DNA from: Spinacia oleracea
Lineage: Eukaryota > Streptophyta > Magnoliopsida > Caryophyllales > Amaranthaceae
Length of the DNA: 64,000 bases
Direction: 5' to 3'
Assembly: GCF_020520425.1 (NCBI RefSeq)
Contig: NC_079491.1
Span: 7,861,143 to 7,925,142 of the forward strand
The translations under genes and the position numbers were made by a program. How positions within the stretch are numbered: the first letter of the stretch is position 1; every line of letters begins with the position of its first letter. Below the pieces are notes generated by a model. The model ran no database searches. It had not been told where the DNA came from and saw only the letters and a list, made by a program, of their open reading frames with translations. Shown here one piece after another: positions 1 through 64,000 of this stretch.

Positions 1-505
1 TCCGAGCCGAGATTACAACTCGAACCGATGTTACAATCCGAGCCGAGGTTAAAATTCTGAGCTGAAATCGACTTTCACTTGGAAGTGATCAAAATCAAAA
101 CCCAACCCATTTTTCAAATAGAATTGGGTCTGGGGGGCATTTGTTGGGGTGTTAAAATGGGCCCACCATTTTAACCCAAAAGCCAATAAAATCCACTCAA
201 GCCCAATATCCCTTACAAGGCCTCAAAGGCCCAACAAAGGCACTATATATACCCCTCAAAGGGCAAGGTAAAGGGGTCATTCTCGAACCCTAGAGAAGCC
301 ACCCTACTCTCTCTCTCCCCTAAACACCTCATTTTATACATCAATTGTACTGACTTGAGCGTCGGAGGCTCCGCCTCGGGGACCCCCCCTTGGCCCGGAG
401 TTCATCTTGCAGGCACCGTACGTGATCGGAACTCAAGACATCAAGGACGCTCCTTCCATCGTTTCAACCCCGGAACAATCACCACCATGGCAATACAGAC
501 AACTT
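1..505 (+). mobile_element. Fossil LTR-retrotransposon end, probably Ty3/gypsy-like
   Basis: A polypurine run (tctggggggca) at 130-139 is followed near 142 by a TG-starting sequence with the look of a plant LTR: TATA-like tatatata near 244, a pyrimidine-rich CT stretch near 308-320, and a GC-rich block at 358-420 of the kind seen in R/U5 of gypsy LTRs. It ends close to 505, where sequence homologous to the SEC11 region begins. The internal part would lie left of the window, so this is a 3' LTR or a solo LTR. No coding part is visible here; the element is a broken fossil. Family assignment is by general appearance only. Confidence 0.45.
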
Positions 506-508
506 CTA

Positions 509-569
509 TCATGAGTTGTCTCATCTTAATTGATTTTACACCGTCGATTTGATCTCGAACCCACGCCAT
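509..569 (-). pseudogene. 5' relic of a SEC11 signal peptidase gene copy
   Basis: Reading the minus strand from an ATG at 569 gives MAWVRDQIDG and continues open for 20 codons. It is nearly identical to the first codons of the SEC11-like gene at 25547 (MAWVRDQIEG). The homology stops at about 509, next to the fossil LTR, so the rest of this copy is gone. The flank upstream of the ATG (570-1010) is also duplicated at 25548-25599 plus 30975-31306. Partial copy made by segmental duplication and truncated at the LTR boundary; not functional. Confidence 0.75.
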
Positions 570-1010
570 TAATTTGTAAAACATATATACGATGTTAATT
601 GTTATTGTTATATGTTTAATAGATTGATCTCAATCGATTTTCAGTTCAATCCTTCTCGTTGATAATTCTTCAATATATATACATGCGAAGTAATATTATA
701 ATCCTACTCGAATTGTAATAACTAATCCTACTCGAACTATAAGATATTAATGAATGCCTTGGCTTAATGGCTACCAAGGTTTGGATTCTGTTAATGTTTG
801 TTATTTAAAATGACCTGAAATTTCTGAAATAGCGTAGGATTATATTTTAAGGAAACATAGATATAGAGGTAGGTAATTAAATTATTAAAGATATTAATTT
901 ATAAAAATTCTAATATAAAGTAATACCTATTCCTACTCGAACTACAATACGATACATAATTCTATCCTAACACCCTTAATTACGGATAAAAGTACCAACG
1001 GCACATTACT
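570..1010. repeat. Duplicated SEC11 upstream region, uninterrupted copy
   Basis: This stretch matches the upstream DNA of the SEC11-like gene (25548-25599 joined to 30975-31306), sharing for example catgcgaagtaatattataa and the tail gttacggataaaagtac. The other copy is split by a 5.4-kb nested transposon block, so this one serves as the near-empty site that dates the insertion after the duplication. No gene seen. Confidence 0.7.
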
Positions 1011-1949
1011 ATTCTTTCTGTAAACACAAATTCTTATTTACAATGGGTGTATAATAAATATTGTATACTGGAGTAAAAGTTAACCCAAAATGCTTAAAAG
1101 TTATGCATATATATGTGAAAGTTATCTATTTTTCAGTGATAATTTTTTTTCATTTTAGTAAAACTTATTTCTTCAAAATAACTAATAATGTATAAAATTA
1201 ATCATTTAACCTTTTTAAAATATTTATCTATCAATTTTTTTTTAATAATATAAAAGTTAATCAAAACTAGGTTAAAGTTACAAAAAAAAAAGGTTAAAGT
1301 TATCTTGGTGTACAATAAATTTATTGTATACCTTGTGCGCACAAGACCTTTTGTTCTATAAAAAAAAATTGAGAAAATTACTACTACATACTACGACATA
1401 TTTAAACAAGGCCACAAGATTAGAGCTGTCAATGTCTTATCTGACCTAATTAACCGACTCCTAACATAAAGATCCTAAGAAAAATCCAAACCCGAAAGAC
1501 CTTAATTCAACCCGATTTGACTCGGTGATCTCATTATGTTATTAGTATCAAGTTTTACACTATTTATGATATATATTTGACACAATTACCCAAAATCAAC
1601 CGTAATTAAACCCGAACCAAACCCATTGACCAGAATTGTCATAAGTTCAAATTTTGGGTAATAGATTGTAGCCACTTTGTGGACTTGTGGGTAATGGGCC
1701 TATTGGGCAGTGAGGAGAAAGCTAAGGTTGAAGTGGCTTTTGGGCATAGTATAATGTCGTGAACTCTGAAACATATTTGGCAACATTCTCAAACTCAGAC
1801 AAATAGTGCATATAAAGTATGTTGCTCTCCAAGTGTTAATAGTCACAGCCAATAACTGCAGAATACTTATTAAGAGTACAAAGACCAATAATACATATCA
1901 AGAGTTCAAGACCAAATTCATCAAAGCTAAAACACCTCACAGAGTCAAT
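1011..1949. other. AT-rich intergenic DNA, nothing recognised
   Basis: Poly-A/T rich sequence without a credible reading frame, RNA gene or terminal repeats that I can delimit. Confidence 0.5.
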
Positions 1950-3480
1950 TATATGCATCCCTGTAAGTGTAAAAACCAAATAATAAACGCGAGTTAATTA
2001 TATACTGCAGCACATATCTTAATCTAATAAGTAGTAGTTATTTCCACCAATCTCCACACTGGTTCAAAGGAAATCATAAATTAACTTAAATGGTCTTGTC
2101 CCATGCACATTCATACACAACAGATCCTGAGGATCATTTGCGAAATCAATTAAAACTTCATTTATACAGAAGGGGGGAGTGACTACAGTTTCCTGATGAA
2201 ATTACAAAACTACGAAGACTACTTTGTTAGCTGCCCTCCCTTCAAACGAGACTTTAATACCCGGTTTTTTCCGTAGCAGGCCCTGCATTCAGATACGAAG
2301 TAATTACGAAGGAGGTCCATAATACATTTGCAATATGCAACAAACACCCTCTTGAGGCCCATTTTAGGGCTTCATAAATTGCAGCGAGTTCTGCCTCCAA
2401 AGTGCGCGCTAGAACAGTAACAGGTGAAGGTAAGTCCTGCAATCCAAATATGGTGGCTATCTCTACAAACACCAGAAATTTCCAATGCCTTTGAATGGTG
2501 CATGAAAGAAGCATCAACATTCATTTTTAATAGGTGAAGGCAAGTCCACAAGAGTGTTTAAGGTTTGTTTTTGAGAGTAGAACAATTCAATCACAGCCCA
2601 TCTGATTGCCTTGGTTGTAGAAATCACGGGGAAATTCATGATTAAAACAAGGTAAAGTACTAACATGTCTATCTCTAAACTCAAAAAGAAAACATGTCAG
2701 TTAAATAATAAAGCTTCCAGAGTTAACAAAAACAAGAAATTGATTTGAGTTAGACACCTTAAATTAGTATTGATGGCTGATATACTGTTATCTTTACTAG
2801 ACACCAGGATCCCTGTCATGCCGTATAACCATTACAAAGCGATATCCTAGTTCAACCATAAAAGAAAGATCAACAGCAATACTGACTCTCTGTACACGAG
2901 CATGCATCAATATAAGTCCACTGTGGCTGCTAACTAAAATCACAAAAACTCGATAATGCCCCAAAGATTATATATAGAACATCCAATATGCTCCTCATTA
3001 CAGATTCCACTGAACCATTCTAGGTAATATTAGCTTAAAGAAACGGAAGTTACAGTTACGACTCCAGCTTAACCTTCCATCAACCTAACTGTCAAAAAGG
3101 GGGAGGCGGAAATGACCATGGGAGTGTGATGTCGCAGAAGTTTGCTAGACTGTCAAAAAGGGGGAGGCGGGAATTCATTCGGAAAAGACGAGTCTCTTGG
3201 TTCAAGCTAACATTACGTTGATACTAATAGCATGTAACACCTCACATTCACTACCACAATACTCTACAATGTTAGAGCAATGACAAAAAACCAACAACAA
3301 AAGTAGGTACCCTTGAGGCATGAAGGGTAGATTATGAGTAAACGAAGAACAGCACAAATTAAATTACAGCATGTAGAGCTGACATGAATTCAATTATGCT
3401 AATGGAAAAAGCCTCAAAATAAGTTCACCATGCATTGATATGGATATTACCTGTGATCTTTCAGGAAGAGTCATTTCCAC
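1950..3480. repeat. Segmentally duplicated unit downstream of the F-box genes (copy A)
   Basis: Starts with atgcatccctgtaagtgtaa and contains an RNase H-like relic, then sequence continuing to the 3' end of the F-box gene at 3493. Recognisably the same order recurs at about 13190-14900 and 48715-50280. Shared landmarks include actccagctaacc-type text at 3060 and 49690, and tctcttggttcaagctaaca at 3192 and 50141. Each copy has private indels. Evidence is direct similarity within the window. Confidence 0.7.
2250..2540 (-). pseudogene. RNase H-like (RVT_3 type) domain relic, copy A
   Basis: The minus-strand translation contains ARTLEAELAAIYEALKWAS, matching the conserved LEAELxAIxEALKWA helix of plant RNase H-like domains found in LINEs and in many LINE-derived genes. 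Only a fragment of the domain is present. Closely related copies lie at 13290-13711 and 49080-49310, in similar position downstream of F-box units, so it travelled with the segmental duplication. Degenerate; no function expected. Confidence 0.6.
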
Positions 3481-3492
3481 AATTCATGCTTG

Positions 3493-4632
3493 TTAGGGGA
3501 AGGATATCGAAGTCTGCCCTTCAAATCCTTTGTGCAACACCAAGCTCTCCACACAAGTATCTAAATATATCTCATTGCGAATAGGTTTTTTCAACACTTG
3601 TAGTTTGTGACTTCTAATGTTATAAGATATCGGTTGATACTTTATTGTCCCATCTCTCTCAATCTCTTCAACCATCAAGAATGCATTGCTCTTCTGAACA
3701 TACAAAATCTTTGAAAATGGATATCCAGTAGTGACAGATTTGAATAGTTCACAAGCATTTAAATCCGGATCACCTAAAAACCAAAGCCTCCAAGGATCCT
3801 CACCAACATCCTTTTCCAAAACCCATATACAACTACTTTCACAGGACATAGCGAAAATTGCTAATGACTCACCAAGGACGAAAAGAAACTTCACAATACT
3901 TTCTTTCGCTGCCTCCGGCAATTGCATAACGCTGAATTTTTCAACTTCAAAGTTCACATAGAGAAGATGATGAGTCTTTTGGCTTAATCGTGGATCATGT
4001 CCAATCCAGTACAAAATCCCTCCACAGAAAACGCGTCGTGGTCCATATTTTAATGAATCCCAACTCCAGACATTTGTCCATTTAGGTTTGATCTTCCATT
4101 GGTTATCATTGAGCAAAAAAGAAGCAATTCCCACCTCTGAAGACCTAACACCGTTAATATACTTAAACCTACAGGCAATTACCTTATACTCATTATTAGA
4201 TGGGGCAAATCCTAACATATTATCAACAGATCCTAAAGGACAAGGGGGGAGAATCAACGACTTTCTAGTAAAGGGGTTCCACAATATCATCTCCTCCGTA
4301 AAAAAATTCATCATCAACATCAACCCATTACAGTTTCCATAGGTTAAGTAGGATAAATTAAAAATTCTACCAAGATCCGCAGTTTTCCAAGATGAGTCAC
4401 TTCGACGAATTGTGAATTGAGTATGGTGGCAAGACTTTTCTATGCCTAATACACGAGTGTTTTCAGAACTTTGGTGGTTGAAAAGTTTTAGATGCATAGA
4501 AATGAAATCAGAGGAATCGATAATCTGACACCAAGATTTACAGACACACCTGAATTTGAGTAGGATTTTCACCGGTAACCTTGCCAACACCTCCACTAAC
4601 AACTCCGTCGGTATATAGCTGTCCTCCGGCAA
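3493..4632 (-). CDS. F-box protein with FBA interaction domain; start codon missing
   Basis: A 379-codon open frame for a plant F-box/FBA protein, the substrate receptor of SCF ubiquitin ligases. Residues about 7-52 form the F-box (IPTELLVEVLARLPVKILLK, then FRCVCKSW); the FBA part follows with NCNGLMLM near 98, LWNPFTRKSLILPPCP near 117, CIWVLEKDVGEDPWRLWF, and the family's C-terminal VESLVLHKG. The length is normal. The frame opens with a TTG directly preceded by an in-frame TAA, so no ATG exists at the expected place; the first in-frame ATG is residue 46, inside the F-box. Unlike its paralogue at 8169-9344 it lacks about 15 N-terminal residues. It may be a young pseudogene or use an upstream exon I cannot identify. 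A small direct repeat (attacgatttatgat twice) lies exactly at the lost start. Confidence 0.7.
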   Translation of the reverse strand: MPEDSYIPTELLVEVLARLPVKILLKFRCVCKSWCQIIDSSDFISMHLKLFNHQSSENTRVLGIEKSCHHTQFTIRRSDSSWKTADLGRIFNLSYLTYGNCNGLMLMMNFFTEEMILWNPFTRKSLILPPCPLGSVDNMLGFAPSNNEYKVIACRFKYINGVRSSEVGIASFLLNDNQWKIKPKWTNVWSWDSLKYGPRRVFCGGILYWIGHDPRLSQKTHHLLYVNFEVEKFSVMQLPEAAKESIVKFLFVLGESLAIFAMSCESSCIWVLEKDVGEDPWRLWFLGDPDLNACELFKSVTTGYPFSKILYVQKSNAFLMVEEIERDGTIKYQPISYNIRSHKLQVLKKPIRNEIYLDTCVESLVLHKGFEGQTSISFP

Positions 4633-7090
4633 TTACGATTTATGATACCATTACGATTTATGATCAGTCACTTCTAACATTATTGAATTTATGTCAGCTT
4701 CATGCTGTAATTTAATTTGTGTTTTATGGTTAGTATTGTGGGTAAGTGTGATCATATATATAGGATAATAGCATAGGTACTATTCGCATTGACAGAAATA
4801 CATTTCAATACAAATTTAAAAAATCTAAGAAGTGCAGTGGGCTTTAGTTGTTTGTGATAGAGTATGAGAAAGCTTGATTTTATTAACGTTAATGTTGGGG
4901 TATTTATACAAGTCTAAGAATATTACGAAGTCAATAATTTCCTAATAAGAAGATATCCTATAATAATAGATTAATATCTATACAAATATAAAATATTGTG
5001 ATTGATTGATTGTAATCAATCACTTACTACAATCAAGGAGATCATCTCAATTCCAGCTTCAATTCCAACTGGATAAAAAGGCAGTTCCTTGTGATGCTCT
5101 CATTGCTACTGTGATGTCATCAGAAGAAAAAACAATAAAATGGTCACCCTCTGAACATCTAAAATCAAAACTGTCACTTTGGTAGGTTCTAAGAAATTTC
5201 TGTGTAAATTATTGGCCTTTTGTTGTGAAACTAAATTTGTTCCGAAAATGGCTCAAGGACGTAGTTTGTATTTCATATATGGCACATTGTATGCATTCAT
5301 GGATGGCTTCTAAATTAAAGAAAAATAAAGGAAGAAGTATATGCACCATACGGGCATATATCAAATGAAGCATAGAATGCACAATGCGATACTAAAGACA
5401 GTGGATAGATATATCATATATATAATGTTCTTCATGACATGTTCACCTCTGGCATGTGCTACTGAGACTAAAAATTGAAACCTCAGCAGGTTTGTTATCT
5501 TCCCATAAACTATTTTCTAGAACATGGCTAACTTATAACAGTTGTCGCGAATAATAAAGTTTCCAACTTAAACTCAATTTGACATAGAATACACAGCCAA
5601 CATAGAAGTTGGTTGCTACCTCAGAAAACAACACAAAATTGAACATCCAATTCAAAAGTTGCACCTTACTGCTTAATCAGTTACACCACCAGAGTTCAGA
5701 ACCGTGACAAAAAAAATGTAACAGCTATGCGACCCTCCCCTAGACAAATCGACTTCAGGCTACTGCCTCAGTACGTCCCCCAACAAAATACAGAAAATCA
5801 CATGTAAGACCGAGCAGAGTAGGAGAAAAACTGAACAGAGTTTCTCATAGGGGGCAGAAATGTACTAGTATGTGTCAAACTATATGAGAAATGCTATAAT
5901 TTATGCCTGCCACCTAAAGATGCCCGTGGGTCGGGCCCGAGCCAGGCCCTCTCAACTTCATGTCGGGCCGGCCTGGGAAGTTTAAAACAGGGCCCGGGCC
6001 CACGGGATTTCGTGCCGGGCCGGGCGGCCGTGCCTAAGCCTATTTTTACTATATTTAGCATGCTTTGTCGTGCCTTGTCGTGCTTTTTCCAAAAAAATCG
6101 GCCACATCCATCTTTACTGCCACCTAAAGTCATAGTTTAAAATGAAAACTGATGGTTCACTAATAGGTGAATATCCAACACTGCCTCGAGGAGATGCTAT
6201 GGCAAACTTCTGGCATTTATTTTACTAGACAGTCTAGACTTTTCACCTCATTGGAATTCTTATTGTATCCGGGGCAACTGAGACTTTTGCATTGATTTTC
6301 CATCACAAACCTCGCACTTTAAATTCGAATAAATTGAAATGTAAATTCATTGAGAATGCTTAGACACCGTCATCATTGTCAACACATGAATGGAGCATGA
6401 AAGATGATTTGGCAGATTTAATTATCTTACTACCCCAAGTCACATTATTACCCCTGCCACCCCCAAAACAGGAAAAGAAAAGAGCCTAAGAAAATCCCGC
6501 TAGATAATAATGCCACATTTCCAAATATGACTGCAACTAATACCCATATTGCATCATGTGCATGTTAAGAACTAACATTTTTTTTTTGAGGGAACTAACA
6601 TATTGGAGTATATGGAAGAAGTAAAGAAAGAAGATGATAATTGTGATTAATATTCCCAAAAACAGAACAGATTGATAGATACAAGCTTTAGAGTGGCTTG
6701 TTTTCCTCCCATTTACTAAACAAAACTAAGATAACAACTCAATATTCTGGATGTCTTTCTCTTTGCCTACTCTTCCTTATTTATAGCATTTTCTGATCCG
6801 CATTTCCCTCTACTAACCGACTACCTTCTTCCTCAAACTATTAGCAATACCTACACTAACCCTTCCTACACTGGTTTAGTTCATTACAATACACCAAATT
6901 CAAAGCTAAATACTAGTAATCTTTGCATACTTGGTATACTTTAACAGCAATCAATATATGATTGTCTTACAAACTATGTTACTTGGATAATGGTACTACG
7001 CACTAGTGTAGGATACGGATACGTGTCGAAGTGACCGACTAGGCTAATTATGATTTTAGTACAAAATGAAGTGTTGGGGTGTCCATGCCC
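4633..7090. other. Intergenic DNA upstream of the F-box gene
   Basis: No credible gene. It holds one short GC-rich insertion (5920-6116) and otherwise AT-rich unique-looking sequence. Pieces near 5600-5700 may be weak remnants of duplicated units, but I cannot delimit them. Confidence 0.4.
5920..6116 (-). mobile_element. 197-bp GC-rich insertion flanked by 13-bp direct repeats
   Basis: The insertion is bounded by perfect copies of ctgccacctaaag (5907-5919 and 6117-6129). It consists of gggccgggcc-type words in an AT-rich context. A 13-bp duplication is longer than hAT or MULE target duplications and fits retroposition, but no poly-A tail or Pol III boxes are evident. Family unknown; a related GC-rich fragment lies near 37935-38180. 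Confidence 0.5.
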
Positions 7091-7099
7091 GTGTCCCAT

Positions 7100-7300
7100 G
7101 TCCGAGGACAAAGGAGGGATGTCAAAGCCTGCCAACTTGGACTGGTACAATACCAAGCTCTCGACATAGGTATCAACAAGAAAACTACCACCAATTGATT
7201 TTCCCAACTGTTGAATTTGATGATTTGAGATGTTAAAAGATATAAGCTTTTCATTGAGCTTTATCAGAAAAATACCACTGTTCTGAACATGGAAAAACTT
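7100..7300 (-). pseudogene. 3'-terminal relic of an F-box/FBA gene
   Basis: The minus strand encodes LGKSIGGSFLVDTYVESLVL in one frame, corresponding to the last ~45 residues of the neighbouring F-box/FBA proteins (for example LGKSFRGQASLDTYVESLVL at 8169-9344). Nothing of the F-box or the central FBA domain remains. It shows that another copy of the F-box unit once lay between the genes at 3493 and 8169. Confidence 0.65.
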
Positions 7301-7320
7301 AAGAAGGAGACTAGTAAATT

Positions 7321-8168
7321 CCTCTTGTATGGTATACTGCTATCTCTTTAACATTGATACTGCGCTAAACGGCTAAACGCCTCACTAACATTCTCCAGCC
7401 CTGCCTCAAGTTGCATGTAACATAACCAGCCTCAAAGGAAAAGACAAATTTCAGAAATTTCAATACTACGATAAGAACCTCACTAACATTCTCATTTCTT
7501 GTCTTCAGGCCAACCCCCAAATTCTGTGTCTGTATCTCCAGAAGTTTGCCTTCATTCAGTAACTCTCAATGCAATAAAGTAGCATCGGAACACAATTTTG
7601 AGGGTTCCGGTTTTCAAATCCATGAACAGAGCAGAAATGTAAGACTCGACTGTCTGAGTATCCTAAATCACTCTTGCACCATCCCCCCTCCCCAACACAC
7701 ACACACACAAAGAGAGCAAAGAATGCTAGAAATTCCCTAATGAACATCCAAGTATGAACCATCCACATAGTTTGCACTAATATTCTAAATTTCTAATACT
7801 ACTATTGTATCATGCACAAGAGACTTATAACTAATTGTCAGTTACATATAATCAAGATATAGTTCTTAATCAAGATATAATTCTCTCAAAAGCCAAATCA
7901 ACACCTATTCTTATTCATGCTTTCAACATTATAACCCCTTCGAAATTTGTATTGATATGCATCTCTGTCAAAGCAAATACTACCCTAACCTACGACATTT
8001 CACGCTTCACATAGGCAAGAGCTATAGGATTGGGAACAAGGAGATAGCTTACAAAACTTCAAATGTAATTATGTAAATGGAAAAAGCCTCGAATTAAGTG
8101 CAAAGACTTTGATACTGATATTACCTTAGATCTTTAAAGAAAGAGCCATTGTCCACAACTCATGCTTG
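7321..8168. repeat. Intergenic DNA shared with the other F-box units
   Basis: Contains landmarks also found at 14270-14890 and 3280-3490, such as ctcactaacattctcattt and a (CA)n run near 7695 matching one at 14457. It is the 3' flank of the F-box gene at 8169. No gene seen. Confidence 0.5.
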
Positions 8169-9344
8169 TTAGGGGAAGGATGTCAAAGTCTGCCCTGGAA
8201 ATCCTTTATGCAACACCAAGCTCTCCACATAAGTATCTAAAGATGCTTGACCACGAAAAGATTTTCCCAAACGTTGTATTTTGTGACTTGCAATGTTGTA
8301 TGATACCGTAAATCCAGTGGTATTAATCAAAAATGTTTTGCTCTTTTGAACATAGATAATCTTTGAAAATGCAGAACTGTAAGGTTCAAGCAGCTTGGAA
8401 GCATTCACATCCGGTTTCCCTGAAAACCACAACCTCCATGGATCCTCTCCACCATCTTTTTCCAAAACCCATATGCAGTTACTTTCAAAGGACATTGTGA
8501 AAACTCCTACTGACTCGCCAAAGAGGAAAACAAACATGACAATACTATCTTTCATAGCATCAGATAATTGCTTAAAGCTAAATTCTTCAACTTCAAAGTC
8601 AAAGGAAACGAGATGAGTCCCTAGCTTGAAACAAACTTGACTGTCAGTTTTGTGTGGATCACTTACAATCCAGTACATTGCCCCTCCACAGATCACATAC
8701 CCATTCCCATGTCCAGACCATGATTTACGACTTAAACCCAAATTCTGGGCAATCCCTGGATTGGGTGTTTGAACCCTCCAAAGTTGATTATTGAGTGAAT
8801 AGACTGCAGTTAACATCATTTTACCAACTTCTTTACCACAAAACACAAACACCTTATAATCATTGTTAGAAGGGGTAAATCCTAGACAATAAAGTTTGTG
8901 ACCTAAGACGGGACAAGGGGGGAGAATCAAGGATTTTCTAATAGAAGGGTTCCACAGTATCATCTCATTCGGTTTCTCTCGATTCTCCATCAAAATCAAC
9001 CCATTACAGCTTCCACCAAGTAAATATGATTGAGGAATTTTGAAAAGGTAATCAATTTTGCAAAATGTGTCGGTGCGATGAATACTGAATTTGGATCCCA
9101 CGCGTGGGTGCCATTCCCTGGATAATACATGGTTTCGCGCATAATTGTTGTAATAAAGCTTGAAATGCATAGAAATGAAATTAGAGGAATCGATAATTGA
9201 GCACCATGATTTACAGACACACCTGAATTTGAGTAGGGTTTTCACCGGCAACTTGTGTAATATATCAGGCCACAATTCTGATGGCAAATACTTGACCTCC
9301 GACAAGTTGTCGACCCATGCGGATTTCCTCTTTGTGCTCCTCAT
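8169..9344 (-). CDS. F-box/FBA protein, intact (391 aa)
   Basis: Uninterrupted single-exon frame with a proper ATG at 9344. A basic N-terminus (MRSTKRKS) is followed by the F-box at about residues 19-65 (YLPSELWPDILHKLPVKTLL, RCVCKSWCSIIDSS) and an FBA_1/FBA_3-type domain: GSCNGLILME at 111-120, WNPSIRKSLILPPCP at 131-145, a central CGGAMYWIVSDPH, CIWVLEKDGGEDPWRLWF, and C-terminal DTYVESLVLHKG. By family knowledge the F-box binds SKP1 and the FBA part recruits substrates for ubiquitination; the substrate cannot be read from sequence. Closest relatives in the window are the broken gene at 14907-16067 and the gene at 3493-4632, all tandem on the same strand. This is the best preserved member of the cluster. 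Confidence 0.9.
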   Translation of the reverse strand: MRSTKRKSAWVDNLSEVKYLPSELWPDILHKLPVKTLLKFRCVCKSWCSIIDSSNFISMHFKLYYNNYARNHVLSREWHPRVGSKFSIHRTDTFCKIDYLFKIPQSYLLGGSCNGLILMENREKPNEMILWNPSIRKSLILPPCPVLGHKLYCLGFTPSNNDYKVFVFCGKEVGKMMLTAVYSLNNQLWRVQTPNPGIAQNLGLSRKSWSGHGNGYVICGGAMYWIVSDPHKTDSQVCFKLGTHLVSFDFEVEEFSFKQLSDAMKDSIVMFVFLFGESVGVFTMSFESNCIWVLEKDGGEDPWRLWFSGKPDVNASKLLEPYSSAFSKIIYVQKSKTFLINTTGFTVSYNIASHKIQRLGKSFRGQASLDTYVESLVLHKGFPGQTLTSFP

Positions 9345-9635
9345 TCTTGGCTCCTGAACACAGTGAATCGGAGATGGTAAAGTGTAGACTGTAGACGAAC
9401 GGGAGATGCAGAGGAGTCAGGAGAGAGAAGAGAGTGTGGGAAACTAAATGATCCGAATTCCGAAATTGACTCGACCGGAAACGGACCTGACCCAAACTGA
9501 ATCGTAGTATGTAGAATTTGAACCGAATTGTAAATGGCCCAACCCGTCAGCCTTACCGACGGTAGGGATAAGAAAAATCGGTCATAAACATCATGATCCC
9601 TATTTAACCCGCTTCAATTGGATATCTGTTTTAAC

Positions 9636-10186
9636 CAGAGCTGGCAAAAATTGACCCAATCCACCAATCCAATTCGATCCCAACCCAATAATAAAGGGTT
9701 GGGTTAAGATTTTCAACCCGTATAATTAAATGGATCAACCCAACCCAACCCGTTTAATTAAATGGGTTGGGTGAGGTTGAAATTTTCAACCCGAAAATAA
9801 CCCGCCTAACTCGTTTAAGTTCAAGCAAGTATGTAATATAGATCTGAAAAATGTTATTTGAAATATTTTATTTCTCATTTTTCCTTCAACATTGAACAAT
9901 TATTTGACGTTTTTTGATTCATGTTAAATACATATTGAGGTATTATTTTTTGCTATGAGATATACCACAAAAACATCACCTCGCAATTCTATAGTCAAAT
10001 CATTTTACACTTAAAAGTGAAAATTAAATTAAACGGGTCAACTTCAGGTCAACCCGTTTATAATTGGGTTGGGTTGGGTTGAAAATCTCAACCCGTTTAA
10101 TTAAACAGGTCGGGTTGGGTTGGGAAAATCTCAACCCGTTTATAAATGAGTCGACCTGATTTCGACCCAACCCATTGCCAGCTCTA
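9636..10186. mobile_element. hAT-type MITE, 551 bp, with 8-bp target duplication
   Basis: Terminal inverted repeats read CAGAGCTGGCA on the left and, reverse-complemented, TAGAGCTGGCA on the right. The flanks are perfect 8-bp direct repeats, gttttaac (9628-9635 and 10187-10194). Internally it is rich in subterminal caacccg/gggttgg words and has no reading frame. TIR style and 8-bp duplication identify a non-autonomous hAT element. Confidence 0.85.
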
Positions 10187-10194
10187 GTTTTAAC

Positions 10195-11800
10195 CGGATC
10201 AGAAATTCGAATAATCTGAATTCGGTTAATGCAAAACAAATTCTTACTACGTTAAGGATAAGCTCTTTTATTCCTTTTTTCTACTGGGCGTCATAGCTTC
10301 GTAGTTAATAACTATACTTTTATTATCCAAAAATTATGTACACGACAATTGTAAATCTAATAACCTTAGTTTGCATGACTTTATAATGCATAGAGTTTCT
10401 TTTTCATTTATCACATTAATATAATATGTAGTGTTTTAGTATAATCAACTTATCAAATAACTAAATTCGGTAATTTTCTTTAGTATTGTACTATTCTTGT
10501 TAATTTTTTTATATCAGTATGTAGCTTCCTACTTCGTATTTTGTTATTTATGTCTACAAACCCTTTTTTAGATCCGGATAATCAAATCTTAAGAATCACG
10601 ATCTGTTGTCGATCCATTTTTTGCTCAAAAATTCGAATATTTCAACCAAAAAGCGTGAAAATATGAATATCCATTTAGCCAGATTTTTTTACTCAACCCT
10701 ACATACCGAGTTACCGAAACGAAAATTTGTTGAAATAAACTTTTGTTTCCTGCAATACACTCGAATACTCGATCTTGAACCCTACTCAACTCGTACTTGA
10801 AAGTTGAAACGAAAGTATCTTAAGTTCTTAACGACTTAACCCAAATATAATGTCACCCGAATGGTCACAACTTAAACCCCAACTAATGAAGACAAAGTAA
10901 TAAAAGTAGCAATTTTAGTTCAAATTCGGTATTTAGTGTCGTGTACCATGTCTCGGAGTGTTACATATAGTTTTTTTTTTCAATTTATTTATAAACTTTT
11001 TTATATATGCATTTTGAAAATAATATGAATTTTATTATATATGCAGTTTCAAAATTAAGTTGGTTAACCAACAATTGGTGGACTAAAGAGAAATTTTATT
11101 TTTTGTACTACTATAACTTAAAAGAAATTTTGTTACTCTATAAGTTACAATTGTATACTGAGTTAGAGGGATAAAAAAAAACACATTTGATTAGCTAAAA
11201 GACAACGTAATAATTTTGTCCCTATTATTTTCTCTATTAATTTCATAGTTTTGTGTTTTGTTCTAAATAAATTTCTAGAAAAGATATATGATTTGATTAG
11301 TAAAAGATTAAAAATTAGGAAGCAAATTGTTATCATAAATTGTTACTCAAATGCGTAGTACATAAATTTAGGCATTAAATTTTTGAACATTTAAAAGAAC
11401 GATTTGTTTTCCTTTGTAATTGTTTCAGAGTCACAGGTTGTATCATTTGAGTGATGGATAAAACTTAACATTATCATATAAGTAGTTATGAGTTCAAGGA
11501 TGAGTAACAATATTTTTTTTATGACGCAATAAACAATCATATATGCGTATGACATGATACGACAAAGTCATGTCACTTGTCAAGTTATCGTGACACATGG
11601 AGACACGTCATGGAATAACCATCGTCATTTCAATGACACATAAGCAATCCCATCTTGAAGACACGTGTCCAAACTTTATTAATCTTTCTATGTATTTTTT
11701 ATTATAAAAAAAATAATGGTCATTCATTATTCCATTTTATTGTCATTAGTTTTCATGTAGTATACTACTAATCCCCGTCTCTTTAATTTATTAGAATTAT
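10195..11800. other. AT-rich intergenic DNA
   Basis: No gene, RNA or delimited repeat recognised. A cluster of gtgacacat/gtcatg words near 11550-11650 looks like decayed MITE sequence but no termini are clear. Confidence 0.4.
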
Positions 11801-11801
11801 A

Positions 11802-11989
11802 CTCCCTCCGTCCCGTTGACTAAAAACACGGGTTTTAAGAAAGATGGAATATAATACATTGATAATTGATTTGTATAAGAAAGTGGAATATAGTACAGAA
11901 AGAATTGAAATATAGTACATGGAAAAGTGAAAAACTTAATGTTGAGACGCTCGAAATAGAAACAAAATTATAAAATGGGACGGAGGGAG
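11802..11989. mobile_element. Stowaway-type MITE (Tc1/mariner), 188 bp
   Basis: Begins CTCCCTCCGTCCC and ends with the reverse complement GGGACGGAGGGAG, flanked by TA on both sides (11800-11801, 11990-11991). This is the classic plant Stowaway signature. Confidence 0.9.
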
Positions 11990-11991
11990 TA

Positions 11992-13000
11992 CCAAAAATT
12001 AGGATCAGCACTCAACTTTATTATGCCTAACAACCGTCCCCTACTTCATGTTCCCCATTCTTCAACTTCCCATTAACTCTCCAATCTTAATTATTTTCAA
12101 TGTCAATTTAATTTAATCCCCAAATCTTCTACTCTTCTCCTGTAGCATTCATTCAAAAGTTAACCTCCCACTAATAAAAATTTTGACTGGTCCGTTTTAA
12201 AACGGTAGGAGATTTTAGTGTGTTTTAATTCAACATTTCGATTGTTTATTTCCATGCATGCAATTCAAGTTGCATGAAAATAGGGCGAACAAAGAGGGAT
12301 AAAGGGGTATTAACAACACTAGATTATATGAATCCTTCACATGAAAACTAAGGCATTCATAACCATCTTCGAACAAATTTAGAGCAAGTTGTTTGGGTGC
12401 GAATATAGACCTACCCATTTTGGCCTAAAGCAATCATAGCCTATATCCCACATAAGTCCAAGATCATGATTCGACCAGAAAAGACTTAAAGAGTTTCTTA
12501 AGGCCGAAAGAGCACACTTACACGATCAAGTCCCAATCCCGTTACTATAAATACTTATTTGGAGGTAAAAGAGAGAGAGAGGGGTCGATCAACCTTTCAT
12601 CTAAGATGACCCATTTTCTACATAGTCATTATCTCTTCCATACATACTCTCAAATACGAACTATACAAATATGAAATAAATGAAAAACATAAGTGTTATG
12701 ATTAATCTGAAGCTGAAAGAATAATATGGATGATTTTCTCAACATAATTTCCAACATTTGTGATTCAATCAACCAAGTCTATTTATTTTCGACCATATCC
12801 TATTTTGTTCCTCATTCTAACCCTCACAATAGTTAACAGACCTTTACTATTTTACATGTGAGCTAAGGCATGCACCGGCATCGCTGTAGTGTATCACATA
12901 TTTACACCTGAATAAATAGTACTCTCTCCGTCTCACATTAAAAGCCTCAAATTCCATTTACGGTGTACCTCTTTCATTATTACTAGGCTGCTAGCAAACA
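11992..13000. other. Intergenic DNA with a possible LTR-like remnant at 12420-12610
   Basis: The 12420-12610 stretch has a TATA-like ctataaatac followed by a GA-rich run and ggggtcgatcaacc, reminiscent of an LTR promoter region, but no terminal repeats or internal parts are seen. A lone Stowaway-like end (ctctctccgtctcac) lies near 12923. Nothing else recognised. Confidence 0.25.
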
Positions 13001-13189
13001 TGTTGCCCAAATACCCATACAATTAGTAACCTCTGTGTTCAGTAAACTGGTAATATATGAATCTCTTACATTCGTGACGCAATACGCAAAGCAATCTAAG
13101 GCAAGAACCATAGCTACACAAATATTACAATACACCCTTTTAAATATCCAAACAAAACAAACATTAGTTTTGCGAATCAAGTATTACTT

Positions 13190-14890
13190 CATTAATACAG
13201 ACCGGGGGAGGCATAAAATTAAGTCCTGATGAAATTACAAACATTAGCTTCCTTTGCCAAAATGTCAGCTACTTTGTTAGCTTCCCTCCCTTCAAACGAG
13301 ACTTAAATAACTGATATTTTTGCCGTAGCAGGGCCCTGCATTCAGATATTAAATCAGAAACTATGGTAATAATTCTCATCCTGATTATGAAGAATAAGGT
13401 CCATAATAAATTTGCAATATGCATTAATAACAAACACCATCTGAGGCCCATTTCAGGGCTTCATAAATTGCAGCGAGTTCTGCCTCCAAAGTGCGCGCTA
13501 GAATAGAACAGTAACAGGTGAAGGTAAGTCCTGCAATCCAAATACGGTGGCTATCTCTACAAACACCAGAAATTTCCAATGCCTTTGAGTGGTGGATGAA
13601 AGTAGCATCAACATTCATTTTAAACTGGGAAGGAAGGCACGGGTGGAGTCCAGTTGCAAGGATTGGAGACAAGAGCGTTTGAGGTTTAGTTTTGAGAGTA
13701 GAACAATTCAATCACGGCCCATCTGATTGCCTCGGTTGTAGATTCCACGAGGAGATTCATGATTAAAACAAGGTAAAATGCTAACATGTCTATCTCTAAA
13801 CTCAAAAAGAAAACATGTCAGCTAAATAACATAATAAAGCTTCTCCGCCACATGAAAATGCACCTCAGAATATATGATAACAAAATCAGCTAAAGAAATT
13901 ATGAAATTCACAATCTGATAACTATATGGAATTACCCCAAGGTAAAGGGCAAAGAAAGTCCAAATTTCACTTATATTTATTATATGTCTAAAGCAGAGAG
14001 CCTTGAACACACATTGTAACTTGACTAACCAAAAAAGGACAAATAAAAACAAAAACATTGCAGATGTTGAAGTTGATCCTCGTTCATCACTGAGGATATT
14101 CTCCTCTTGCATGATAAACATATGAAATAGAAAAGAAAAATAAACCAGAGAACGCATGTCTAAAGTGTAATCATGATTAAATGTCGACTGACAGGATAAA
14201 TTATGGATATCTGTAAATTAATTTACAAGTAATAAGGTCGTCTTCAAATAACATTATTGCACTCCTACCCAAACATCTCACTAACATTCTCATTTCTTGT
14301 TTTCAGGGCCATCAGTTCAGGCCAACTCCAAAGTTTGTGTCTGTTATGCCAGCACTCAGCAGTCTAACTTCATTCTCAATACCAGTTTTGCATAAATTTA
14401 TGAACAAAGCAGAAATGACTCGACTGAATGACTACCCAAAATCACCAAAGCTCCGCACACACACACACACACACACAAAGAAGAAAAGATTGCATCCTAG
14501 ATATATTCCCTGATAAACATGCAAGTATACAACCACATGCTCCCGCTATTAGGCTAATACTATTATTGTATCGTGCATAAGACATTTATATTATTAATCA
14601 GTTGCAAATGCATAGTCTTTACTCTCCTCATGCATATCAAGATATGAATCTCTCAAAGATCAGCTCGGTACCTATTCTGGTGTCATGCTCAACAGATAGT
14701 CAGATACATGAGTAACATGACTCCTTTATATGAGGCGTGAAGGGAAAATTATGACTAAATGAAAAACAACAAAAAATTAAATTACATCATGTAGAGCTGA
14801 CAAGAATTCAATTATGTTAATGGAAAAAGCCTCAAAAATGCACCGGCATTGATATTGATATTACCTGTGATTTTTCAGAAAGAGCCATTT
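13190..14890. repeat. Segmentally duplicated F-box downstream unit (copy B)
   Basis: Collinear with 1950-3480 and 48715-50280: aagtattacttcattaatacag near 13180, the RNase H-like relic, then a stretch (13850-14160) containing actatatggaatt, also found in copy C at 49350. It includes a (CA)n microsatellite at about 14457-14478. It leads into the 3' end of the broken F-box gene. Confidence 0.65.
13290..13711 (-). pseudogene. RNase H-like domain relic, copy B (longest)
   Basis: The minus strand encodes FKMNVDATFIHHSKALEISG and then LARTLEAELAAIYEALKWAS, i.e. the first strand (NVDA) through the central helix (EAELxAIxEAL) of a plant RVT_3-type RNase H domain. The downstream part is out of frame and no complete domain remains. 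Most complete of three copies; the source is a LINE or a LINE-derived RNase H-like gene. Confidence 0.6.
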
Positions 14891-14906
14891 CCACTATTCA
14901 TGTTTG

Positions 14907-16067
14907 TTAAGGGAAGGATGTCAAAGTCTGCCCTTCAGATCCTTTGTGCAATACCAAACTCTCCACATAAGTATCAAAAGATAAATTACCACAAATAGAC
15001 TTTCCCAGACATTGTATCTGATTACTTGCAATGTCATAACACATCAAACCTTCAGGGGCATTGATTAAAAACGTATTGTTGTTTCGAACATAGTGAATAT
15101 TTATATGCGGAGAACTGTAAGGTTTAAGCAACTTAGAGGCCTCCAAATTTGGTGCTCCTGAAAACCAGTCTCCATGGATCCTCTCCACCATCTTTTTCCA
15201 AAACCCATATGCAACTACTTTCAGATGACATAGCTAAAACTGCTATTGACTCATTAAGGAGGAAAACAAACTTGACAACACTGTCATTCGTAACATCAGG
15301 TAGTTTCTTAACACTAAATTCTTTAACTTCAAAGTCAAAAGAGATGAGATGTGTCCCTAGCTCGAAAAGAAGTCGAGGGTCAAAGTTGTGTGGATCATTT
15401 CCAATCCAGTGTATTGCCCCTCCACAGTTAACATACCCATTTCCAAATCTAAACCATGACAATATGACATACGACTTAAACCCCAATTTCGCGCATCCAC
15501 TGGATTGGGTGTTTGAACGCTCCAAAGGTGATTATTGAGGGAATATACTGCAATTAACACCACTTGACCAAATGTCTCACTCCGAAACACGAACACCTTA
15601 TAATCATTATTAGAAGGGGTAAATCCCAGAACATAAACATTGTGATTAGAACCAATAATAGAACAAGAAGGGAGAATCAAGGACTTCCTAATAGAAGGGT
15701 TCCACAATATAATCCCTTTATTTTGGTTCTTCAACAAAAGCAACCCATTACAGCTTCCAATAAGTGAGTATGACTGGGGAATTTCGGAAAGGTAATCAGT
15801 TTTCCAAAATGTGTCAGTACAATGAATAACGATTTTGGATCCTCGGGTTTCAAATTCCCCATATAATACATGGTTTTTCGCAAAATTGTTGTAGAATAGT
15901 GTACGATGCACAGAAATGAAATCAGAGGAATCGATAATTTCACACAATGATTTACAGACGCACCTGAATTTGAGTAGGGTTTTCACCGGTAGCCTCGCTA
16001 ATATACCACGCCACACATCTGATGGAATATAACCGACCCATGATAATTCCGTGTTCGTGCTCATCAT
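14907..16067 (-). pseudogene. F-box/FBA gene broken by two frameshifts
   Basis: The ATG pair at 16067/16064 starts MMSTNTELSWVGYIPSDVW, followed by an intact F-box (ILARLPVKTLLKFRCVCKSL). The FBA region shows SCNGLLLL, WNPSIRKSLILPSC and VYSLNNHLWSVQTPNP. The frame is lost near 15450 (after WGLSRMS), resumes in another frame (FGNGYVNCGGAIHWIGNDPH, CIWVLEKDGGEDPWRL), and shifts again near 15180 before the normal end WFSGAPNLEASK ... VESLVLHKG. Two length changes relative to the paralogue at 8169-9344 therefore interrupt the protein. Upstream in-frame codons before 16067 lack an ATG. A truncated protein of about 236 residues keeping the F-box could be made, but the gene is probably a young pseudogene. 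Confidence 0.85.
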
Positions 16068-16259
16068 TCTTTGCTCAATTAACCATGCCAAAAGACTACT
16101 GAGCACATAGAGTCGGAGATGGTAAAGAGACGGAGTGGAGCCAGGAGAGAGACAATCAAAGGATAGGGGTTTAACTTTAACCTAGACAAGTTGACCCAAA
16201 CCAATCCTAATGGTCACTGATCCAAACTCAATTCTTATCTGACACAAAATTATCTGAAA

Positions 16260-16442
16260 CTAGTTTTTGGGTCCGGGCGATGCCCCGGGTTACTACATTA
16301 ATGACATTCACATTTAATTATTGTTTCTTTTTGCAATGATAACATGAACCCATGTAATAGCTTAGTGGTAAAGACTTTAATAAAAAGAGCGTCACGTGTC
16401 ACATAAACTTTCTTTTAAACGCCTTTTAATATATAGTATAGA
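16260..16442 (-). mobile_element. Mini-Helitron, 183 bp, complete ends
   Basis: Read on the minus strand it starts TCTATACTATATATTAAAAG and ends with a GC hairpin (CCCGGGGCATCGCCCGG) followed by CTAG, inserted between host A (16259) and T (16443). These are the standard Helitron ends and insertion site. It is too small to code. Inside is tagcttagtgg, an exact match to a Pol III A-box, possibly by chance. Confidence 0.85.
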
Positions 16443-16557
16443 TGAACCAATCCTGAATTGTATGCAAAAGCTAACCCGAACCAGGCCCAATCCTGAATTA
16501 AGAGATACACTTGCTATTTTTAGTAACTTATCAACCCCACCATCTAATTAAATAATA

Positions 16558-17192
16558 CTCCCTCCGTCCCGGAATACTTGACCTGTTTTCCTTATCGGAT
16601 CGTCCCTTAATACTTGACCTGTTTCTAAAAATGGAAATATTCTACTCCCTCCGTCCCGGAATACTTGACCTGTTTTCCTTATCGGGCCGTCCCTTAATAC
16701 TTGACCTGTTTCTAAAAATGGAAATACTCTAACAATATAATATTATTTCTCACTCCATCCCTATTAACCCACCTACCCCCTACTCCATACAAAAAATAAT
16801 TAAAAATTCAACACCTACTCTCATTTCCCACTAACTACATTAAAATAATACCCCACTATCAACTACTACCTATTAAATTAAATAAGTCAATTCAAGTCCC
16901 TTAAACTCTGTGCCGGTCAAACCGGGTCGAGTATTCCGGGACGGAGGGAGTAACAATATTATATTATTTCTCACTCCACCCCTATTAACCCACCTACCCC
17001 TACTCCATACAAAAAATAATTAAAAATTCAACCCCTACTCTCCCCCAACCCCACCCTTTTACACATTTCCCACTAACTACATTAAAATAATACCCCACTA
17101 TCAACTACTACCTATTAAATTAAATAAGTCAATTCAAGTCCCTTAAACTCTGTGCCGGTCAAACCGGGTCGAGTATTCCGGGACGGAGGGAG
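16558..17192. mobile_element. Stowaway MITE containing a second copy of itself
   Basis: The outer element starts CTCCCTCCGTCCCGGAATAC at 16558 and ends with its reverse complement at 17192, flanked by TA. A second complete copy (16645-16950, 306 bp, same ends) sits in its left part. The outer sequence resumes at 16953 with acaatatt, homologous to the inner copy's acaatata after its ctcta. Confidence 0.85.
16645..16950. mobile_element. Inner Stowaway MITE, self-insertion
   Basis: Complete 306-bp copy flanked by TA (16643-16644 and 16951-16952), inserted into a TA of a related copy. The two are very similar across both ends, so both insertions are young. Confidence 0.85.
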
Positions 17193-17254
17193 TACATCTA
17201 ATATACCTATCACCCACCATCCTATTAAACAAATATTTTCATAAACCCACGCGC

Positions 17255-18936
17255 ATGAGTGGAAAAAACCCCTGTTGTGGGGGGCTTTTAGGCCTTGTTG
17301 AGGCGGGCATTGTTCGCTTCAGTAGGTGGGGCTGCAACAGATCTAATAGCTGTTGAGGCGGGCTTTGTTCGCTTCAAAAACAGACTTGTCGAAGCGGGCT
17401 TTACTCAATGCCCGCCTCAACCAATTACTGGGTGATTTTTGGCTATCATGTTGTGGCGTACTCAATGCCCGCCTCAACCAATTACTGGGTCAAAAAGTAA
17501 AATTTGCATTTTATACTATTTATATTCTTTTTATTTAAGGTCTTAGTAAGCGCGCATGTTATTAAATTTTGGTGACAAAAACATTGAAATTTTATACTTT
17601 TCTCATTATTATTAATAAAATATAGAGTACATGAACAAAACATATCCCCATTTTTTCTAAGGGGATGCATCTGAATTTCTATAGTGCGGAGTATTACATT
17701 AGCTTACAAAGCTTAATAAATCAGAGTACAAAATTCTAAACTGCACAAATCAGCAACTCGATCTCCCACGCATAACCAACCTGCAAAAAAGAAAATATCA
17801 GCAAGTCAAAAATTACCTAAAAATAAAAATTATAGCCAAAATGTAAATGTAATAGGAAAACAATGGCCGTGAATTTGTACGAGAGATGAAAATATAAACA
17901 TCATGTTCATTTAAAGATTATACTTAAAAATTAAATCCTAAAAAGGAAAAAATAAGATAAGAAAAAATCCGATCAATATAAAATCTATATCTGAAAGAGA
18001 AATTAACAAAAAAAATCAGATATTAAATAAAAAAACAGATCTGGTAAAACAGATAAATAAAAAAAATAGATCTCATGAAAATGGTATTTTTGCTTTATCG
18101 GCACAGATAAATAAAAAAAACGAGATCGGTGCCTCTAAAACCACCGCTCGAGTCGAAGAAAAATCTAAATTAAAAAATCTATAATTTACGATGTTTGCTG
18201 TTTAAATTATCAAATCAACGAATTGTCGCAAAATTTCAAAATTAATTGAACATGCAGCAAATCGTCAAAATTAACAAAGAAAGATAAACATCCCTTAAAT
18301 CATAGACAAATAAGACAATATAACAAAAATCAAATTTCAATCAAAAATAAAATTGAAAAGGCGAGGAAATGGATCGGTACCTAGCTTGTTTGTATCAAGA
18401 TATTGAAATACTTACCGAGGACGATTCGCTTATGTTCTCCATCTTTGTGAACCATAAACACGGAAGAAATTCGATCAAAGCCCGATTTTCTTCAACAAAG
18501 AATGAAATTGCATCCAAAGAATGGAGATAAGGATGCGACAAGGCCGAAGAAACAAGGGGTTCAGCGAAAAAATGAAATGATGAAATGAAGGTTAGAAAAA
18601 ACGGCCAAGGGAAATGAAGTGTAAAAAGGATAATGTAGAAACCCTAACTGTGATTGTTATGTGTGAGGCACAGATGGGTCTCTTTATTTAATTGGGCTGT
18701 GTAAACATTGAGGAGAATAAGTGCAAGTTCGCCAGGACTGAATTCTTCTAATGAGGCGGGCTGGGTCCATGTTCGCTTTTACAGAGCTATTGAAGCGAAC
18801 ATGGGTAAGCCCGCCACAACAGCTCAGGCTAATTAAGCGAACTTATGTAAAGCCCGCCCCAACAGAGGCTAGTGGGGCGTATCACTTTTTGCCCGCCTCA
18901 ACAGGGGGGCTTCAACAAGTGTTTTTTCTACTAGTA
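17255..18936. mobile_element. Non-autonomous CACTA element, decayed termini
   Basis: The left end atgagtggaaaaaac and the right end, reverse-complemented, actagtagaaaaaac match the CACTAGTAGAAAA-type CACTA terminus with changes at the outermost bases. Both sides carry subterminal repeats of gaggcgggctttgttcgctt type in both orientations (at least four on each side), the hallmark of transposase-binding arrays in this superfamily. The interior (17700-18700) has no transposase frame. No clean 3-bp target duplication is visible. Confidence 0.7.
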
Positions 18937-20694
18937 CGTGCCTCCACCCACCAAAATGACATGGTCCCCACATATTTAATTATTAAAATATCTATCCAAC
19001 CCCACTTACTTTATTATTTTATTTCATTCAATTATTCTTCTTAATACCCGTGTCCGGCCAAGTGTATCTCTTAAAAAAATACGGAGAGAGTAGTACGGAG
19101 TAATTGCTACTCACTATTTCATTTCAAAACAAACCTAAACCCCAGAATTACACTTGTTTTTTTTTCTTTTGGAAATCTTCCAAACAAATTATTGATTTTT
19201 GGCTTCCCAACTTATTTATGATACCGTTATGATTAGTACCTTTTCCGTTCCTAAATCTTTTTCCCGTTGTCATTTTATGCGGTTATCAAAGTAAATGGAA
19301 AACTACGTATAAGATTATTATCATTGTTGTACTTTCATAAGGAATTGTTGTTTTTTTATTTCATTTTCACAGGAAAACAAAAATAGAAACAGAACTATAA
19401 TTTTGGGACGCTAGAATTTGGAAAACATGACTATAATTTTGGAACGGAGGGAGTATAAAGGTTGTGAGCCAATAGAAGATAAGGAAAAAAATTAACTAAT
19501 TAATACATTCAAACTTAAAGCAACCAATGATATTACATGGTCTTTTATTTATAAACCAATAGAATTACAATGTTAAGATTACAAAGAGAAGATTAAAAAG
19601 GCAAGAAAAGAAATGAGAAGATTAAAAGGAAACGAGAAAAAAAAAATTAGGGTCGAAGGGAGTAAAACATTAAATACAGTTATTATTTGCACAAATATTA
19701 AGAAAATGTTGGAAAAGTGTGTAAAAAAGGTGGGTGAATATAATTAAATACGGATAAAGTAAGTTATATGTAAAAAGGTGGATGTGCGTAAGAAAATTGT
19801 GAATAAAGTAATAGAATGCGAGTGGCAAATTATAAATTGTGTGGGTATTACTGTAGGAAGTGTAAGATACTAAATTTGCATGTCCAAAAATATAATATAG
19901 CACAATAAGAAAAACATTATAAAACAGACTAAAACTGAAAATATATAAAGATTATTTTAAAACGGAGTAGTAGGAAACACCCGATCGAGTTATGATAGCT
20001 CATTTTTAAAATAATACTTTTCTACGTCTCTATTTGTCCTTTACTTATTCTGTTTAGGGTGTCCTATTCTTTTTTTATATATTGAGAATTTCGCCTTTTA
20101 TATTATCACGTAAATGTCTTAATATTTTGTTATAAATTGTACCCAAGGATTATGTTAACCAATTAATTCATTGTGGCATTTAATCTTTCACATTTTGTCA
20201 TTGAGGCATCAAATCTTTCACATTTTATTAATGTCCGATTTTGGATAAACGTAATTTGCATGTTAAAAAAATTAGAAAAAATCTCAATGCACATTAATCT
20301 ATACCTATTATTTAAAAGGGAAAATCATAGATGATTAGATGACATGTGTCACTCTATCTTTCATCCATAAATTTGTTTTTTTTTTCAATTTTTTCTTTTG
20401 ATGTTTGTTGTACGAAGTAATTTACAGCTGCAACACATCTTCCACTTCATCTTTCTCATTCAACATCAATTCACCATTTAATCCATATATATTCATCAAA
20501 GTTTTTCCACTCCATCTTCGTCTTAAACACTCAAGATTAATTCGATCATTATCTACAAAGTATATCTTTTCAACTTTCAAATTTCACTTCTATGAATTAT
20601 ATTTCCACTAAAATCACAAACGATACCCATATATGAAATACTCATTGGAAAAAAAAATACTTAACGGGTGTTTGCCCAAAAATGAGTATTTAAC
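18937..20694. other. AT-rich intergenic DNA with a decayed Stowaway-like copy
   Basis: Between about 19237 (ttttccgttcctaaatc) and 19453 (ggaacggagggag then ta) lies a diverged Stowaway-like element; a partial relative is at 37590-37745. A tctatacctattatttaaaa at about 20300 resembles a Helitron 5' end without a matching 3' end. No gene seen. Confidence 0.4.
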
Positions 20695-20696
20695 GG

Positions 20697-21855
20697 GTCT
20701 GTTTGGCAACGCTAGCTGAAATTGAGCTGAAACTGATAAGTTAACACCTGAAACTAATAAGGTACTGAAACTGATCGATAAGGTATCTGTTTGTGTTACA
20801 TGTTTGGTAGAACTAGTTTCTTAAGTACCTGAAATTTCCAGTAGTTTAATTAGCATTCTATATACAAAGTATATATTATAATATTTATAACTATTTTCTT
20901 TATAAGAATAATGTAATTGTTAACGAGAGTCCCCCGACACTTGTTAAGAAAATATTCTTTTATTATTTGTCTTGTTTATCAACGAACTAATTTAATCAAT
21001 TTATTTTTGTCGTATATATATACAATTATGATTTTAAAAATGTAGCTATAATGCTATATATTATTATAATATTATGAACGATAATTCTCTTAATATGATG
21101 TATATATATTCTTTGTAGCTGGGTGATGATAAAGGTCGCAAGTTGCGCGCGACAACATTTAATTGTCGCAATCTTACGTGCCGCAGTTTAATTGGTACAT
21201 ATAGGCGACACGTAGGCTATGAGTTATCATAATATTTTTACTATCAATGTAATATTTTTACTATGAAAACATGTAATAAAGTAGTCGATATAAATAAGGA
21301 AACAAATTAGAATATTAAGATTTTCCTAGCTTTTTATGAACCATTTAAGACAGGATATATAAATTAAATATTTTAGTTTACCATTTAAATTATGACACAT
21401 AAGCATGTCATGTCATCATTGTGACACAGCTTAAAGGTCGCATGTTGTGACCTTTTATCATTTTCGGTTTTTGTTACCTAATACGAAGTACTACACACAA
21501 TCTACAGTATGAAAGCGAATAAAATGAAGGAACTAAGTTAATTATATGAGCAGAAAGTATAGTGGATAACTGAAACGTGTTATATTATTGGCTAAAGTAG
21601 GGACATGTGGAACTTAAAGGTATAAACATGCAGATTACAATCAAATGATTAGTTGTTGCTACAATATTTCATTCGTAAACCTAATTTCAGCTGCTGAAAT
21701 GCAGACGTTAGTCTTGATTACGTTTCAAAATCAGTTAATTTTTTTACCTTATATTTTATTTCAGTTACCTACCAAACACTTCTAATCATTTAAAATGACT
21801 TATAATATTAGCACCTAATCATTTAAAGCAACCGAAAGTGCTTACCAAACAGAGG
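20697..21855. mobile_element. Probable TIR element, family uncertain
   Basis: The left end (tctgtttggcaacg) and the right end reverse-complemented (tctgtttggtaagc) are inverted and flanked by further weak symmetry. Such termini occur in plant Harbinger/hAT MITEs. Target duplication is unclear. A second small MITE (21121-21466) is inserted inside. No coding capacity. Confidence 0.4.
21121..21466. mobile_element. Small MITE with GATAAAGGTCGC ends, copy 1
   Basis: Inverted ends gggtgatgataaaggtcgc and atgataaaaggtcacaac, homologous to the complete 180-bp element at 24657-24836, but enlarged by internal sequence. No clear target duplication. A half copy lies at 32196-32270 (gtgtcgcaacttgcgaac). 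Confidence 0.55.
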
Positions 21856-22137
21856 CAACCTCAATAGATAGAAATATCTTCATCAATTGGTGAAAGACTG
21901 ATCTGAGAGGTGATAGAAACTTCTCGTTGCATCACTATAACCGAAAATGTATAATTCTTGCCCAAGCACACCTTCTGGCTTCTGGCTATATATGTTGATG
22001 GAAAGAAGTGAAATTGAAGGATCTTAATAATGGTGAGAGGGAGTGAGCTGAGGATGAGAAAGTAAGAGGAGAGAGATAGAGAAAGCGGCTTACAAGGAGA
22101 TGTACAATAAAGTTCCATTTGTTTGAAAACTCACTAA

Positions 22138-23079
22138 GGTCCTGTTCTTTAGAGTTGAGCTGAACTGAACTGATCGAACTGAACTCAACTAACAGAATAT
22201 ATAACCGAAATAAATAATAAATAATAAATAATAAATAATAAATAATAAATAATAAATAATAAATAATAAAATAATAAATAATAAATAATAAATAATAAAT
22301 AATAAATAATAAATAATAAATAATAAATAATAAATAATAAATAATAAATAATAAATAATAAATAATAAATAATAAATAATAAATAATAAATAATAAATAA
22401 TAAATAATAAATAATAAATAATAAATAATAAATAATAAATAATAAATAATAAATAATAAATAATAAATAATAAATAATAAATAATAAATAATAAATAATA
22501 AATAATAAATAATAAATAATAAATAATAAATAATAAATAATAAATAATAAATAATAAATAATAAATAATAAATAATAAATAATAATAATAAATAATAAAT
22601 AATAAATAATAAATAATAAATAAATAATAAATAATAAATAATAAATAATAATAATATAAAAGGTTAACTAATAACTAAAGAATAATTAATAACTAAATAA
22701 CTATATAATAAATAATAATAATATGTAATTGATACTAAATAATTACAATAAATGATAAATATTAATAATAATAATAATAATTCATAATTAGTAACTAATA
22801 ACTAAATAATTAATACCTAATAATCCGTAACTAATTAATAAAAATAATAAAAATTATATTAATTATTATTAAATAATTAGTTATAAAACATAATAATATA
22901 AATATAAATAATAAGTAATATAATAATATAAATATAAATAATAAATAATATAATAACATAAATATAAATATAAATAATAAGTAATATAATATAATAATAA
23001 ATAATAAGTAATACAATAATATAAGTAATAATAATATAAGTTATATTAATAATATTATTAGTATTATTAATTTTATTAA

Positions 23080-23112
<33 letters not shown>

Positions 23113-23256
23113 GTTAAATTGAATTGAATTAAACTGAATTAAACTGAACTAAACTTAATGCTCCTAAACTGAACTGAACTGAATGCTCCTGAACTGAACT
23201 GAACTGAACTGCCAAATAAGTTCTGAAACTGAAATTAAGCCAAAAAGAACAGGACC
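22138..23256. mobile_element. Tourist-like (PIF/Harbinger) element swollen by a heptamer array
   Basis: The left end GGTCCTGTTCTTTAG and the reverse-complemented right end GGTCCTGTTCTTTTTG form the inverted termini. The flanks are TAA (22135-22137 and 23257-23259), the 3-bp duplication of PIF/Harbinger elements. Subterminal gaact repeats occur on both sides. The interior is almost wholly A/T microsatellite. Confidence 0.75.
22206..22655. repeat. (AAATAAT)n heptamer array, about 450 bp
   Basis: Near-perfect tandem repetition of aaataat with a 7-bp period, about 60 units with only a few slips (near 22268, 22580 and 22620), followed by decayed AT-rich repeats to about 23110. It lies wholly inside the Tourist-like element. 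Confidence 0.95.
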
Positions 23257-23632
23257 TAAAGGAGATGTAAATGACTTGGAAATTTTGCATGTAAAAAATA
23301 TAACTGGATATCCGAGTACCCGCTTAAGAAAAACATCGCCCTGTGAAACCACATTTTTTAGCAGGTCAGGTACCAGACCCACGAATTTCATTTTTTTAAA
23401 AAAAATACCCGATTATCTTAAAGCGGGTAGCGGGTCGGGTATTTTAAAACAGAATCCTTTGTCAAATATTATGTCTAAATCTCTAATTAATATTAGTATA
23501 ATTATAAAATTATGGCATGTAGAATCAATACCAAAACTAAAATAGATACTCCGTAACTCAAGTGAAGTGATATAATAGTGAAAAGTCAGCAAGGCCGCAC
23601 TGCGCACAACTCCAATTCAATTTACTACTCCA

Positions 23633-24499
23633 TCTATACTAATATATTAAAAGGCGTTGAGAAAAATGTCCATGTGGCATATAGTACTCTTCCTTTTGCG
23701 CCACATCATCCACTCACCAAATGATATGTCATATCATGGACAACCAAAAATCAATACATACAATGAGGTTTGAACTCCTGACCTCAAGTGTGGATGATAA
23801 CTCTCATTACCATTTTAACCAACAACCATTTGTGGTATATCTTTTCACATCTATACTAATATATTAAAAGGCGTTGAGAAAAATGTCTATGTGGTACGTA
23901 GTACTCTTCCTTTTGCGCCACATCATCCATTCAACAAATGATATGTCATATCATGGACAATCAAAAATCAATACGTACAATGAGGTTCAAACTCTAGACC
24001 TCAAGTGTGGAGGATAACTCTCATTACCATCTTAACCAACAACCATTTGTGGTTTATCTCTTCACATTAATTTATAAATGAATGTTAACATGAAGTTTAT
24101 AACAACTAAACTTTTAAGTGACTTTTTATTTTTTATTGACTATTTTGGAAAAAAATATTAATTAAAGAATTAGGACAACCATGAATAAACATGATGTCAT
24201 AAGTCTCATAAGCATCAACTACAAAAATGTCTTGCATGACTGCATATGTCTAATTTGGTGTTGGTTAATTTTGAATCACTTATTTCCACTAGAAAACAAA
24301 TTATACAAATTGTAAGATGATGCAATTGAAAAATTATTTCTCATGATAAATGACTTTGTGTGTTTGTGTAGTTGGCGAACTTGATGAATACTTTCACTTA
24401 ATGCTATACATGTATCTTATCAAATATTTTGCTCAAGAAAAATCTAAAATTTTAACTATTCAATGTAGCAATCGGGGCATCGCCCGAGCCACACACTAG
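23633..24499 (+). mobile_element. Non-autonomous Helitron, 867 bp
   Basis: Starts TCTATACTAATATATTAAAA after host A (23632) and ends with a hairpin (tcggggcatcgcccga) followed by CTAG before host T (24500). The first 217 bp are tandemly duplicated: a second 5' terminus starts at 23850. No RepHel frame, so non-autonomous. Confidence 0.85.
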
Positions 24500-24656
24500 T
24501 TAATTATATTATTTCCATGTGAAAATTGAACGAAGAACAACGCAAGTGAAAATAATTACGTAGTAGAACTATTTAAAGAGGATATTAAAGATATATTTGC
24601 AATTTCTCGATTAATATATTAAAAAAAACTATGGGGTGTTCCGAGCTAAGTGAATT

Positions 24657-24836
24657 GGGTGATGATAAAGGTCGCAAGTTGCGACAACATTTAGTTGTCG
24701 CAATCTTACGTGTCGGAGTTTAATTGGTACATATAGGCGCCACGTAATCGATTTAAAAAAAAGAAACAAATTAGAGTATTAAGACATCATTGTGACACGG
24801 CTTAAAGGTCGCATGTTGCGACCTTTATCATTTTCG
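24657..24836. mobile_element. MULE-type MITE, 180 bp, with 9-bp target duplication
   Basis: Ends gggtgatgataaaggtcgc and (reverse complement) cgaaaatgataaaggtcgc. Perfect 9-bp direct repeats aagtgaatt flank it (24648-24656 and 24837-24845). A 9-bp duplication points to Mutator-like transposase. Confidence 0.8.
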
Positions 24837-25001
24837 AAGTGAATTTGAATGTACACCGGATATGCTAAGTGAATGGTGTTGCTCGATCCTTGCCATTACC
24901 GAACTCCAAAAGCTACAAAGAGTAGACACAAACCCTTAATCTTAATCATTAGGCAAAGACATCGATTATTATATAGTTCATCTGTGTTAAGTGAATACTA
25001 C

Positions 25002-25547
25002 TCAATCAATCCTTGTCTTTCTCGTCGATAACCATCTTCCAAACGTAATTGGGTATTCAGTGAAGATGAGTGTAACCCATCCAACATATGGTACTATTAG
25101 TTGAACTCTACCAATGATATGGTGTCGTTGAAGCCAATGTTGACCGCCATACAAACCTCGATCATCTACTTGATTGTTGTCACCTTTAGTAAGTATTTTA
25201 ACAACTCCTTCATATCCTCGACCACCGGTATCTTCTATTCGTTCATAATGAACCTCAATAACTCGATGTACAATTGGAATTTTATGATTACCAATCTTAT
25301 ACAAAACTATTTCCCCTACACGAATAGGATCATCTTTTCTGTTATGTGACAATAATATGTCTCCTCTCTTGAAACCGGGTTCCATGCTTCCTGACAGGAC
25401 AACAGTTAACGGAGATTCACATTCGGTGTACCACATCAACCCTTTCAATAACATCAGTGCCATGGTAACCGCCATCCCGATTTGAATCATAAGCTGTCTC
25501 ATCTTAATTGATGTTACACCCTCGATTTGATCTCGAACCCACGCCAT
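25002..25547 (-). CDS. SEC11: Signal peptidase complex catalytic subunit SEC11-like, intronless
   Basis: Encodes 181 residues starting MAWVRDQIEG from an ATG at 25547. It is the ER type I signal peptidase subunit that cleaves signal peptides from secretory proteins. One N-terminal membrane segment lies at about 21-40. The S26B catalytic features are present: Ser54 in LSGSMEPGFKRGDI, His94 in PIVHRV, and Asp123 in TKGDNN with DD at 128-129. WLQRHHIIGR and VPYVGWVTLIFTE match the conserved distal region. The usual hydrophobic C-terminal tail of plant SEC11 is replaced by a short basic one (WLSTRKTRID). Family genes normally have introns; this copy has none, suggesting retroposition, though no poly-A tract was identified. 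A truncated copy of its 5' end lies at 509-569. The open frame and complete active site suggest it could be functional, but I cannot show expression. Confidence 0.85.
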   Translation of the reverse strand: MAWVRDQIEGVTSIKMRQLMIQIGMAVTMALMLLKGLMWYTECESPLTVVLSGSMEPGFKRGDILLSHNRKDDPIRVGEIVLYKIGNHKIPIVHRVIEVHYERIEDTGGRGYEGVVKILTKGDNNQVDDRGLYGGQHWLQRHHIIGRVQLIVPYVGWVTLIFTEYPITFGRWLSTRKTRID

Positions 25548-26150
25548 TAATTTGTAAAACGTACTATCAACTTACGATGTTAAAGGTTATATGTTTAATA
25601 CTTTAATTAGGGGTGTGCAAAAATTGGTCCGGACCGAAAAAATGGACCGGACCGACCCAGACCGGACCAGACCGGACCGAAGACAATCGGTCCGGTCATC
25701 GGGTCGAGAAATATCAATTTCCGGTCTTCGGTCCGGTCCGGTCTGGTCCGGTCCAAAACCCGATTTTGGACCGGACCGATTTTTCTTAATAAAATATAAT
25801 ATAAAATACTTAAAAAGTTAATTATCTCCTTTAATATGTTGTAAATATTATTATACTAGTATTGAAGCCCGTGCGATGCACGAGTTTGTCAATTTTCGTA
25901 CATATTTGTGTTATTATATCGTATACAAATGGTTTTTTTTATAAATTTCCATACTCAAACTGGAGAGTTCTATTAATAAAACATGGAGAAATAACACATG
26001 TTCAATGAAAACATGATAACATTAATAACTTAAATAAAAATATCTCTTCCAACAAACAATTTCAGTTATCTCCAAAATTCCGAGTAAGTAGGAGCACCAC
26101 TATATATAGGGACAACTACAAAAGCCCTAAAACATAACTTGGCAGGACAT

Positions 26151-26417
<267 letters not shown>

Positions 26418-27582
26418 TTATATGTGTAATACTCCATCATCACAGTAAAAGAATTAATATACGTAAGTTAAAATACAAATATATCAATATCCAGTAGGTA
26501 TACGAAGTAGTATTAAATGAACACACATAAATCGATGGAACAAAAACAATTATGCTTGTACAAAATTCTTGCGATGGAACATAAACAATGAAGCACATAC
26601 AAAATTATTTTCCATAGAACATAAACAATGAAGCCTAACATAAACAATTATGATTTATGCTCGTACAAAATTCTAATTTGGTGAGGGTTGAGATTAACAA
26701 TGAAGCCCAACATACAAAATTCTAATTTGGTGAGGGTTGAGATTAACAATGAAGCACGTATAATGAAGATGAGGGTTGAGATTTTTAATGTGAGGGTTGA
26801 GATTTTATGTATATGTATACAAAAAGGTGGAAGAAGTTTGTGGAATCTATCTTTATCATATTAAGTAGTTAATCTTGGCAAGACTCTAATATTATTTATT
26901 TAATTAGTTAATAACTCAATATATAATATGTGATGACGTGGAAATCCTACGTGGACGCTCTCAATGCTCTCCAAAAAAACTCCCCTTTATATATATATAC
27001 TTTGTAATGAAAGTACATATTTGTCTTATTATATTATCGACCGAGTTATAAATGGTTAGTTCAATAATGGTAAAACTCGAGTTAGTTATTTATGTGAACT
27101 CAACAAAATCATTACAAATAATTTGTATTAGTATAGACTCCTTCTGTCCTTATTTAAAATTATGATATGAATTAATCCAAATATCAAGGATTTAATGTAA
27201 ATAAAATTCCACAATTTGTAATTCTATCTTATTTGTTAAAAGAGGATAATTGTATTTTTTTTTCTCTTATTTTTTTTAGGACTCTTATTATCTTTTACCT
27301 AGTACTTATTTATCTTTTTTATTTTGTATATGGTCTACTCAAACCTTGATGATCGGGAGGATAAAGTCTGATAATAATATTCGTAGTTGTACGATCTTCG
27401 TCGTGAATTATCAAAATTGTATCACGGGAAAAGTAGTATATTCTCAATCAGTTTCACTTGACAAAGAGACTACTCAGAGCATTATAATTAATGTACAACA
27501 TCATCAACACACTAATAAAAGTAATAATACAAAATGCTACTCATAAGATTTAGGGGTAATTTAGGTAGACTCAAATAACAAA

Positions 27583-28975
27583 CACTACAAGAAAAATCCG
27601 TTTTTGCGACCGACTAAAGTAGTCGCAAAACCCCTAAAAACCGTCGCAAAATTGGTTTTGCGACTGCCGCGACCAAATTTAGGTCAGTCGCAAAAACCCT
27701 TGTCGCAATTCCATTTTCGCGACTATTTTTTGGCTGTCGCAAATTTTGCGACTACTGTGCGACTACACTGCGACTGTCATTTTCGCGACTGAAGTTATAT
27801 TTTTGCGACTAATTGCCTATCCATCGCAAAAGTTTTGCGACTGAATTTGCGAGTGAAATGTCCGTCGCAATTCTGTTCGGAAAAACATAAAAAAAATTGA
27901 AATCAACAGCTAATACCACTGTTAATCTCTTGTTATAATCATACAACCATTTACAAAATATGAGATTAATTTATGATAGAATAAACTTGTAACAAAACTT
28001 AAACTTTATATTTCGTATCTTAGAAAAATTTACAGAAATCAAACATCATAATTAAGGGAAGACAAAACAACAAACAACATAAATAAACTTAAGTGCAGAT
28101 GTAAACTATAGATCTACAATATTGAATTATACGAAGTACAATTTATTGAACTATAGATCTACGATATTACACCAATAACATATCGAAACCAAAATTAAAT
28201 AACTAGATTATAGAATAGTAATAAAACATTTACAATCTATAAGTCTGTTACCAATTTGAGCTAACATAACGAATTAAGAGATCTTAATCTGTCATTTTAG
28301 ACAGATCTGAAGAAAAGAGTCGGCCATGGTAGAGGGGTTGACAGAATGACAGGGCTTCTTCTTGTTTTTCGGTGGAGGGAAAACGAGATGCTGATGCAAA
28401 ACTTAACATCTTCTTCTTAGCATCTTCACCAGATGAAGGAGGTCGTGACTTCAATGAAGTAGTTTACCTTTGGTGATTTTGTTGCATTACGAGCTTTTTA
28501 CTTTGTGGGTTTGTTGCTGCCATTTGTAAGGAGAGAGAGAAACTAGTATATGCTTTAGAGAAGAGGGAGGCGGGTGTAAATGTAAAAATTCTAGGGTTTT
28601 TAGTTTATATGGGTGGGTTAGGTAGAAGAAGGGTGTTAATGACTTAATGGTTTGGGTGAAAACACGTGGGAGGAAATCCGGATAGGATGAAATTTCCTAG
28701 TACACGGAATTTTACTCTATTTTTTTTATAAAACAACATTGCGACTACCAATTTCCGTCGCAACATCGGTCGCAAAATCATTTGCATTTTATTGCGCTAG
28801 CCAAGTAGTCGCAATAGTTATAGGTGGTCGCCATTTTGCGACTACGGAGCGACTACCGCAGTTTCAGTCGCAAATTTTAGTCTCCTATTTTCTTTTAGTC
28901 GCAAAAAATATTATTGCGACTGAAATTTTATATAGTCGCAAAATGTAGTCGCTAAAACCAGTTTTTCTTGTAGTG
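27583..28975. mobile_element. Non-autonomous CACTA element, 1393 bp
   Basis: Starts CACTACAAGAAAAATCCG and ends with the inverted copy (tttttcttgtagtg), flanked by a 3-bp duplication AAA (27580-27582 and 28976-28978). Both termini carry many tttgcgac/gtcgcaaa words in both orientations, the subterminal array of an En/Spm-like element. No transposase frame. Confidence 0.9.
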
Positions 28976-29689
28976 AAAATTGTACAATAAGGAATGACAA
29001 AAGCCCAAGATATACGAAGTATAATAAAGTTAGTGCAACACTAATTTATGTCATCTGATTGCGTAGACCGGATGAAACAACACCAAACACTGTCCACCTA
29101 AACCGAAATCCATCCTAATTAACTCGTGAGTTTTAGAGATCGAAGGCTTTAAGGCTATTAGAAAGTTAAAGCGGTTTATTTTTAATAGTTGAGTCAAACA
29201 TTAACGATTTACAACATTAATTGATGACATTTTTAATAATTGAGTCCATCATTATTTTTAATAATTGATCCAACATTAACAATTAACAACACTAAATGAT
29301 GATGATTAACAACATTATTTAGGCTACAGTTTGGACTTAACTATATTTTTAAACAACTCTTATATTTGATCGGTTTGAAAGAAGTATTACAATTAGCTTG
29401 GAAACCGATGAAATCCTTATTATTAAGGTAATTGAAATTACAATCATTATTTATTATATTAAGGTAATTGAAATTACAATCACCATTTAGCCTTGCTTTT
29501 ACAAAAAACATTTAATTTTGGAACTTTTGCCGATCTTTCGCCTGCTGTCCTTGGGCCGATCTTTCGCCGGCTGTCCTTCTACTTTTGCTATGGACAAATT
29601 TATCGTACATTTTAAAATAAAATCTTTGCAATTATTTATAAATTCGCCATTGAATCATATCCGTACAACCACCATGAAGTGTTGGAGGG

Positions 29690-29769
29690 TGGTGTTTTGA
29701 TGTCAAAGGGACCCAAAGCCAAGACTACGGTGGACTCCTGATCTTCATGAACGTTTTGTTGATGCTGTA
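29690..29769 (+). pseudogene. MYB-CC / GARP transcription-factor exon fragment
   Basis: The plus strand from 29710 encodes DPKPRLRWTPDLHERFVDAV, the start of the MYB-like DNA-binding domain of PHR1/APL-type (MYB-CC) factors. A related MS-containing upstream piece is in another frame. The remaining half of the domain is absent. Captured fragment inside the Helitron complex; no function expected. Confidence 0.75.
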
Positions 29770-30974
29770 TGTTATTTTCCTCCTCTCTCTTCTTTTTCTT
29801 TTTTTAAAAAAACAGTTCGTTGTGGATAAAAGATAAGCTTTTGTTCTCAATTGCAAGGGAGCAATCTACTATAATTTGTTGCATCAATCACCCTCCTTGA
29901 ATTAAAGTTTGTGTTTTATTTTTTTCTTGCGTACAACCTATATGTGCAATACTCCACACCATTGACTTTTGCGCTGAAACATAATAAAGAATTAATGTAC
30001 GTGAGTTACTTAAGCAAGATGAAATCAAACACAACAAAAATTTAAATACAAACATATCAATATCCAGTAGGCATACGAGTAGTATTAAATGAACACACAT
30101 AGACAAATTGCAAGTTCTTAAGCCGATGGAGCATGGAACATAAACAATTATGTTTGTAACGAATTGCAAGTTCTTAAGCCGATGTAGCATAAACAAATAT
30201 GTTGTGCACAATTTTTTTTTTCTATTATATATTTTTTTGTGGATTTTATACGTGAGTTACGTGAGTTTTTGTGGAATTCCAAAAGAAAGTTTATATGTAT
30301 ATATATGAAAAAAAGGTAGAAGAGAAGTAGGATACGTTTTAGTTGAAATCTATCTTTATCATATTAAGTGGTCAATCGTGGCAAGACTCCAATATTATTT
30401 ATTTAATTAATTAATAACTTAATTATATGTGATGACATGGAAATCATACGTGGACGCTTTAAATGCTCTTGAAAAAACTCCCCTTTATATATATATATAT
30501 ATTAGATTAGATTAATTAATTAAAATATTTACGTGGCACCTAATTAATTATCTACTTGGAACTTGATTTTTTTAATTCAAAAATAAATTAGAAATCTTAT
30601 TTTTCATTGGCCGAAACCATTAGTAATCCTAGGTGGCGCTCTAATATTTCAGCAAATATGCCTCCTTTATATATATATATATTAGATTGTGATATGTTTT
30701 ATTTTAGCTTCCAAAAAAGGCCTTAAAAAATTGATTTTTTTATATATATTTTTTCTTTTTTACCTTAATTTTTAGAAAAATAAAAAATATATAGAAAAAG
30801 GTCTACAACCGGTCCAAATCGGTCCGGTCCGGGTTTTGGACCGATTTTATCGGTCCGGTCCGGGTTCGTTCCAAGCATAATCGGTCCGGTCTTTGGGTCT
30901 CAAATTATCAAATTTCGGTCTCCGGTCCGGTCCGGGTCGCCGGGTTTGGACCGATGAACACCCCTAACTTTAAT

Positions 30975-31306
30975 CATATATCTCAATCGATTTTAAGCTC
31001 AATCCTTCTCGTTATATATATACATGCGAAGTAATATTATAATCCTACTCCAACTATGATATTAATTGCTTTGGCTACCAAGGTGTGGATTCTGTTAATG
31101 CTTTTTGGTTACTTAAAAACAAAATTTTCTGAAATAGCATAGGATTATATTTTAAGGAAACATAGATTTAGGTAATTAAATTATTAAAGATATTAATTTA
31201 TAAAATTCTAATATGATAATAACTAGTTAATCCTATTTGAACTACAATATGATACATAGTTCTATCCTAGCATCCTTAGTTACGGATAAAAGTACAACGG
31301 AACATT
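30975..31306. repeat. SEC11 upstream region, distal half
   Basis: Continuation of the SEC11-like gene's upstream DNA displaced by the 5.4-kb insertion; collinear with 610-1010. No gene. Confidence 0.7.
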
Positions 31307-31532
31307 ACTACAGGAAATTACTATTCATAAAGTTGTTTTTTTTTTTTTTTTTAGGAAATTACTACACCATAAAGTATTTCCACGATGATGATACAGAAGG
31401 TCAAACAAACAGGACAATTTTTTATTTTTTTATTTTTTTTATTTTTCTTTTTTAATGATGGAAACGACCTCAGTGGCTCGGCCTCAGCGCTCGGCCTCAT
31501 AATTAAATCTCAACAATGTAGAGCTGACATAC

Positions 31533-31788
31533 CACTATAAGAAATTGTACTATTAACGATGGAAAATCCCGCCGCTAAAGGCCAATCGACGGGATTTTCC
31601 GTCGTGAACCCGTCATAAAAGCGGGTCGTCGTTAATGGAAAATTCCGTCATTAACCCGTCGTAAAAGACATTTGCGACGGTTGCTCCCGTCTTTGTTGGG
31701 TTGTTATCCCCGTCGCAAAAGCCCTTTTGCGACGGGATTTTTACCCCTCGTTATTAGGTTGTCATAAAAGATACAAATTTTTGTAGTG
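31533..31788. mobile_element. Short CACTA-type MITE, 256 bp
   Basis: Ends CACTATAAGAAATTGTA and (reverse complement) CACTACAAAAATTTGTA. The flanks are tac/tat. The interior carries gacggg/cccgtc words in both orientations. In the paralogous F-box flanks (3379, 14796) the text gagctgaca runs straight into the downstream sequence, confirming insertion. Confidence 0.75.
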
Positions 31789-31864
31789 TATATTTAGTTA
31801 TGTTAATGGAAAAAGCCTCAAAATTTAATCATGGTATTGACATTGATATATATTATCATGTTTG

Positions 31865-32190
31865 TTAAGTTGTTAGGAGAAGGATGTCAAAGTCCGCCCT
31901 TCAAATCCTTTGTGCAGCACCAAACTCTCCACGTAAGTATCTAAATACATCTCAAAGCCAATATGTTGTTTCAACTCTTGTAGTTGGTGACTTCTGATGT
32001 CAAAAGATATCAGTCGATAATTATTCCAAGTTCGTTTTTTTTGTCTTTAACCCTCAAGAGACATAGCAAAAATTGCTAATGATTCACCAAGGAGGAAAAG
32101 AAACTTGACACTACTTTCTTTAGCAGCCTCCGTCAATTTCATATCGTTGAATTTTTCAACTTCAAAGTCTATAGAGAGAAGATGAGTAAT
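31865..32190 (-). pseudogene. F-box/FBA gene remnant with internal deletion
   Basis: The minus strand preserves the C-terminal end (VESLVLHKGFEGRTLTSF-like) and a central FBA piece homologous to the gene at 3493-4632 (FLFLLGESLAIFAMS-like), but the intervening part is deleted and everything upstream of about 32190 is missing. Its 5' side abuts a fragment of the GATAAAGGTCGC MITE (32196-32270). Non-functional. Confidence 0.75.
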
Positions 32191-32699
32191 TTGACATAAG
32201 TGTCGCAACTTGCGAACTTTAAGACGTGTCGCAATGATGACATGGCATGCTTAAGTGTCATATTTTAAATTGGAAAATAAGTAACAGCAGACCGTTCAAC
32301 AATGAGATTAAATCCGAAAAAAGCGATCCAAAGATTAACCTCCTCCTACGTGGAGTATTTTCCAGTAAGGGATTAAACCCGGAGAAATTTTTGGCGAAAA
32401 CGTTTCTAATAATTACAAACTAACTCAAAATAACATTCTCATAAATTCTACAAAGAAACATATCCTTTTAAATAACCATGTGAAAAATAGTTTTCTAAAT
32501 GGTACAATATTCAATTATATAAAATTATTTACGATGTTACATAAAAATATTTACGAAGTACAAAACAACTTTAATTATACATAAAAAAAATTCAAAATTA
32601 ATATTTTTGTTAAAAATAATTTCATGTTTTAATTATTTTTAATTAAAATTAGGATTTTTTTTAGTACTTACCGCCTTTTACTATACACCACTTTTGTAT

Positions 32700-32938
32700 C
32701 CCAAATTCTTATATGAGACTGTCCTCACCATCAACTGATGGTGAGACCAGTTCACACTTGCGAATTTAGGTCTGTTACTTCTATAGGTTAGACATGTTAC
32801 TTTTTTTATAATTTTTAGAGGAGGTATTTTTTTTAGTTTAAGTATGTTACTTCTATAGTTTATACACGTTACTTTTTTTATACGGAATACCTTCTTAGTT
32901 TAGGTATGTTAATTACTTCTATAGTTTAGACATGTTAC

Positions 32939-32969
<31 letters not shown>

Positions 32970-33472
32970 AGAGGAAGTACTTTTTTTAGTTTAGGTATGT
33001 TACTTCTATAGTTTATACATGTTACTTTTTTTATACGGAGTAGTTTTAGGGGAGATACCTTCTTAATTTAGGTATTTTACTTCTATAGTATAGACAAGTT
33101 ACTTTTTTTTAATAATTTTAGAGGAGGTATTTTTTCTAGTTTAGGTATGTTACTTCTATAGTTTAGACATGTTACTTTTTTTTATAATTTTAGATGAGGT
33201 ACTTTTTTAGTTTAGGTATGTTACTTCTATAGTTTAGACATGTTACTTTTTTTTATACGGAATAGTTTTAGGGGAGGTACATTTTTAGTAGACATGTTAC
33301 TTTTTTTTATATATATAATTTTAGAGGAGGTACTTTTTTAGTTTAGGTATGTTACTTCTATAGTTTAGATCTGTTACTTTTTTTTTATAGTTTTAGGGGA
33401 GGTACGCTATTGGTTTCACGCTCGTCACACCATCAAGTTGATGGTGTGACTGGTCTCACAGGAGACGCGCTG
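32700..33472. mobile_element. Inner MULE-type MITE carrying a tandem array
   Basis: Inserted in the fold-back element with a perfect 9-bp duplication cttttgtat (32691-32699 and 33473-33481). Inverted subterminal blocks contain caccatcaac and gatggtg. Its core is a minisatellite. Confidence 0.75.
32765..33405. repeat. Minisatellite, unit about 70-85 bp
   Basis: About eight diverged tandem units built on taggtatgttacttctatag, tttagacatgttacttttt and attttagaggaggta. Located wholly inside the inner MITE. Confidence 0.85.
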
Positions 33473-33986
33473 CTTTTGTATTACCTTACGGAAATTTTAT
33501 TTTAAGTTATTACCTTAAAGTATGTTCTTGTTTGGAATTACTACCACCTTACCGTTTTCTTATTTTAAAATTAAGATGCATTTTTCATTTCTTAATCATT
33601 TGAAGTGATTCAAAAATTCATTCTTCTCATTTTATGTGTAAGGATTTCATAGAAATTTCTTTTAAAATTTTATAAAAGGTAAAACGAATTAAATAATATT
33701 TGAAAAATTTAAAATATTTGTAAATTATCAAACGGATTGTTTTGAAATGTCGTTCACAATGAAATTCCTATAAAAAAAGAAAATAATGAACTTTAAATCA
33801 CTTTAAACGATTAAGAAACGAATTGAAAGAGATATCTTAATTTTAAAATGAGAAAACTGTAAAGTGGTAGTGATTCCAAACAAAAGAAATACTTTAAGAT
33901 AGTGAATTAAAATAAAATTTCCATAAAGTACATACAGAAATGGTGTATTTTTAAGATAGTAAATACCAAAATTTCCTTAAAATTAG

Positions 33987-34580
33987 TTATCAAATTACAT
34001 GAAATATCAGAGGGCATCATCCAAGTCAATAACTACTTTACCAATAAAAATCAAAAGTCCTCGAACAACACATATATCAGAGTCAAACCAAATAGGAAGA
34101 TACCTTAAATCACAAAACTGGACAAACAATATTGGAGCTTTACTATAAGCAATGATGAGATTATGCTTATCTTTCTACTTTTAAGTTCATGTCGTATGAT
34201 TCGGTTTCTACTTATAAGTTATAAGTCATAAGCTTCTATTTCTAGTTGTGAATATCCCACTAGCTTGTAGGAAAATGAAAAAATTGTGTCAATTGTGTCT
34301 TGGAAGTTGGAAGTAATTACATGGAAATTGCATAAAGTGAAGACGCAAAATGGTATTTGTTTCTTATGGAAGAGAAGAAATTTCTAGATCTTCCAATCCA
34401 AGAATAAGACCTAGAAGAAGTTTATCAAATTTGAAGGACAGGTATGTTAGCTGACATTTAGCCCCAGCCCTAAGGGTAGGCGGGGAGTGCAATCGCTTAA
34501 GGCCCGGGGTAAAGAGGGGCCCAAAACTAAAATTTGTACAATATATTTATACAATATTAAATAAATGCGCTTGAGAACAA
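33987..34580. other. Intergenic DNA, with GC-rich TE-like edge at 34457
   Basis: No gene. From 34457 agccccagccctaaggg and ggcccggggtaaagaggg look like the end of a DNA transposon; a possible partner end with gctgacattt flank duplicates lies near 35618. Termini not convincing. Confidence 0.3.
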
Positions 34581-34581
34581 A

Positions 34582-34777
34582 AAAATCACTCTTGGCTCAG
34601 TGGTAAGGTGTTTTCACGTGTGTCTCCATAAACCGGGGATTCCCACCAAGCATTACTTTAGTTCTTTTATTTTAATAACTCTCCACCCTTTGTTTTGTTC
34701 ATTAGTTTTACGTTTTACGTTTTAGGCTTTTAGGTTATTTTTGTTTTCTTTTTTTTTCTTTTTTTTTTTTTTTTTCA
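34582..34777 (+). mobile_element. Probable tRNA-derived SINE
   Basis: Contains a perfect Pol III A-box (TGGCTCAGTGG, 34593-34603) and, about 32 bp on, a weak B-box-like ggggattccc (34635-34644), followed by an unrelated body and a T-rich tail (34740-34777), as in plant Au-like SINEs. No target duplication was found. Confidence 0.45.
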
Positions 34778-35071
34778 AATTCTTTCTATTTTGAGGAATT
34801 TATTTTCTCATTTATATGCTTATGTTCATTTTTAACTTATTAAAACTCTCATGTTACATATATAGTGCTTGACATCAAGTTTAGCTTTTAGTACTCAATT
34901 ATAATTCATATAATATTTAGGGATGAGCTGTACGATGGACTATGCGTCTATCTTAAATAATACTGAAAAATCAAATTTCAAACTTTAATGAAAACAAGAG
35001 TAAAGAACTAATATTATAAAGATAATAATACTAAAATAATCTTTTTTTTTTCCCAATGGTTAAACAATATA

Positions 35072-35522
35072 GAGAAACTTTTGTGTAAAACCGTCTAACG
35101 GTTAGACCACTTTTTTGGCATTAACTAAACTAGTGTAAAATACAACTAAAAGTAATAAAATCATAACTACTCAGTTTTAGTTAGTAATTGAATAACAAAA
35201 TAGTTAAGGTATAAAGACAAATAGTTAAATTTATGAGTCGAATAGTTATTATTTTTTAACAAACTTATTATTAACTAAAACTCATAAAATCTTAACTAAT
35301 TGATTTCATTGCTTAACTAATCAGTTTTATTGTTTAACTAATTGGTTTAGTGCTTAACTAATTAGTTCGGTTACATAACTAATTGGCTTTGTTGCTTAAC
35401 TAATTGAATTTCAGACTTAACTAATTGGTTTCGGTGATTAACTAATTAGTTAGATTGCATAACTAATTGGTTTCAGTGCATAAAAGTGGTCTAACCGTTA
35501 GACCGTCTTTCCTAAAAGTTTG
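35072..35522. mobile_element. MULE-type MITE with 11-bp target duplication
   Basis: Inverted ends share cgtctaacggttagaccac; the flanks are direct repeats taaacaatata (35061-35071 and 35523-35533). The interior holds about eight diverged tandem copies of a ~26-bp unit based on taactaattggttt (35280-35475). Confidence 0.75.
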
Positions 35523-35533
35523 TAAACAATATA

Positions 35534-38230
35534 TTATATTATAACAGACTTATCATTTCGAAAGGGACCCTAATCCTTAATTTCACCTAGGGCTCCCAAA
35601 AAGTAAGGAACGAGCCTGCTGACATTTTGGCTAAGAATGCTGGACAATCTCCAAGTTGTAATTATGTTAAGAACTTCATTTCGTCCTCTCCCTTGTGTTG
35701 TATTAATGAATTATTCCCTGGTTTGTAATAGCTCCTAATGACCATAGAGGTCGGAATCTAATTTGTACGACGTATCTATGATGGGCACAAAAGTTTAAGT
35801 TAACCTAGCGATCCTTCAAACCAAAAATATAGGTCATAAAATGGTAGTCAAATTCAAAACAAATTAAGGAAACAAAAAAAAAAAATTGTAACACCGGCCG
35901 AAGCAAGCTTATGTGTTGTCTGCCAAAAAAACAAAACATGGACATACGTAAGTGAGGAGTGTGAGATCACCATTCGCTTTCTAAAGTAAGAAGAAAATAA
36001 TATTTGATTTGATTTTTTTTTTTTGACAGTATGGAAAGATGATCAATTAAACAAAGTTATTCCCTTTTTATAACTTTTTGGTTAGATTATGGGCTATGGC
36101 AACGATTATGCAACATTGAAATATAAATAACAAATAATTACTAATTTGAGCAATACATGCTCTTACAAGCTACTTAATTAGAAGACATCTAACATTTACA
36201 GTAAGAATCCCTTTGAAGGGACCTTGATAATCGGACGAACTCACTGTTGGAACTTGAACTTGCAACCTATAAAAATAAACTTTACCTGATCTTTGCACTT
36301 TGCGCTTTGCAATTGGTTAGCGTTTGAGTTACACCACGCAAACTACTATTGTTATGTACAAGTAAAAGTAATAACACAATCCTGTCAAAAAAAAAATTAA
36401 AAATTAAAAAGTAAAAAACGATATCCTAATTGTTGATAATAATTCAAAGCATAATATTTGGATTATCTTATGCGTGAAAAATAAACAGCCAAGCCCACAA
36501 GTATACCGCGGTGTGTAATTGTTTGCCACGACCCAACCGCGGAGTTCACTGCATTGAATGTTTATTAAGCTGCATTACTTGCTTTATTGATTTCTTATAG
36601 ACTAAAGGCACGTGGGTGATTTGGTGGGAGGTCTTGCAAACACATTAAAACTCTTTCCTCCAATCGGTACCACACTATTAGTGGTTATCACAATTTAGGA
36701 ATTGCGTAATTTCCCGTTTACACGGAGTACATATGTACTTATATATTTTCTCTGAAACATTTTTTTTTTCTTGACACATAATATTAACCCTAAACACAAT
36801 ACCTAAACAAAAACCCTAATCCCTATTAGAGATCTGAGCAGTTAGGAGGATTGTGTTAACCTTGGGGGACGTTCGTCACTTGAGAGCCTGTACCGGTAGT
36901 GGCGAAATTCGCTTCTAAGTCAGTGGCCTTCATACCACGACACAATCATTGTAATCCGGAGATTATCAATCAAGTAAAGTTATTAAATTTCTCTTATTTA
37001 TTTGATTTCAATAGCCTTTATTTATTACACTAATAACTCAACGATAAATGGAAAATCAACAGTAACAACTAACACTAACTCCAATGCACCAATATCAGGT
37101 TAATTTGACAATTAGCTTGTTTTATATGTCATATAAGATTTAAGCTATTACATTGTCTAACTAATTTGTGCTCCAATGACTAGCAACTAGCTTGTTATTT
37201 AAATTGGTCTCATTTGTCCCACTTGTCAATTAATTATTTGGCAATTTTTGGGAGCTAGTTGTCAAGCAAATTAGCTTGTTTAATTTGGTGTATTTTTATT
37301 TTATTTCATTTATAAATTCAGTGTTTGCAATATGTTATGGCCCACACTATAAAATAATTCTGGATCCGCCGTTGCACATTAGCCTCTTCCACTTCACCCC
37401 TTTGACATTCAATATTAATTCAACATATAATTTTTATATTTTTTCAACCTTCAAATTACACATATATTTAATTCATATATTACCAAAAATATCAAGTTCT
37501 CACTAATTAAAACTTTAAAAAACATTTGAACAACCACACTATACAACAACACGTTCTTTGAACGGGATCAAAATCTCGTTATCTACTCTTCCATCCCTAA
37601 ATGTTTTCTGGCCCGTATGTCATTTTACGCGGTTATTAAGGAAAATATAACATTACAAGATTACCTATTATTGTACTCCGTATTACTTTTATGTGGAATT
37701 GTTGCTTTTTTATTCCATTTTCACAAGAAAACAAAATAGTTGTAAGAATTTGAGCCAATAGAATTCAAGGAATAAAAATGTCAACTCAGAAAAAATTAAA
37801 AAGAAAATAAATGGAGTGATCATCTTAGACCACCTTAAAAAGAAATTGAAATAATACATAGGTACATAGAGTATACTAAACTTTTTTTTTCCCGCTATTA
37901 TTTGTCTCTCTACATTTCTTAGACCTAATCAAGATGAGCCCGGCCCGCCAACCGGCCCGAAATTTTAAATTTTTTGGACGGGTTTGAGAAACATAAAACA
38001 ACACTTTTTAGTTATAAAGTTGGCCCGGTGGAAAATTGACCCGAAATCCCGGCAATTTAGGCCCGAAATAGCGGGTTTGGGCACAATTTTAGCCCGAATC
38101 TTGACCTGGCCCAACATAACGGGTCGATTTTTTTGCTACAGCCCAGCTCGAACCCGGCAAGGCCCGCCATTTAATCAGGGATTAACATTTCTAAAGATGG
38201 CAGTTAAGTTAGCGTACGATTAATTGGTGT
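35534..38230. other. Intergenic DNA; possible fossil LTR remnant at 36640-36985
   Basis: No host gene. The block 36830-36980 (gagatctgagcag, gcctgtaccggtagtggcg, ttgtaatccggagattatc) resembles LTR leader sequence but lacks paired ends; if so it is a broken fossil. 37590-37745 is a decayed Stowaway-like copy and 37935-38180 holds gggcccg-rich TE sequence related to 5920-6116. Confidence 0.3.
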
Positions 38231-38369
38231 TCGTTGGAACTTGGAAGTTGTAGCAATTTAAACGCTCTAGCATCTTTTCAACTCCCACCATTTCTCCATA
38301 AATATCATACGAGTAGTGCAGATCACTTTTTCCTGAGTCTCTCCCATTCGGCCCCCTTCAAAACTTCAA

Positions 38370-38447
38370 TTACTGTGTCAATTTCCCTAATTCGTTTCAA
38401 GTGTTCAATTACTGTGTCAATTTCCCTAATTCGTTTCAAGTTTACAA
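38370..38447 (+). repeat. Tandem 39-bp duplication in the 5' leader of the F-box gene
   Basis: Two identical copies of the text ttcaattactgtgtcaattt ... tcgtttcaagt lie back to back, ending just before the ATG at 38450. Confidence 0.9.
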
Positions 38448-38449
38448 CA

Positions 38450-39610
38450 ATGGCGGAGCTAAGCGACATCAAGAACACAACATCCAGCGACGAATCATCG
38501 AGTATTCCGGAGGATTTGTTGACGGAGATCTTCGCCAGAATGCCGGCAAAAGCCCTAATTAAACTCAGGTCTGTGTGCAAAGCCTGGCGTTCTATAATTG
38601 ATTCCTCTCATTTCATTTCTTTGCATCTTCAAACCTACGAGAAGAATCTCAACGACAATAATTTGTTAGTATGGAATTGTACTAAACAATCTAAATACTC
38701 TACAAGATATAGTTCTTGCAGTAAAACATTCAAAGAAACTGAATTACTATTCGAGATTCCTGAGAATTGCAATCTACTAGGGAGTTTTTGTGGGTTGATT
38801 TTGATCAAAGATTACTCAAGGGGTGAGATTGAATTGTATAACCCTTTTATTAAAAAATCCGTGTTAATCCCCTCTTGTCCTTTTGAATCTGCACATGTTC
38901 GATATTTGGCGGGATTTGTTCCTTCAAGTAATGATTGTAAGGTGACTGCGTTTCTGGAAACGAATACATTGACGAAACCCGAGGTTTTGATTGCCGTTTA
39001 TTCACTTAAAGATAATCTTTGGAGGATAAAGGATAAGTTGGATATCCACGTTCCAGGGTATTTTAGTTGGCATTTAGGAACTGGGCATATCTTTTTTAAG
39101 GGTGCTATGTACTGGATAGGAGATTTTTACTTCTATCAAGATCAGGCTCTCACCAGTAATCCTTGTCTTGTCTCTTGGGATTTTAATGGGGAGGAATTCA
39201 AATTTGTGGATTTGCCCGATGATGCAAAACTATGTCCTGTTGTGTTTAATTTTCTCCTTTGTAAATCAATGGCCGTTTTCGCTATGTCTTCTGAATGTGC
39301 CTACTACATATGGGTTTTGGTGACGGATGGTGCAGAGAATTCATGGCGGTTTTGGAATTCTGGGTATTCGGATATGGATGTTTTTGGAATTCTAAGAAAT
39401 ATTACTCTTACAAAGATTTATGATGCTGATAACAATATATTTGTCGTACAGAGGAATGGTGAACTTTATTCTTATGATTATGTATATAATAAAATACCAC
39501 AATTGAAAGATTATACTGATGGTCCTGCATTGTTTTATTTGTTTGAGCCCTATGTGGAGAGCTTGATGTTGCACAAAGGAAAACAAGAGCATACTTCCAC
39601 ATTTAACTGA
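38450..39610 (+). CDS. F-box/FBA protein (386 aa)
   Basis: The ATG at 38450 (context acaacaATGG) starts MAELSDIKNTTSSDESSSIP; the open frame further upstream has no ATG and contains a repeated leader. The F-box is at about 19-64 (IPEDLLTEIFARMPAKALIK, RSVCKAWRSIIDSSHF). The FBA domain follows: GSFCGLILIK, LYNPFIKKSVLIPSCP, FKGAMYWIGDFYFY, YIWVLVTDGAENSWRFW and the C-terminal PYVESLMLHKG. It is the only plus-strand F-box gene here and is more diverged from the others than they are from each other. Role by family: SKP1-binding adaptor of an SCF E3 ligase with unknown substrate. Intact, single exon. A GT-containing ggtaagaa at 39639 could start a 3'-UTR intron. Confidence 0.9.
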   Translation: MAELSDIKNTTSSDESSSIPEDLLTEIFARMPAKALIKLRSVCKAWRSIIDSSHFISLHLQTYEKNLNDNNLLVWNCTKQSKYSTRYSSCSKTFKETELLFEIPENCNLLGSFCGLILIKDYSRGEIELYNPFIKKSVLIPSCPFESAHVRYLAGFVPSSNDCKVTAFLETNTLTKPEVLIAVYSLKDNLWRIKDKLDIHVPGYFSWHLGTGHIFFKGAMYWIGDFYFYQDQALTSNPCLVSWDFNGEEFKFVDLPDDAKLCPVVFNFLLCKSMAVFAMSSECAYYIWVLVTDGAENSWRFWNSGYSDMDVFGILRNITLTKIYDADNNIFVVQRNGELYSYDYVYNKIPQLKDYTDGPALFYLFEPYVESLMLHKGKQEHTSTFN

Positions 39611-42098
39611 TGAATATAGAAGATGGTTGGTCTGACTGGTAAGAACAATGCTTATACTCTTAATTTGTGCCTTTCTAGCCTGTACTGTTCAAATGGTCTG
39701 TTGGCTTCTTGTACTTTGTTATGTAAACATATCTTCTTTTGTTGTTTTAATTCATATCTCATTCATTTTTCGCTTTGTACAAGGATTGGTTATCTTTCAC
39801 ATTTGCTGGGCCAGATTATGCTTTTTAGAGTGTAATACAATCAGAATGGAAAGGGGGGAGGGCTAGGGGTATGATGGGGCATATGGATGATCAACAAAGC
39901 ATCTAATTGAGTAGTGAAAATGTTAATAGTCCAACTAAACAAAACTTTGGTGGATTTTTTAGCTTTGTTTAATCTATTTTGTGTTCTTTCCTCATAGCTG
40001 ATTGTCCCCTGACTTATCATTGCTACTAATTAAAGCTCCAACCCATTTCCTCGCCAAAGAACTTACTGTATATACTTCGACCTTCATCCTTGAGATAGTA
40101 ATTATATTATATACTCTTCCCCTGTTGTGTTGTGTTACTGGGTTTACTTTGTACCAGAATATTGCTCTGCACCAGATACATCATACATGTGACAAAAGAG
40201 TAATTGACTGGTTGTACTGATATTACAGTAGGTTTCAGGCACCCATAGTAGAGGTGTTCAGCTTAAGTGCATTAATTACATTGGATATCCTTTAACTAAG
40301 TAATTAAGCAGAACATGTATGTAAATGGAAAGCACGTAATCTTCTTCTTGTTATTATTATACTTGGTGTACAATATAACTTACAGGCTCGTTGTATTCTT
40401 TTAGTCATGCTTCACCTCTCGTAGTTCATGAAGGTTAATCTTTCAGATTTTATCTCATTTATCTAATAAAATAGTCCTCTTACTAGCTTTGTTCCTCAAC
40501 TTGTAGTTTTTTTGAGGAATTACTTTCGCATTGATTGCCATTCATATTGTTTTGAAAGAAGGATATGGTTTCCAACAGCATAAACATCAGTTGTCATTCA
40601 TTCCTCCCCTGTATGTTTTTCTTCTTCAATAAGGTGTAAACATTATAATTCACTACAACTGTGAAGTTAGGACATATATGCTTTCGGAACATGAATTCCT
40701 TGGAGGATCATAAAAGATCTGTCACTTTGCTTAGTTGTATAACTTTCATTTTAGTAGCTATTGTGTTGTTAGTGATGCTATCTTTGCTTATTATACTATA
40801 CCTTTTTCATATGAAGTACGAGTATAGTTTATGCCTCTTATTGAATTATGTGTTAATGGTTAATTTAGATGTTTCAAGGTCTAGCTCTATGTTATATTCC
40901 GATTTCTACAGACAACATATTGACATTTCCATCAGTAGATGTGATGGTTTTCCATGTTTCCAGGGGATTTCTGAAGTGGAACAGAAGAGAAGACTTTACT
41001 TTGTCTGCATAAGGATGATGGTTTAGTGAATAACCAATAATACTTTTAGGAAAAATCAATACCTAACTCTACCAATACTCTAGGCGTTTTCGGAATGTAT
41101 TTGCTAAACAATGTTTGTCTTCTTTAGTTTTAATCTTTAAAGTTTTGGTATGTTTAGTGTTGCAGCACATCAAAACATATGTAGGAACGAAAATTGTATG
41201 AAAAATTATGTTTGTGTTGCTTTTGAGTTTTGTTTTTAAGGTGAATGTAGCAAATCCATGTCACCACCTTCACTGTTTTGGACTAAAATCATGATTTTTT
41301 CGTAAAATAGCTGAGTTGAAAACTTGGACATGTACAGATGTACTCATGCCATGCCGACATGTATACCTGAGTCCGAGTTACATAATTGCAGGGTATTCTT
41401 CCTTCTCGATCCCTTGTGTTGAATTTTCTTTTTAAGTTGTTTCCTGGTTCTTTTACTTTAACATGTTGTTAAGTGCCTGCTTAGTTATAAAACTAACTAA
41501 ATACGCAATCAGTCTATTGTAATCAAATTATTGACAGACCGATGAGGCCTCAAGAGAAGAAACAAAACACAATAAATTAACAACCAGCCATTAAAAACAT
41601 GAACAAGTCTATTTTTTTTTTTTAATATAAAATCAATTCAATAATAAAAAGTCATACGACATCTACAACCGAAATCGAATTTACCAAATACATAACAAAT
41701 TGAATCAAAAAGAGGTATTCCTTCATCAAATCTACCATCGTTGGGAAGATTTTGCACTGTGGGACATCTCGATTCATCTAATTTTGATAACTGGTTCAAT
41801 CTCGTATAATTCTTTATCAATGAACCGAATTCGCGACGATACTCCCTCAAAACCATACTAATACTAAAACCCAAATACTCAACTAATTCTACCATAGGGG
41901 AACTTACTACACTCACTAATCCCACACCATAGGAGAACTTACTACACTCAAACACATGAATAATTAAACCAAAAAGGCCGTAAATAGCCAAATTTCCGAC
42001 TATTTTCGGCCTAAAAACCCTTTGAAATGAAAAATGGGATGAGGACGGCTAGGGTTTTAATTACTATTGAACCATGTTTAAAGAATTAAGATTATCCT
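39611..42098. other. 3' flank of the F-box gene and intergenic DNA
   Basis: T-rich transcribed-looking sequence to about 41030 with only short chance frames, then AT-rich DNA. At 41638-41991 a minus-strand frame of 117 codons ending FGCRCRMTFYY has no ATG-supported start I trust and no recognised family; a partial duplication of ggagaacttactacactca occurs within it. I do not call a gene. Confidence 0.35.
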
Positions 42099-42938
42099 TC
42101 AATCATCGAACCGATGCTGGATGTTCTGAAGCACTTCCCTAACATCCTTACTAACATAATCAATTTCCTTATTCTCATCATAAAACACATTATGTACCGT
42201 CTTTAGAACATCCAAAACCCTAGCAAGTTCTTCATCTTCATCATTATTATTCTCTAGAGGACACTTATGATTGAAAAATACATAAGGTTTAATTTTAATT
42301 AAATTAGCCTTATATTCATCACCCCAAACCTCTTGACAATCATCCACAATCAAAACCACACGTTCATGAGACAACTCAATATCAAGCCCCTTTCGATCCG
42401 ACTTAGTATACTGGCCTTGACAAACCACCCTCGAAAACCTAAAATTCTCATCACTCATCTTCGATTCAAGCAACTTAACCACCGCTTTCGCATAGATTTT
42501 CTGAGCCATGGTGTAAATCGATATGTCGAACATCGTACTCGCCTTTTCGAGAAAATCAATGGTTCCAGGCCTTAACTTGATCAAATACATACCCCATAAA
42601 ATCTCGTACACATCATCTTCTTCCTTATCTAGGGTTTGTTCGACGTTCGACGCGTGTATTAACGTGTTATCCAAGTCAAGAACTAAACGGAGCTTCTTTT
42701 GTTTGACGAGGGTGTCGAAATCGAGGTCTCGAAGCCGAGTAATCACTTGTTCAGTGACGGAAAAATCGGGATCGAGGTAGCGGAGTTGTATGGTGTTAGG
42801 ATTGTCACATTCGTCCTTGGTTTTCTTGCACCATGTGCAAGCTTTGTCGATGAATGCTGGATGTTTACATTGCTTGGTTTCCGTATCGATTGATAATGCG
42901 TTCAATACTTCATTCAGGTTTTCTATAATTTCCTCCAT
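42099..42938 (-). CDS. RNA polymerase II CTD phosphatase-like (FCP1/CPL4 type), short form
   Basis: 279 residues from the ATG at 42938 (MEEIIENLNE). After an N-terminal Cys cluster (C24, H26, C34, C37, C44) typical of plant CPL3/CPL4-like proteins comes the FCP1 homology domain of the HAD superfamily: catalytic DLDNT (D88, D90, T92), LRPGTIDFLEKAS at 122-134, the KIYAKAVVKLLE helix, and the acidic VLIVDDCQEVW motif (D199-D200). By family it removes phosphate from the Pol II C-terminal heptapeptides in the nucleus. CPL4 proteins are much longer because of a C-terminal BRCT domain; here the frame stops after a coiled Asp/Glu-rich tail, so BRCT is absent. Single exon. Either a BRCT-less paralogue, as is common in this expanded plant family, or a retrocopy. 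Confidence 0.85.
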   Translation of the reverse strand: MEEIIENLNEVLNALSIDTETKQCKHPAFIDKACTWCKKTKDECDNPNTIQLRYLDPDFSVTEQVITRLRDLDFDTLVKQKKLRLVLDLDNTLIHASNVEQTLDKEEDDVYEILWGMYLIKLRPGTIDFLEKASTMFDISIYTMAQKIYAKAVVKLLESKMSDENFRFSRVVCQGQYTKSDRKGLDIELSHERVVLIVDDCQEVWGDEYKANLIKIKPYVFFNHKCPLENNNDEDEELARVLDVLKTVHNVFYDENKEIDYVSKDVREVLQNIQHRFDD

Positions 42939-42959
42939 TTTTTTTAACTCTGTAATCAA

Positions 42960-44159
42960 ATTAGGGTTAGTAATTAGTTAATTTATACCAAGGTTTTTAA
43001 AGGAGTTATAGAAGGTGTGGACCCGTGTGGTTTACCCAACCCCATTCGGATTTAGTTTCCTATTCCTAGGATAGTATTTTGGATAAACGTTAGTTTTGTG
43101 TCATATTTTGTAGACTCTAAATTGTATCCATATTTTTATGAATTGCTTCGAATTTGATAAAGCAAAGTACAGTACTAAATAAATAAAAATTATAGGGTAA
43201 ATGAATGAGTGGTAAAACAAGGAGGAAAGTAAAAAAGTTAATTTTGGTTAAAAGGTTGAATATAATGATTCATTTATGATTCTATTTACATGTGATGATC
43301 AATTATTCAGTCAAATTGGTTAACCGTATATTTGGTTCGGGGTTTCACAAAAAAAATCAAAAGCTAACTCTAATCCTATTTACTTCGGTTCAGTTAACCG
43401 TGTTTTGGTTCAACTTGGTTTTCCGAATTTTTGCACAGTTCTATCGGTGACCTAAAGAACTTAAAATATGAGAAGTCCAAATATCATTATGAATTATATC
43501 AAAGGGCATAGATGTGTATTAAAACCAAAAAGCAACTTAATAAGTTTTCCGAGTATACAAGATTGACAAATAGTTGAACTACGAGTTCTATTACATTCAA
43601 TGTTTTTATAAATCCTAATAAAATTCAAAATAGAAGCTCTCAGTTGTAATGTTCTGACCCAACTGTTGATTCAAGATGAATTGAAGACAGCCAATTGATG
43701 TGCATTCCTCGATTACCATCTTTGAACAATAGTACAATAATGTTTTCGGGTAGCCGAAGACAAACCAAACAGAACGTACATTCATCTTCCTTTTAGGAGT
43801 AAGGACCCCAATCCCAGCTTGAAACTATACTACTACGAATAATTACGTACTACTCCATATGTAATTATGCATCCCTAATTAAATCAAATAGGACATCTCA
43901 ATTTTACGAATCAGCAAATATTATGATATGAAAGGAAACTAATTAAATTAACAATGCAATTTAGCTTGTAATCGAGTCATAGACGTGCTATCCAAACAAC
44001 AACAGCAACATCATCAAATTTTGTTTTTTGTATCATAACTAATCAAACTACAAAAAATTAAACAACATAAAAGGCATTACTTAGCCACTAGAGCTAGATG
44101 TACGTAACCAGAACAACATTGAGGTGCGCATTCAACAACATAATATTTGTTTAATCACT
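42960..44159. other. Intergenic DNA, no feature recognised
   Basis: Spacer between the upstream side of the CTD phosphatase gene and the 3' end of the next F-box gene. AT-rich with weak ggttaaccg words near 43315-43440 of a decayed repeat type. No gene. Confidence 0.4.
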
Positions 44160-45332
44160 TCAGTTATTATTGTTCACTAGAGTCCTTGTTATACGACGGA
44201 TGTCAAATTCTGCCCTTCGAACATTGGATCCTTTGTGCAACACCATGCTCTCAACATTTGTATCAAATACATAACCCCCGTATGGATAGTCTCCCAAATC
44301 TTGCATTTCATGGCTTGTTAAATTAAACGAATACAATCTTCTCCCTCTCCTTCCCCAACTCTCTATCAAAATGGTATTATTTTTGCAAACATAGAAAATC
44401 CTTGAATTTATAGCCATCCTAAATTCGTTGCAAACAACAAGATTAATATCAGCTGAAAACCATAGCCTCCACGGATCCTTTCCAAGATCCTTTTCGAAAA
44501 CCCATATGCAAAATCTTTGTAAAGACACATCTAAAAGCGCCAAAGATGACTCTCCAAGCTTGAAAACAACCCTAATTGGGGCAATTTGGTTTTTAGATTC
44601 AGGTACTTTTACAAAACTGAATTCTTCAACATCAAAGTCGTACCAGAAAAGATAAGTCTCCCTAACCATACCTTCATATTGGTCACATCCGATCCAATAT
44701 GTAGCCCCTTGAAAATATACATTATTTCTAATGTCGTTTAGAATTATTAAATTCCAAGACTTCCAACCATGCACATCCATCTTATTGGATTTGGATATGA
44801 TCCTCCAATGGCGATCATTAAGTGAATAAATCCATATTGTAAACTCGTTAGCATTTATAAAATCATCTAACATCCGAAAAGCAACCACCTTATAATCATT
44901 GGTACAAGGGCTGAATCCCATAAAAAACATATCGAACATGCATTTGGTATTATTGGAAAGAAAAGGGGGAAGTAGCAATTCCTTTTTAATAAAAGGGTTC
45001 CACAATCTCAACGTCCCTAAACCTATTTTATCAGAGATCAATATCAATCCATTACAACTACCCCAAATCTTGTACTTATAGTCGTTACTTTTTCCAACAA
45101 TTGAATATGGTATTATTCGGTCATCATCGACATTTAACAAGGAAGATTTGTTTAATAAATTTGATCTTCTTGACCGTCTTTGGGTCGCAATGGCGAACCA
45201 ATAAGAATTGTTGTTGTAAAGCTTAATATGCATTAAAGTTAAAGGAGAGGAATCAATTAGAGAACACCAGGTTTTACAAACACACCTGAATCTTAATAGG
45301 GTTTTTACCGGCATTCGCGCCATGACCTCCAT
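44160..45332 (-). CDS. F-box/FBA protein with nonsense codon in its N-terminus
   Basis: From the ATG at 45332 the frame encodes 390 residues: MEVMARMPVKTLLRFRCVCK (F-box lacking its first residues), then GSCNGLILIS, LRLWNPFIKKELLLPPF, FQGATYWIGCDQ, FCIWVFEKDLGKDPWRLWFS and DTNVESMVLHKG. The ancestral start appears to be an ATG near 45412 (MAKTRSTESRTSGK), in the same frame but followed by TGA at codon 15 and then SSEFISIPTESV, the proper beginning of the F-box. The family's first F-box helix is thus cut off unless translation starts earlier by read-through. The remaining ~95 percent is open, so the nonsense change is recent. Function as an SCF adaptor is doubtful but not excluded. Confidence 0.8.
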   Translation of the reverse strand: MEVMARMPVKTLLRFRCVCKTWCSLIDSSPLTLMHIKLYNNNSYWFAIATQRRSRRSNLLNKSSLLNVDDDRIIPYSIVGKSNDYKYKIWGSCNGLILISDKIGLGTLRLWNPFIKKELLLPPFLSNNTKCMFDMFFMGFSPCTNDYKVVAFRMLDDFINANEFTIWIYSLNDRHWRIISKSNKMDVHGWKSWNLIILNDIRNNVYFQGATYWIGCDQYEGMVRETYLFWYDFDVEEFSFVKVPESKNQIAPIRVVFKLGESSLALLDVSLQRFCIWVFEKDLGKDPWRLWFSADINLVVCNEFRMAINSRIFYVCKNNTILIESWGRRGRRLYSFNLTSHEMQDLGDYPYGGYVFDTNVESMVLHKGSNVRRAEFDIRRITRTLVNNNN

Positions 45333-45804
45333 CACTGATTCTGTTGGAATACTGATAAATTCCGACGATCATTTGCCAGAGGTTCGGCTCTCCGTGCTCC
45401 TTGTTTTGGCCATTGTTCCGATCGTCCGCCCTAATTAAACAGACCAACCTATCGATATAAAGGGAGAAGGGATGAGGGTTTCATAGGAAATAAGGTTAGG
45501 GTTAAAACACATATAAAACACATAGTACTATGTGTACTACGTACTAGGTATATGTTTAGAGAGGCATAGAGTTTTTATGAAACTCATCCTTAATTATAGT
45601 GTTCTAATCATATTGAATATGTTGATCAATCTGGTATGCCACCAAATATATCAGATTCACATACCATGAATGGCCATACCGGACCTGTTCGAAACTGTTC
45701 CATCTCTACTAAGGGTACTAATTAGTAATTAAAAATACTTGCTACGAACATTTGATCGATTTACATTGGACCAAAATTCAATTATATGATTACTAATTGT
45801 GCAG

Positions 45805-46062
45805 GTACTTATACCTTACACGTTGAGCATAACAAAACGCGCGTACCTACTACGTATTATCAATGCTGCAATAAACGACCAAGTATTTTTCAGAATCGCC
45901 GGTCACAAATTGACGGTGGTAGAAGTCGATGCAAGCTACACAAAACCTTTTATAACAGACACTATCTATATAGCCCCCTGGACAAACAACAAACGCCCTT
46001 CTTAAAAATACTTAATAGGCATGTCCTCCTTCATGGACGCACCAGTTGCTGTTGATAACTAA
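45805..46062 (+). pseudogene. Laccase exon relic
   Basis: Following a splice-acceptor-like gcag the plus strand encodes [10 protein letters not shown], then in another frame [20 protein letters not shown] and [17 protein letters not shown] with TDTIYIAP, and in a third frame SFMDAPVAVDN. These are consecutive pieces of a plant laccase (multicopper oxidase) cupredoxin domain. At least two frame changes separate them and no other exons are seen nearby. The copper-ligand motifs of the C-terminal domain are absent. Dead fragment. Confidence 0.85.
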
Positions 46063-46771
46063 AATTAAGTAGTTGGATTAGTATTGTCTCTTTGTCACGT
46101 GATGAGTATAAATATGAGATACAACTTCAATACTTATGACAATTCTTAACAACACTATTGCTAGCTTACGACAAAATTCAATATTGTTTGCTTGAGTTGC
46201 AAGTTCAACCTCTCGATCGGTTAAAATACTAAGGTACAATGTTTTTCTGGGTTTTTTTTTTTTTGATCATGCTTATCATGGCTCTCAAATAAGGGGTTTT
46301 TTTTTCCCGGATTATGGAATTAGGTTGAGCATTTAGACAAGTTCTAACTTCTAAGTTTCTAACATACCCCCTCCATCCCTAAAAGATGACTTCTTTTTTA
46401 CGATCTCTAATACATGATCTAAGACGCAAATATCTCAAAATCTACACAAGTTATAATTATATAAAGTGGATATTCTAAAAATATATATTGAAAATAGTTT
46501 AATAACACCCCCACACAACTATATTATATTTTTTTTTATATGTTAGTGAGAATACCAGTGGAAATTCATGGTCAATTTTCGAAGTTTAACCAAAAAATTA
46601 GCAATAATGGGCAATCTGTGAGGACGAGAGGAAGTAACTAGGGCATGAGGCATCATATCTTGTAAATTCCTAACTTGTATAATACTTTAAAGATTCATTA
46701 TTTTTGTATTTATCTCCTTTTTTTTCAAGATGTTTTATTGATATGCAATATGTTTTGTGTAGCTTAAAAAT
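46063..46771. other. Intergenic DNA between laccase and PCNA relics
   Basis: AT-rich, with a Stowaway-like ccctccatccctaaaagatg near 46371 lacking a partner. No gene. Confidence 0.4.
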
Positions 46772-47984
46772 ATGCTTGAATTACGACTAGCACAAGGAAA
46801 CCTTCTGAAAAAGGTCTTAGAACCGATCAAAGATATAGTGGATGAAGCCAACTTCGATTGTTCAAAGACAAGTTGCTCTTTACAAGGTCATAGACCAATG
46901 GCTTTTGTTGAGCTTCTGCTAAGAGCTGAGGGTTTTGCAGATGTGATAAGCATTATTCGATGGGGATGAATCTTAATTACATGTCTACCATGTTTAAGTG
47001 TGCTGGTAATGATGATATTATCACTATTAAGGCTGATGATGCAAGTGATAAGGTTAATTTCGTGTTTGAGAGCCCCAATAAGTTTCCCTTTTTTGATCTC
47101 GAAAAGTCAATTTTGGGTGTTATCTTCGGATATACGACTTTGTTCTCTTCACCTGTTCTTGTATGATTTTTCTAGTTTTGGTCTGTATTGTTCAGATAGT
47201 TTTTTTTATTTGTGATGATCTTATTCTTTTTTGTCCGGTGTGGTATAAATTTGAACAAAGCCGACTACTACTATCAAAGTTAACTCTTAATAAATTTGTA
47301 CTAATAAGTTACTAGCTGATGTTTGTTATGATGACAGACAAGGTTAAAGTTTCTGATTTTGAGATGCACTTGATGGACATAGACGTTGATCGGTTCGATT
47401 TCCCTGAAGCCGAATATGATGCCACTATAAGGATGCCTACAGCTCAATTTGCCAAGATTTGCAGAGATTTTAGCCAAATTGGCGACACTGGTACTGTTTT
47501 GTACTGTTTTTGTATCTTATCCAATGGAATTGTCCTGGTTTTTCGAGTTTTGCTTCAAGTGCTAATACATGATTATTACAGTTGTAATCTCCGTGACAGA
47601 AGAAGGTGTTAAGTTTTCAATAACAGGTGAAATTGGAACTGCAAGTGTTGTCTGCAGACACACACCGTCTACAAGGTATATAGAAATATTCACTAATATA
47701 AAATAATAACTGGTTTGTAATGTAAATTTGTAATGTAGTGATATTAATTTGGTTTGTACTTGAAATTGTAGCATGAAGAAGCCACATTAATAGAGAGGAA
47801 TAAGTCGGTGGAACTGCCATTTTCACTAAGATACATGATCTCGTTCATCAAGGCAACACCGATCTCGAACATTGTCACAATCAGTATATCTTCAATGCTT
47901 CCTCTTGTGGTTGATTACAATATTGCTGAGATGGGTTATATTCGATTCTATTTGGCTCCCAAGATGGAAGAGAAGTATAATTAA
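46772..47984 (+). pseudogene. PCNA-like gene relic with introns retained
   Basis: The ATG at 46772 starts [20 protein letters not shown], the N-terminus of the sliding clamp PCNA. Later pieces are [20 protein letters not shown] (46960, a different frame), [12 protein letters not shown] ... [10 protein letters not shown] (47338-47491), [20 protein letters not shown] (from 47580 after ttacag), and [20 protein letters not shown] to [19 protein letters not shown] and TAA (47771-47984). Introns with GT/AG ends remain at 47492-47579 and about 47685-47770, so this is a decayed genomic duplicate, not a processed copy. Frame changes near 46940 and 47670 and a deletion in exon 1 (canonical AMDSSHVALVALLL reduced) make a full clamp impossible. 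The last three pieces are remarkably well preserved. Confidence 0.85.
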
Positions 47985-47999
47985 TCCATATGATTTTAC

Positions 48000-48600
48000 T
48001 TGGATTTCCTCATGCACTTTAATTTTTTCTTTTTATTACCATACAGCATACTCCCCTGTTTCATAATAATTTGCACATGTGTTTAAGTATTTTCACCGTT
48101 AATCTGTTCCAATTTAGTTTTGTTACTTATCATGCAAAGCAATTTAAGAGCACAAATTCTTATTTAAAGGTAGTGTTCAATAAATCAGAGTAACATCATG
48201 ACCGAATCAGGGCCACGGAATATGCATCATCTATTGTAGTGATGTTTATGAAGCAGTTACATTCAAAAGAAACACACACCATCTGTTGTTAATATGGTTC
48301 TTGCAGAAATAATCAGTAATTAAAACTGATATTTTCATCCCATAATAGAAATAGCCAAATAAATACAGAACTTCAGAAGTCACAATGAAGCTTCAACCAG
48401 AAAAACACAAAGATAATGAGCACGATTGACAGTTCAGAAGTGCATTCTCATTTCGAATAATCAAAACTAACTAGCTCTTCTTCCTCTGCTGAAATGAGAT
48501 GGCCATTTAAATGATAAACAGCTTTATTCTAGTAAGATATATATTAAACTTAGCCAAAAAAAATAATAGACAAGATCAAACCTCAATGTATCAATCAAAT
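48000..48600. other. 3' flank of the PCNA relic
   Basis: No gene, repeat or RNA recognised. Confidence 0.4.
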
Positions 48601-49079
48601 TATGAATCTAGTACTATATGAATCTCCTACCATCGCAACAAAATAAGCAAGCTAAGGCAATATTAAACAATCGTAACATTCGCCTTCTTCGGCTTGCAGC
48701 TTTCAAAAGTACTAATATGCATCCCTGTAAGTGTAAAAACCAAATAATAAGTTTACTTTGTAGTTAATTATATATTGCAGCTCATCTCTGAATCTAATAC
48801 CAAGTACGAAGTAGTTATTTCCACCAATCTCTAGACTGGTTCAAAGGAAAGCATAAATTAACTTAAATCGTCTTGTCCCATTGACAATTTGACATACACA
48901 ATATGACAATACATTTGAAGAGTGACTACAGTTTGCGAATCAATTAATACTTCATTAATACAGACATTAGCTTTCCTGATGAAATTACAAAACTACAAAC
49001 ATTAGCTTCCAGACTTTAATACCTGGCTTTTTCTGTAGCAGGACCCTGCACATTCAGATATTAAATCAGAAACTCTGGT

Positions 49080-49310
49080 AATAATTCACATTCTGATTAA
49101 TACATAAAACATTCATAACACATTTGCAATAATACATTTGCAATAATACATTTGCAATAATACATTTGCAATATATGCATTAATAGCACCCTCTGAGGCA
49201 CATTCCAGGGCTTCATATATTGCAGTGAGTTCTGCTTCCAAAGCGCGCTAGAATAGAACATTAACAGGTGAAGGTAAGTCCTGCAATCCAAATGTCGTGG
49301 CTATCTCTAC
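49080..49310 (-). pseudogene. RNase H-like relic, copy C
   Basis: Homologous to 2250-2540 and 13290-13711 (agttctgcttccaaagcgcg corresponds to the LEAEL region) but further decayed and expanded by a 15-bp tandem repeat. No open domain. Confidence 0.6.
49125..49170. repeat. 15-bp tandem repeat, 4 copies
   Basis: catttgcaataata repeated in tandem, at a place where copies A and B have a single unit. Confidence 0.85.
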
Positions 49311-49759
49311 AAAATCAGCTAAAGAGATTATCAAGTTCACAATCTGATAACTATATGGAATTGCCCCAGGGTAAAGGGCAAAAAAGTCCAAAATTCACTT
49401 ATATTTATATGTCGAAAGCAGAGAGCCTTGAACACACATTGTAACTTGACTAACCAAAAAAGAAAGACAAATAAAACCAAAAACATTGCAGATGTTCAAG
49501 TTGATCCTCGTTCACCACTGAGGATATTCTTCTCTTGCATGGTAAACATATGAAATAGAAAAGAAAAATAAACCAGAGAACGCAGTCTTATCAAATATGC
49601 TCTTCACTTTAGATTCCACTGAATCAGTCTAGGTAATATCTTGGATACTTAGAACTATATTAGCTTAAAGAAACGGAAGTTACAGTTACGACTCCAGCTA
49701 AACCTCCCATTTACCTAACTTGAGCAATGCACAAGACAAGACCATAGGAAAATAAGACT

Positions 49760-49910
49760 GCGTTCATTCAGAAATTGTGATTTAATACCTTTTCTTAGAA
49801 GAGTGACCTCATCCACACGAATAAAATAAAAAAAGGGAGGCGGGAATTCATTCAGAAATTGTGATTTAATACCTTTTCTTAGAAGAGTGACCTCATCCAC
49901 ACGAATACTA
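49760..49910. repeat. Tandem duplication, unit about 82 bp
   Basis: Two near-identical copies of attcattcagaaattgtgat ... cctcatccacacgaat lie in tandem. Confidence 0.85.
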
Positions 49911-50559
49911 AGGATTTTGTAAGCAGTTCGACATTCAATATAACAAATCCTCCCTTCTTATCCCCTAATTTCCTCTGTACTAAATCTATTTTCATCTATT
50001 TTCTGTAATTGTTAGCTCAATTTGTTACACACGTCCACAAGTGACAAATTCATCTCTGATAATTTCCATATCCTTACAGATGTTATAAGTGTTAATGCCT
50101 TAATTCGTTGACACCAAAGTCCAAGGGGAAAAGAGTAGTCTCTTGGTTCAAGCTAACATTAGGTTGATACTAATAGCACGTGACACCTTAAATTCACTAC
50201 CACAATACTCTACCATGTTAGAACAATGAGTCAATGACAAAATCCAAATAGATGTCGAGACACAAAATTCTTACTTCTAGCATTCTATTTCTTGTATTGG
50301 AAACTAAAACTTTATTGTTGGTTTTCCAGCAAAAACTTACTACTTTCAATTAAACTGTTTTGGATAATAACCACATTGAGGATGCCTAGTTGCCTAATCT
50401 TACAGACACCGATCTCATTGTCAAGCCATGGATAAAGCACAACTGTTCCTTAAAATGCCACATCAATATGAGTGCTTTTAATATGAAATCAAAAATCGAA
50501 AATATCAACCAAATTAATCAAAAACCTAAATCGTAAATTCAACAAAATTAAAGGAAAAA

Positions 50560-51279
50560 TAACCGCAAAATCAAAAACCTAAAAATCGGTGAGTTCGACT
50601 GTTCGAAGAGGGAGTAAGGTCGTCGGCGGCGACGAATATGATGGTGGTGATGGTTGTCCTCTCCGGCGATGAAGGAAGTTTTGCACGTTGAGAGGAGAGG
50701 AGAGATATCGATTGGCGTTTCGGCTGCGCCAGGCGACGACCATGGTGTAAGTGGTGGTGGTTTGGCGATTGGAGCTTCTTGGTGGAGGAGATCTGGGGGA
50801 AAGAGGCGGAGGGTTTGAGGAGCGTTGAACCAGGAGAGGGGAGAGGGAGAGAGAAATGAATCATTTAGAAGAACATAAGAAATGAGAAGAGAGAAAAAAT
50901 TGCTTTCATATAGTGCGCGTGATCTCACGCGCGCGTGGGATAAGCAGTAGTCTGACGTGCGCGTGAGCGTCAGGCGGCCTGACAAGAAAGTTTCTGTAAT
51001 ATCAATATCTCGCATTCAACTTCATCAATCAGAACCCTAATCTTCTCGCCTCTCCCTCTTCGGGTTCTCCGCCTCTCCCTCTAGGGTTTCAACTCTCAAC
51101 CAGAAATACAATCAGACCCCCGGTCACTCCGGTCCCTTCACAACTCGTTTTCTCTCACACGGTTACGTTCTTCTTCAACAAGAAACCCCCTCTCAATCAA
51201 CAAGAAAAACTTAAGGATGTGGTATTTTCTGATCTAGAAGAAGCTCAAGACTTGGAGTACGATTTCTTTGTTCTTGAGG
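50560..51279. other. Possible bidirectional leader region; one candidate plus-strand exon
   Basis: 50560-51015 on the minus strand and 51030-51279 on the plus strand look like CT-rich plant 5' leaders. The plus side ends in an open stretch encoding LKDVVFSDLEEAQDLEYDFF followed by a donor-like gag|gtaatt at 51279-51284. I do not recognise the product and see no continuation. A CG-rich patch (50910-50985, gcgcgtgatctcacgcgcgc) lies between them. Could be a promoter with a first exon, or a captured 5' end. Confidence 0.3.
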
Positions 51280-51284
51280 TAATT

Positions 51285-52582
51285 TCGTATACATCTTATC
51301 CTATCTTTAGAGTTTTATTAAAAAAAATTGTAGATCTGTTATATTCACATATTAAAATTTCTTTGTGTGTGTGCGGAATTATGCCTGTGAATTTCAAGGG
51401 TTTTTGTAAGAATGTGTCACTTTGATGCTGAATTATGTTTATATTGTGAATTTATGATTCATAGGTCATAATGATTGTTTAGTTGTTCTTAAGGTCTCTA
51501 AATTTAGAGATAGAGATGGGGATTTGTTTATGGAAAAATTTATGATTATGTATCCTTGTCAATGGAGTAATGGACTATAACACGTATTGGTGGAAGTGTG
51601 GTCAACTATGTTGATTTTTATATGCTCTCATTAATGTTAAAGGAATATGGTGCTATAGTTCGACATGAAAGTAAATTTAATTCTAAAAATATAAAAAATG
51701 CCACCTCCAATTGAATCTCATTACATACATGCTTGTCTTGAGATAATCATACTTTAAATGCCTACATTAATTATTAAGTTTTTCTCTAGTGTTGAATTAT
51801 AAACACTTAAACTCTGGTGAAGTATTGGTGGGTAGTTTTTAAGAGAATTTTTGATGTTTGATGCCTGCTTGTTATCATACACTCAGATCCTCATACACTC
51901 TTATATGTTCCCAGGGAATTGATAGAATGTTTGAAAAGTATATTTCAGGGGTCTGTCTAGTTGATCTGGTTGTCGATTCAAAATCCGAAAGTGTTGAACT
52001 TGTTCAAATTTTTTGGGGGTAAAGAGTGAAAGTCTCTTGTTATGATTTTCTGGATTAACATTTTTGTAATATAAAGAGAGTGGAAAAATGCATAATAACA
52101 GCAATCAAAATCAGATTTAGAAATGTACTGGTCCTGATATTAGTGTAGATGTCACTATGTACTGGTCCTGATATTGATCTTGATAAGATTTAGAAATCAA
52201 AATCAGCCACAACCTGCATAATAACAGCAAGATAAAGCACAAAACAATCAAAATCCATGAATGAAGTGCAAGGTAGAGGTAAAATCGCACAAGAAATGTA
52301 CACACATTATCAAAACCCAAATGACTGAATGAGAGCACGAGGCATAGTGCAGAAGAACTTGTAATGATTTCAGTAACAGATATTTGGCTAGAAGTATACC
52401 ACCATCTAACAAAATAATGATGCATGGCACAATAATTATTAATGGATGCATAGGTATACATGTATCTCTACATGCATACTACATGAAACGACGGCGTTTC
52501 TTAATAAAAGAAACACGCTCTATTTATATTACCTGCCCAGATTTTTTGCCATTTTCTCTCTCCTCTAACCTCTCTCCATTTT
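51285..52582. other. Intergenic DNA left of the inverted repeat
   Basis: AT-rich with a short duplication of gtactggtcctgatatt (52124 and 52156). Directly left of the inverted repeat is a partial tandem copy of ctctctcctctaacctct (about 52555-52600). No gene. Confidence 0.4.
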
Positions 52583-52652
52583 TCTCTCTCCTCTAACCTC
52601 TCCCCAATTCCTCTCTCCAGGATCTCGAATTTGCGGATGACTTCGCCGGAGT
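52583..52652 (+). repeat. Left arm of a perfect 70-bp inverted repeat
   Basis: Starts tctctctcctctaacctctc and ends gacttcgccggagt; identical at all 70 positions to the reverse complement of 63931-64000. The right arm runs off the window, so the true arm may be longer outwards. Best read as a terminal inverted repeat of a large DNA element. Confidence 0.9.
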
Positions 52653-53052
52653 AATGCTAGGTAATGCTAACAAAAAGTAGCCACCCTTGTACACAGAAGC
52701 AAGGTAATGCTACAGTCCATAGATACAAAATTATGTGTATTAAGTCTCCTAACAACAACCACTCGAGTACATTAAAATTACAAGCGAAAAGACAGTATAC
52801 AGTCAATCCAACTATGGGAAAAGAAATGCATATGGTCTACATGCCCTACACAATAAAGTTATAGAACAAGATTTTGACACTTGCTCTTTTTTCCTACAAT
52901 GAAGGCTATCATGGAAACCGACATAAAATCACGTACGCCACACACCTAAAAAATCACAAACCAAAGAAAATTTGATCTTCACTTGACTATTTGATTAACA
53001 CAATTCTAGTTTCTCTATTCAAGAGTTGGTTCTAAAGAAAACAATAAATAAT
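52653..53052. other. Subterminal DNA left of the ABCB fragment
   Basis: Non-coding, 3'-UTR-like. No GAACAT motif array here, in contrast to the right subterminal region. Confidence 0.4.
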
Positions 53053-53253
53053 CTACTCCGCAATGCTTGATGCCTCTGCATATGCATCCTGTATATTCTC
53101 CGCAAGCCTGTGAAGGAATATATTTGAAATTCCTGCTGCTGCAACAACAATTGGCCATGTTGCTAAAGTGATGAGCAAAATCTGGCAACAACGGCTAAAT
53201 CTAACAACAAGACCGCTGAAAAATGTTGCCATGTTGGGGATATAATTATTAAC
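53053..53253 (-). pseudogene. ABC transporter B-family (ABCB6/20-type) exon fragment
   Basis: The minus strand encodes VNNYIPNMATFFSGLVVRFS, then QILLITLATWPIVVAAAGIS and NIFLHRLAENIQDAYAEASS with IAE followed by TAG. This matches the first transmembrane domain of plant ABCB6/ABCB20-like transporters (NMATFFSG, GGISNIFLHRLAENIQDAYA). An acceptor-like gttag precedes the first codon. The TAG stands where the family has a Gln codon. Only one exon of a gene of many exons is present. First of several minus-strand fragments inside the inverted repeat. Confidence 0.85.
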
Positions 53254-53862
53254 CTAACTCACAAAAGCACAAAAAGTTAGAATGAACAATATAAATCACG
53301 TACTTTAATTCATGAAGATATAAAAAAATAAAGAGTAAACTAATGTTGAATAAGCAGCGCATAACTCAAGACTTGGCTACTTATGTCTCCATTGTTTCCA
53401 TATTTGTGAAAGAAACTCATATCCTGAATTAATAAATCTTGTATACAGATGGACCTAATTACAACAGTTTGTCGTTCCCCGTAAGAATCCAACAGTTTGT
53501 CGTTCCCCGTAAGAATCCAACAAAGGCTGATTCAATCACGGAGAAAGAGTGCTCTGTGAATTTATGACCAAAAATCTTCAAGTCAAAATATGTCAAAGAA
53601 ACACAACATTATGTAATCCAAACCACTCACATCAGCATGCTAAACTAAGCATCAAATATTGCACCAAACAACTCAAATAAGAATTATCCTCGGAATTAGT
53701 GGGTACTGGGAGAAAGTCTCCACCAACTTCTGACACTCATAGGAAAGACAAATGGGATGACTGAAAAGGAGAAAGGAAAAGGGAAGAGGAAAAACAACCT
53801 TTTATATTCATCTACACCAAAATTTAAAGAGGAAATCAAAGATGATATTTCTTATTCCTAAC
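53254..53862. other. Spacer between captured fragments
   Basis: Includes a 29-bp tandem duplication (aacagtttgtcgttccccgt twice, 53464-53520). No recognisable exon. Confidence 0.5.
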
Positions 53863-54262
53863 CTGGATTATAATCACCAAAGATTACTTCAGCGAGTGCT
53901 TCACCCCCGGTTTCACCAGGATACCCAATCCAAAGAATTCTAGCAATTCGTGAATCTGCTTCAGCAAACGAGACATCAAGGGGTCCACCCCCAGTGAGGA
54001 CTAATATTATGTGTTTTCTGCTAACAGAAGCGACCAAAGATAAAAGGTCCATCTGTTTGCCAGGAAGAAGAAGAGTAATGCGGTCTTTATCTTCTGTTTC
54101 TTGGGTCAAGTCCAAGCCAACAGTTAAGATAACATAATCAGACATTTCAGCCACAAGGAGGGCTTCATTAAACGTTGAATTGGACTCACAAGCCACATAC
54201 AGACATCCACTAACATAAGTTGTCTTCTTGATGTATGTTTGTAAACCCTCAACATAAGTTTT
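53863..54262 (-). pseudogene. GH3 beta-xylosidase exon fragment
   Basis: Minus-strand reading: [105 protein letters not shown] and GDYNPG. This is the C-terminal alpha/beta domain of plant cell-wall beta-D-xylosidases (family GH3). The exon stops at CCAG followed by gttagg, the natural donor position (GDYNPG|G). It is open throughout. The catalytic nucleophile domain is not included. Its 5' edge is fused directly to an EF-1alpha fragment. Confidence 0.85.
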
Positions 54263-54664
54263 GGGGCGTATCCATTTCCAATCCGGCCAGGGTGGTTCAT
54301 GAGGATGACCTGAGCATTGAAGTTGGTTGCCTCCTTAGCAGGGTCTTTCTTGGAGTCAGATGTCACATATACACGCTTGATATCTCTGTGTCCAGAGGCA
54401 TCGATCACAGTGCAGTTGTACATGTTGGTCTCTAACTTCCACAAGGCCATATCAATGGTAATACCACGTTCACGCTCATCCTTTAGTTTGTTAAGAACCC
54501 AAGCATACTTGAAGGACTCTTGTTCATCTCAGCAGCTTCCTTCTCAAATCTCTCGATCACACGCTTGTCAATACCTCCAAACTTGTAGATCAAGTGATAA
54601 GTGATGGTTGACTTTCCAGAATCGACATGACCACCAAATTACTGATATGAATCTTTTCCTTACC
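54263..54664 (-). pseudogene. EF-1alpha fragment with large internal deletion, fused to GH3
   Basis: The minus strand starts GKEKIHIS-like, continues with [20 protein letters not shown], a frame change near MNKSPS, then [20 protein letters not shown] and [10 protein letters not shown], and jumps to [20 protein letters not shown] and [19 protein letters not shown]. The join removes about 200 residues of translation elongation factor 1-alpha (after GHRD). The initiator ATG is altered. The last codons run without a gap into the GH3 piece. Dead fragment. Confidence 0.85.
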
Positions 54665-54963
54665 CACAATGTCTTCTCAAGTAAAACTACAAACAGAAAA
54701 TAATCAATCGATCAGCACCAATAAACAATGAACAAATTATGTCCAACCATCATACTCTCAGAAATATCATATCCAAAATTGTGCGAAAGATCGGATTAAA
54801 CGAGCAATACTGACAGAGATATCACATACATACATACATAATCACAACCAAACTAAAATTACCAATCAATAAATACAAGATTGATATCTATAGAATCTAA
54901 ATCAATCACAAAACTTTACAAAATCAGCAGAATCATAGCAAAAGTTTGTCCTCAAAAGGAACA

Positions 54964-55036
54964 TGTCAGGAACCAGAATTGAACTGGTGAGTCAATGACA
55001 ATTTTTCCTCTGCTCTACCAACTGAGCTATCCTGAC
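54964..55036 (-). pseudogene. Plastid-type tRNA-Phe(GAA)-like pseudogene
   Basis: Minus strand, 73 nt, folds as a tRNA: acceptor GTCAGGA/TCCTGAC, D-arm GCTC/GAGC, T-arm ACCAG/CTGGT with TTCAATT loop. Sequence is close to chloroplast trnF (GATAGCTCAG, GGTAGAGCAGAGGA, CACCAGTTCAA). The anticodon loop is scrambled (AAAATTG, lacking U33) and the anticodon stem has a mismatch, so no GAA anticodon remains. Nuclear fossil of plastid DNA. Confidence 0.6.
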
Positions 55037-55039
55037 CAA

Positions 55040-55991
55040 TATATGTTTAAACCTATTAACAATTAAAGATAGGTAAAATATTACTCGGAAATCGAGATAG
55101 CTACTCCACTACCAGCACTTAATTCATGATGTTCCTAGTGTATTTCTCCGTATTAAACAACAATTAACATTTTAAGTTGTGATCCGTTTATTTAAATATG
55201 AACATGCAGATCATATAAATCCTACAACAGTGAGTCTTGGCTGAGTTAGAATATTTGGGTACAGAACTTATATCATGTTTTTGTCAGCAAGGCCTGTGGG
55301 ACATCATGCCTTATCACCACAATCCATGTTTGCTACTTCCACTTCTTCAATATAATGTTGCTAAAGCCTAACAAACAGCCTCATAGATCGAAACACATGG
55401 GAATAAAATTGTACATAAGACCGTCGATTCATCATTAAAAAACATAACTATATAGTGAAACTTGTAATTAATTTAATTAGAAAATATAACAATCTGATTA
55501 GAAATTAAGTGTACCTATTTAATTAATTAATTGTAGAGTATAACTATTTGATCACAATGTGTAACTATTTTATTTTAAATACAACTATTTATCAAGAAGT
55601 TGGTCTTATACACAAGATCTGTCATGTATAAGTTTTTGTATTTTCGGTATCCCAAACTCTTTATTTTTGGAATGACATTTTTCGTCTTGTAATCATCCTA
55701 ACAGAACAATGTATCATAGAGGCATAGACAAACCAGTTCATATTTCTTTCATCTTTGACCAGGCTAAACAATCAAACTGTCTTAAGAATGTCTATTCAGA
55801 TAATGTTTGCTGTTACTAAATAACTGCAACAAGAAGTCAGTGCCTTTGAGAAAATTTCCAACTGGCCACAATATAAAAGAGATTAGCAGATTTGTTTCTG
55901 TGTTGTTTCAAATTGAAACAACAACCTACAGACAAGGGATTATAAAACATAAAACTGAAGCAATCAGATCAGAAAAGCAGAATCAATGTTT
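55040..55991. other. Spacer between tRNA-like sequence and CYP704 fragment
   Basis: AT-rich, no recognised exon. Confidence 0.4.
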
Positions 55992-56508
55992 AGTTAACAC
56001 TTACATGAATGTATAAGATGTCATTTGCCTTAGAAATCTGCGAAATAATCCTGACAAATTTTGCAGCATTTCTTCTGAAAACACAGCTGAAATCTCTCAA
56101 TACCCGAGCTGAGAACTCAAATCCCGAAAGATTCCTCTGCTGCCTCCACTTATCTCCATCAACAGGAACGATTCCTTCCCCAAACAGACCAATAAGTATA
56201 TCTCTATTATACTTGCCTTTCGCATACTTATCAAAGCTTGTTTTCAGAATGTTTTTTATGTTTCTGACATCAGTAGTGTAAAATTCACTCTGGTCTGGCG
56301 CTAACAGCCGAAAGGTGGGATGTCTTCTAGCAGTCCCAGTTTGTTGATCATACAATTTATTGAAGTAGAACAGTTGGTGAAAGATTGTTCCCTTTACTGG
56401 TGGATAGTTTGGACTGCGAATAGACTAACCGGAGAAAGTTTTGATGAATACAGCAAGAATAAATACAAATATCAGCAAAAGTGCAGACGTTATGAAGGCG
56501 AAAATGGC
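55992..56508 (-). pseudogene. Cytochrome P450 CYP704-type first-exon fragment
   Basis: After an acceptor-like ttttcag the minus strand encodes AIFAFITSALLLIFVFILAV (membrane anchor), a TAG shortly after FIKTFSG, then PNYPPVKGTIFHQLFYFNKL, ARRHPTFRLLAPDQSEFYTT, NILKTSFDKYAKGKYNRDIL, GLFGEGIVPVDGDKWRQQRN and FEFSARVLRDFS. This is the N-terminal part of a CYP704C-like fatty-acid hydroxylase family member. It ends at a good donor (cat|gtaagt). Heme-binding FxxGxRxCxG and the I-helix are absent. Captured or duplicated exon. Confidence 0.85.
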
Positions 56509-56510
56509 TG

Positions 56511-57213
56511 AAAACAAATCCGTATTCTTTTATCAAGATCAATTATTCCATGATTGTCGTTGATAATAAGCTAGAAGTTTATCTTCTGTTGCAAATTTAG
56601 AAGTTTTTAATTAGTCATAGATCCCAACAACTCTGAGAAAGCTAAAAAGCACAACCATCAAGTATAAAAAATAGTACTTCTATGATTGACAAATATCTAC
56701 TGAAAACTTGGGATGTAATCATCATTTCAAAATAGCAGGTAAATTAAACTCTTATACTTATTACCCTGAGTAAACATGCTAAATCAAATGTAGTCCAAAT
56801 TATTGCCCAAAATTCAAGGTTAATGAGTTTGAATTAAGGAATTGATCAAAAGACTCGCTAAATGTTTAGAAAATAAGTTTTGTATCAACCTACCACTTAA
56901 CTTTAATATATTAACATTATGAAGATAAAATGCAGGTTCAACCACTGTTCATTTGAATCATTTCATGACATAATTTATCATGGAAGCCCTTGACTTACTA
57001 AAGTTTAAAGAATACACATTATCACCAAATTAACCATAAGTCAACTCTTACAACATGATAACACAGCACACAACCTAAACCTTCCATCCAAGATGAATTG
57101 GTTCCCATCGGATATCATTTCCGACTACAACAAGCTCAATACCTAACATTTCAACAAATCAAAACAATGTTACCAACAATTTCCCCCAAAATCCAACAAA
57201 ATTTATAACGAAC
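56511..57213. other. Intron-like spacer
   Basis: Non-coding AT-rich DNA between the CYP704 fragment and the leader exons; no recognised exon. Confidence 0.4.
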
Positions 57214-57589
57214 CTGAAAAGTTAGGAGTCGATATCTAAACAAACCCACCACCACCCCGCGACCGCTTCTTTGTCACGGCTCACCGAATGCTACACGGTC
57301 AAGGGATCGCCGACATCACCCCCCGTCCATTTCTCTGTACACAATTCGGAAATTAGACCCAAATAATCAACAAATATACAATCTTTTAGTAGCTAAAAAC
57401 CCTAGATCACTCCTCCAAATCTAAACCCTAACCCAGAAATCATGACATGGAAGGTGCGACTACAACTTAAATAACAGATTCCAATCACCCACATACTATA
57501 CATCAAATAAGTAGCAAATATAATTTGGAATTCGACCATAAAATATGCAATAATCTCTTACCAAATGGAAGATCCGTCTCCGTATACAT
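57214..57589 (-). other. Two-exon leader with a 23-codon spliced frame
   Basis: Minus strand: ATG at 57589 (MYTETDLPF), donor at 57562 (ttg|gtaagag), acceptor at 57335 (gtacag), then in phase EKWTGGDVGDPLTV and TAG at 57291; a second donor (cag|gttcg) follows at 57213. This looks like a genuine 5' gene end with short coding start or uORF. I do not recognise the parent gene. The upstream leader continues to about 57850 and then, beyond a 3.15-kb MULE, to a TATA box at 61098. It is placed to drive transcription across the minus-strand fragments to its left. Confidence 0.45.
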
Positions 57590-58243
57590 GGCTGACTCTC
57601 TATCAGTTTGCTGTCAGAAATTCGGTAGGAGACAAATCTTCCAAGGTATCCTTCAAATGGAAAAAACGCCATTAATTCGAAAGAAAAATATCAGAGAGGA
57701 TAGAATGGAAAGAAGAAGCCTTGCAAAAACTGAAAAGGTTGGTTGAGAGGAGAGAGAAATATCTACCATGGTCACATGGTGACTTGGTGAGGGACAACTT
57801 CTCTGGTTAGAGAGGATCGAGTAAAGATGAAGAAGAAGGGTGAGTAAATTCTGATTAAGAGTAAACTGTAGTGAAGGTCCCTAAACTTTGCCAAAAGGAG
57901 TAGTTAGGTCCCTCAAGTTTTAAAAGGAGCATTTAGGTCCCTCAAAATGGATGGAAAACGCTGCTTTTTGTTTTCCGTCATTAACGGCCGTTAAAATGAA
58001 TATAATAATATTAAAAATTATTAAAATAAAAGGAGAATTAATATACACGTAGATTAATGATTGAAAACAGATGATTTTGATGAAAAGAAGCCTTTTCCAA
58101 TTACTTAGAGGTTTCAACTTACTTTTTCAATGTGTACACGTGGAAACCTTCCAACTTCTCTCGGTTTTTCTGGTTCCTTCCTAATAATGTTTTGGCGGTA
58201 ATTTTTTACTGTTCCCAACCCTATTTCCCCCCTTTTCACTTCC

Positions 58244-58252
58244 TATTTATAT
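58244..58252 (+). promoter_or_regulatory. TATA-like box of the plus-strand cargo gene
   Basis: tatttatat lies about 100 bp upstream of the ATG at 58350 in a C-rich promoter-like context. Confidence 0.35.
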
Positions 58253-58349
58253 GGTCCCCCCCCATTTTCACTCTCAGTTGTCTTTTTGCCATTTACTCAC
58301 TCAAACACTTAAGAGAATTTGAAGTTATTACTCTGAGTTTTCTGCAAAA

Positions 58350-59587
58350 ATGGGTTCTTGCGTATCAGGAAAGAGGACTGCTGATAAGTGGGAATGTCGC
58401 ACCCCCAAGAGAACAAGAATTTCCAGATGGGACGAAGGTATTTTCATTCAATTTGTCGGTTTTTTCAATAAATGTTTGCAGTTGAGCCATGATAAATTAG
58501 GGCTTTTTTTGTTAAGTAACTTTTTCCCAAAATTGGAGCATGCATTATCTTGATTGTGGTGTTTTATATGTTAATTTAAACAATCGTGGGCTGATTTTGC
58601 ATAATTTATCAATTGAAGTTGGAATTAGGGTTTCGTCCGTTTTTACTTTCCAATATTTAATTCGAATTGATGCTTGCATGTTCTTGAAAATGGTGTTTAA
58701 TATGTTAAATTATACAATTGTTGCGTAATTTGGAATTAATTTAAACTAGATTTTGTAGTAATTAGGGTTTCACTTACTGTTTTTGATTCACTTAAATAAA
58801 AAACAGAGTTTGATTAATTCGAATTGATGCTTGCATGTTCTTGAAAATGGTGTTTAATATGTTAAATTATACAATTGTTGCGTAATTTGGAATTAATTTA
58901 AACTAGATTTTGTAGTAATTAGGGTTTCACTTACTGTTTTTGATTCACTTAAATAAAAAACAGAGTTTGATTAATTCGAATTGATGCTTGCATGTTCTTG
59001 AAAATGGTGTTTAATATGTTAAATTATACAATTGTTGCGTAATTTGGAATTAATTTAAATTAGATTTTGTAGTAATTAGGGTTTCACTTACTGTTTTTTA
59101 TTCACTTAAATAAAAAACAGAGTTTGATTAATTCGAATTGATGCTTGCATGTTCTTGAAAATGGTGTTTATTTAAACTATTGTTTAATTTGGAAGTATTT
59201 TAATCTAGATTCCGTATAATAATTAGGGTTTCTTAATTTACTGTTTTATTGACTTTGGCCGTTACTTTGACTTTAGGAGACCTTGCTTTAAGGGAGGCAC
59301 ACCCCCTTTGCCATCATCAAGACATCCTCATCACCCAGATCTTCACGAAGCTGGACTGGGAGGGGCAGGCTGCTGTGCAGATGGTATGCAAGCAGTGGCG
59401 TAGGTGGGCCAAGTTGCGGTACCGCCTCCCATACCACTACCCTCAAGGATGCTACCGCGCGTGGCTGCGGGAGTGGGTGATCATGGACATCATTGACAAT
59501 GATGGCCGTGACTTCCACGCCTGGATGGACAAGGACATGACCGTCTACTTTGACGGCTTCCCCCTCCTTTTCAAGGAGGAGGAGTAG
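58350..59587 (+). CDS. MULE cargo gene: small two-exon protein with F-box-like segment (132 aa)
   Basis: Exon 1 58350-58437 starts MGSCVSGKRTADKWECRTPK and ends GACGAAG|gtattt; exon 2 59277-59587 starts after actttag. Joining restores frame: ...RISRWDEGDLALREA. Residues about 42-75 (HQDILITQIFTKLDWEGQAA then VQMVCKQWRRWAK) resemble an F-box (ILxxIFxxLDWxxxxxxxxVCKxWR). The N-terminal MGSCVS fits an N-myristoylation signal. The tail is YHYPQGCYRAWLREW, DNDGRDFHAWMD, ending FKEEE. Exon 2 is strikingly GC-rich against AT-rich surroundings, suggesting capture from another gene. The 839-bp intron consists mostly of a 157-bp tandem repeat. No family recognised beyond the F-box-like segment. Exons are inferred from splice consensus and phase; a relic of a larger gene is possible. 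Confidence 0.55.
58664..59215. repeat. 157-bp tandem repeat in the cargo-gene intron, about 3.5 copies
   Basis: The text gaattgatgcttgcatgttc recurs at 58664, 58821, 58978 and 59135, a constant spacing of 157 bp, with only a few substitutions between units. Confidence 0.95.
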
Positions 59588-59989
59588 CTGGTGGTGGAGG
59601 CCATGCAGGGGTGGGTGGTGGTGGCGCTGGTGGTGGCCCCTCTTTTGTCAAGCTTATGATGATCCAGCTTGTTTATAGCTTTTTTTATTTTTAATTTTCA
59701 AGGACAATTACATTACTACTGTCATTGCACACCCCCTTTACTGTACTGAAGCCAACTTGTTCCTAATTTGTTTTAATTAATGCAGCCTATATCACAACAC
59801 TTCCCCACACCACAGAGGCAAAGACCTCCTGCAGCTTTCTATTCTGATCATGGGGGTGAGCAAACCATCTACTCCTTCCCTGCACATGACTTCCCATTGT
59901 CACAGACTCAACCAAGTCAAGGACACACAATATCAAGCCAAGCATTGCAGGATCTTGCAATGGCTAGAAGATTAGAAAAAAGACCATGA
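59588..59989 (+). pseudogene. Low-complexity tail, perhaps remnant of a MULE transposase C-terminus
   Basis: Just after the stop at 59587 another frame encodes AGGGGHAGVGGGGAGGGPSF; then after an acceptor-like aatgcag (59783) comes QPISQHFPTPQRQRPPAAF, ..., SQTQPSQGHTISSQ, ..., MARRLEKRP and TGA at 59987-59989. Gly-rich plus Gln/Pro-rich C-termini are usual in MuDR-like transposases, but no catalytic residues are present and the link is an inference. It could also be a 3' alternative exon of the cargo gene. Confidence 0.3.
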
Positions 59990-60053
59990 GGTTAGATTTT
60001 ATTGAATTTAAAGTCTTCATTACATTTCATTAGTGCAGATCATTACATTTTAC

Positions 60054-60500
60054 CTACCCACTTAACCCACTTAACTTAAAACAAACCAGATAAAAAAAAA
60101 ACAGAACCACTAGGATTACAACCCACACTTCACATTTCACACTAATAGGTCTTCTCATCTTGCTCATCACATAGTCTGCCTCCCTCTTCCTTGCATAATT
60201 GTTAGCTTCACTAAGTTTTGTCCTAAACCTATCAACTTCAGCAGCAAGGCTTTGTTTATCTTGCATTAACCCTAGTATGACAATTGTTTGCCAAGTTGTT
60301 GGTTCTTGTTCATCAATCCATCTAAAAAAAATGCAACCCCTTCTGTTTGTTTCAACATCATAATCTGGACAAGCAATGAACCTCCTTCCAGGATTTTCTT
60401 TTGTCCATGCCTTTTGAATGGATACTGTGAATCCACAGTAGCACCTCTTAGGGTGTTCATTATCACCATTGTTGAACAAAGAGATAGCCCTGTTCATCAT
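60054..60500 (-). CDS. MULE cargo gene: GRF zinc-finger protein with C-terminal membrane anchor (148 aa)
   Basis: ATG at 60500: MMNRAISLFNNGDNEHPKRC. The GRF-type zinc finger spans about 20-62 with C20, C22, C44 and C56 and the defining NPGRRFIACPDYD ... GCIFFRWID. Residues 75-115 are charged and helical (coiled-coil-like), and 125-141 (WVVILVVLFFFYLVCF) form a single membrane segment. GRF fingers bind nucleic acid; plant proteins of this short finger-plus-coil-plus-TM plan are common and uncharacterised. An acceptor-like tttgcag precedes the ATG and a donor (aaaaag|gtattt, about 60601) lies upstream, so a non-coding first exon near the right TIR is likely. It is convergent with the plus-strand cargo gene. 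Open and undamaged. Confidence 0.75.
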   Translation of the reverse strand: MMNRAISLFNNGDNEHPKRCYCGFTVSIQKAWTKENPGRRFIACPDYDVETNRRGCIFFRWIDEQEPTTWQTIVILGLMQDKQSLAAEVDRFRTKLSEANNYARKREADYVMSKMRRPISVKCEVWVVILVVLFFFYLVCFKLSGLSG

Positions 60501-61097
60501 TCTGCAAATAAATTACGTTTTAATAATTATTTCCTAAATATGTTAATTATTGTTAAAATAAGCTAACTTAAGATTTTTAAAAAAATGACAGAAAAATACC
60601 TTTTTGTTGAGAAGAGTCAGCTATGGTGGAGCAACAGAGAAAAAACACAGAGCAGAAGATGGAGAAGAAAGATTTTTTTTTTTAAGTGTTTTATTGTTGT
60701 TTTGTTGGCCATGGAATGTTAAATACTCTGTTTTTTGAGAGCCTCAACGGCTATATTTCTGTAAAAAGCTAACTGAAATGAATTTCTCTTTATTTAATTA
60801 TTGGTAAATGGTAAATGTAACTGTTTTTTTGTCGTTTAGTGCCTTTTATTTAGTTTCCTTTTAATTTAATTGAATTTTAACGGCCGTTAGTGACGGAAAA
60901 CAAAAAGCAGCGTTTTCCATCCAAACGCAGGGACCTAAATGCTCCTTTTGAAACTTGAGGGACTTAACTGCTCCTTTTGGCAAAGTTTAGGGACCTCCAG
61001 ACCTATTTACTCTTCTGATTAATGATGTAGGAAAGAGGAAAGAGGAGGAAGGTGGTGAAACGCCAAGTGGGGAAAGAGGAGCTGAGTCAGTGATACC

Positions 61098-61103
61098 TTT
61101 ATA
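61098..61103 (-). promoter_or_regulatory. TATA box of the minus-strand leader
   Basis: TATAAA on the minus strand within ccttataaagg, followed by a CT-rich leader-like stretch (cctcctctttcctctttcc) that continues across the MULE insertion into 57850. Fits the promoter of the chimeric minus-strand unit. Confidence 0.4.
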
Positions 61104-61415
61104 AGGGCATTTTTGCCCGTACACTATTCTTAAGAGAATTCCTCGTTTTTCATGAAGGATTTTAGGGATATTGTAGCCATTAGTTAAAATATCAATTGCC
61201 ATGTTTTGGCTTTTAAAAGGGTAGAGATAAACGGATCACGTGGGTTTATTTTATTTTTTGTTTATGGAATGACGGGCAAGTCAATGATCAGTAACTAAAT
61301 TCTCCTCCAAGTTACTTCTTGAAACATTAGTACTAGCTCTTGTGCCATGCCCAGATTTTTGGCTGTATACCTATGCATGCAGAGTTGGGTGGATATGAGG
61401 TTTTTTAGACATCGT

Positions 61416-63320
61416 GAAACAGTTAAAATTGAACATGATGATAAAAAAAAATGAACATGAAAAAAATATCATTCTTCATACTTATCTTTTGAGAAATAAT
61501 ATTTAGACTAATTAAATAATATTAATTAATATATCAAAAACTCTAGTACGTCTGCACAAGTTTAATCACTACGCTACATTTCGGTAGAAAATTATTATTC
61601 GGAAAATAAACAAATAAAAAATATGAACATTGATGAATCTTTTTCTTCTTCTATTTCCTCTATGTTTCTTTCTCTCTCATCTGCAACTTTTCTCCATCTT
61701 AATAGTTCTTATTTTCCCTTCTTCGTCGATAAATTTTCTACCACCAAATGCAGACGGATTGAGTTCACCAACTTCTCCTCCACTTCTTCTCCGATTCTGT
61801 CTATTTTCCTCCTTGTTAAATTCTGAAAATTGAACATAGAACATTTTTTTAATTAAAAATGAACTTGACATGATATCAAACATAGTATGAACATTAAATT
61901 TCTAAAACTGAACATTGAGTTTTAAAAATTGAACATAACTAAGAATAATAGGTGATTTTGTTTAGAAACTAAAAAAAACCTATTACTAATTTAAACACAT
62001 TTACTCCAGAATCGAGTATTAAATATTTTAACAATAATTCAAATTTACAAACCCAGATATATATGTGAACATGAGACTTAAGAAACTGAACATCACACAA
62101 AATTATTGAAAATATATTGAATTTAGTTGAACATGATTCTGTGTAAATTGAACATAAGACTTGAGAAACTAAACATCACACAAAAGTCTTATTTATGAAC
62201 ATATCATAGTTTAATAAGTTGAATTTAGTTGAACATGATTCTTTATAAGTTGAATATGAGACTTGAGAATCTGAACATCGCACAAAAGTGTTCTTATGTG
62301 TTCTTATTTATGAACATCATATTTTAGAAGTTGAACATGATGAACTATAAACTGAACATGACAATATTTAGACATCGCTACTTTTGATCTTTCAGTAAAG
62401 TGAACATGAATGTGTACATAATTCTTTATAAATTAAATATGATATGTAAGAAACTGAAAATCACACAAAAGTATTGAACATATATTAGTTTTCCAAAAAA
62501 AAAAATATATTAGTTTTCCGCATTCCAATCAACTAACCAAAAGCTCGCAACAAGGAAACAATTCCAAAAGATTAAGAAGCAAATATATTAACTGCTCTCT
62601 TTTATACAAGGAGGTGGCAAATATATGAACATTATTCTGTATAAGTTGAACATAAGACTTGAGAAACTGAACATGACACAAAAGTGTTCTTATTTATGAA
62701 CATATCATAGTTTTATAAGTTGAACATGGTTCTTTATGTTGAACATGAAACTTAAGAAACTGAACATCACACAAAAGTGTTATTATTTGTGAACATCATC
62801 TTTTATAAATTGAACATGGTGAATCATAAACTGAACATGACAATATTTATACAACGCCATTTTTGATCTTTTAGTAAAGAATAATGAACAGGTGCTAATT
62901 ACTGTTATGGCTAGCCTTTTAGTCGAACATGATTTTGTACATAATTCTTTATAAGTTGAACATGAGACTAGAGAAACTGAACATCATACAAAAGTTGAAC
63001 ATATATTAATTTTTTAAGTTAAGGTTAGTTGAACATCATTTTATATAAGTTGAACATAAAAGTTGAGAAAATGAACATTCCACAAAAGATTGAACATATA
63101 ATAGTTTTATTAGTTCAATTTAGTTGGACATGATTCAACATAGGTTGGATAAGAGAGTTGAAAAATTGAACATCACTCAAAAGTATTATAATTGATTTCA
63201 TTAACAATATTAATTTGAACATCTATTGTTACAATTTGAACATGACAAATTTTGAACAAACCACTTTAGATCATTATGTAAAAATAATGAACATCATCTT
63301 ATAAAATCTGAACATGATTA
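61416..63320. repeat. GAACAT motif array, about 43 copies in 1.9 kb
   Basis: The hexamer gaacat, mostly as (t)tgaacat(g/c)a, occurs about 43 times by hand count, nearly all in one orientation. Longer recurrent phrases include aactgaacatcacacaaaag and tataagttgaacat, giving a loose higher-order repeat. No coding frame. The array lies between the promoter of the minus-strand unit and the right inverted-repeat arm and has no counterpart on the left side. Confidence 0.9.
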
Positions 63321-63349
63321 AATTTCAAAGTCACAACAGAAACATTTGA

Positions 63350-63930
63350 CATACTTGCACAACTTGCACACCGAAGCTAGGTTTACTTTCATAGAGTTCA
63401 TCATTTCCAAGGTATTCACCAAAAAAAAAGTAAGTAACCTAATCTTATTCAAAAAAGCAGGTAAACTAATCGTATTCACCAAAAAAAGAGTAAGTAAACT
63501 AATTATGAAGAAACGAGAATGTAAATTAACACCTGCTATGGTCTCATCGGCGAATCTTCAAATCAGTTCGAAGAACAACTCGGTATCATTCTCAACGGAG
63601 TTAAAAAGACGATCCAAAATAATTTTCATCAGCTTCACGTTTACCGACATGGATCTCTTTAATATCACCTAGAACCTTCCGGTTAACTCCACGGCGAACC
63701 CTAGCGTAGGTAGGAAGCCTCTAAACCGCCTCCCAATGAAGCGCCTCTTCATCTTCTTCTCCAGCTCAAAACGACTCCGATCTAGCAAACGCGTTCTCCG
63801 ACGTCGTTCTTTGAACTGTAAAAAAATCAAACCGAAAATACACAACATCAACAAATTACACAATAAAATAACAAAATTACTCAAAATAATCAGAACATAG
63901 GGCAATATTCATCCGTAAATTACACTCTGA
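63350..63930 (-). other. Right subterminal region with a candidate spliced leader exon
   Basis: Minus strand: an acceptor-like ttttttacag near 63819 precedes an open stretch encoding FKERRRRTRLLDRSRFELEK and FRGFLPTLGFAVELTGRF, then stop (63669). Highly basic and unrecognised. If the 70-bp repeat is a TIR, this could be the first exon region of a transcript starting in it. Plus-strand frames at 63346-63672 show no known domain. Confidence 0.3.
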
Positions 63931-64000
63931 ACTCCGGCGAAGTCATCCGCAAATTCGAGATCCTGGAGAGAGGAATTGGGGAGAGGTTAGAGGAGAGAGA
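63931..64000 (-). repeat. Right arm of the perfect 70-bp inverted repeat (cut by window end)
   Basis: Reverse complement of 52583-52652 at every position; begins actccggcgaagtcatcc and continues past the last base of the window, so the element's outer end and its target duplication cannot be seen. Confidence 0.9.

Follow-up and report, generated by a model that had tools for sequence, protein, structure and literature searches.

Motif arrays in described repeats and transposons

Short motifs multiplied in tandem within noncoding transposon DNA have been described for the VANDAL elements of Arabidopsis, in which, according to Hosaka et al. 2017 (PMC5735166), the targets of VANC proteins build up in tandem within introns and in upstream regions. 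That source gives YAGTATTAY as the motif bound by VANC21 and AGTTGTCC and AGTTGTAC as the motifs found for VANC6. VANC-target noncoding regions are described by Sasaki et al. 2023 (PMC10398659) as also being targeted by RNA-directed methylation. The array considered here consists of GAACAT copies at positions 61416-63320 of the window, i.e. the whole stretch of 64,000 nucleotides of Spinacia oleracea DNA that was analyzed. It resembles the VANC targets as presented in PMC5735166 in that a short motif is tandemly multiplied in apparently noncoding DNA of a transposon. Its motif is a different one, however, and Pfam detected no VANC domain in this copy of the element. VANC target arrays are further characterized by protein binding and a local loss of CG methylation. 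In the account of PMC6446971, VANDALs have either no terminal inverted repeats (TIRs) or short degenerate ones, with some relatives in the Brassicaceae possessing TIRs; the large element around the GAACAT array, in contrast, has perfect arms.

Three further systems bear a partial likeness. In the subterminal repeats of CACTA elements, too, a short word recurs many times close to the end of the transposon, but such repeats occur at both ends and in both orientations, whereas the GAACAT array is found at one end, in one orientation and in a 21-bp register. The minisatellite BvMSat05 of Beta vulgaris has an AT-rich unit of 21 bp as well, with monomer identities reported down to 38% (PMC2820488). 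Its monomer has another sequence, and the same source describes head-to-head junctions in BvMSat05, whereas the GAACAT array keeps a single orientation. Short interrupted repeat cassettes (SIRCs) of Arabidopsis are portrayed in PMC10342631 as short direct repeats amid diverged DNA that often lie within mobile elements; they contain 2-8 repeats of 10-29 bp in that description, whereas the core here measures 6-7 bp and recurs 43 times in tandem register. In two published repeats that contain GAACAT, the word occurs once per longer monomer (39 and 173 bp), unlike the GAACAT array.

GAACAT recurs in one orientation and in a 21-bp register

The initial annotation of this DNA had reported about 43 copies of GAACAT, mostly in one orientation. 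Exactly 43 were counted on the plus strand of 61416-63320 and none on the minus strand. The number and the one-sidedness were thus confirmed, and "mostly" gave way to "wholly". Sequences generated by Markov models that had been built from the array itself (300 for each order) contained on average 1.5 GAACAT (maximum 5) for the first-order and 6.3 (maximum 17) for the second-order model, as compared with 43 in the real array. When the whole 64-kb window was scanned for clustered 7-mers, with low-complexity words excluded, TGAACAT proved to be the most clustered of all (41 copies versus 0.30 expected). Strand counts, Markov models and the 7-mer scan rule out a chance origin of the excess. When the array was compared by BLAST with both strands of the entire window, no match beyond it was revealed.

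The spacing had initially been regarded as irregular, like that of protein-binding sites rather than that of a satellite. Exactly 21 bp, however, separate successive GAACAT copies in 16 of the 42 gaps, whereas no single gap size (among spacings of 7 or more) was seen more than 6 times in any of 5000 random placements. Tandem Repeats Finder, which overlooks badly worn arrays, reported a 21-bp repeat of 2.3 copies over just 49 bases (61888-61936) and, in addition, a tandem sub-array of 2.6 copies of 95 bp on the plus strand at 62935-63184. Two families of direct repeats, one of 93 nt with 7 copies and one of 62 nt with 9, extend in register through the array. On a larger scale, a higher-order block is present twice on the plus strand, at 62128-62400 and at 62626-62879, the two copies sharing 82.6% identity. 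The array accordingly contains duplications of about 95 bp and of about 480-500 bp. Gaps, Tandem Repeats Finder, in-register families and blocks all identify it as a degenerate tandem repeat, so that the contrast drawn initially between binding sites and a satellite fails.

The feature is best delimited as a degenerate minisatellite array at 61416-63330 on the plus strand, with a 21-bp register, the core TGAACAT and 43 exact copies of GAACAT; its units are arranged head to tail and fall into the range of roughly 10-100 bp that characterizes degenerate minisatellites. The 43 copies of GAACAT are explained by an old tandem repeat that has become worn. Additional helical phasing, on top of the 21-bp unit, was set aside on a mere look by eye at the gap list. 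A coding repeat is unlikely, since no stop-to-stop frame that overlaps 61416-63320 exceeds 86 amino acids, the length of the longest, and six-frame Pfam analysis of 61015-64000 at E values up to 0.05 yielded no match. To judge from these frames, the array looks noncoding. A structured RNA family was likewise discarded as a candidate, no Rfam match at the gathering threshold having been obtained anywhere in the window.

The host element and the origin of the array

The array sits between two arms of 70 nt that are 100% complementary to each other. The one at 52583-52652 forms the inner portion of a terminal inverted repeat; the one at 63931-64000 is truncated by the window, and about 620 bp separate it from the end of the array. 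Because this right arm reaches the final base of the window, the large element shows neither its true ends nor its target-site duplication, and a CACTA terminus would be out of view as well. Including a nested element, the large element spans at least 11.4 kb. Between its arms, gene fragments were recognized by Pfam on the minus strand: a C-terminal fragment of glycosyl hydrolase family 3 (GH3) at 53858-54334 (PF01915, E 1.8e-23), an elongation factor 1-alpha (EF1-alpha)-like fragment at 54124-54528 (PF00009, E 2.3e-09) and, weakly, a cytochrome P450-like fragment at 55990-56424 (PF00067, E 0.0019, with 17.5 bits falling below the cut-off of 22.8). The GH3 and EF1-alpha fragments were found again in a six-frame Pfam scan of 52583-57500, in which stops were read as X and E values up to 0.01 were accepted. 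Neither a transposase nor a VANC domain was detected by six-frame Pfam searches of 52583-57500 (E up to 0.01) and 57501-64000 (E up to 0.05).

Pack-MULEs are characterized in PMC6446971 and PMC3310237 by long inverted arms around host gene fragments. A target-site duplication of 8-11 bp is another mark of the class. The large element likewise combines long terminal inverted repeats, here cut by the window, with host gene fragments and has no transposase detectable by Pfam. It differs in that its outer ends and target-site duplication are out of view and in its size, to which the nested element contributes. With its inverted arms and gene fragments, the large element looks like a Pack-type TIR transposon, and it is probably Mutator-like, as far as its superfamily can be inferred. 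A search of IMG/VR for relatives of the 70-nt arm, the unit and the end of the nested element returned 0 matches, and a pattern of three cores retrieved 10 stretches, which by eye were unrelated short repeats; three alignments to the array covered 21-28 bp. As IMG/VR consists of viral contigs, these results say little about plants. Inside the large element, ARAGORN predicted a tRNA-Ile (AAT) at 54964-55036 on the minus strand, a position without an Rfam match at the gathering threshold.

The nested element occupies 3.15 kb of the large element (57859-61012). Its ends are inverted arms of 141 nt (57857-57997 and 60874-61014) with 89% complementarity, and it is flanked by TTCTGATTAA at 57849-57858 and 61013-61022, which constitutes a 10-bp target-site duplication. 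An open reading frame on the minus strand (60054-60512) encodes a GRF zinc finger (Pfam E 1.1e-06), and six-frame Pfam analysis of 57501-61014 with E values up to 0.05 returned this domain alone. At 58657-59170 the nested element also harbors a 157-bp repeat in 3.3 copies that are nearly identical, with one reverse-strand GAACAT in each.

Our preferred reading, to which we assign a probability of roughly 0.58, is that of an AT-rich minisatellite, degenerate and decayed since its formation, which lies close to one end of a non-autonomous TIR transposon with gene fragments. Slippage or unequal exchange would have produced head-to-tail copies of a 21-bp unit with TGAACAT. The multiplied units would then have been duplicated as larger blocks of about 95 bp and about 480-500 bp, and the duplicated array may finally have decayed through substitutions and indels. 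Directly visible in the array are its tandem register, its duplicated blocks and its single orientation; slippage or unequal exchange is suggested by general knowledge of such repeats.

Where the array came from is a separate matter, and here we tentatively consider an origin that is compatible with the minisatellite reading, namely that the array is a captured host satellite or intron and irrelevant to the biology of the element. Such a capture would fit an element that already carries fragments of two or more host genes, and PMC8978399 describes satellite arrays near the 3' end of CACTA elements in Chenopodium. On the other hand, the window lacks a further occurrence of the array that would point to a host source, and within a single element copy captured host DNA is inseparable from a sequence that the element had from the start.

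Wear of the core and candidate binding arrays

The wear of the core was compared with that of its flanks at homologous places that were chosen by flank identity alone (60% over 30 bases per side, the tested hexamer being excluded), because a choice by the motif itself was to be avoided. The comparison covered 61870-63330 and thereby 38 of the 43 GAACAT sites, of which 36 had complete flanks. At the 60% threshold, GAACAT was retained in 88 of 138 comparisons, whereas eight flanking hexamers summed together were retained in 180 of 1396. The core was retained in 134/223 comparisons at a threshold of 55%, in 48/75 at 65% and in 24/43 at 70%, where the best-kept flanking hexamer reached 16/50. A BLAST-based contrast (101/133 versus 406/2264) is biased by motif seeding and carries no weight. 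Even wear over the unit is the neutral prediction, although it is no strict requirement for the minisatellite class, and the GAACAT array appears to depart from it. Neutral repeat simulations were run with simple models of our own making (n = 1500), and 410 of them were comparable to the array, i.e. showed similar flank wear and provided at least 40 comparisons. Among these 410, the observed core retention was attained in 3 and the observed ratio of exact to one-mismatch copies (38:13) in 1. Core retention divided by flank retention, 4.9 in the real array, was unremarkable against a first set of 175 simulations, whose maxima ranged from 3.7 to 10.5 with the mutation rate.

Aligned blocks of the array provided a second view. 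Of the two longest block pairs, one had substitutions at 2/70 core positions and at 23/181 positions outside (p = 0.012), the other at 3/63 and 35/158, respectively (p = 0.0009). For the three shorter pairs, the p values were 0.008, 0.027 and 0.40, the last belonging to the one pair of the five without a difference (2/21 in the core versus 10/65 outside); the five pairs overlap and so are non-independent, and gap columns, of which 7 lay inside the core in one pair, were excluded. CACAAAA was also well kept, with 0/14 and 2/21 substitutions in the two long block pairs. Under our models, the core is kept somewhat better than neutral wear predicts, and the array is poorly fitted by plain neutral decay alone. 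Within this one copy the core wears more slowly than its surroundings, and as the cause we infer either a general property of repeat renewal or weak constraint.

Two arrays elsewhere in the window served as controls. One is a degenerate 22-bp array at 32765-33405 with GTTACTT 15 times in forward and 0 times in reverse orientation, the other a degenerate 21-bp array at 35272-35483 with TAACTAA 10 times forward and once reverse. The latter overlaps a small inverted-repeat element with arms at 35075-35134 and 35462-35521. Both lie outside the large element and have different cores, and both are similar in build to the GAACAT array. By the flank-anchored measure, TTACTT was retained in 82/87 and TAACTA in 30/34 comparisons; in the 22-bp array some flanking hexamers were well kept too, up to 55/101. 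Block pairs of the control arrays gave 1/42 substitutions in the core versus 18/135 outside, 0/28 versus 6/115 and 0/32 versus 23/51. The controls are thus as unevenly worn as the GAACAT array. Because they behave likewise, a slow-wearing core is not peculiar to the large element, and the core retention of GAACAT is suggestive rather than special. Either slow-wearing cores are usual for such repeats here, or all three would be binding arrays. By eye, a short palindromic sequence resembling an inverted repeat was seen on both flanks of the array at 32765-33405. The array at 35272-35483 has the core TAACTAAT in 9 exact copies.

A maintained binding array, in which selection keeps the TGAACAT core while tandem duplication supplies new copies, is possible, but we regard it as rather unlikely. 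Its putative binder would be either a transcription factor of the host or an anti-silencing factor of the VANC type encoded by an autonomous relative. The slower wear of the core in retention, simulations and block pairs is consistent with such an array, as is its apparently noncoding nature. Since VANC targets are themselves presented as short motifs that became numerous in noncoding DNA through the formation of tandem repeats (PMC5735166, PMC10398659), the tandem build is no argument against the VANC analogy, and the same kind of motif accumulation is found in the GAACAT array. Several results point the other way. Six-frame Pfam analysis of the element brought up no VANC-like or transposase domain, and VANC protein domains (DUF1985/DUF287) in particular had no match in six frames across 52583-64000 of this copy. 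Published VANC motifs are absent from the array, both YAGTATTAY and AGTTGTMC occurring 0 times on either strand. In addition, the two arrays outside the element retain their cores similarly, and CACAAAA is another well-kept word. The array's AGTTGAAC, present in 9 copies, differs by one base from AGTTGTAC, a likeness that we take as coincidence.

The proposal in the initial annotation that the array could be the target of an element-specific or host factor therefore finds an echo in the slow-wearing core, but not in any VANC or transposase domain or VANC motif, and the control arrays behave alike. The comparison with VANC holds for the tandem, noncoding character of the targets and breaks down at the motif and at the missing VANC domain of this copy. 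By analogy, a VANC-type system in the large element is conceivable. If the retained core were a binding site, VANC-like targeting of motif arrays would appear to be a more general strategy among plant DNA transposons. If it is no binding site, a striking one-sided motif count can arise from an ordinary worn minisatellite, and core retention alone is a weak sign of function.

The idea can be extended to the DNA transposons of this genome as a group: their arrays of 21-22-bp tandem units would have differing cores of 7-8 bp preserved by selection (TGAACAT; GTTACTT; TAACTAAT) amid drifting surroundings, each with a putative factor of its own, in the manner of diversified VANC-like targeting. We consider this improbable. 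Targeting of that kind would lie in TIR elements, possibly outside the Brassicaceae.

The window also provides a positive control for subterminal sites, namely a complete short CACTA element of 1393 bp (27583-28975; CACTACAAGAAAAA...TTTTTCTTGTAGTG, with AAA on both sides) that carries GTCGCAA 12 times in forward and 7 times in reverse orientation with irregular spacing. That the GAACAT array represents subterminal transposase-binding repeats of the CACTA type, and hence a putative transposase assembly site, is very improbable: its end does come within some 620 bp of a TIR element's right arm, and the window includes a CACTA element bearing such an array, but real CACTA subterminal repeats are described in PMC8978399 as occurring at both ends, direct and inverted, whereas GAACAT is arrayed at one end only, in a single orientation (43 forward versus 0 reverse) and largely in a 21-bp register, with 2 forward copies and 1 reverse copy in 52653-57856 and none within 52653-54000.

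Elsewhere in the window, the long open reading frames at 3493-4632, 8169-9416, 38213-39610 and 44160-45368 are presumably F-box-like, to judge from their translations, and the stretch at 22209-23036 consists of about 118 copies of the 7-bp repeat AATAAAT.
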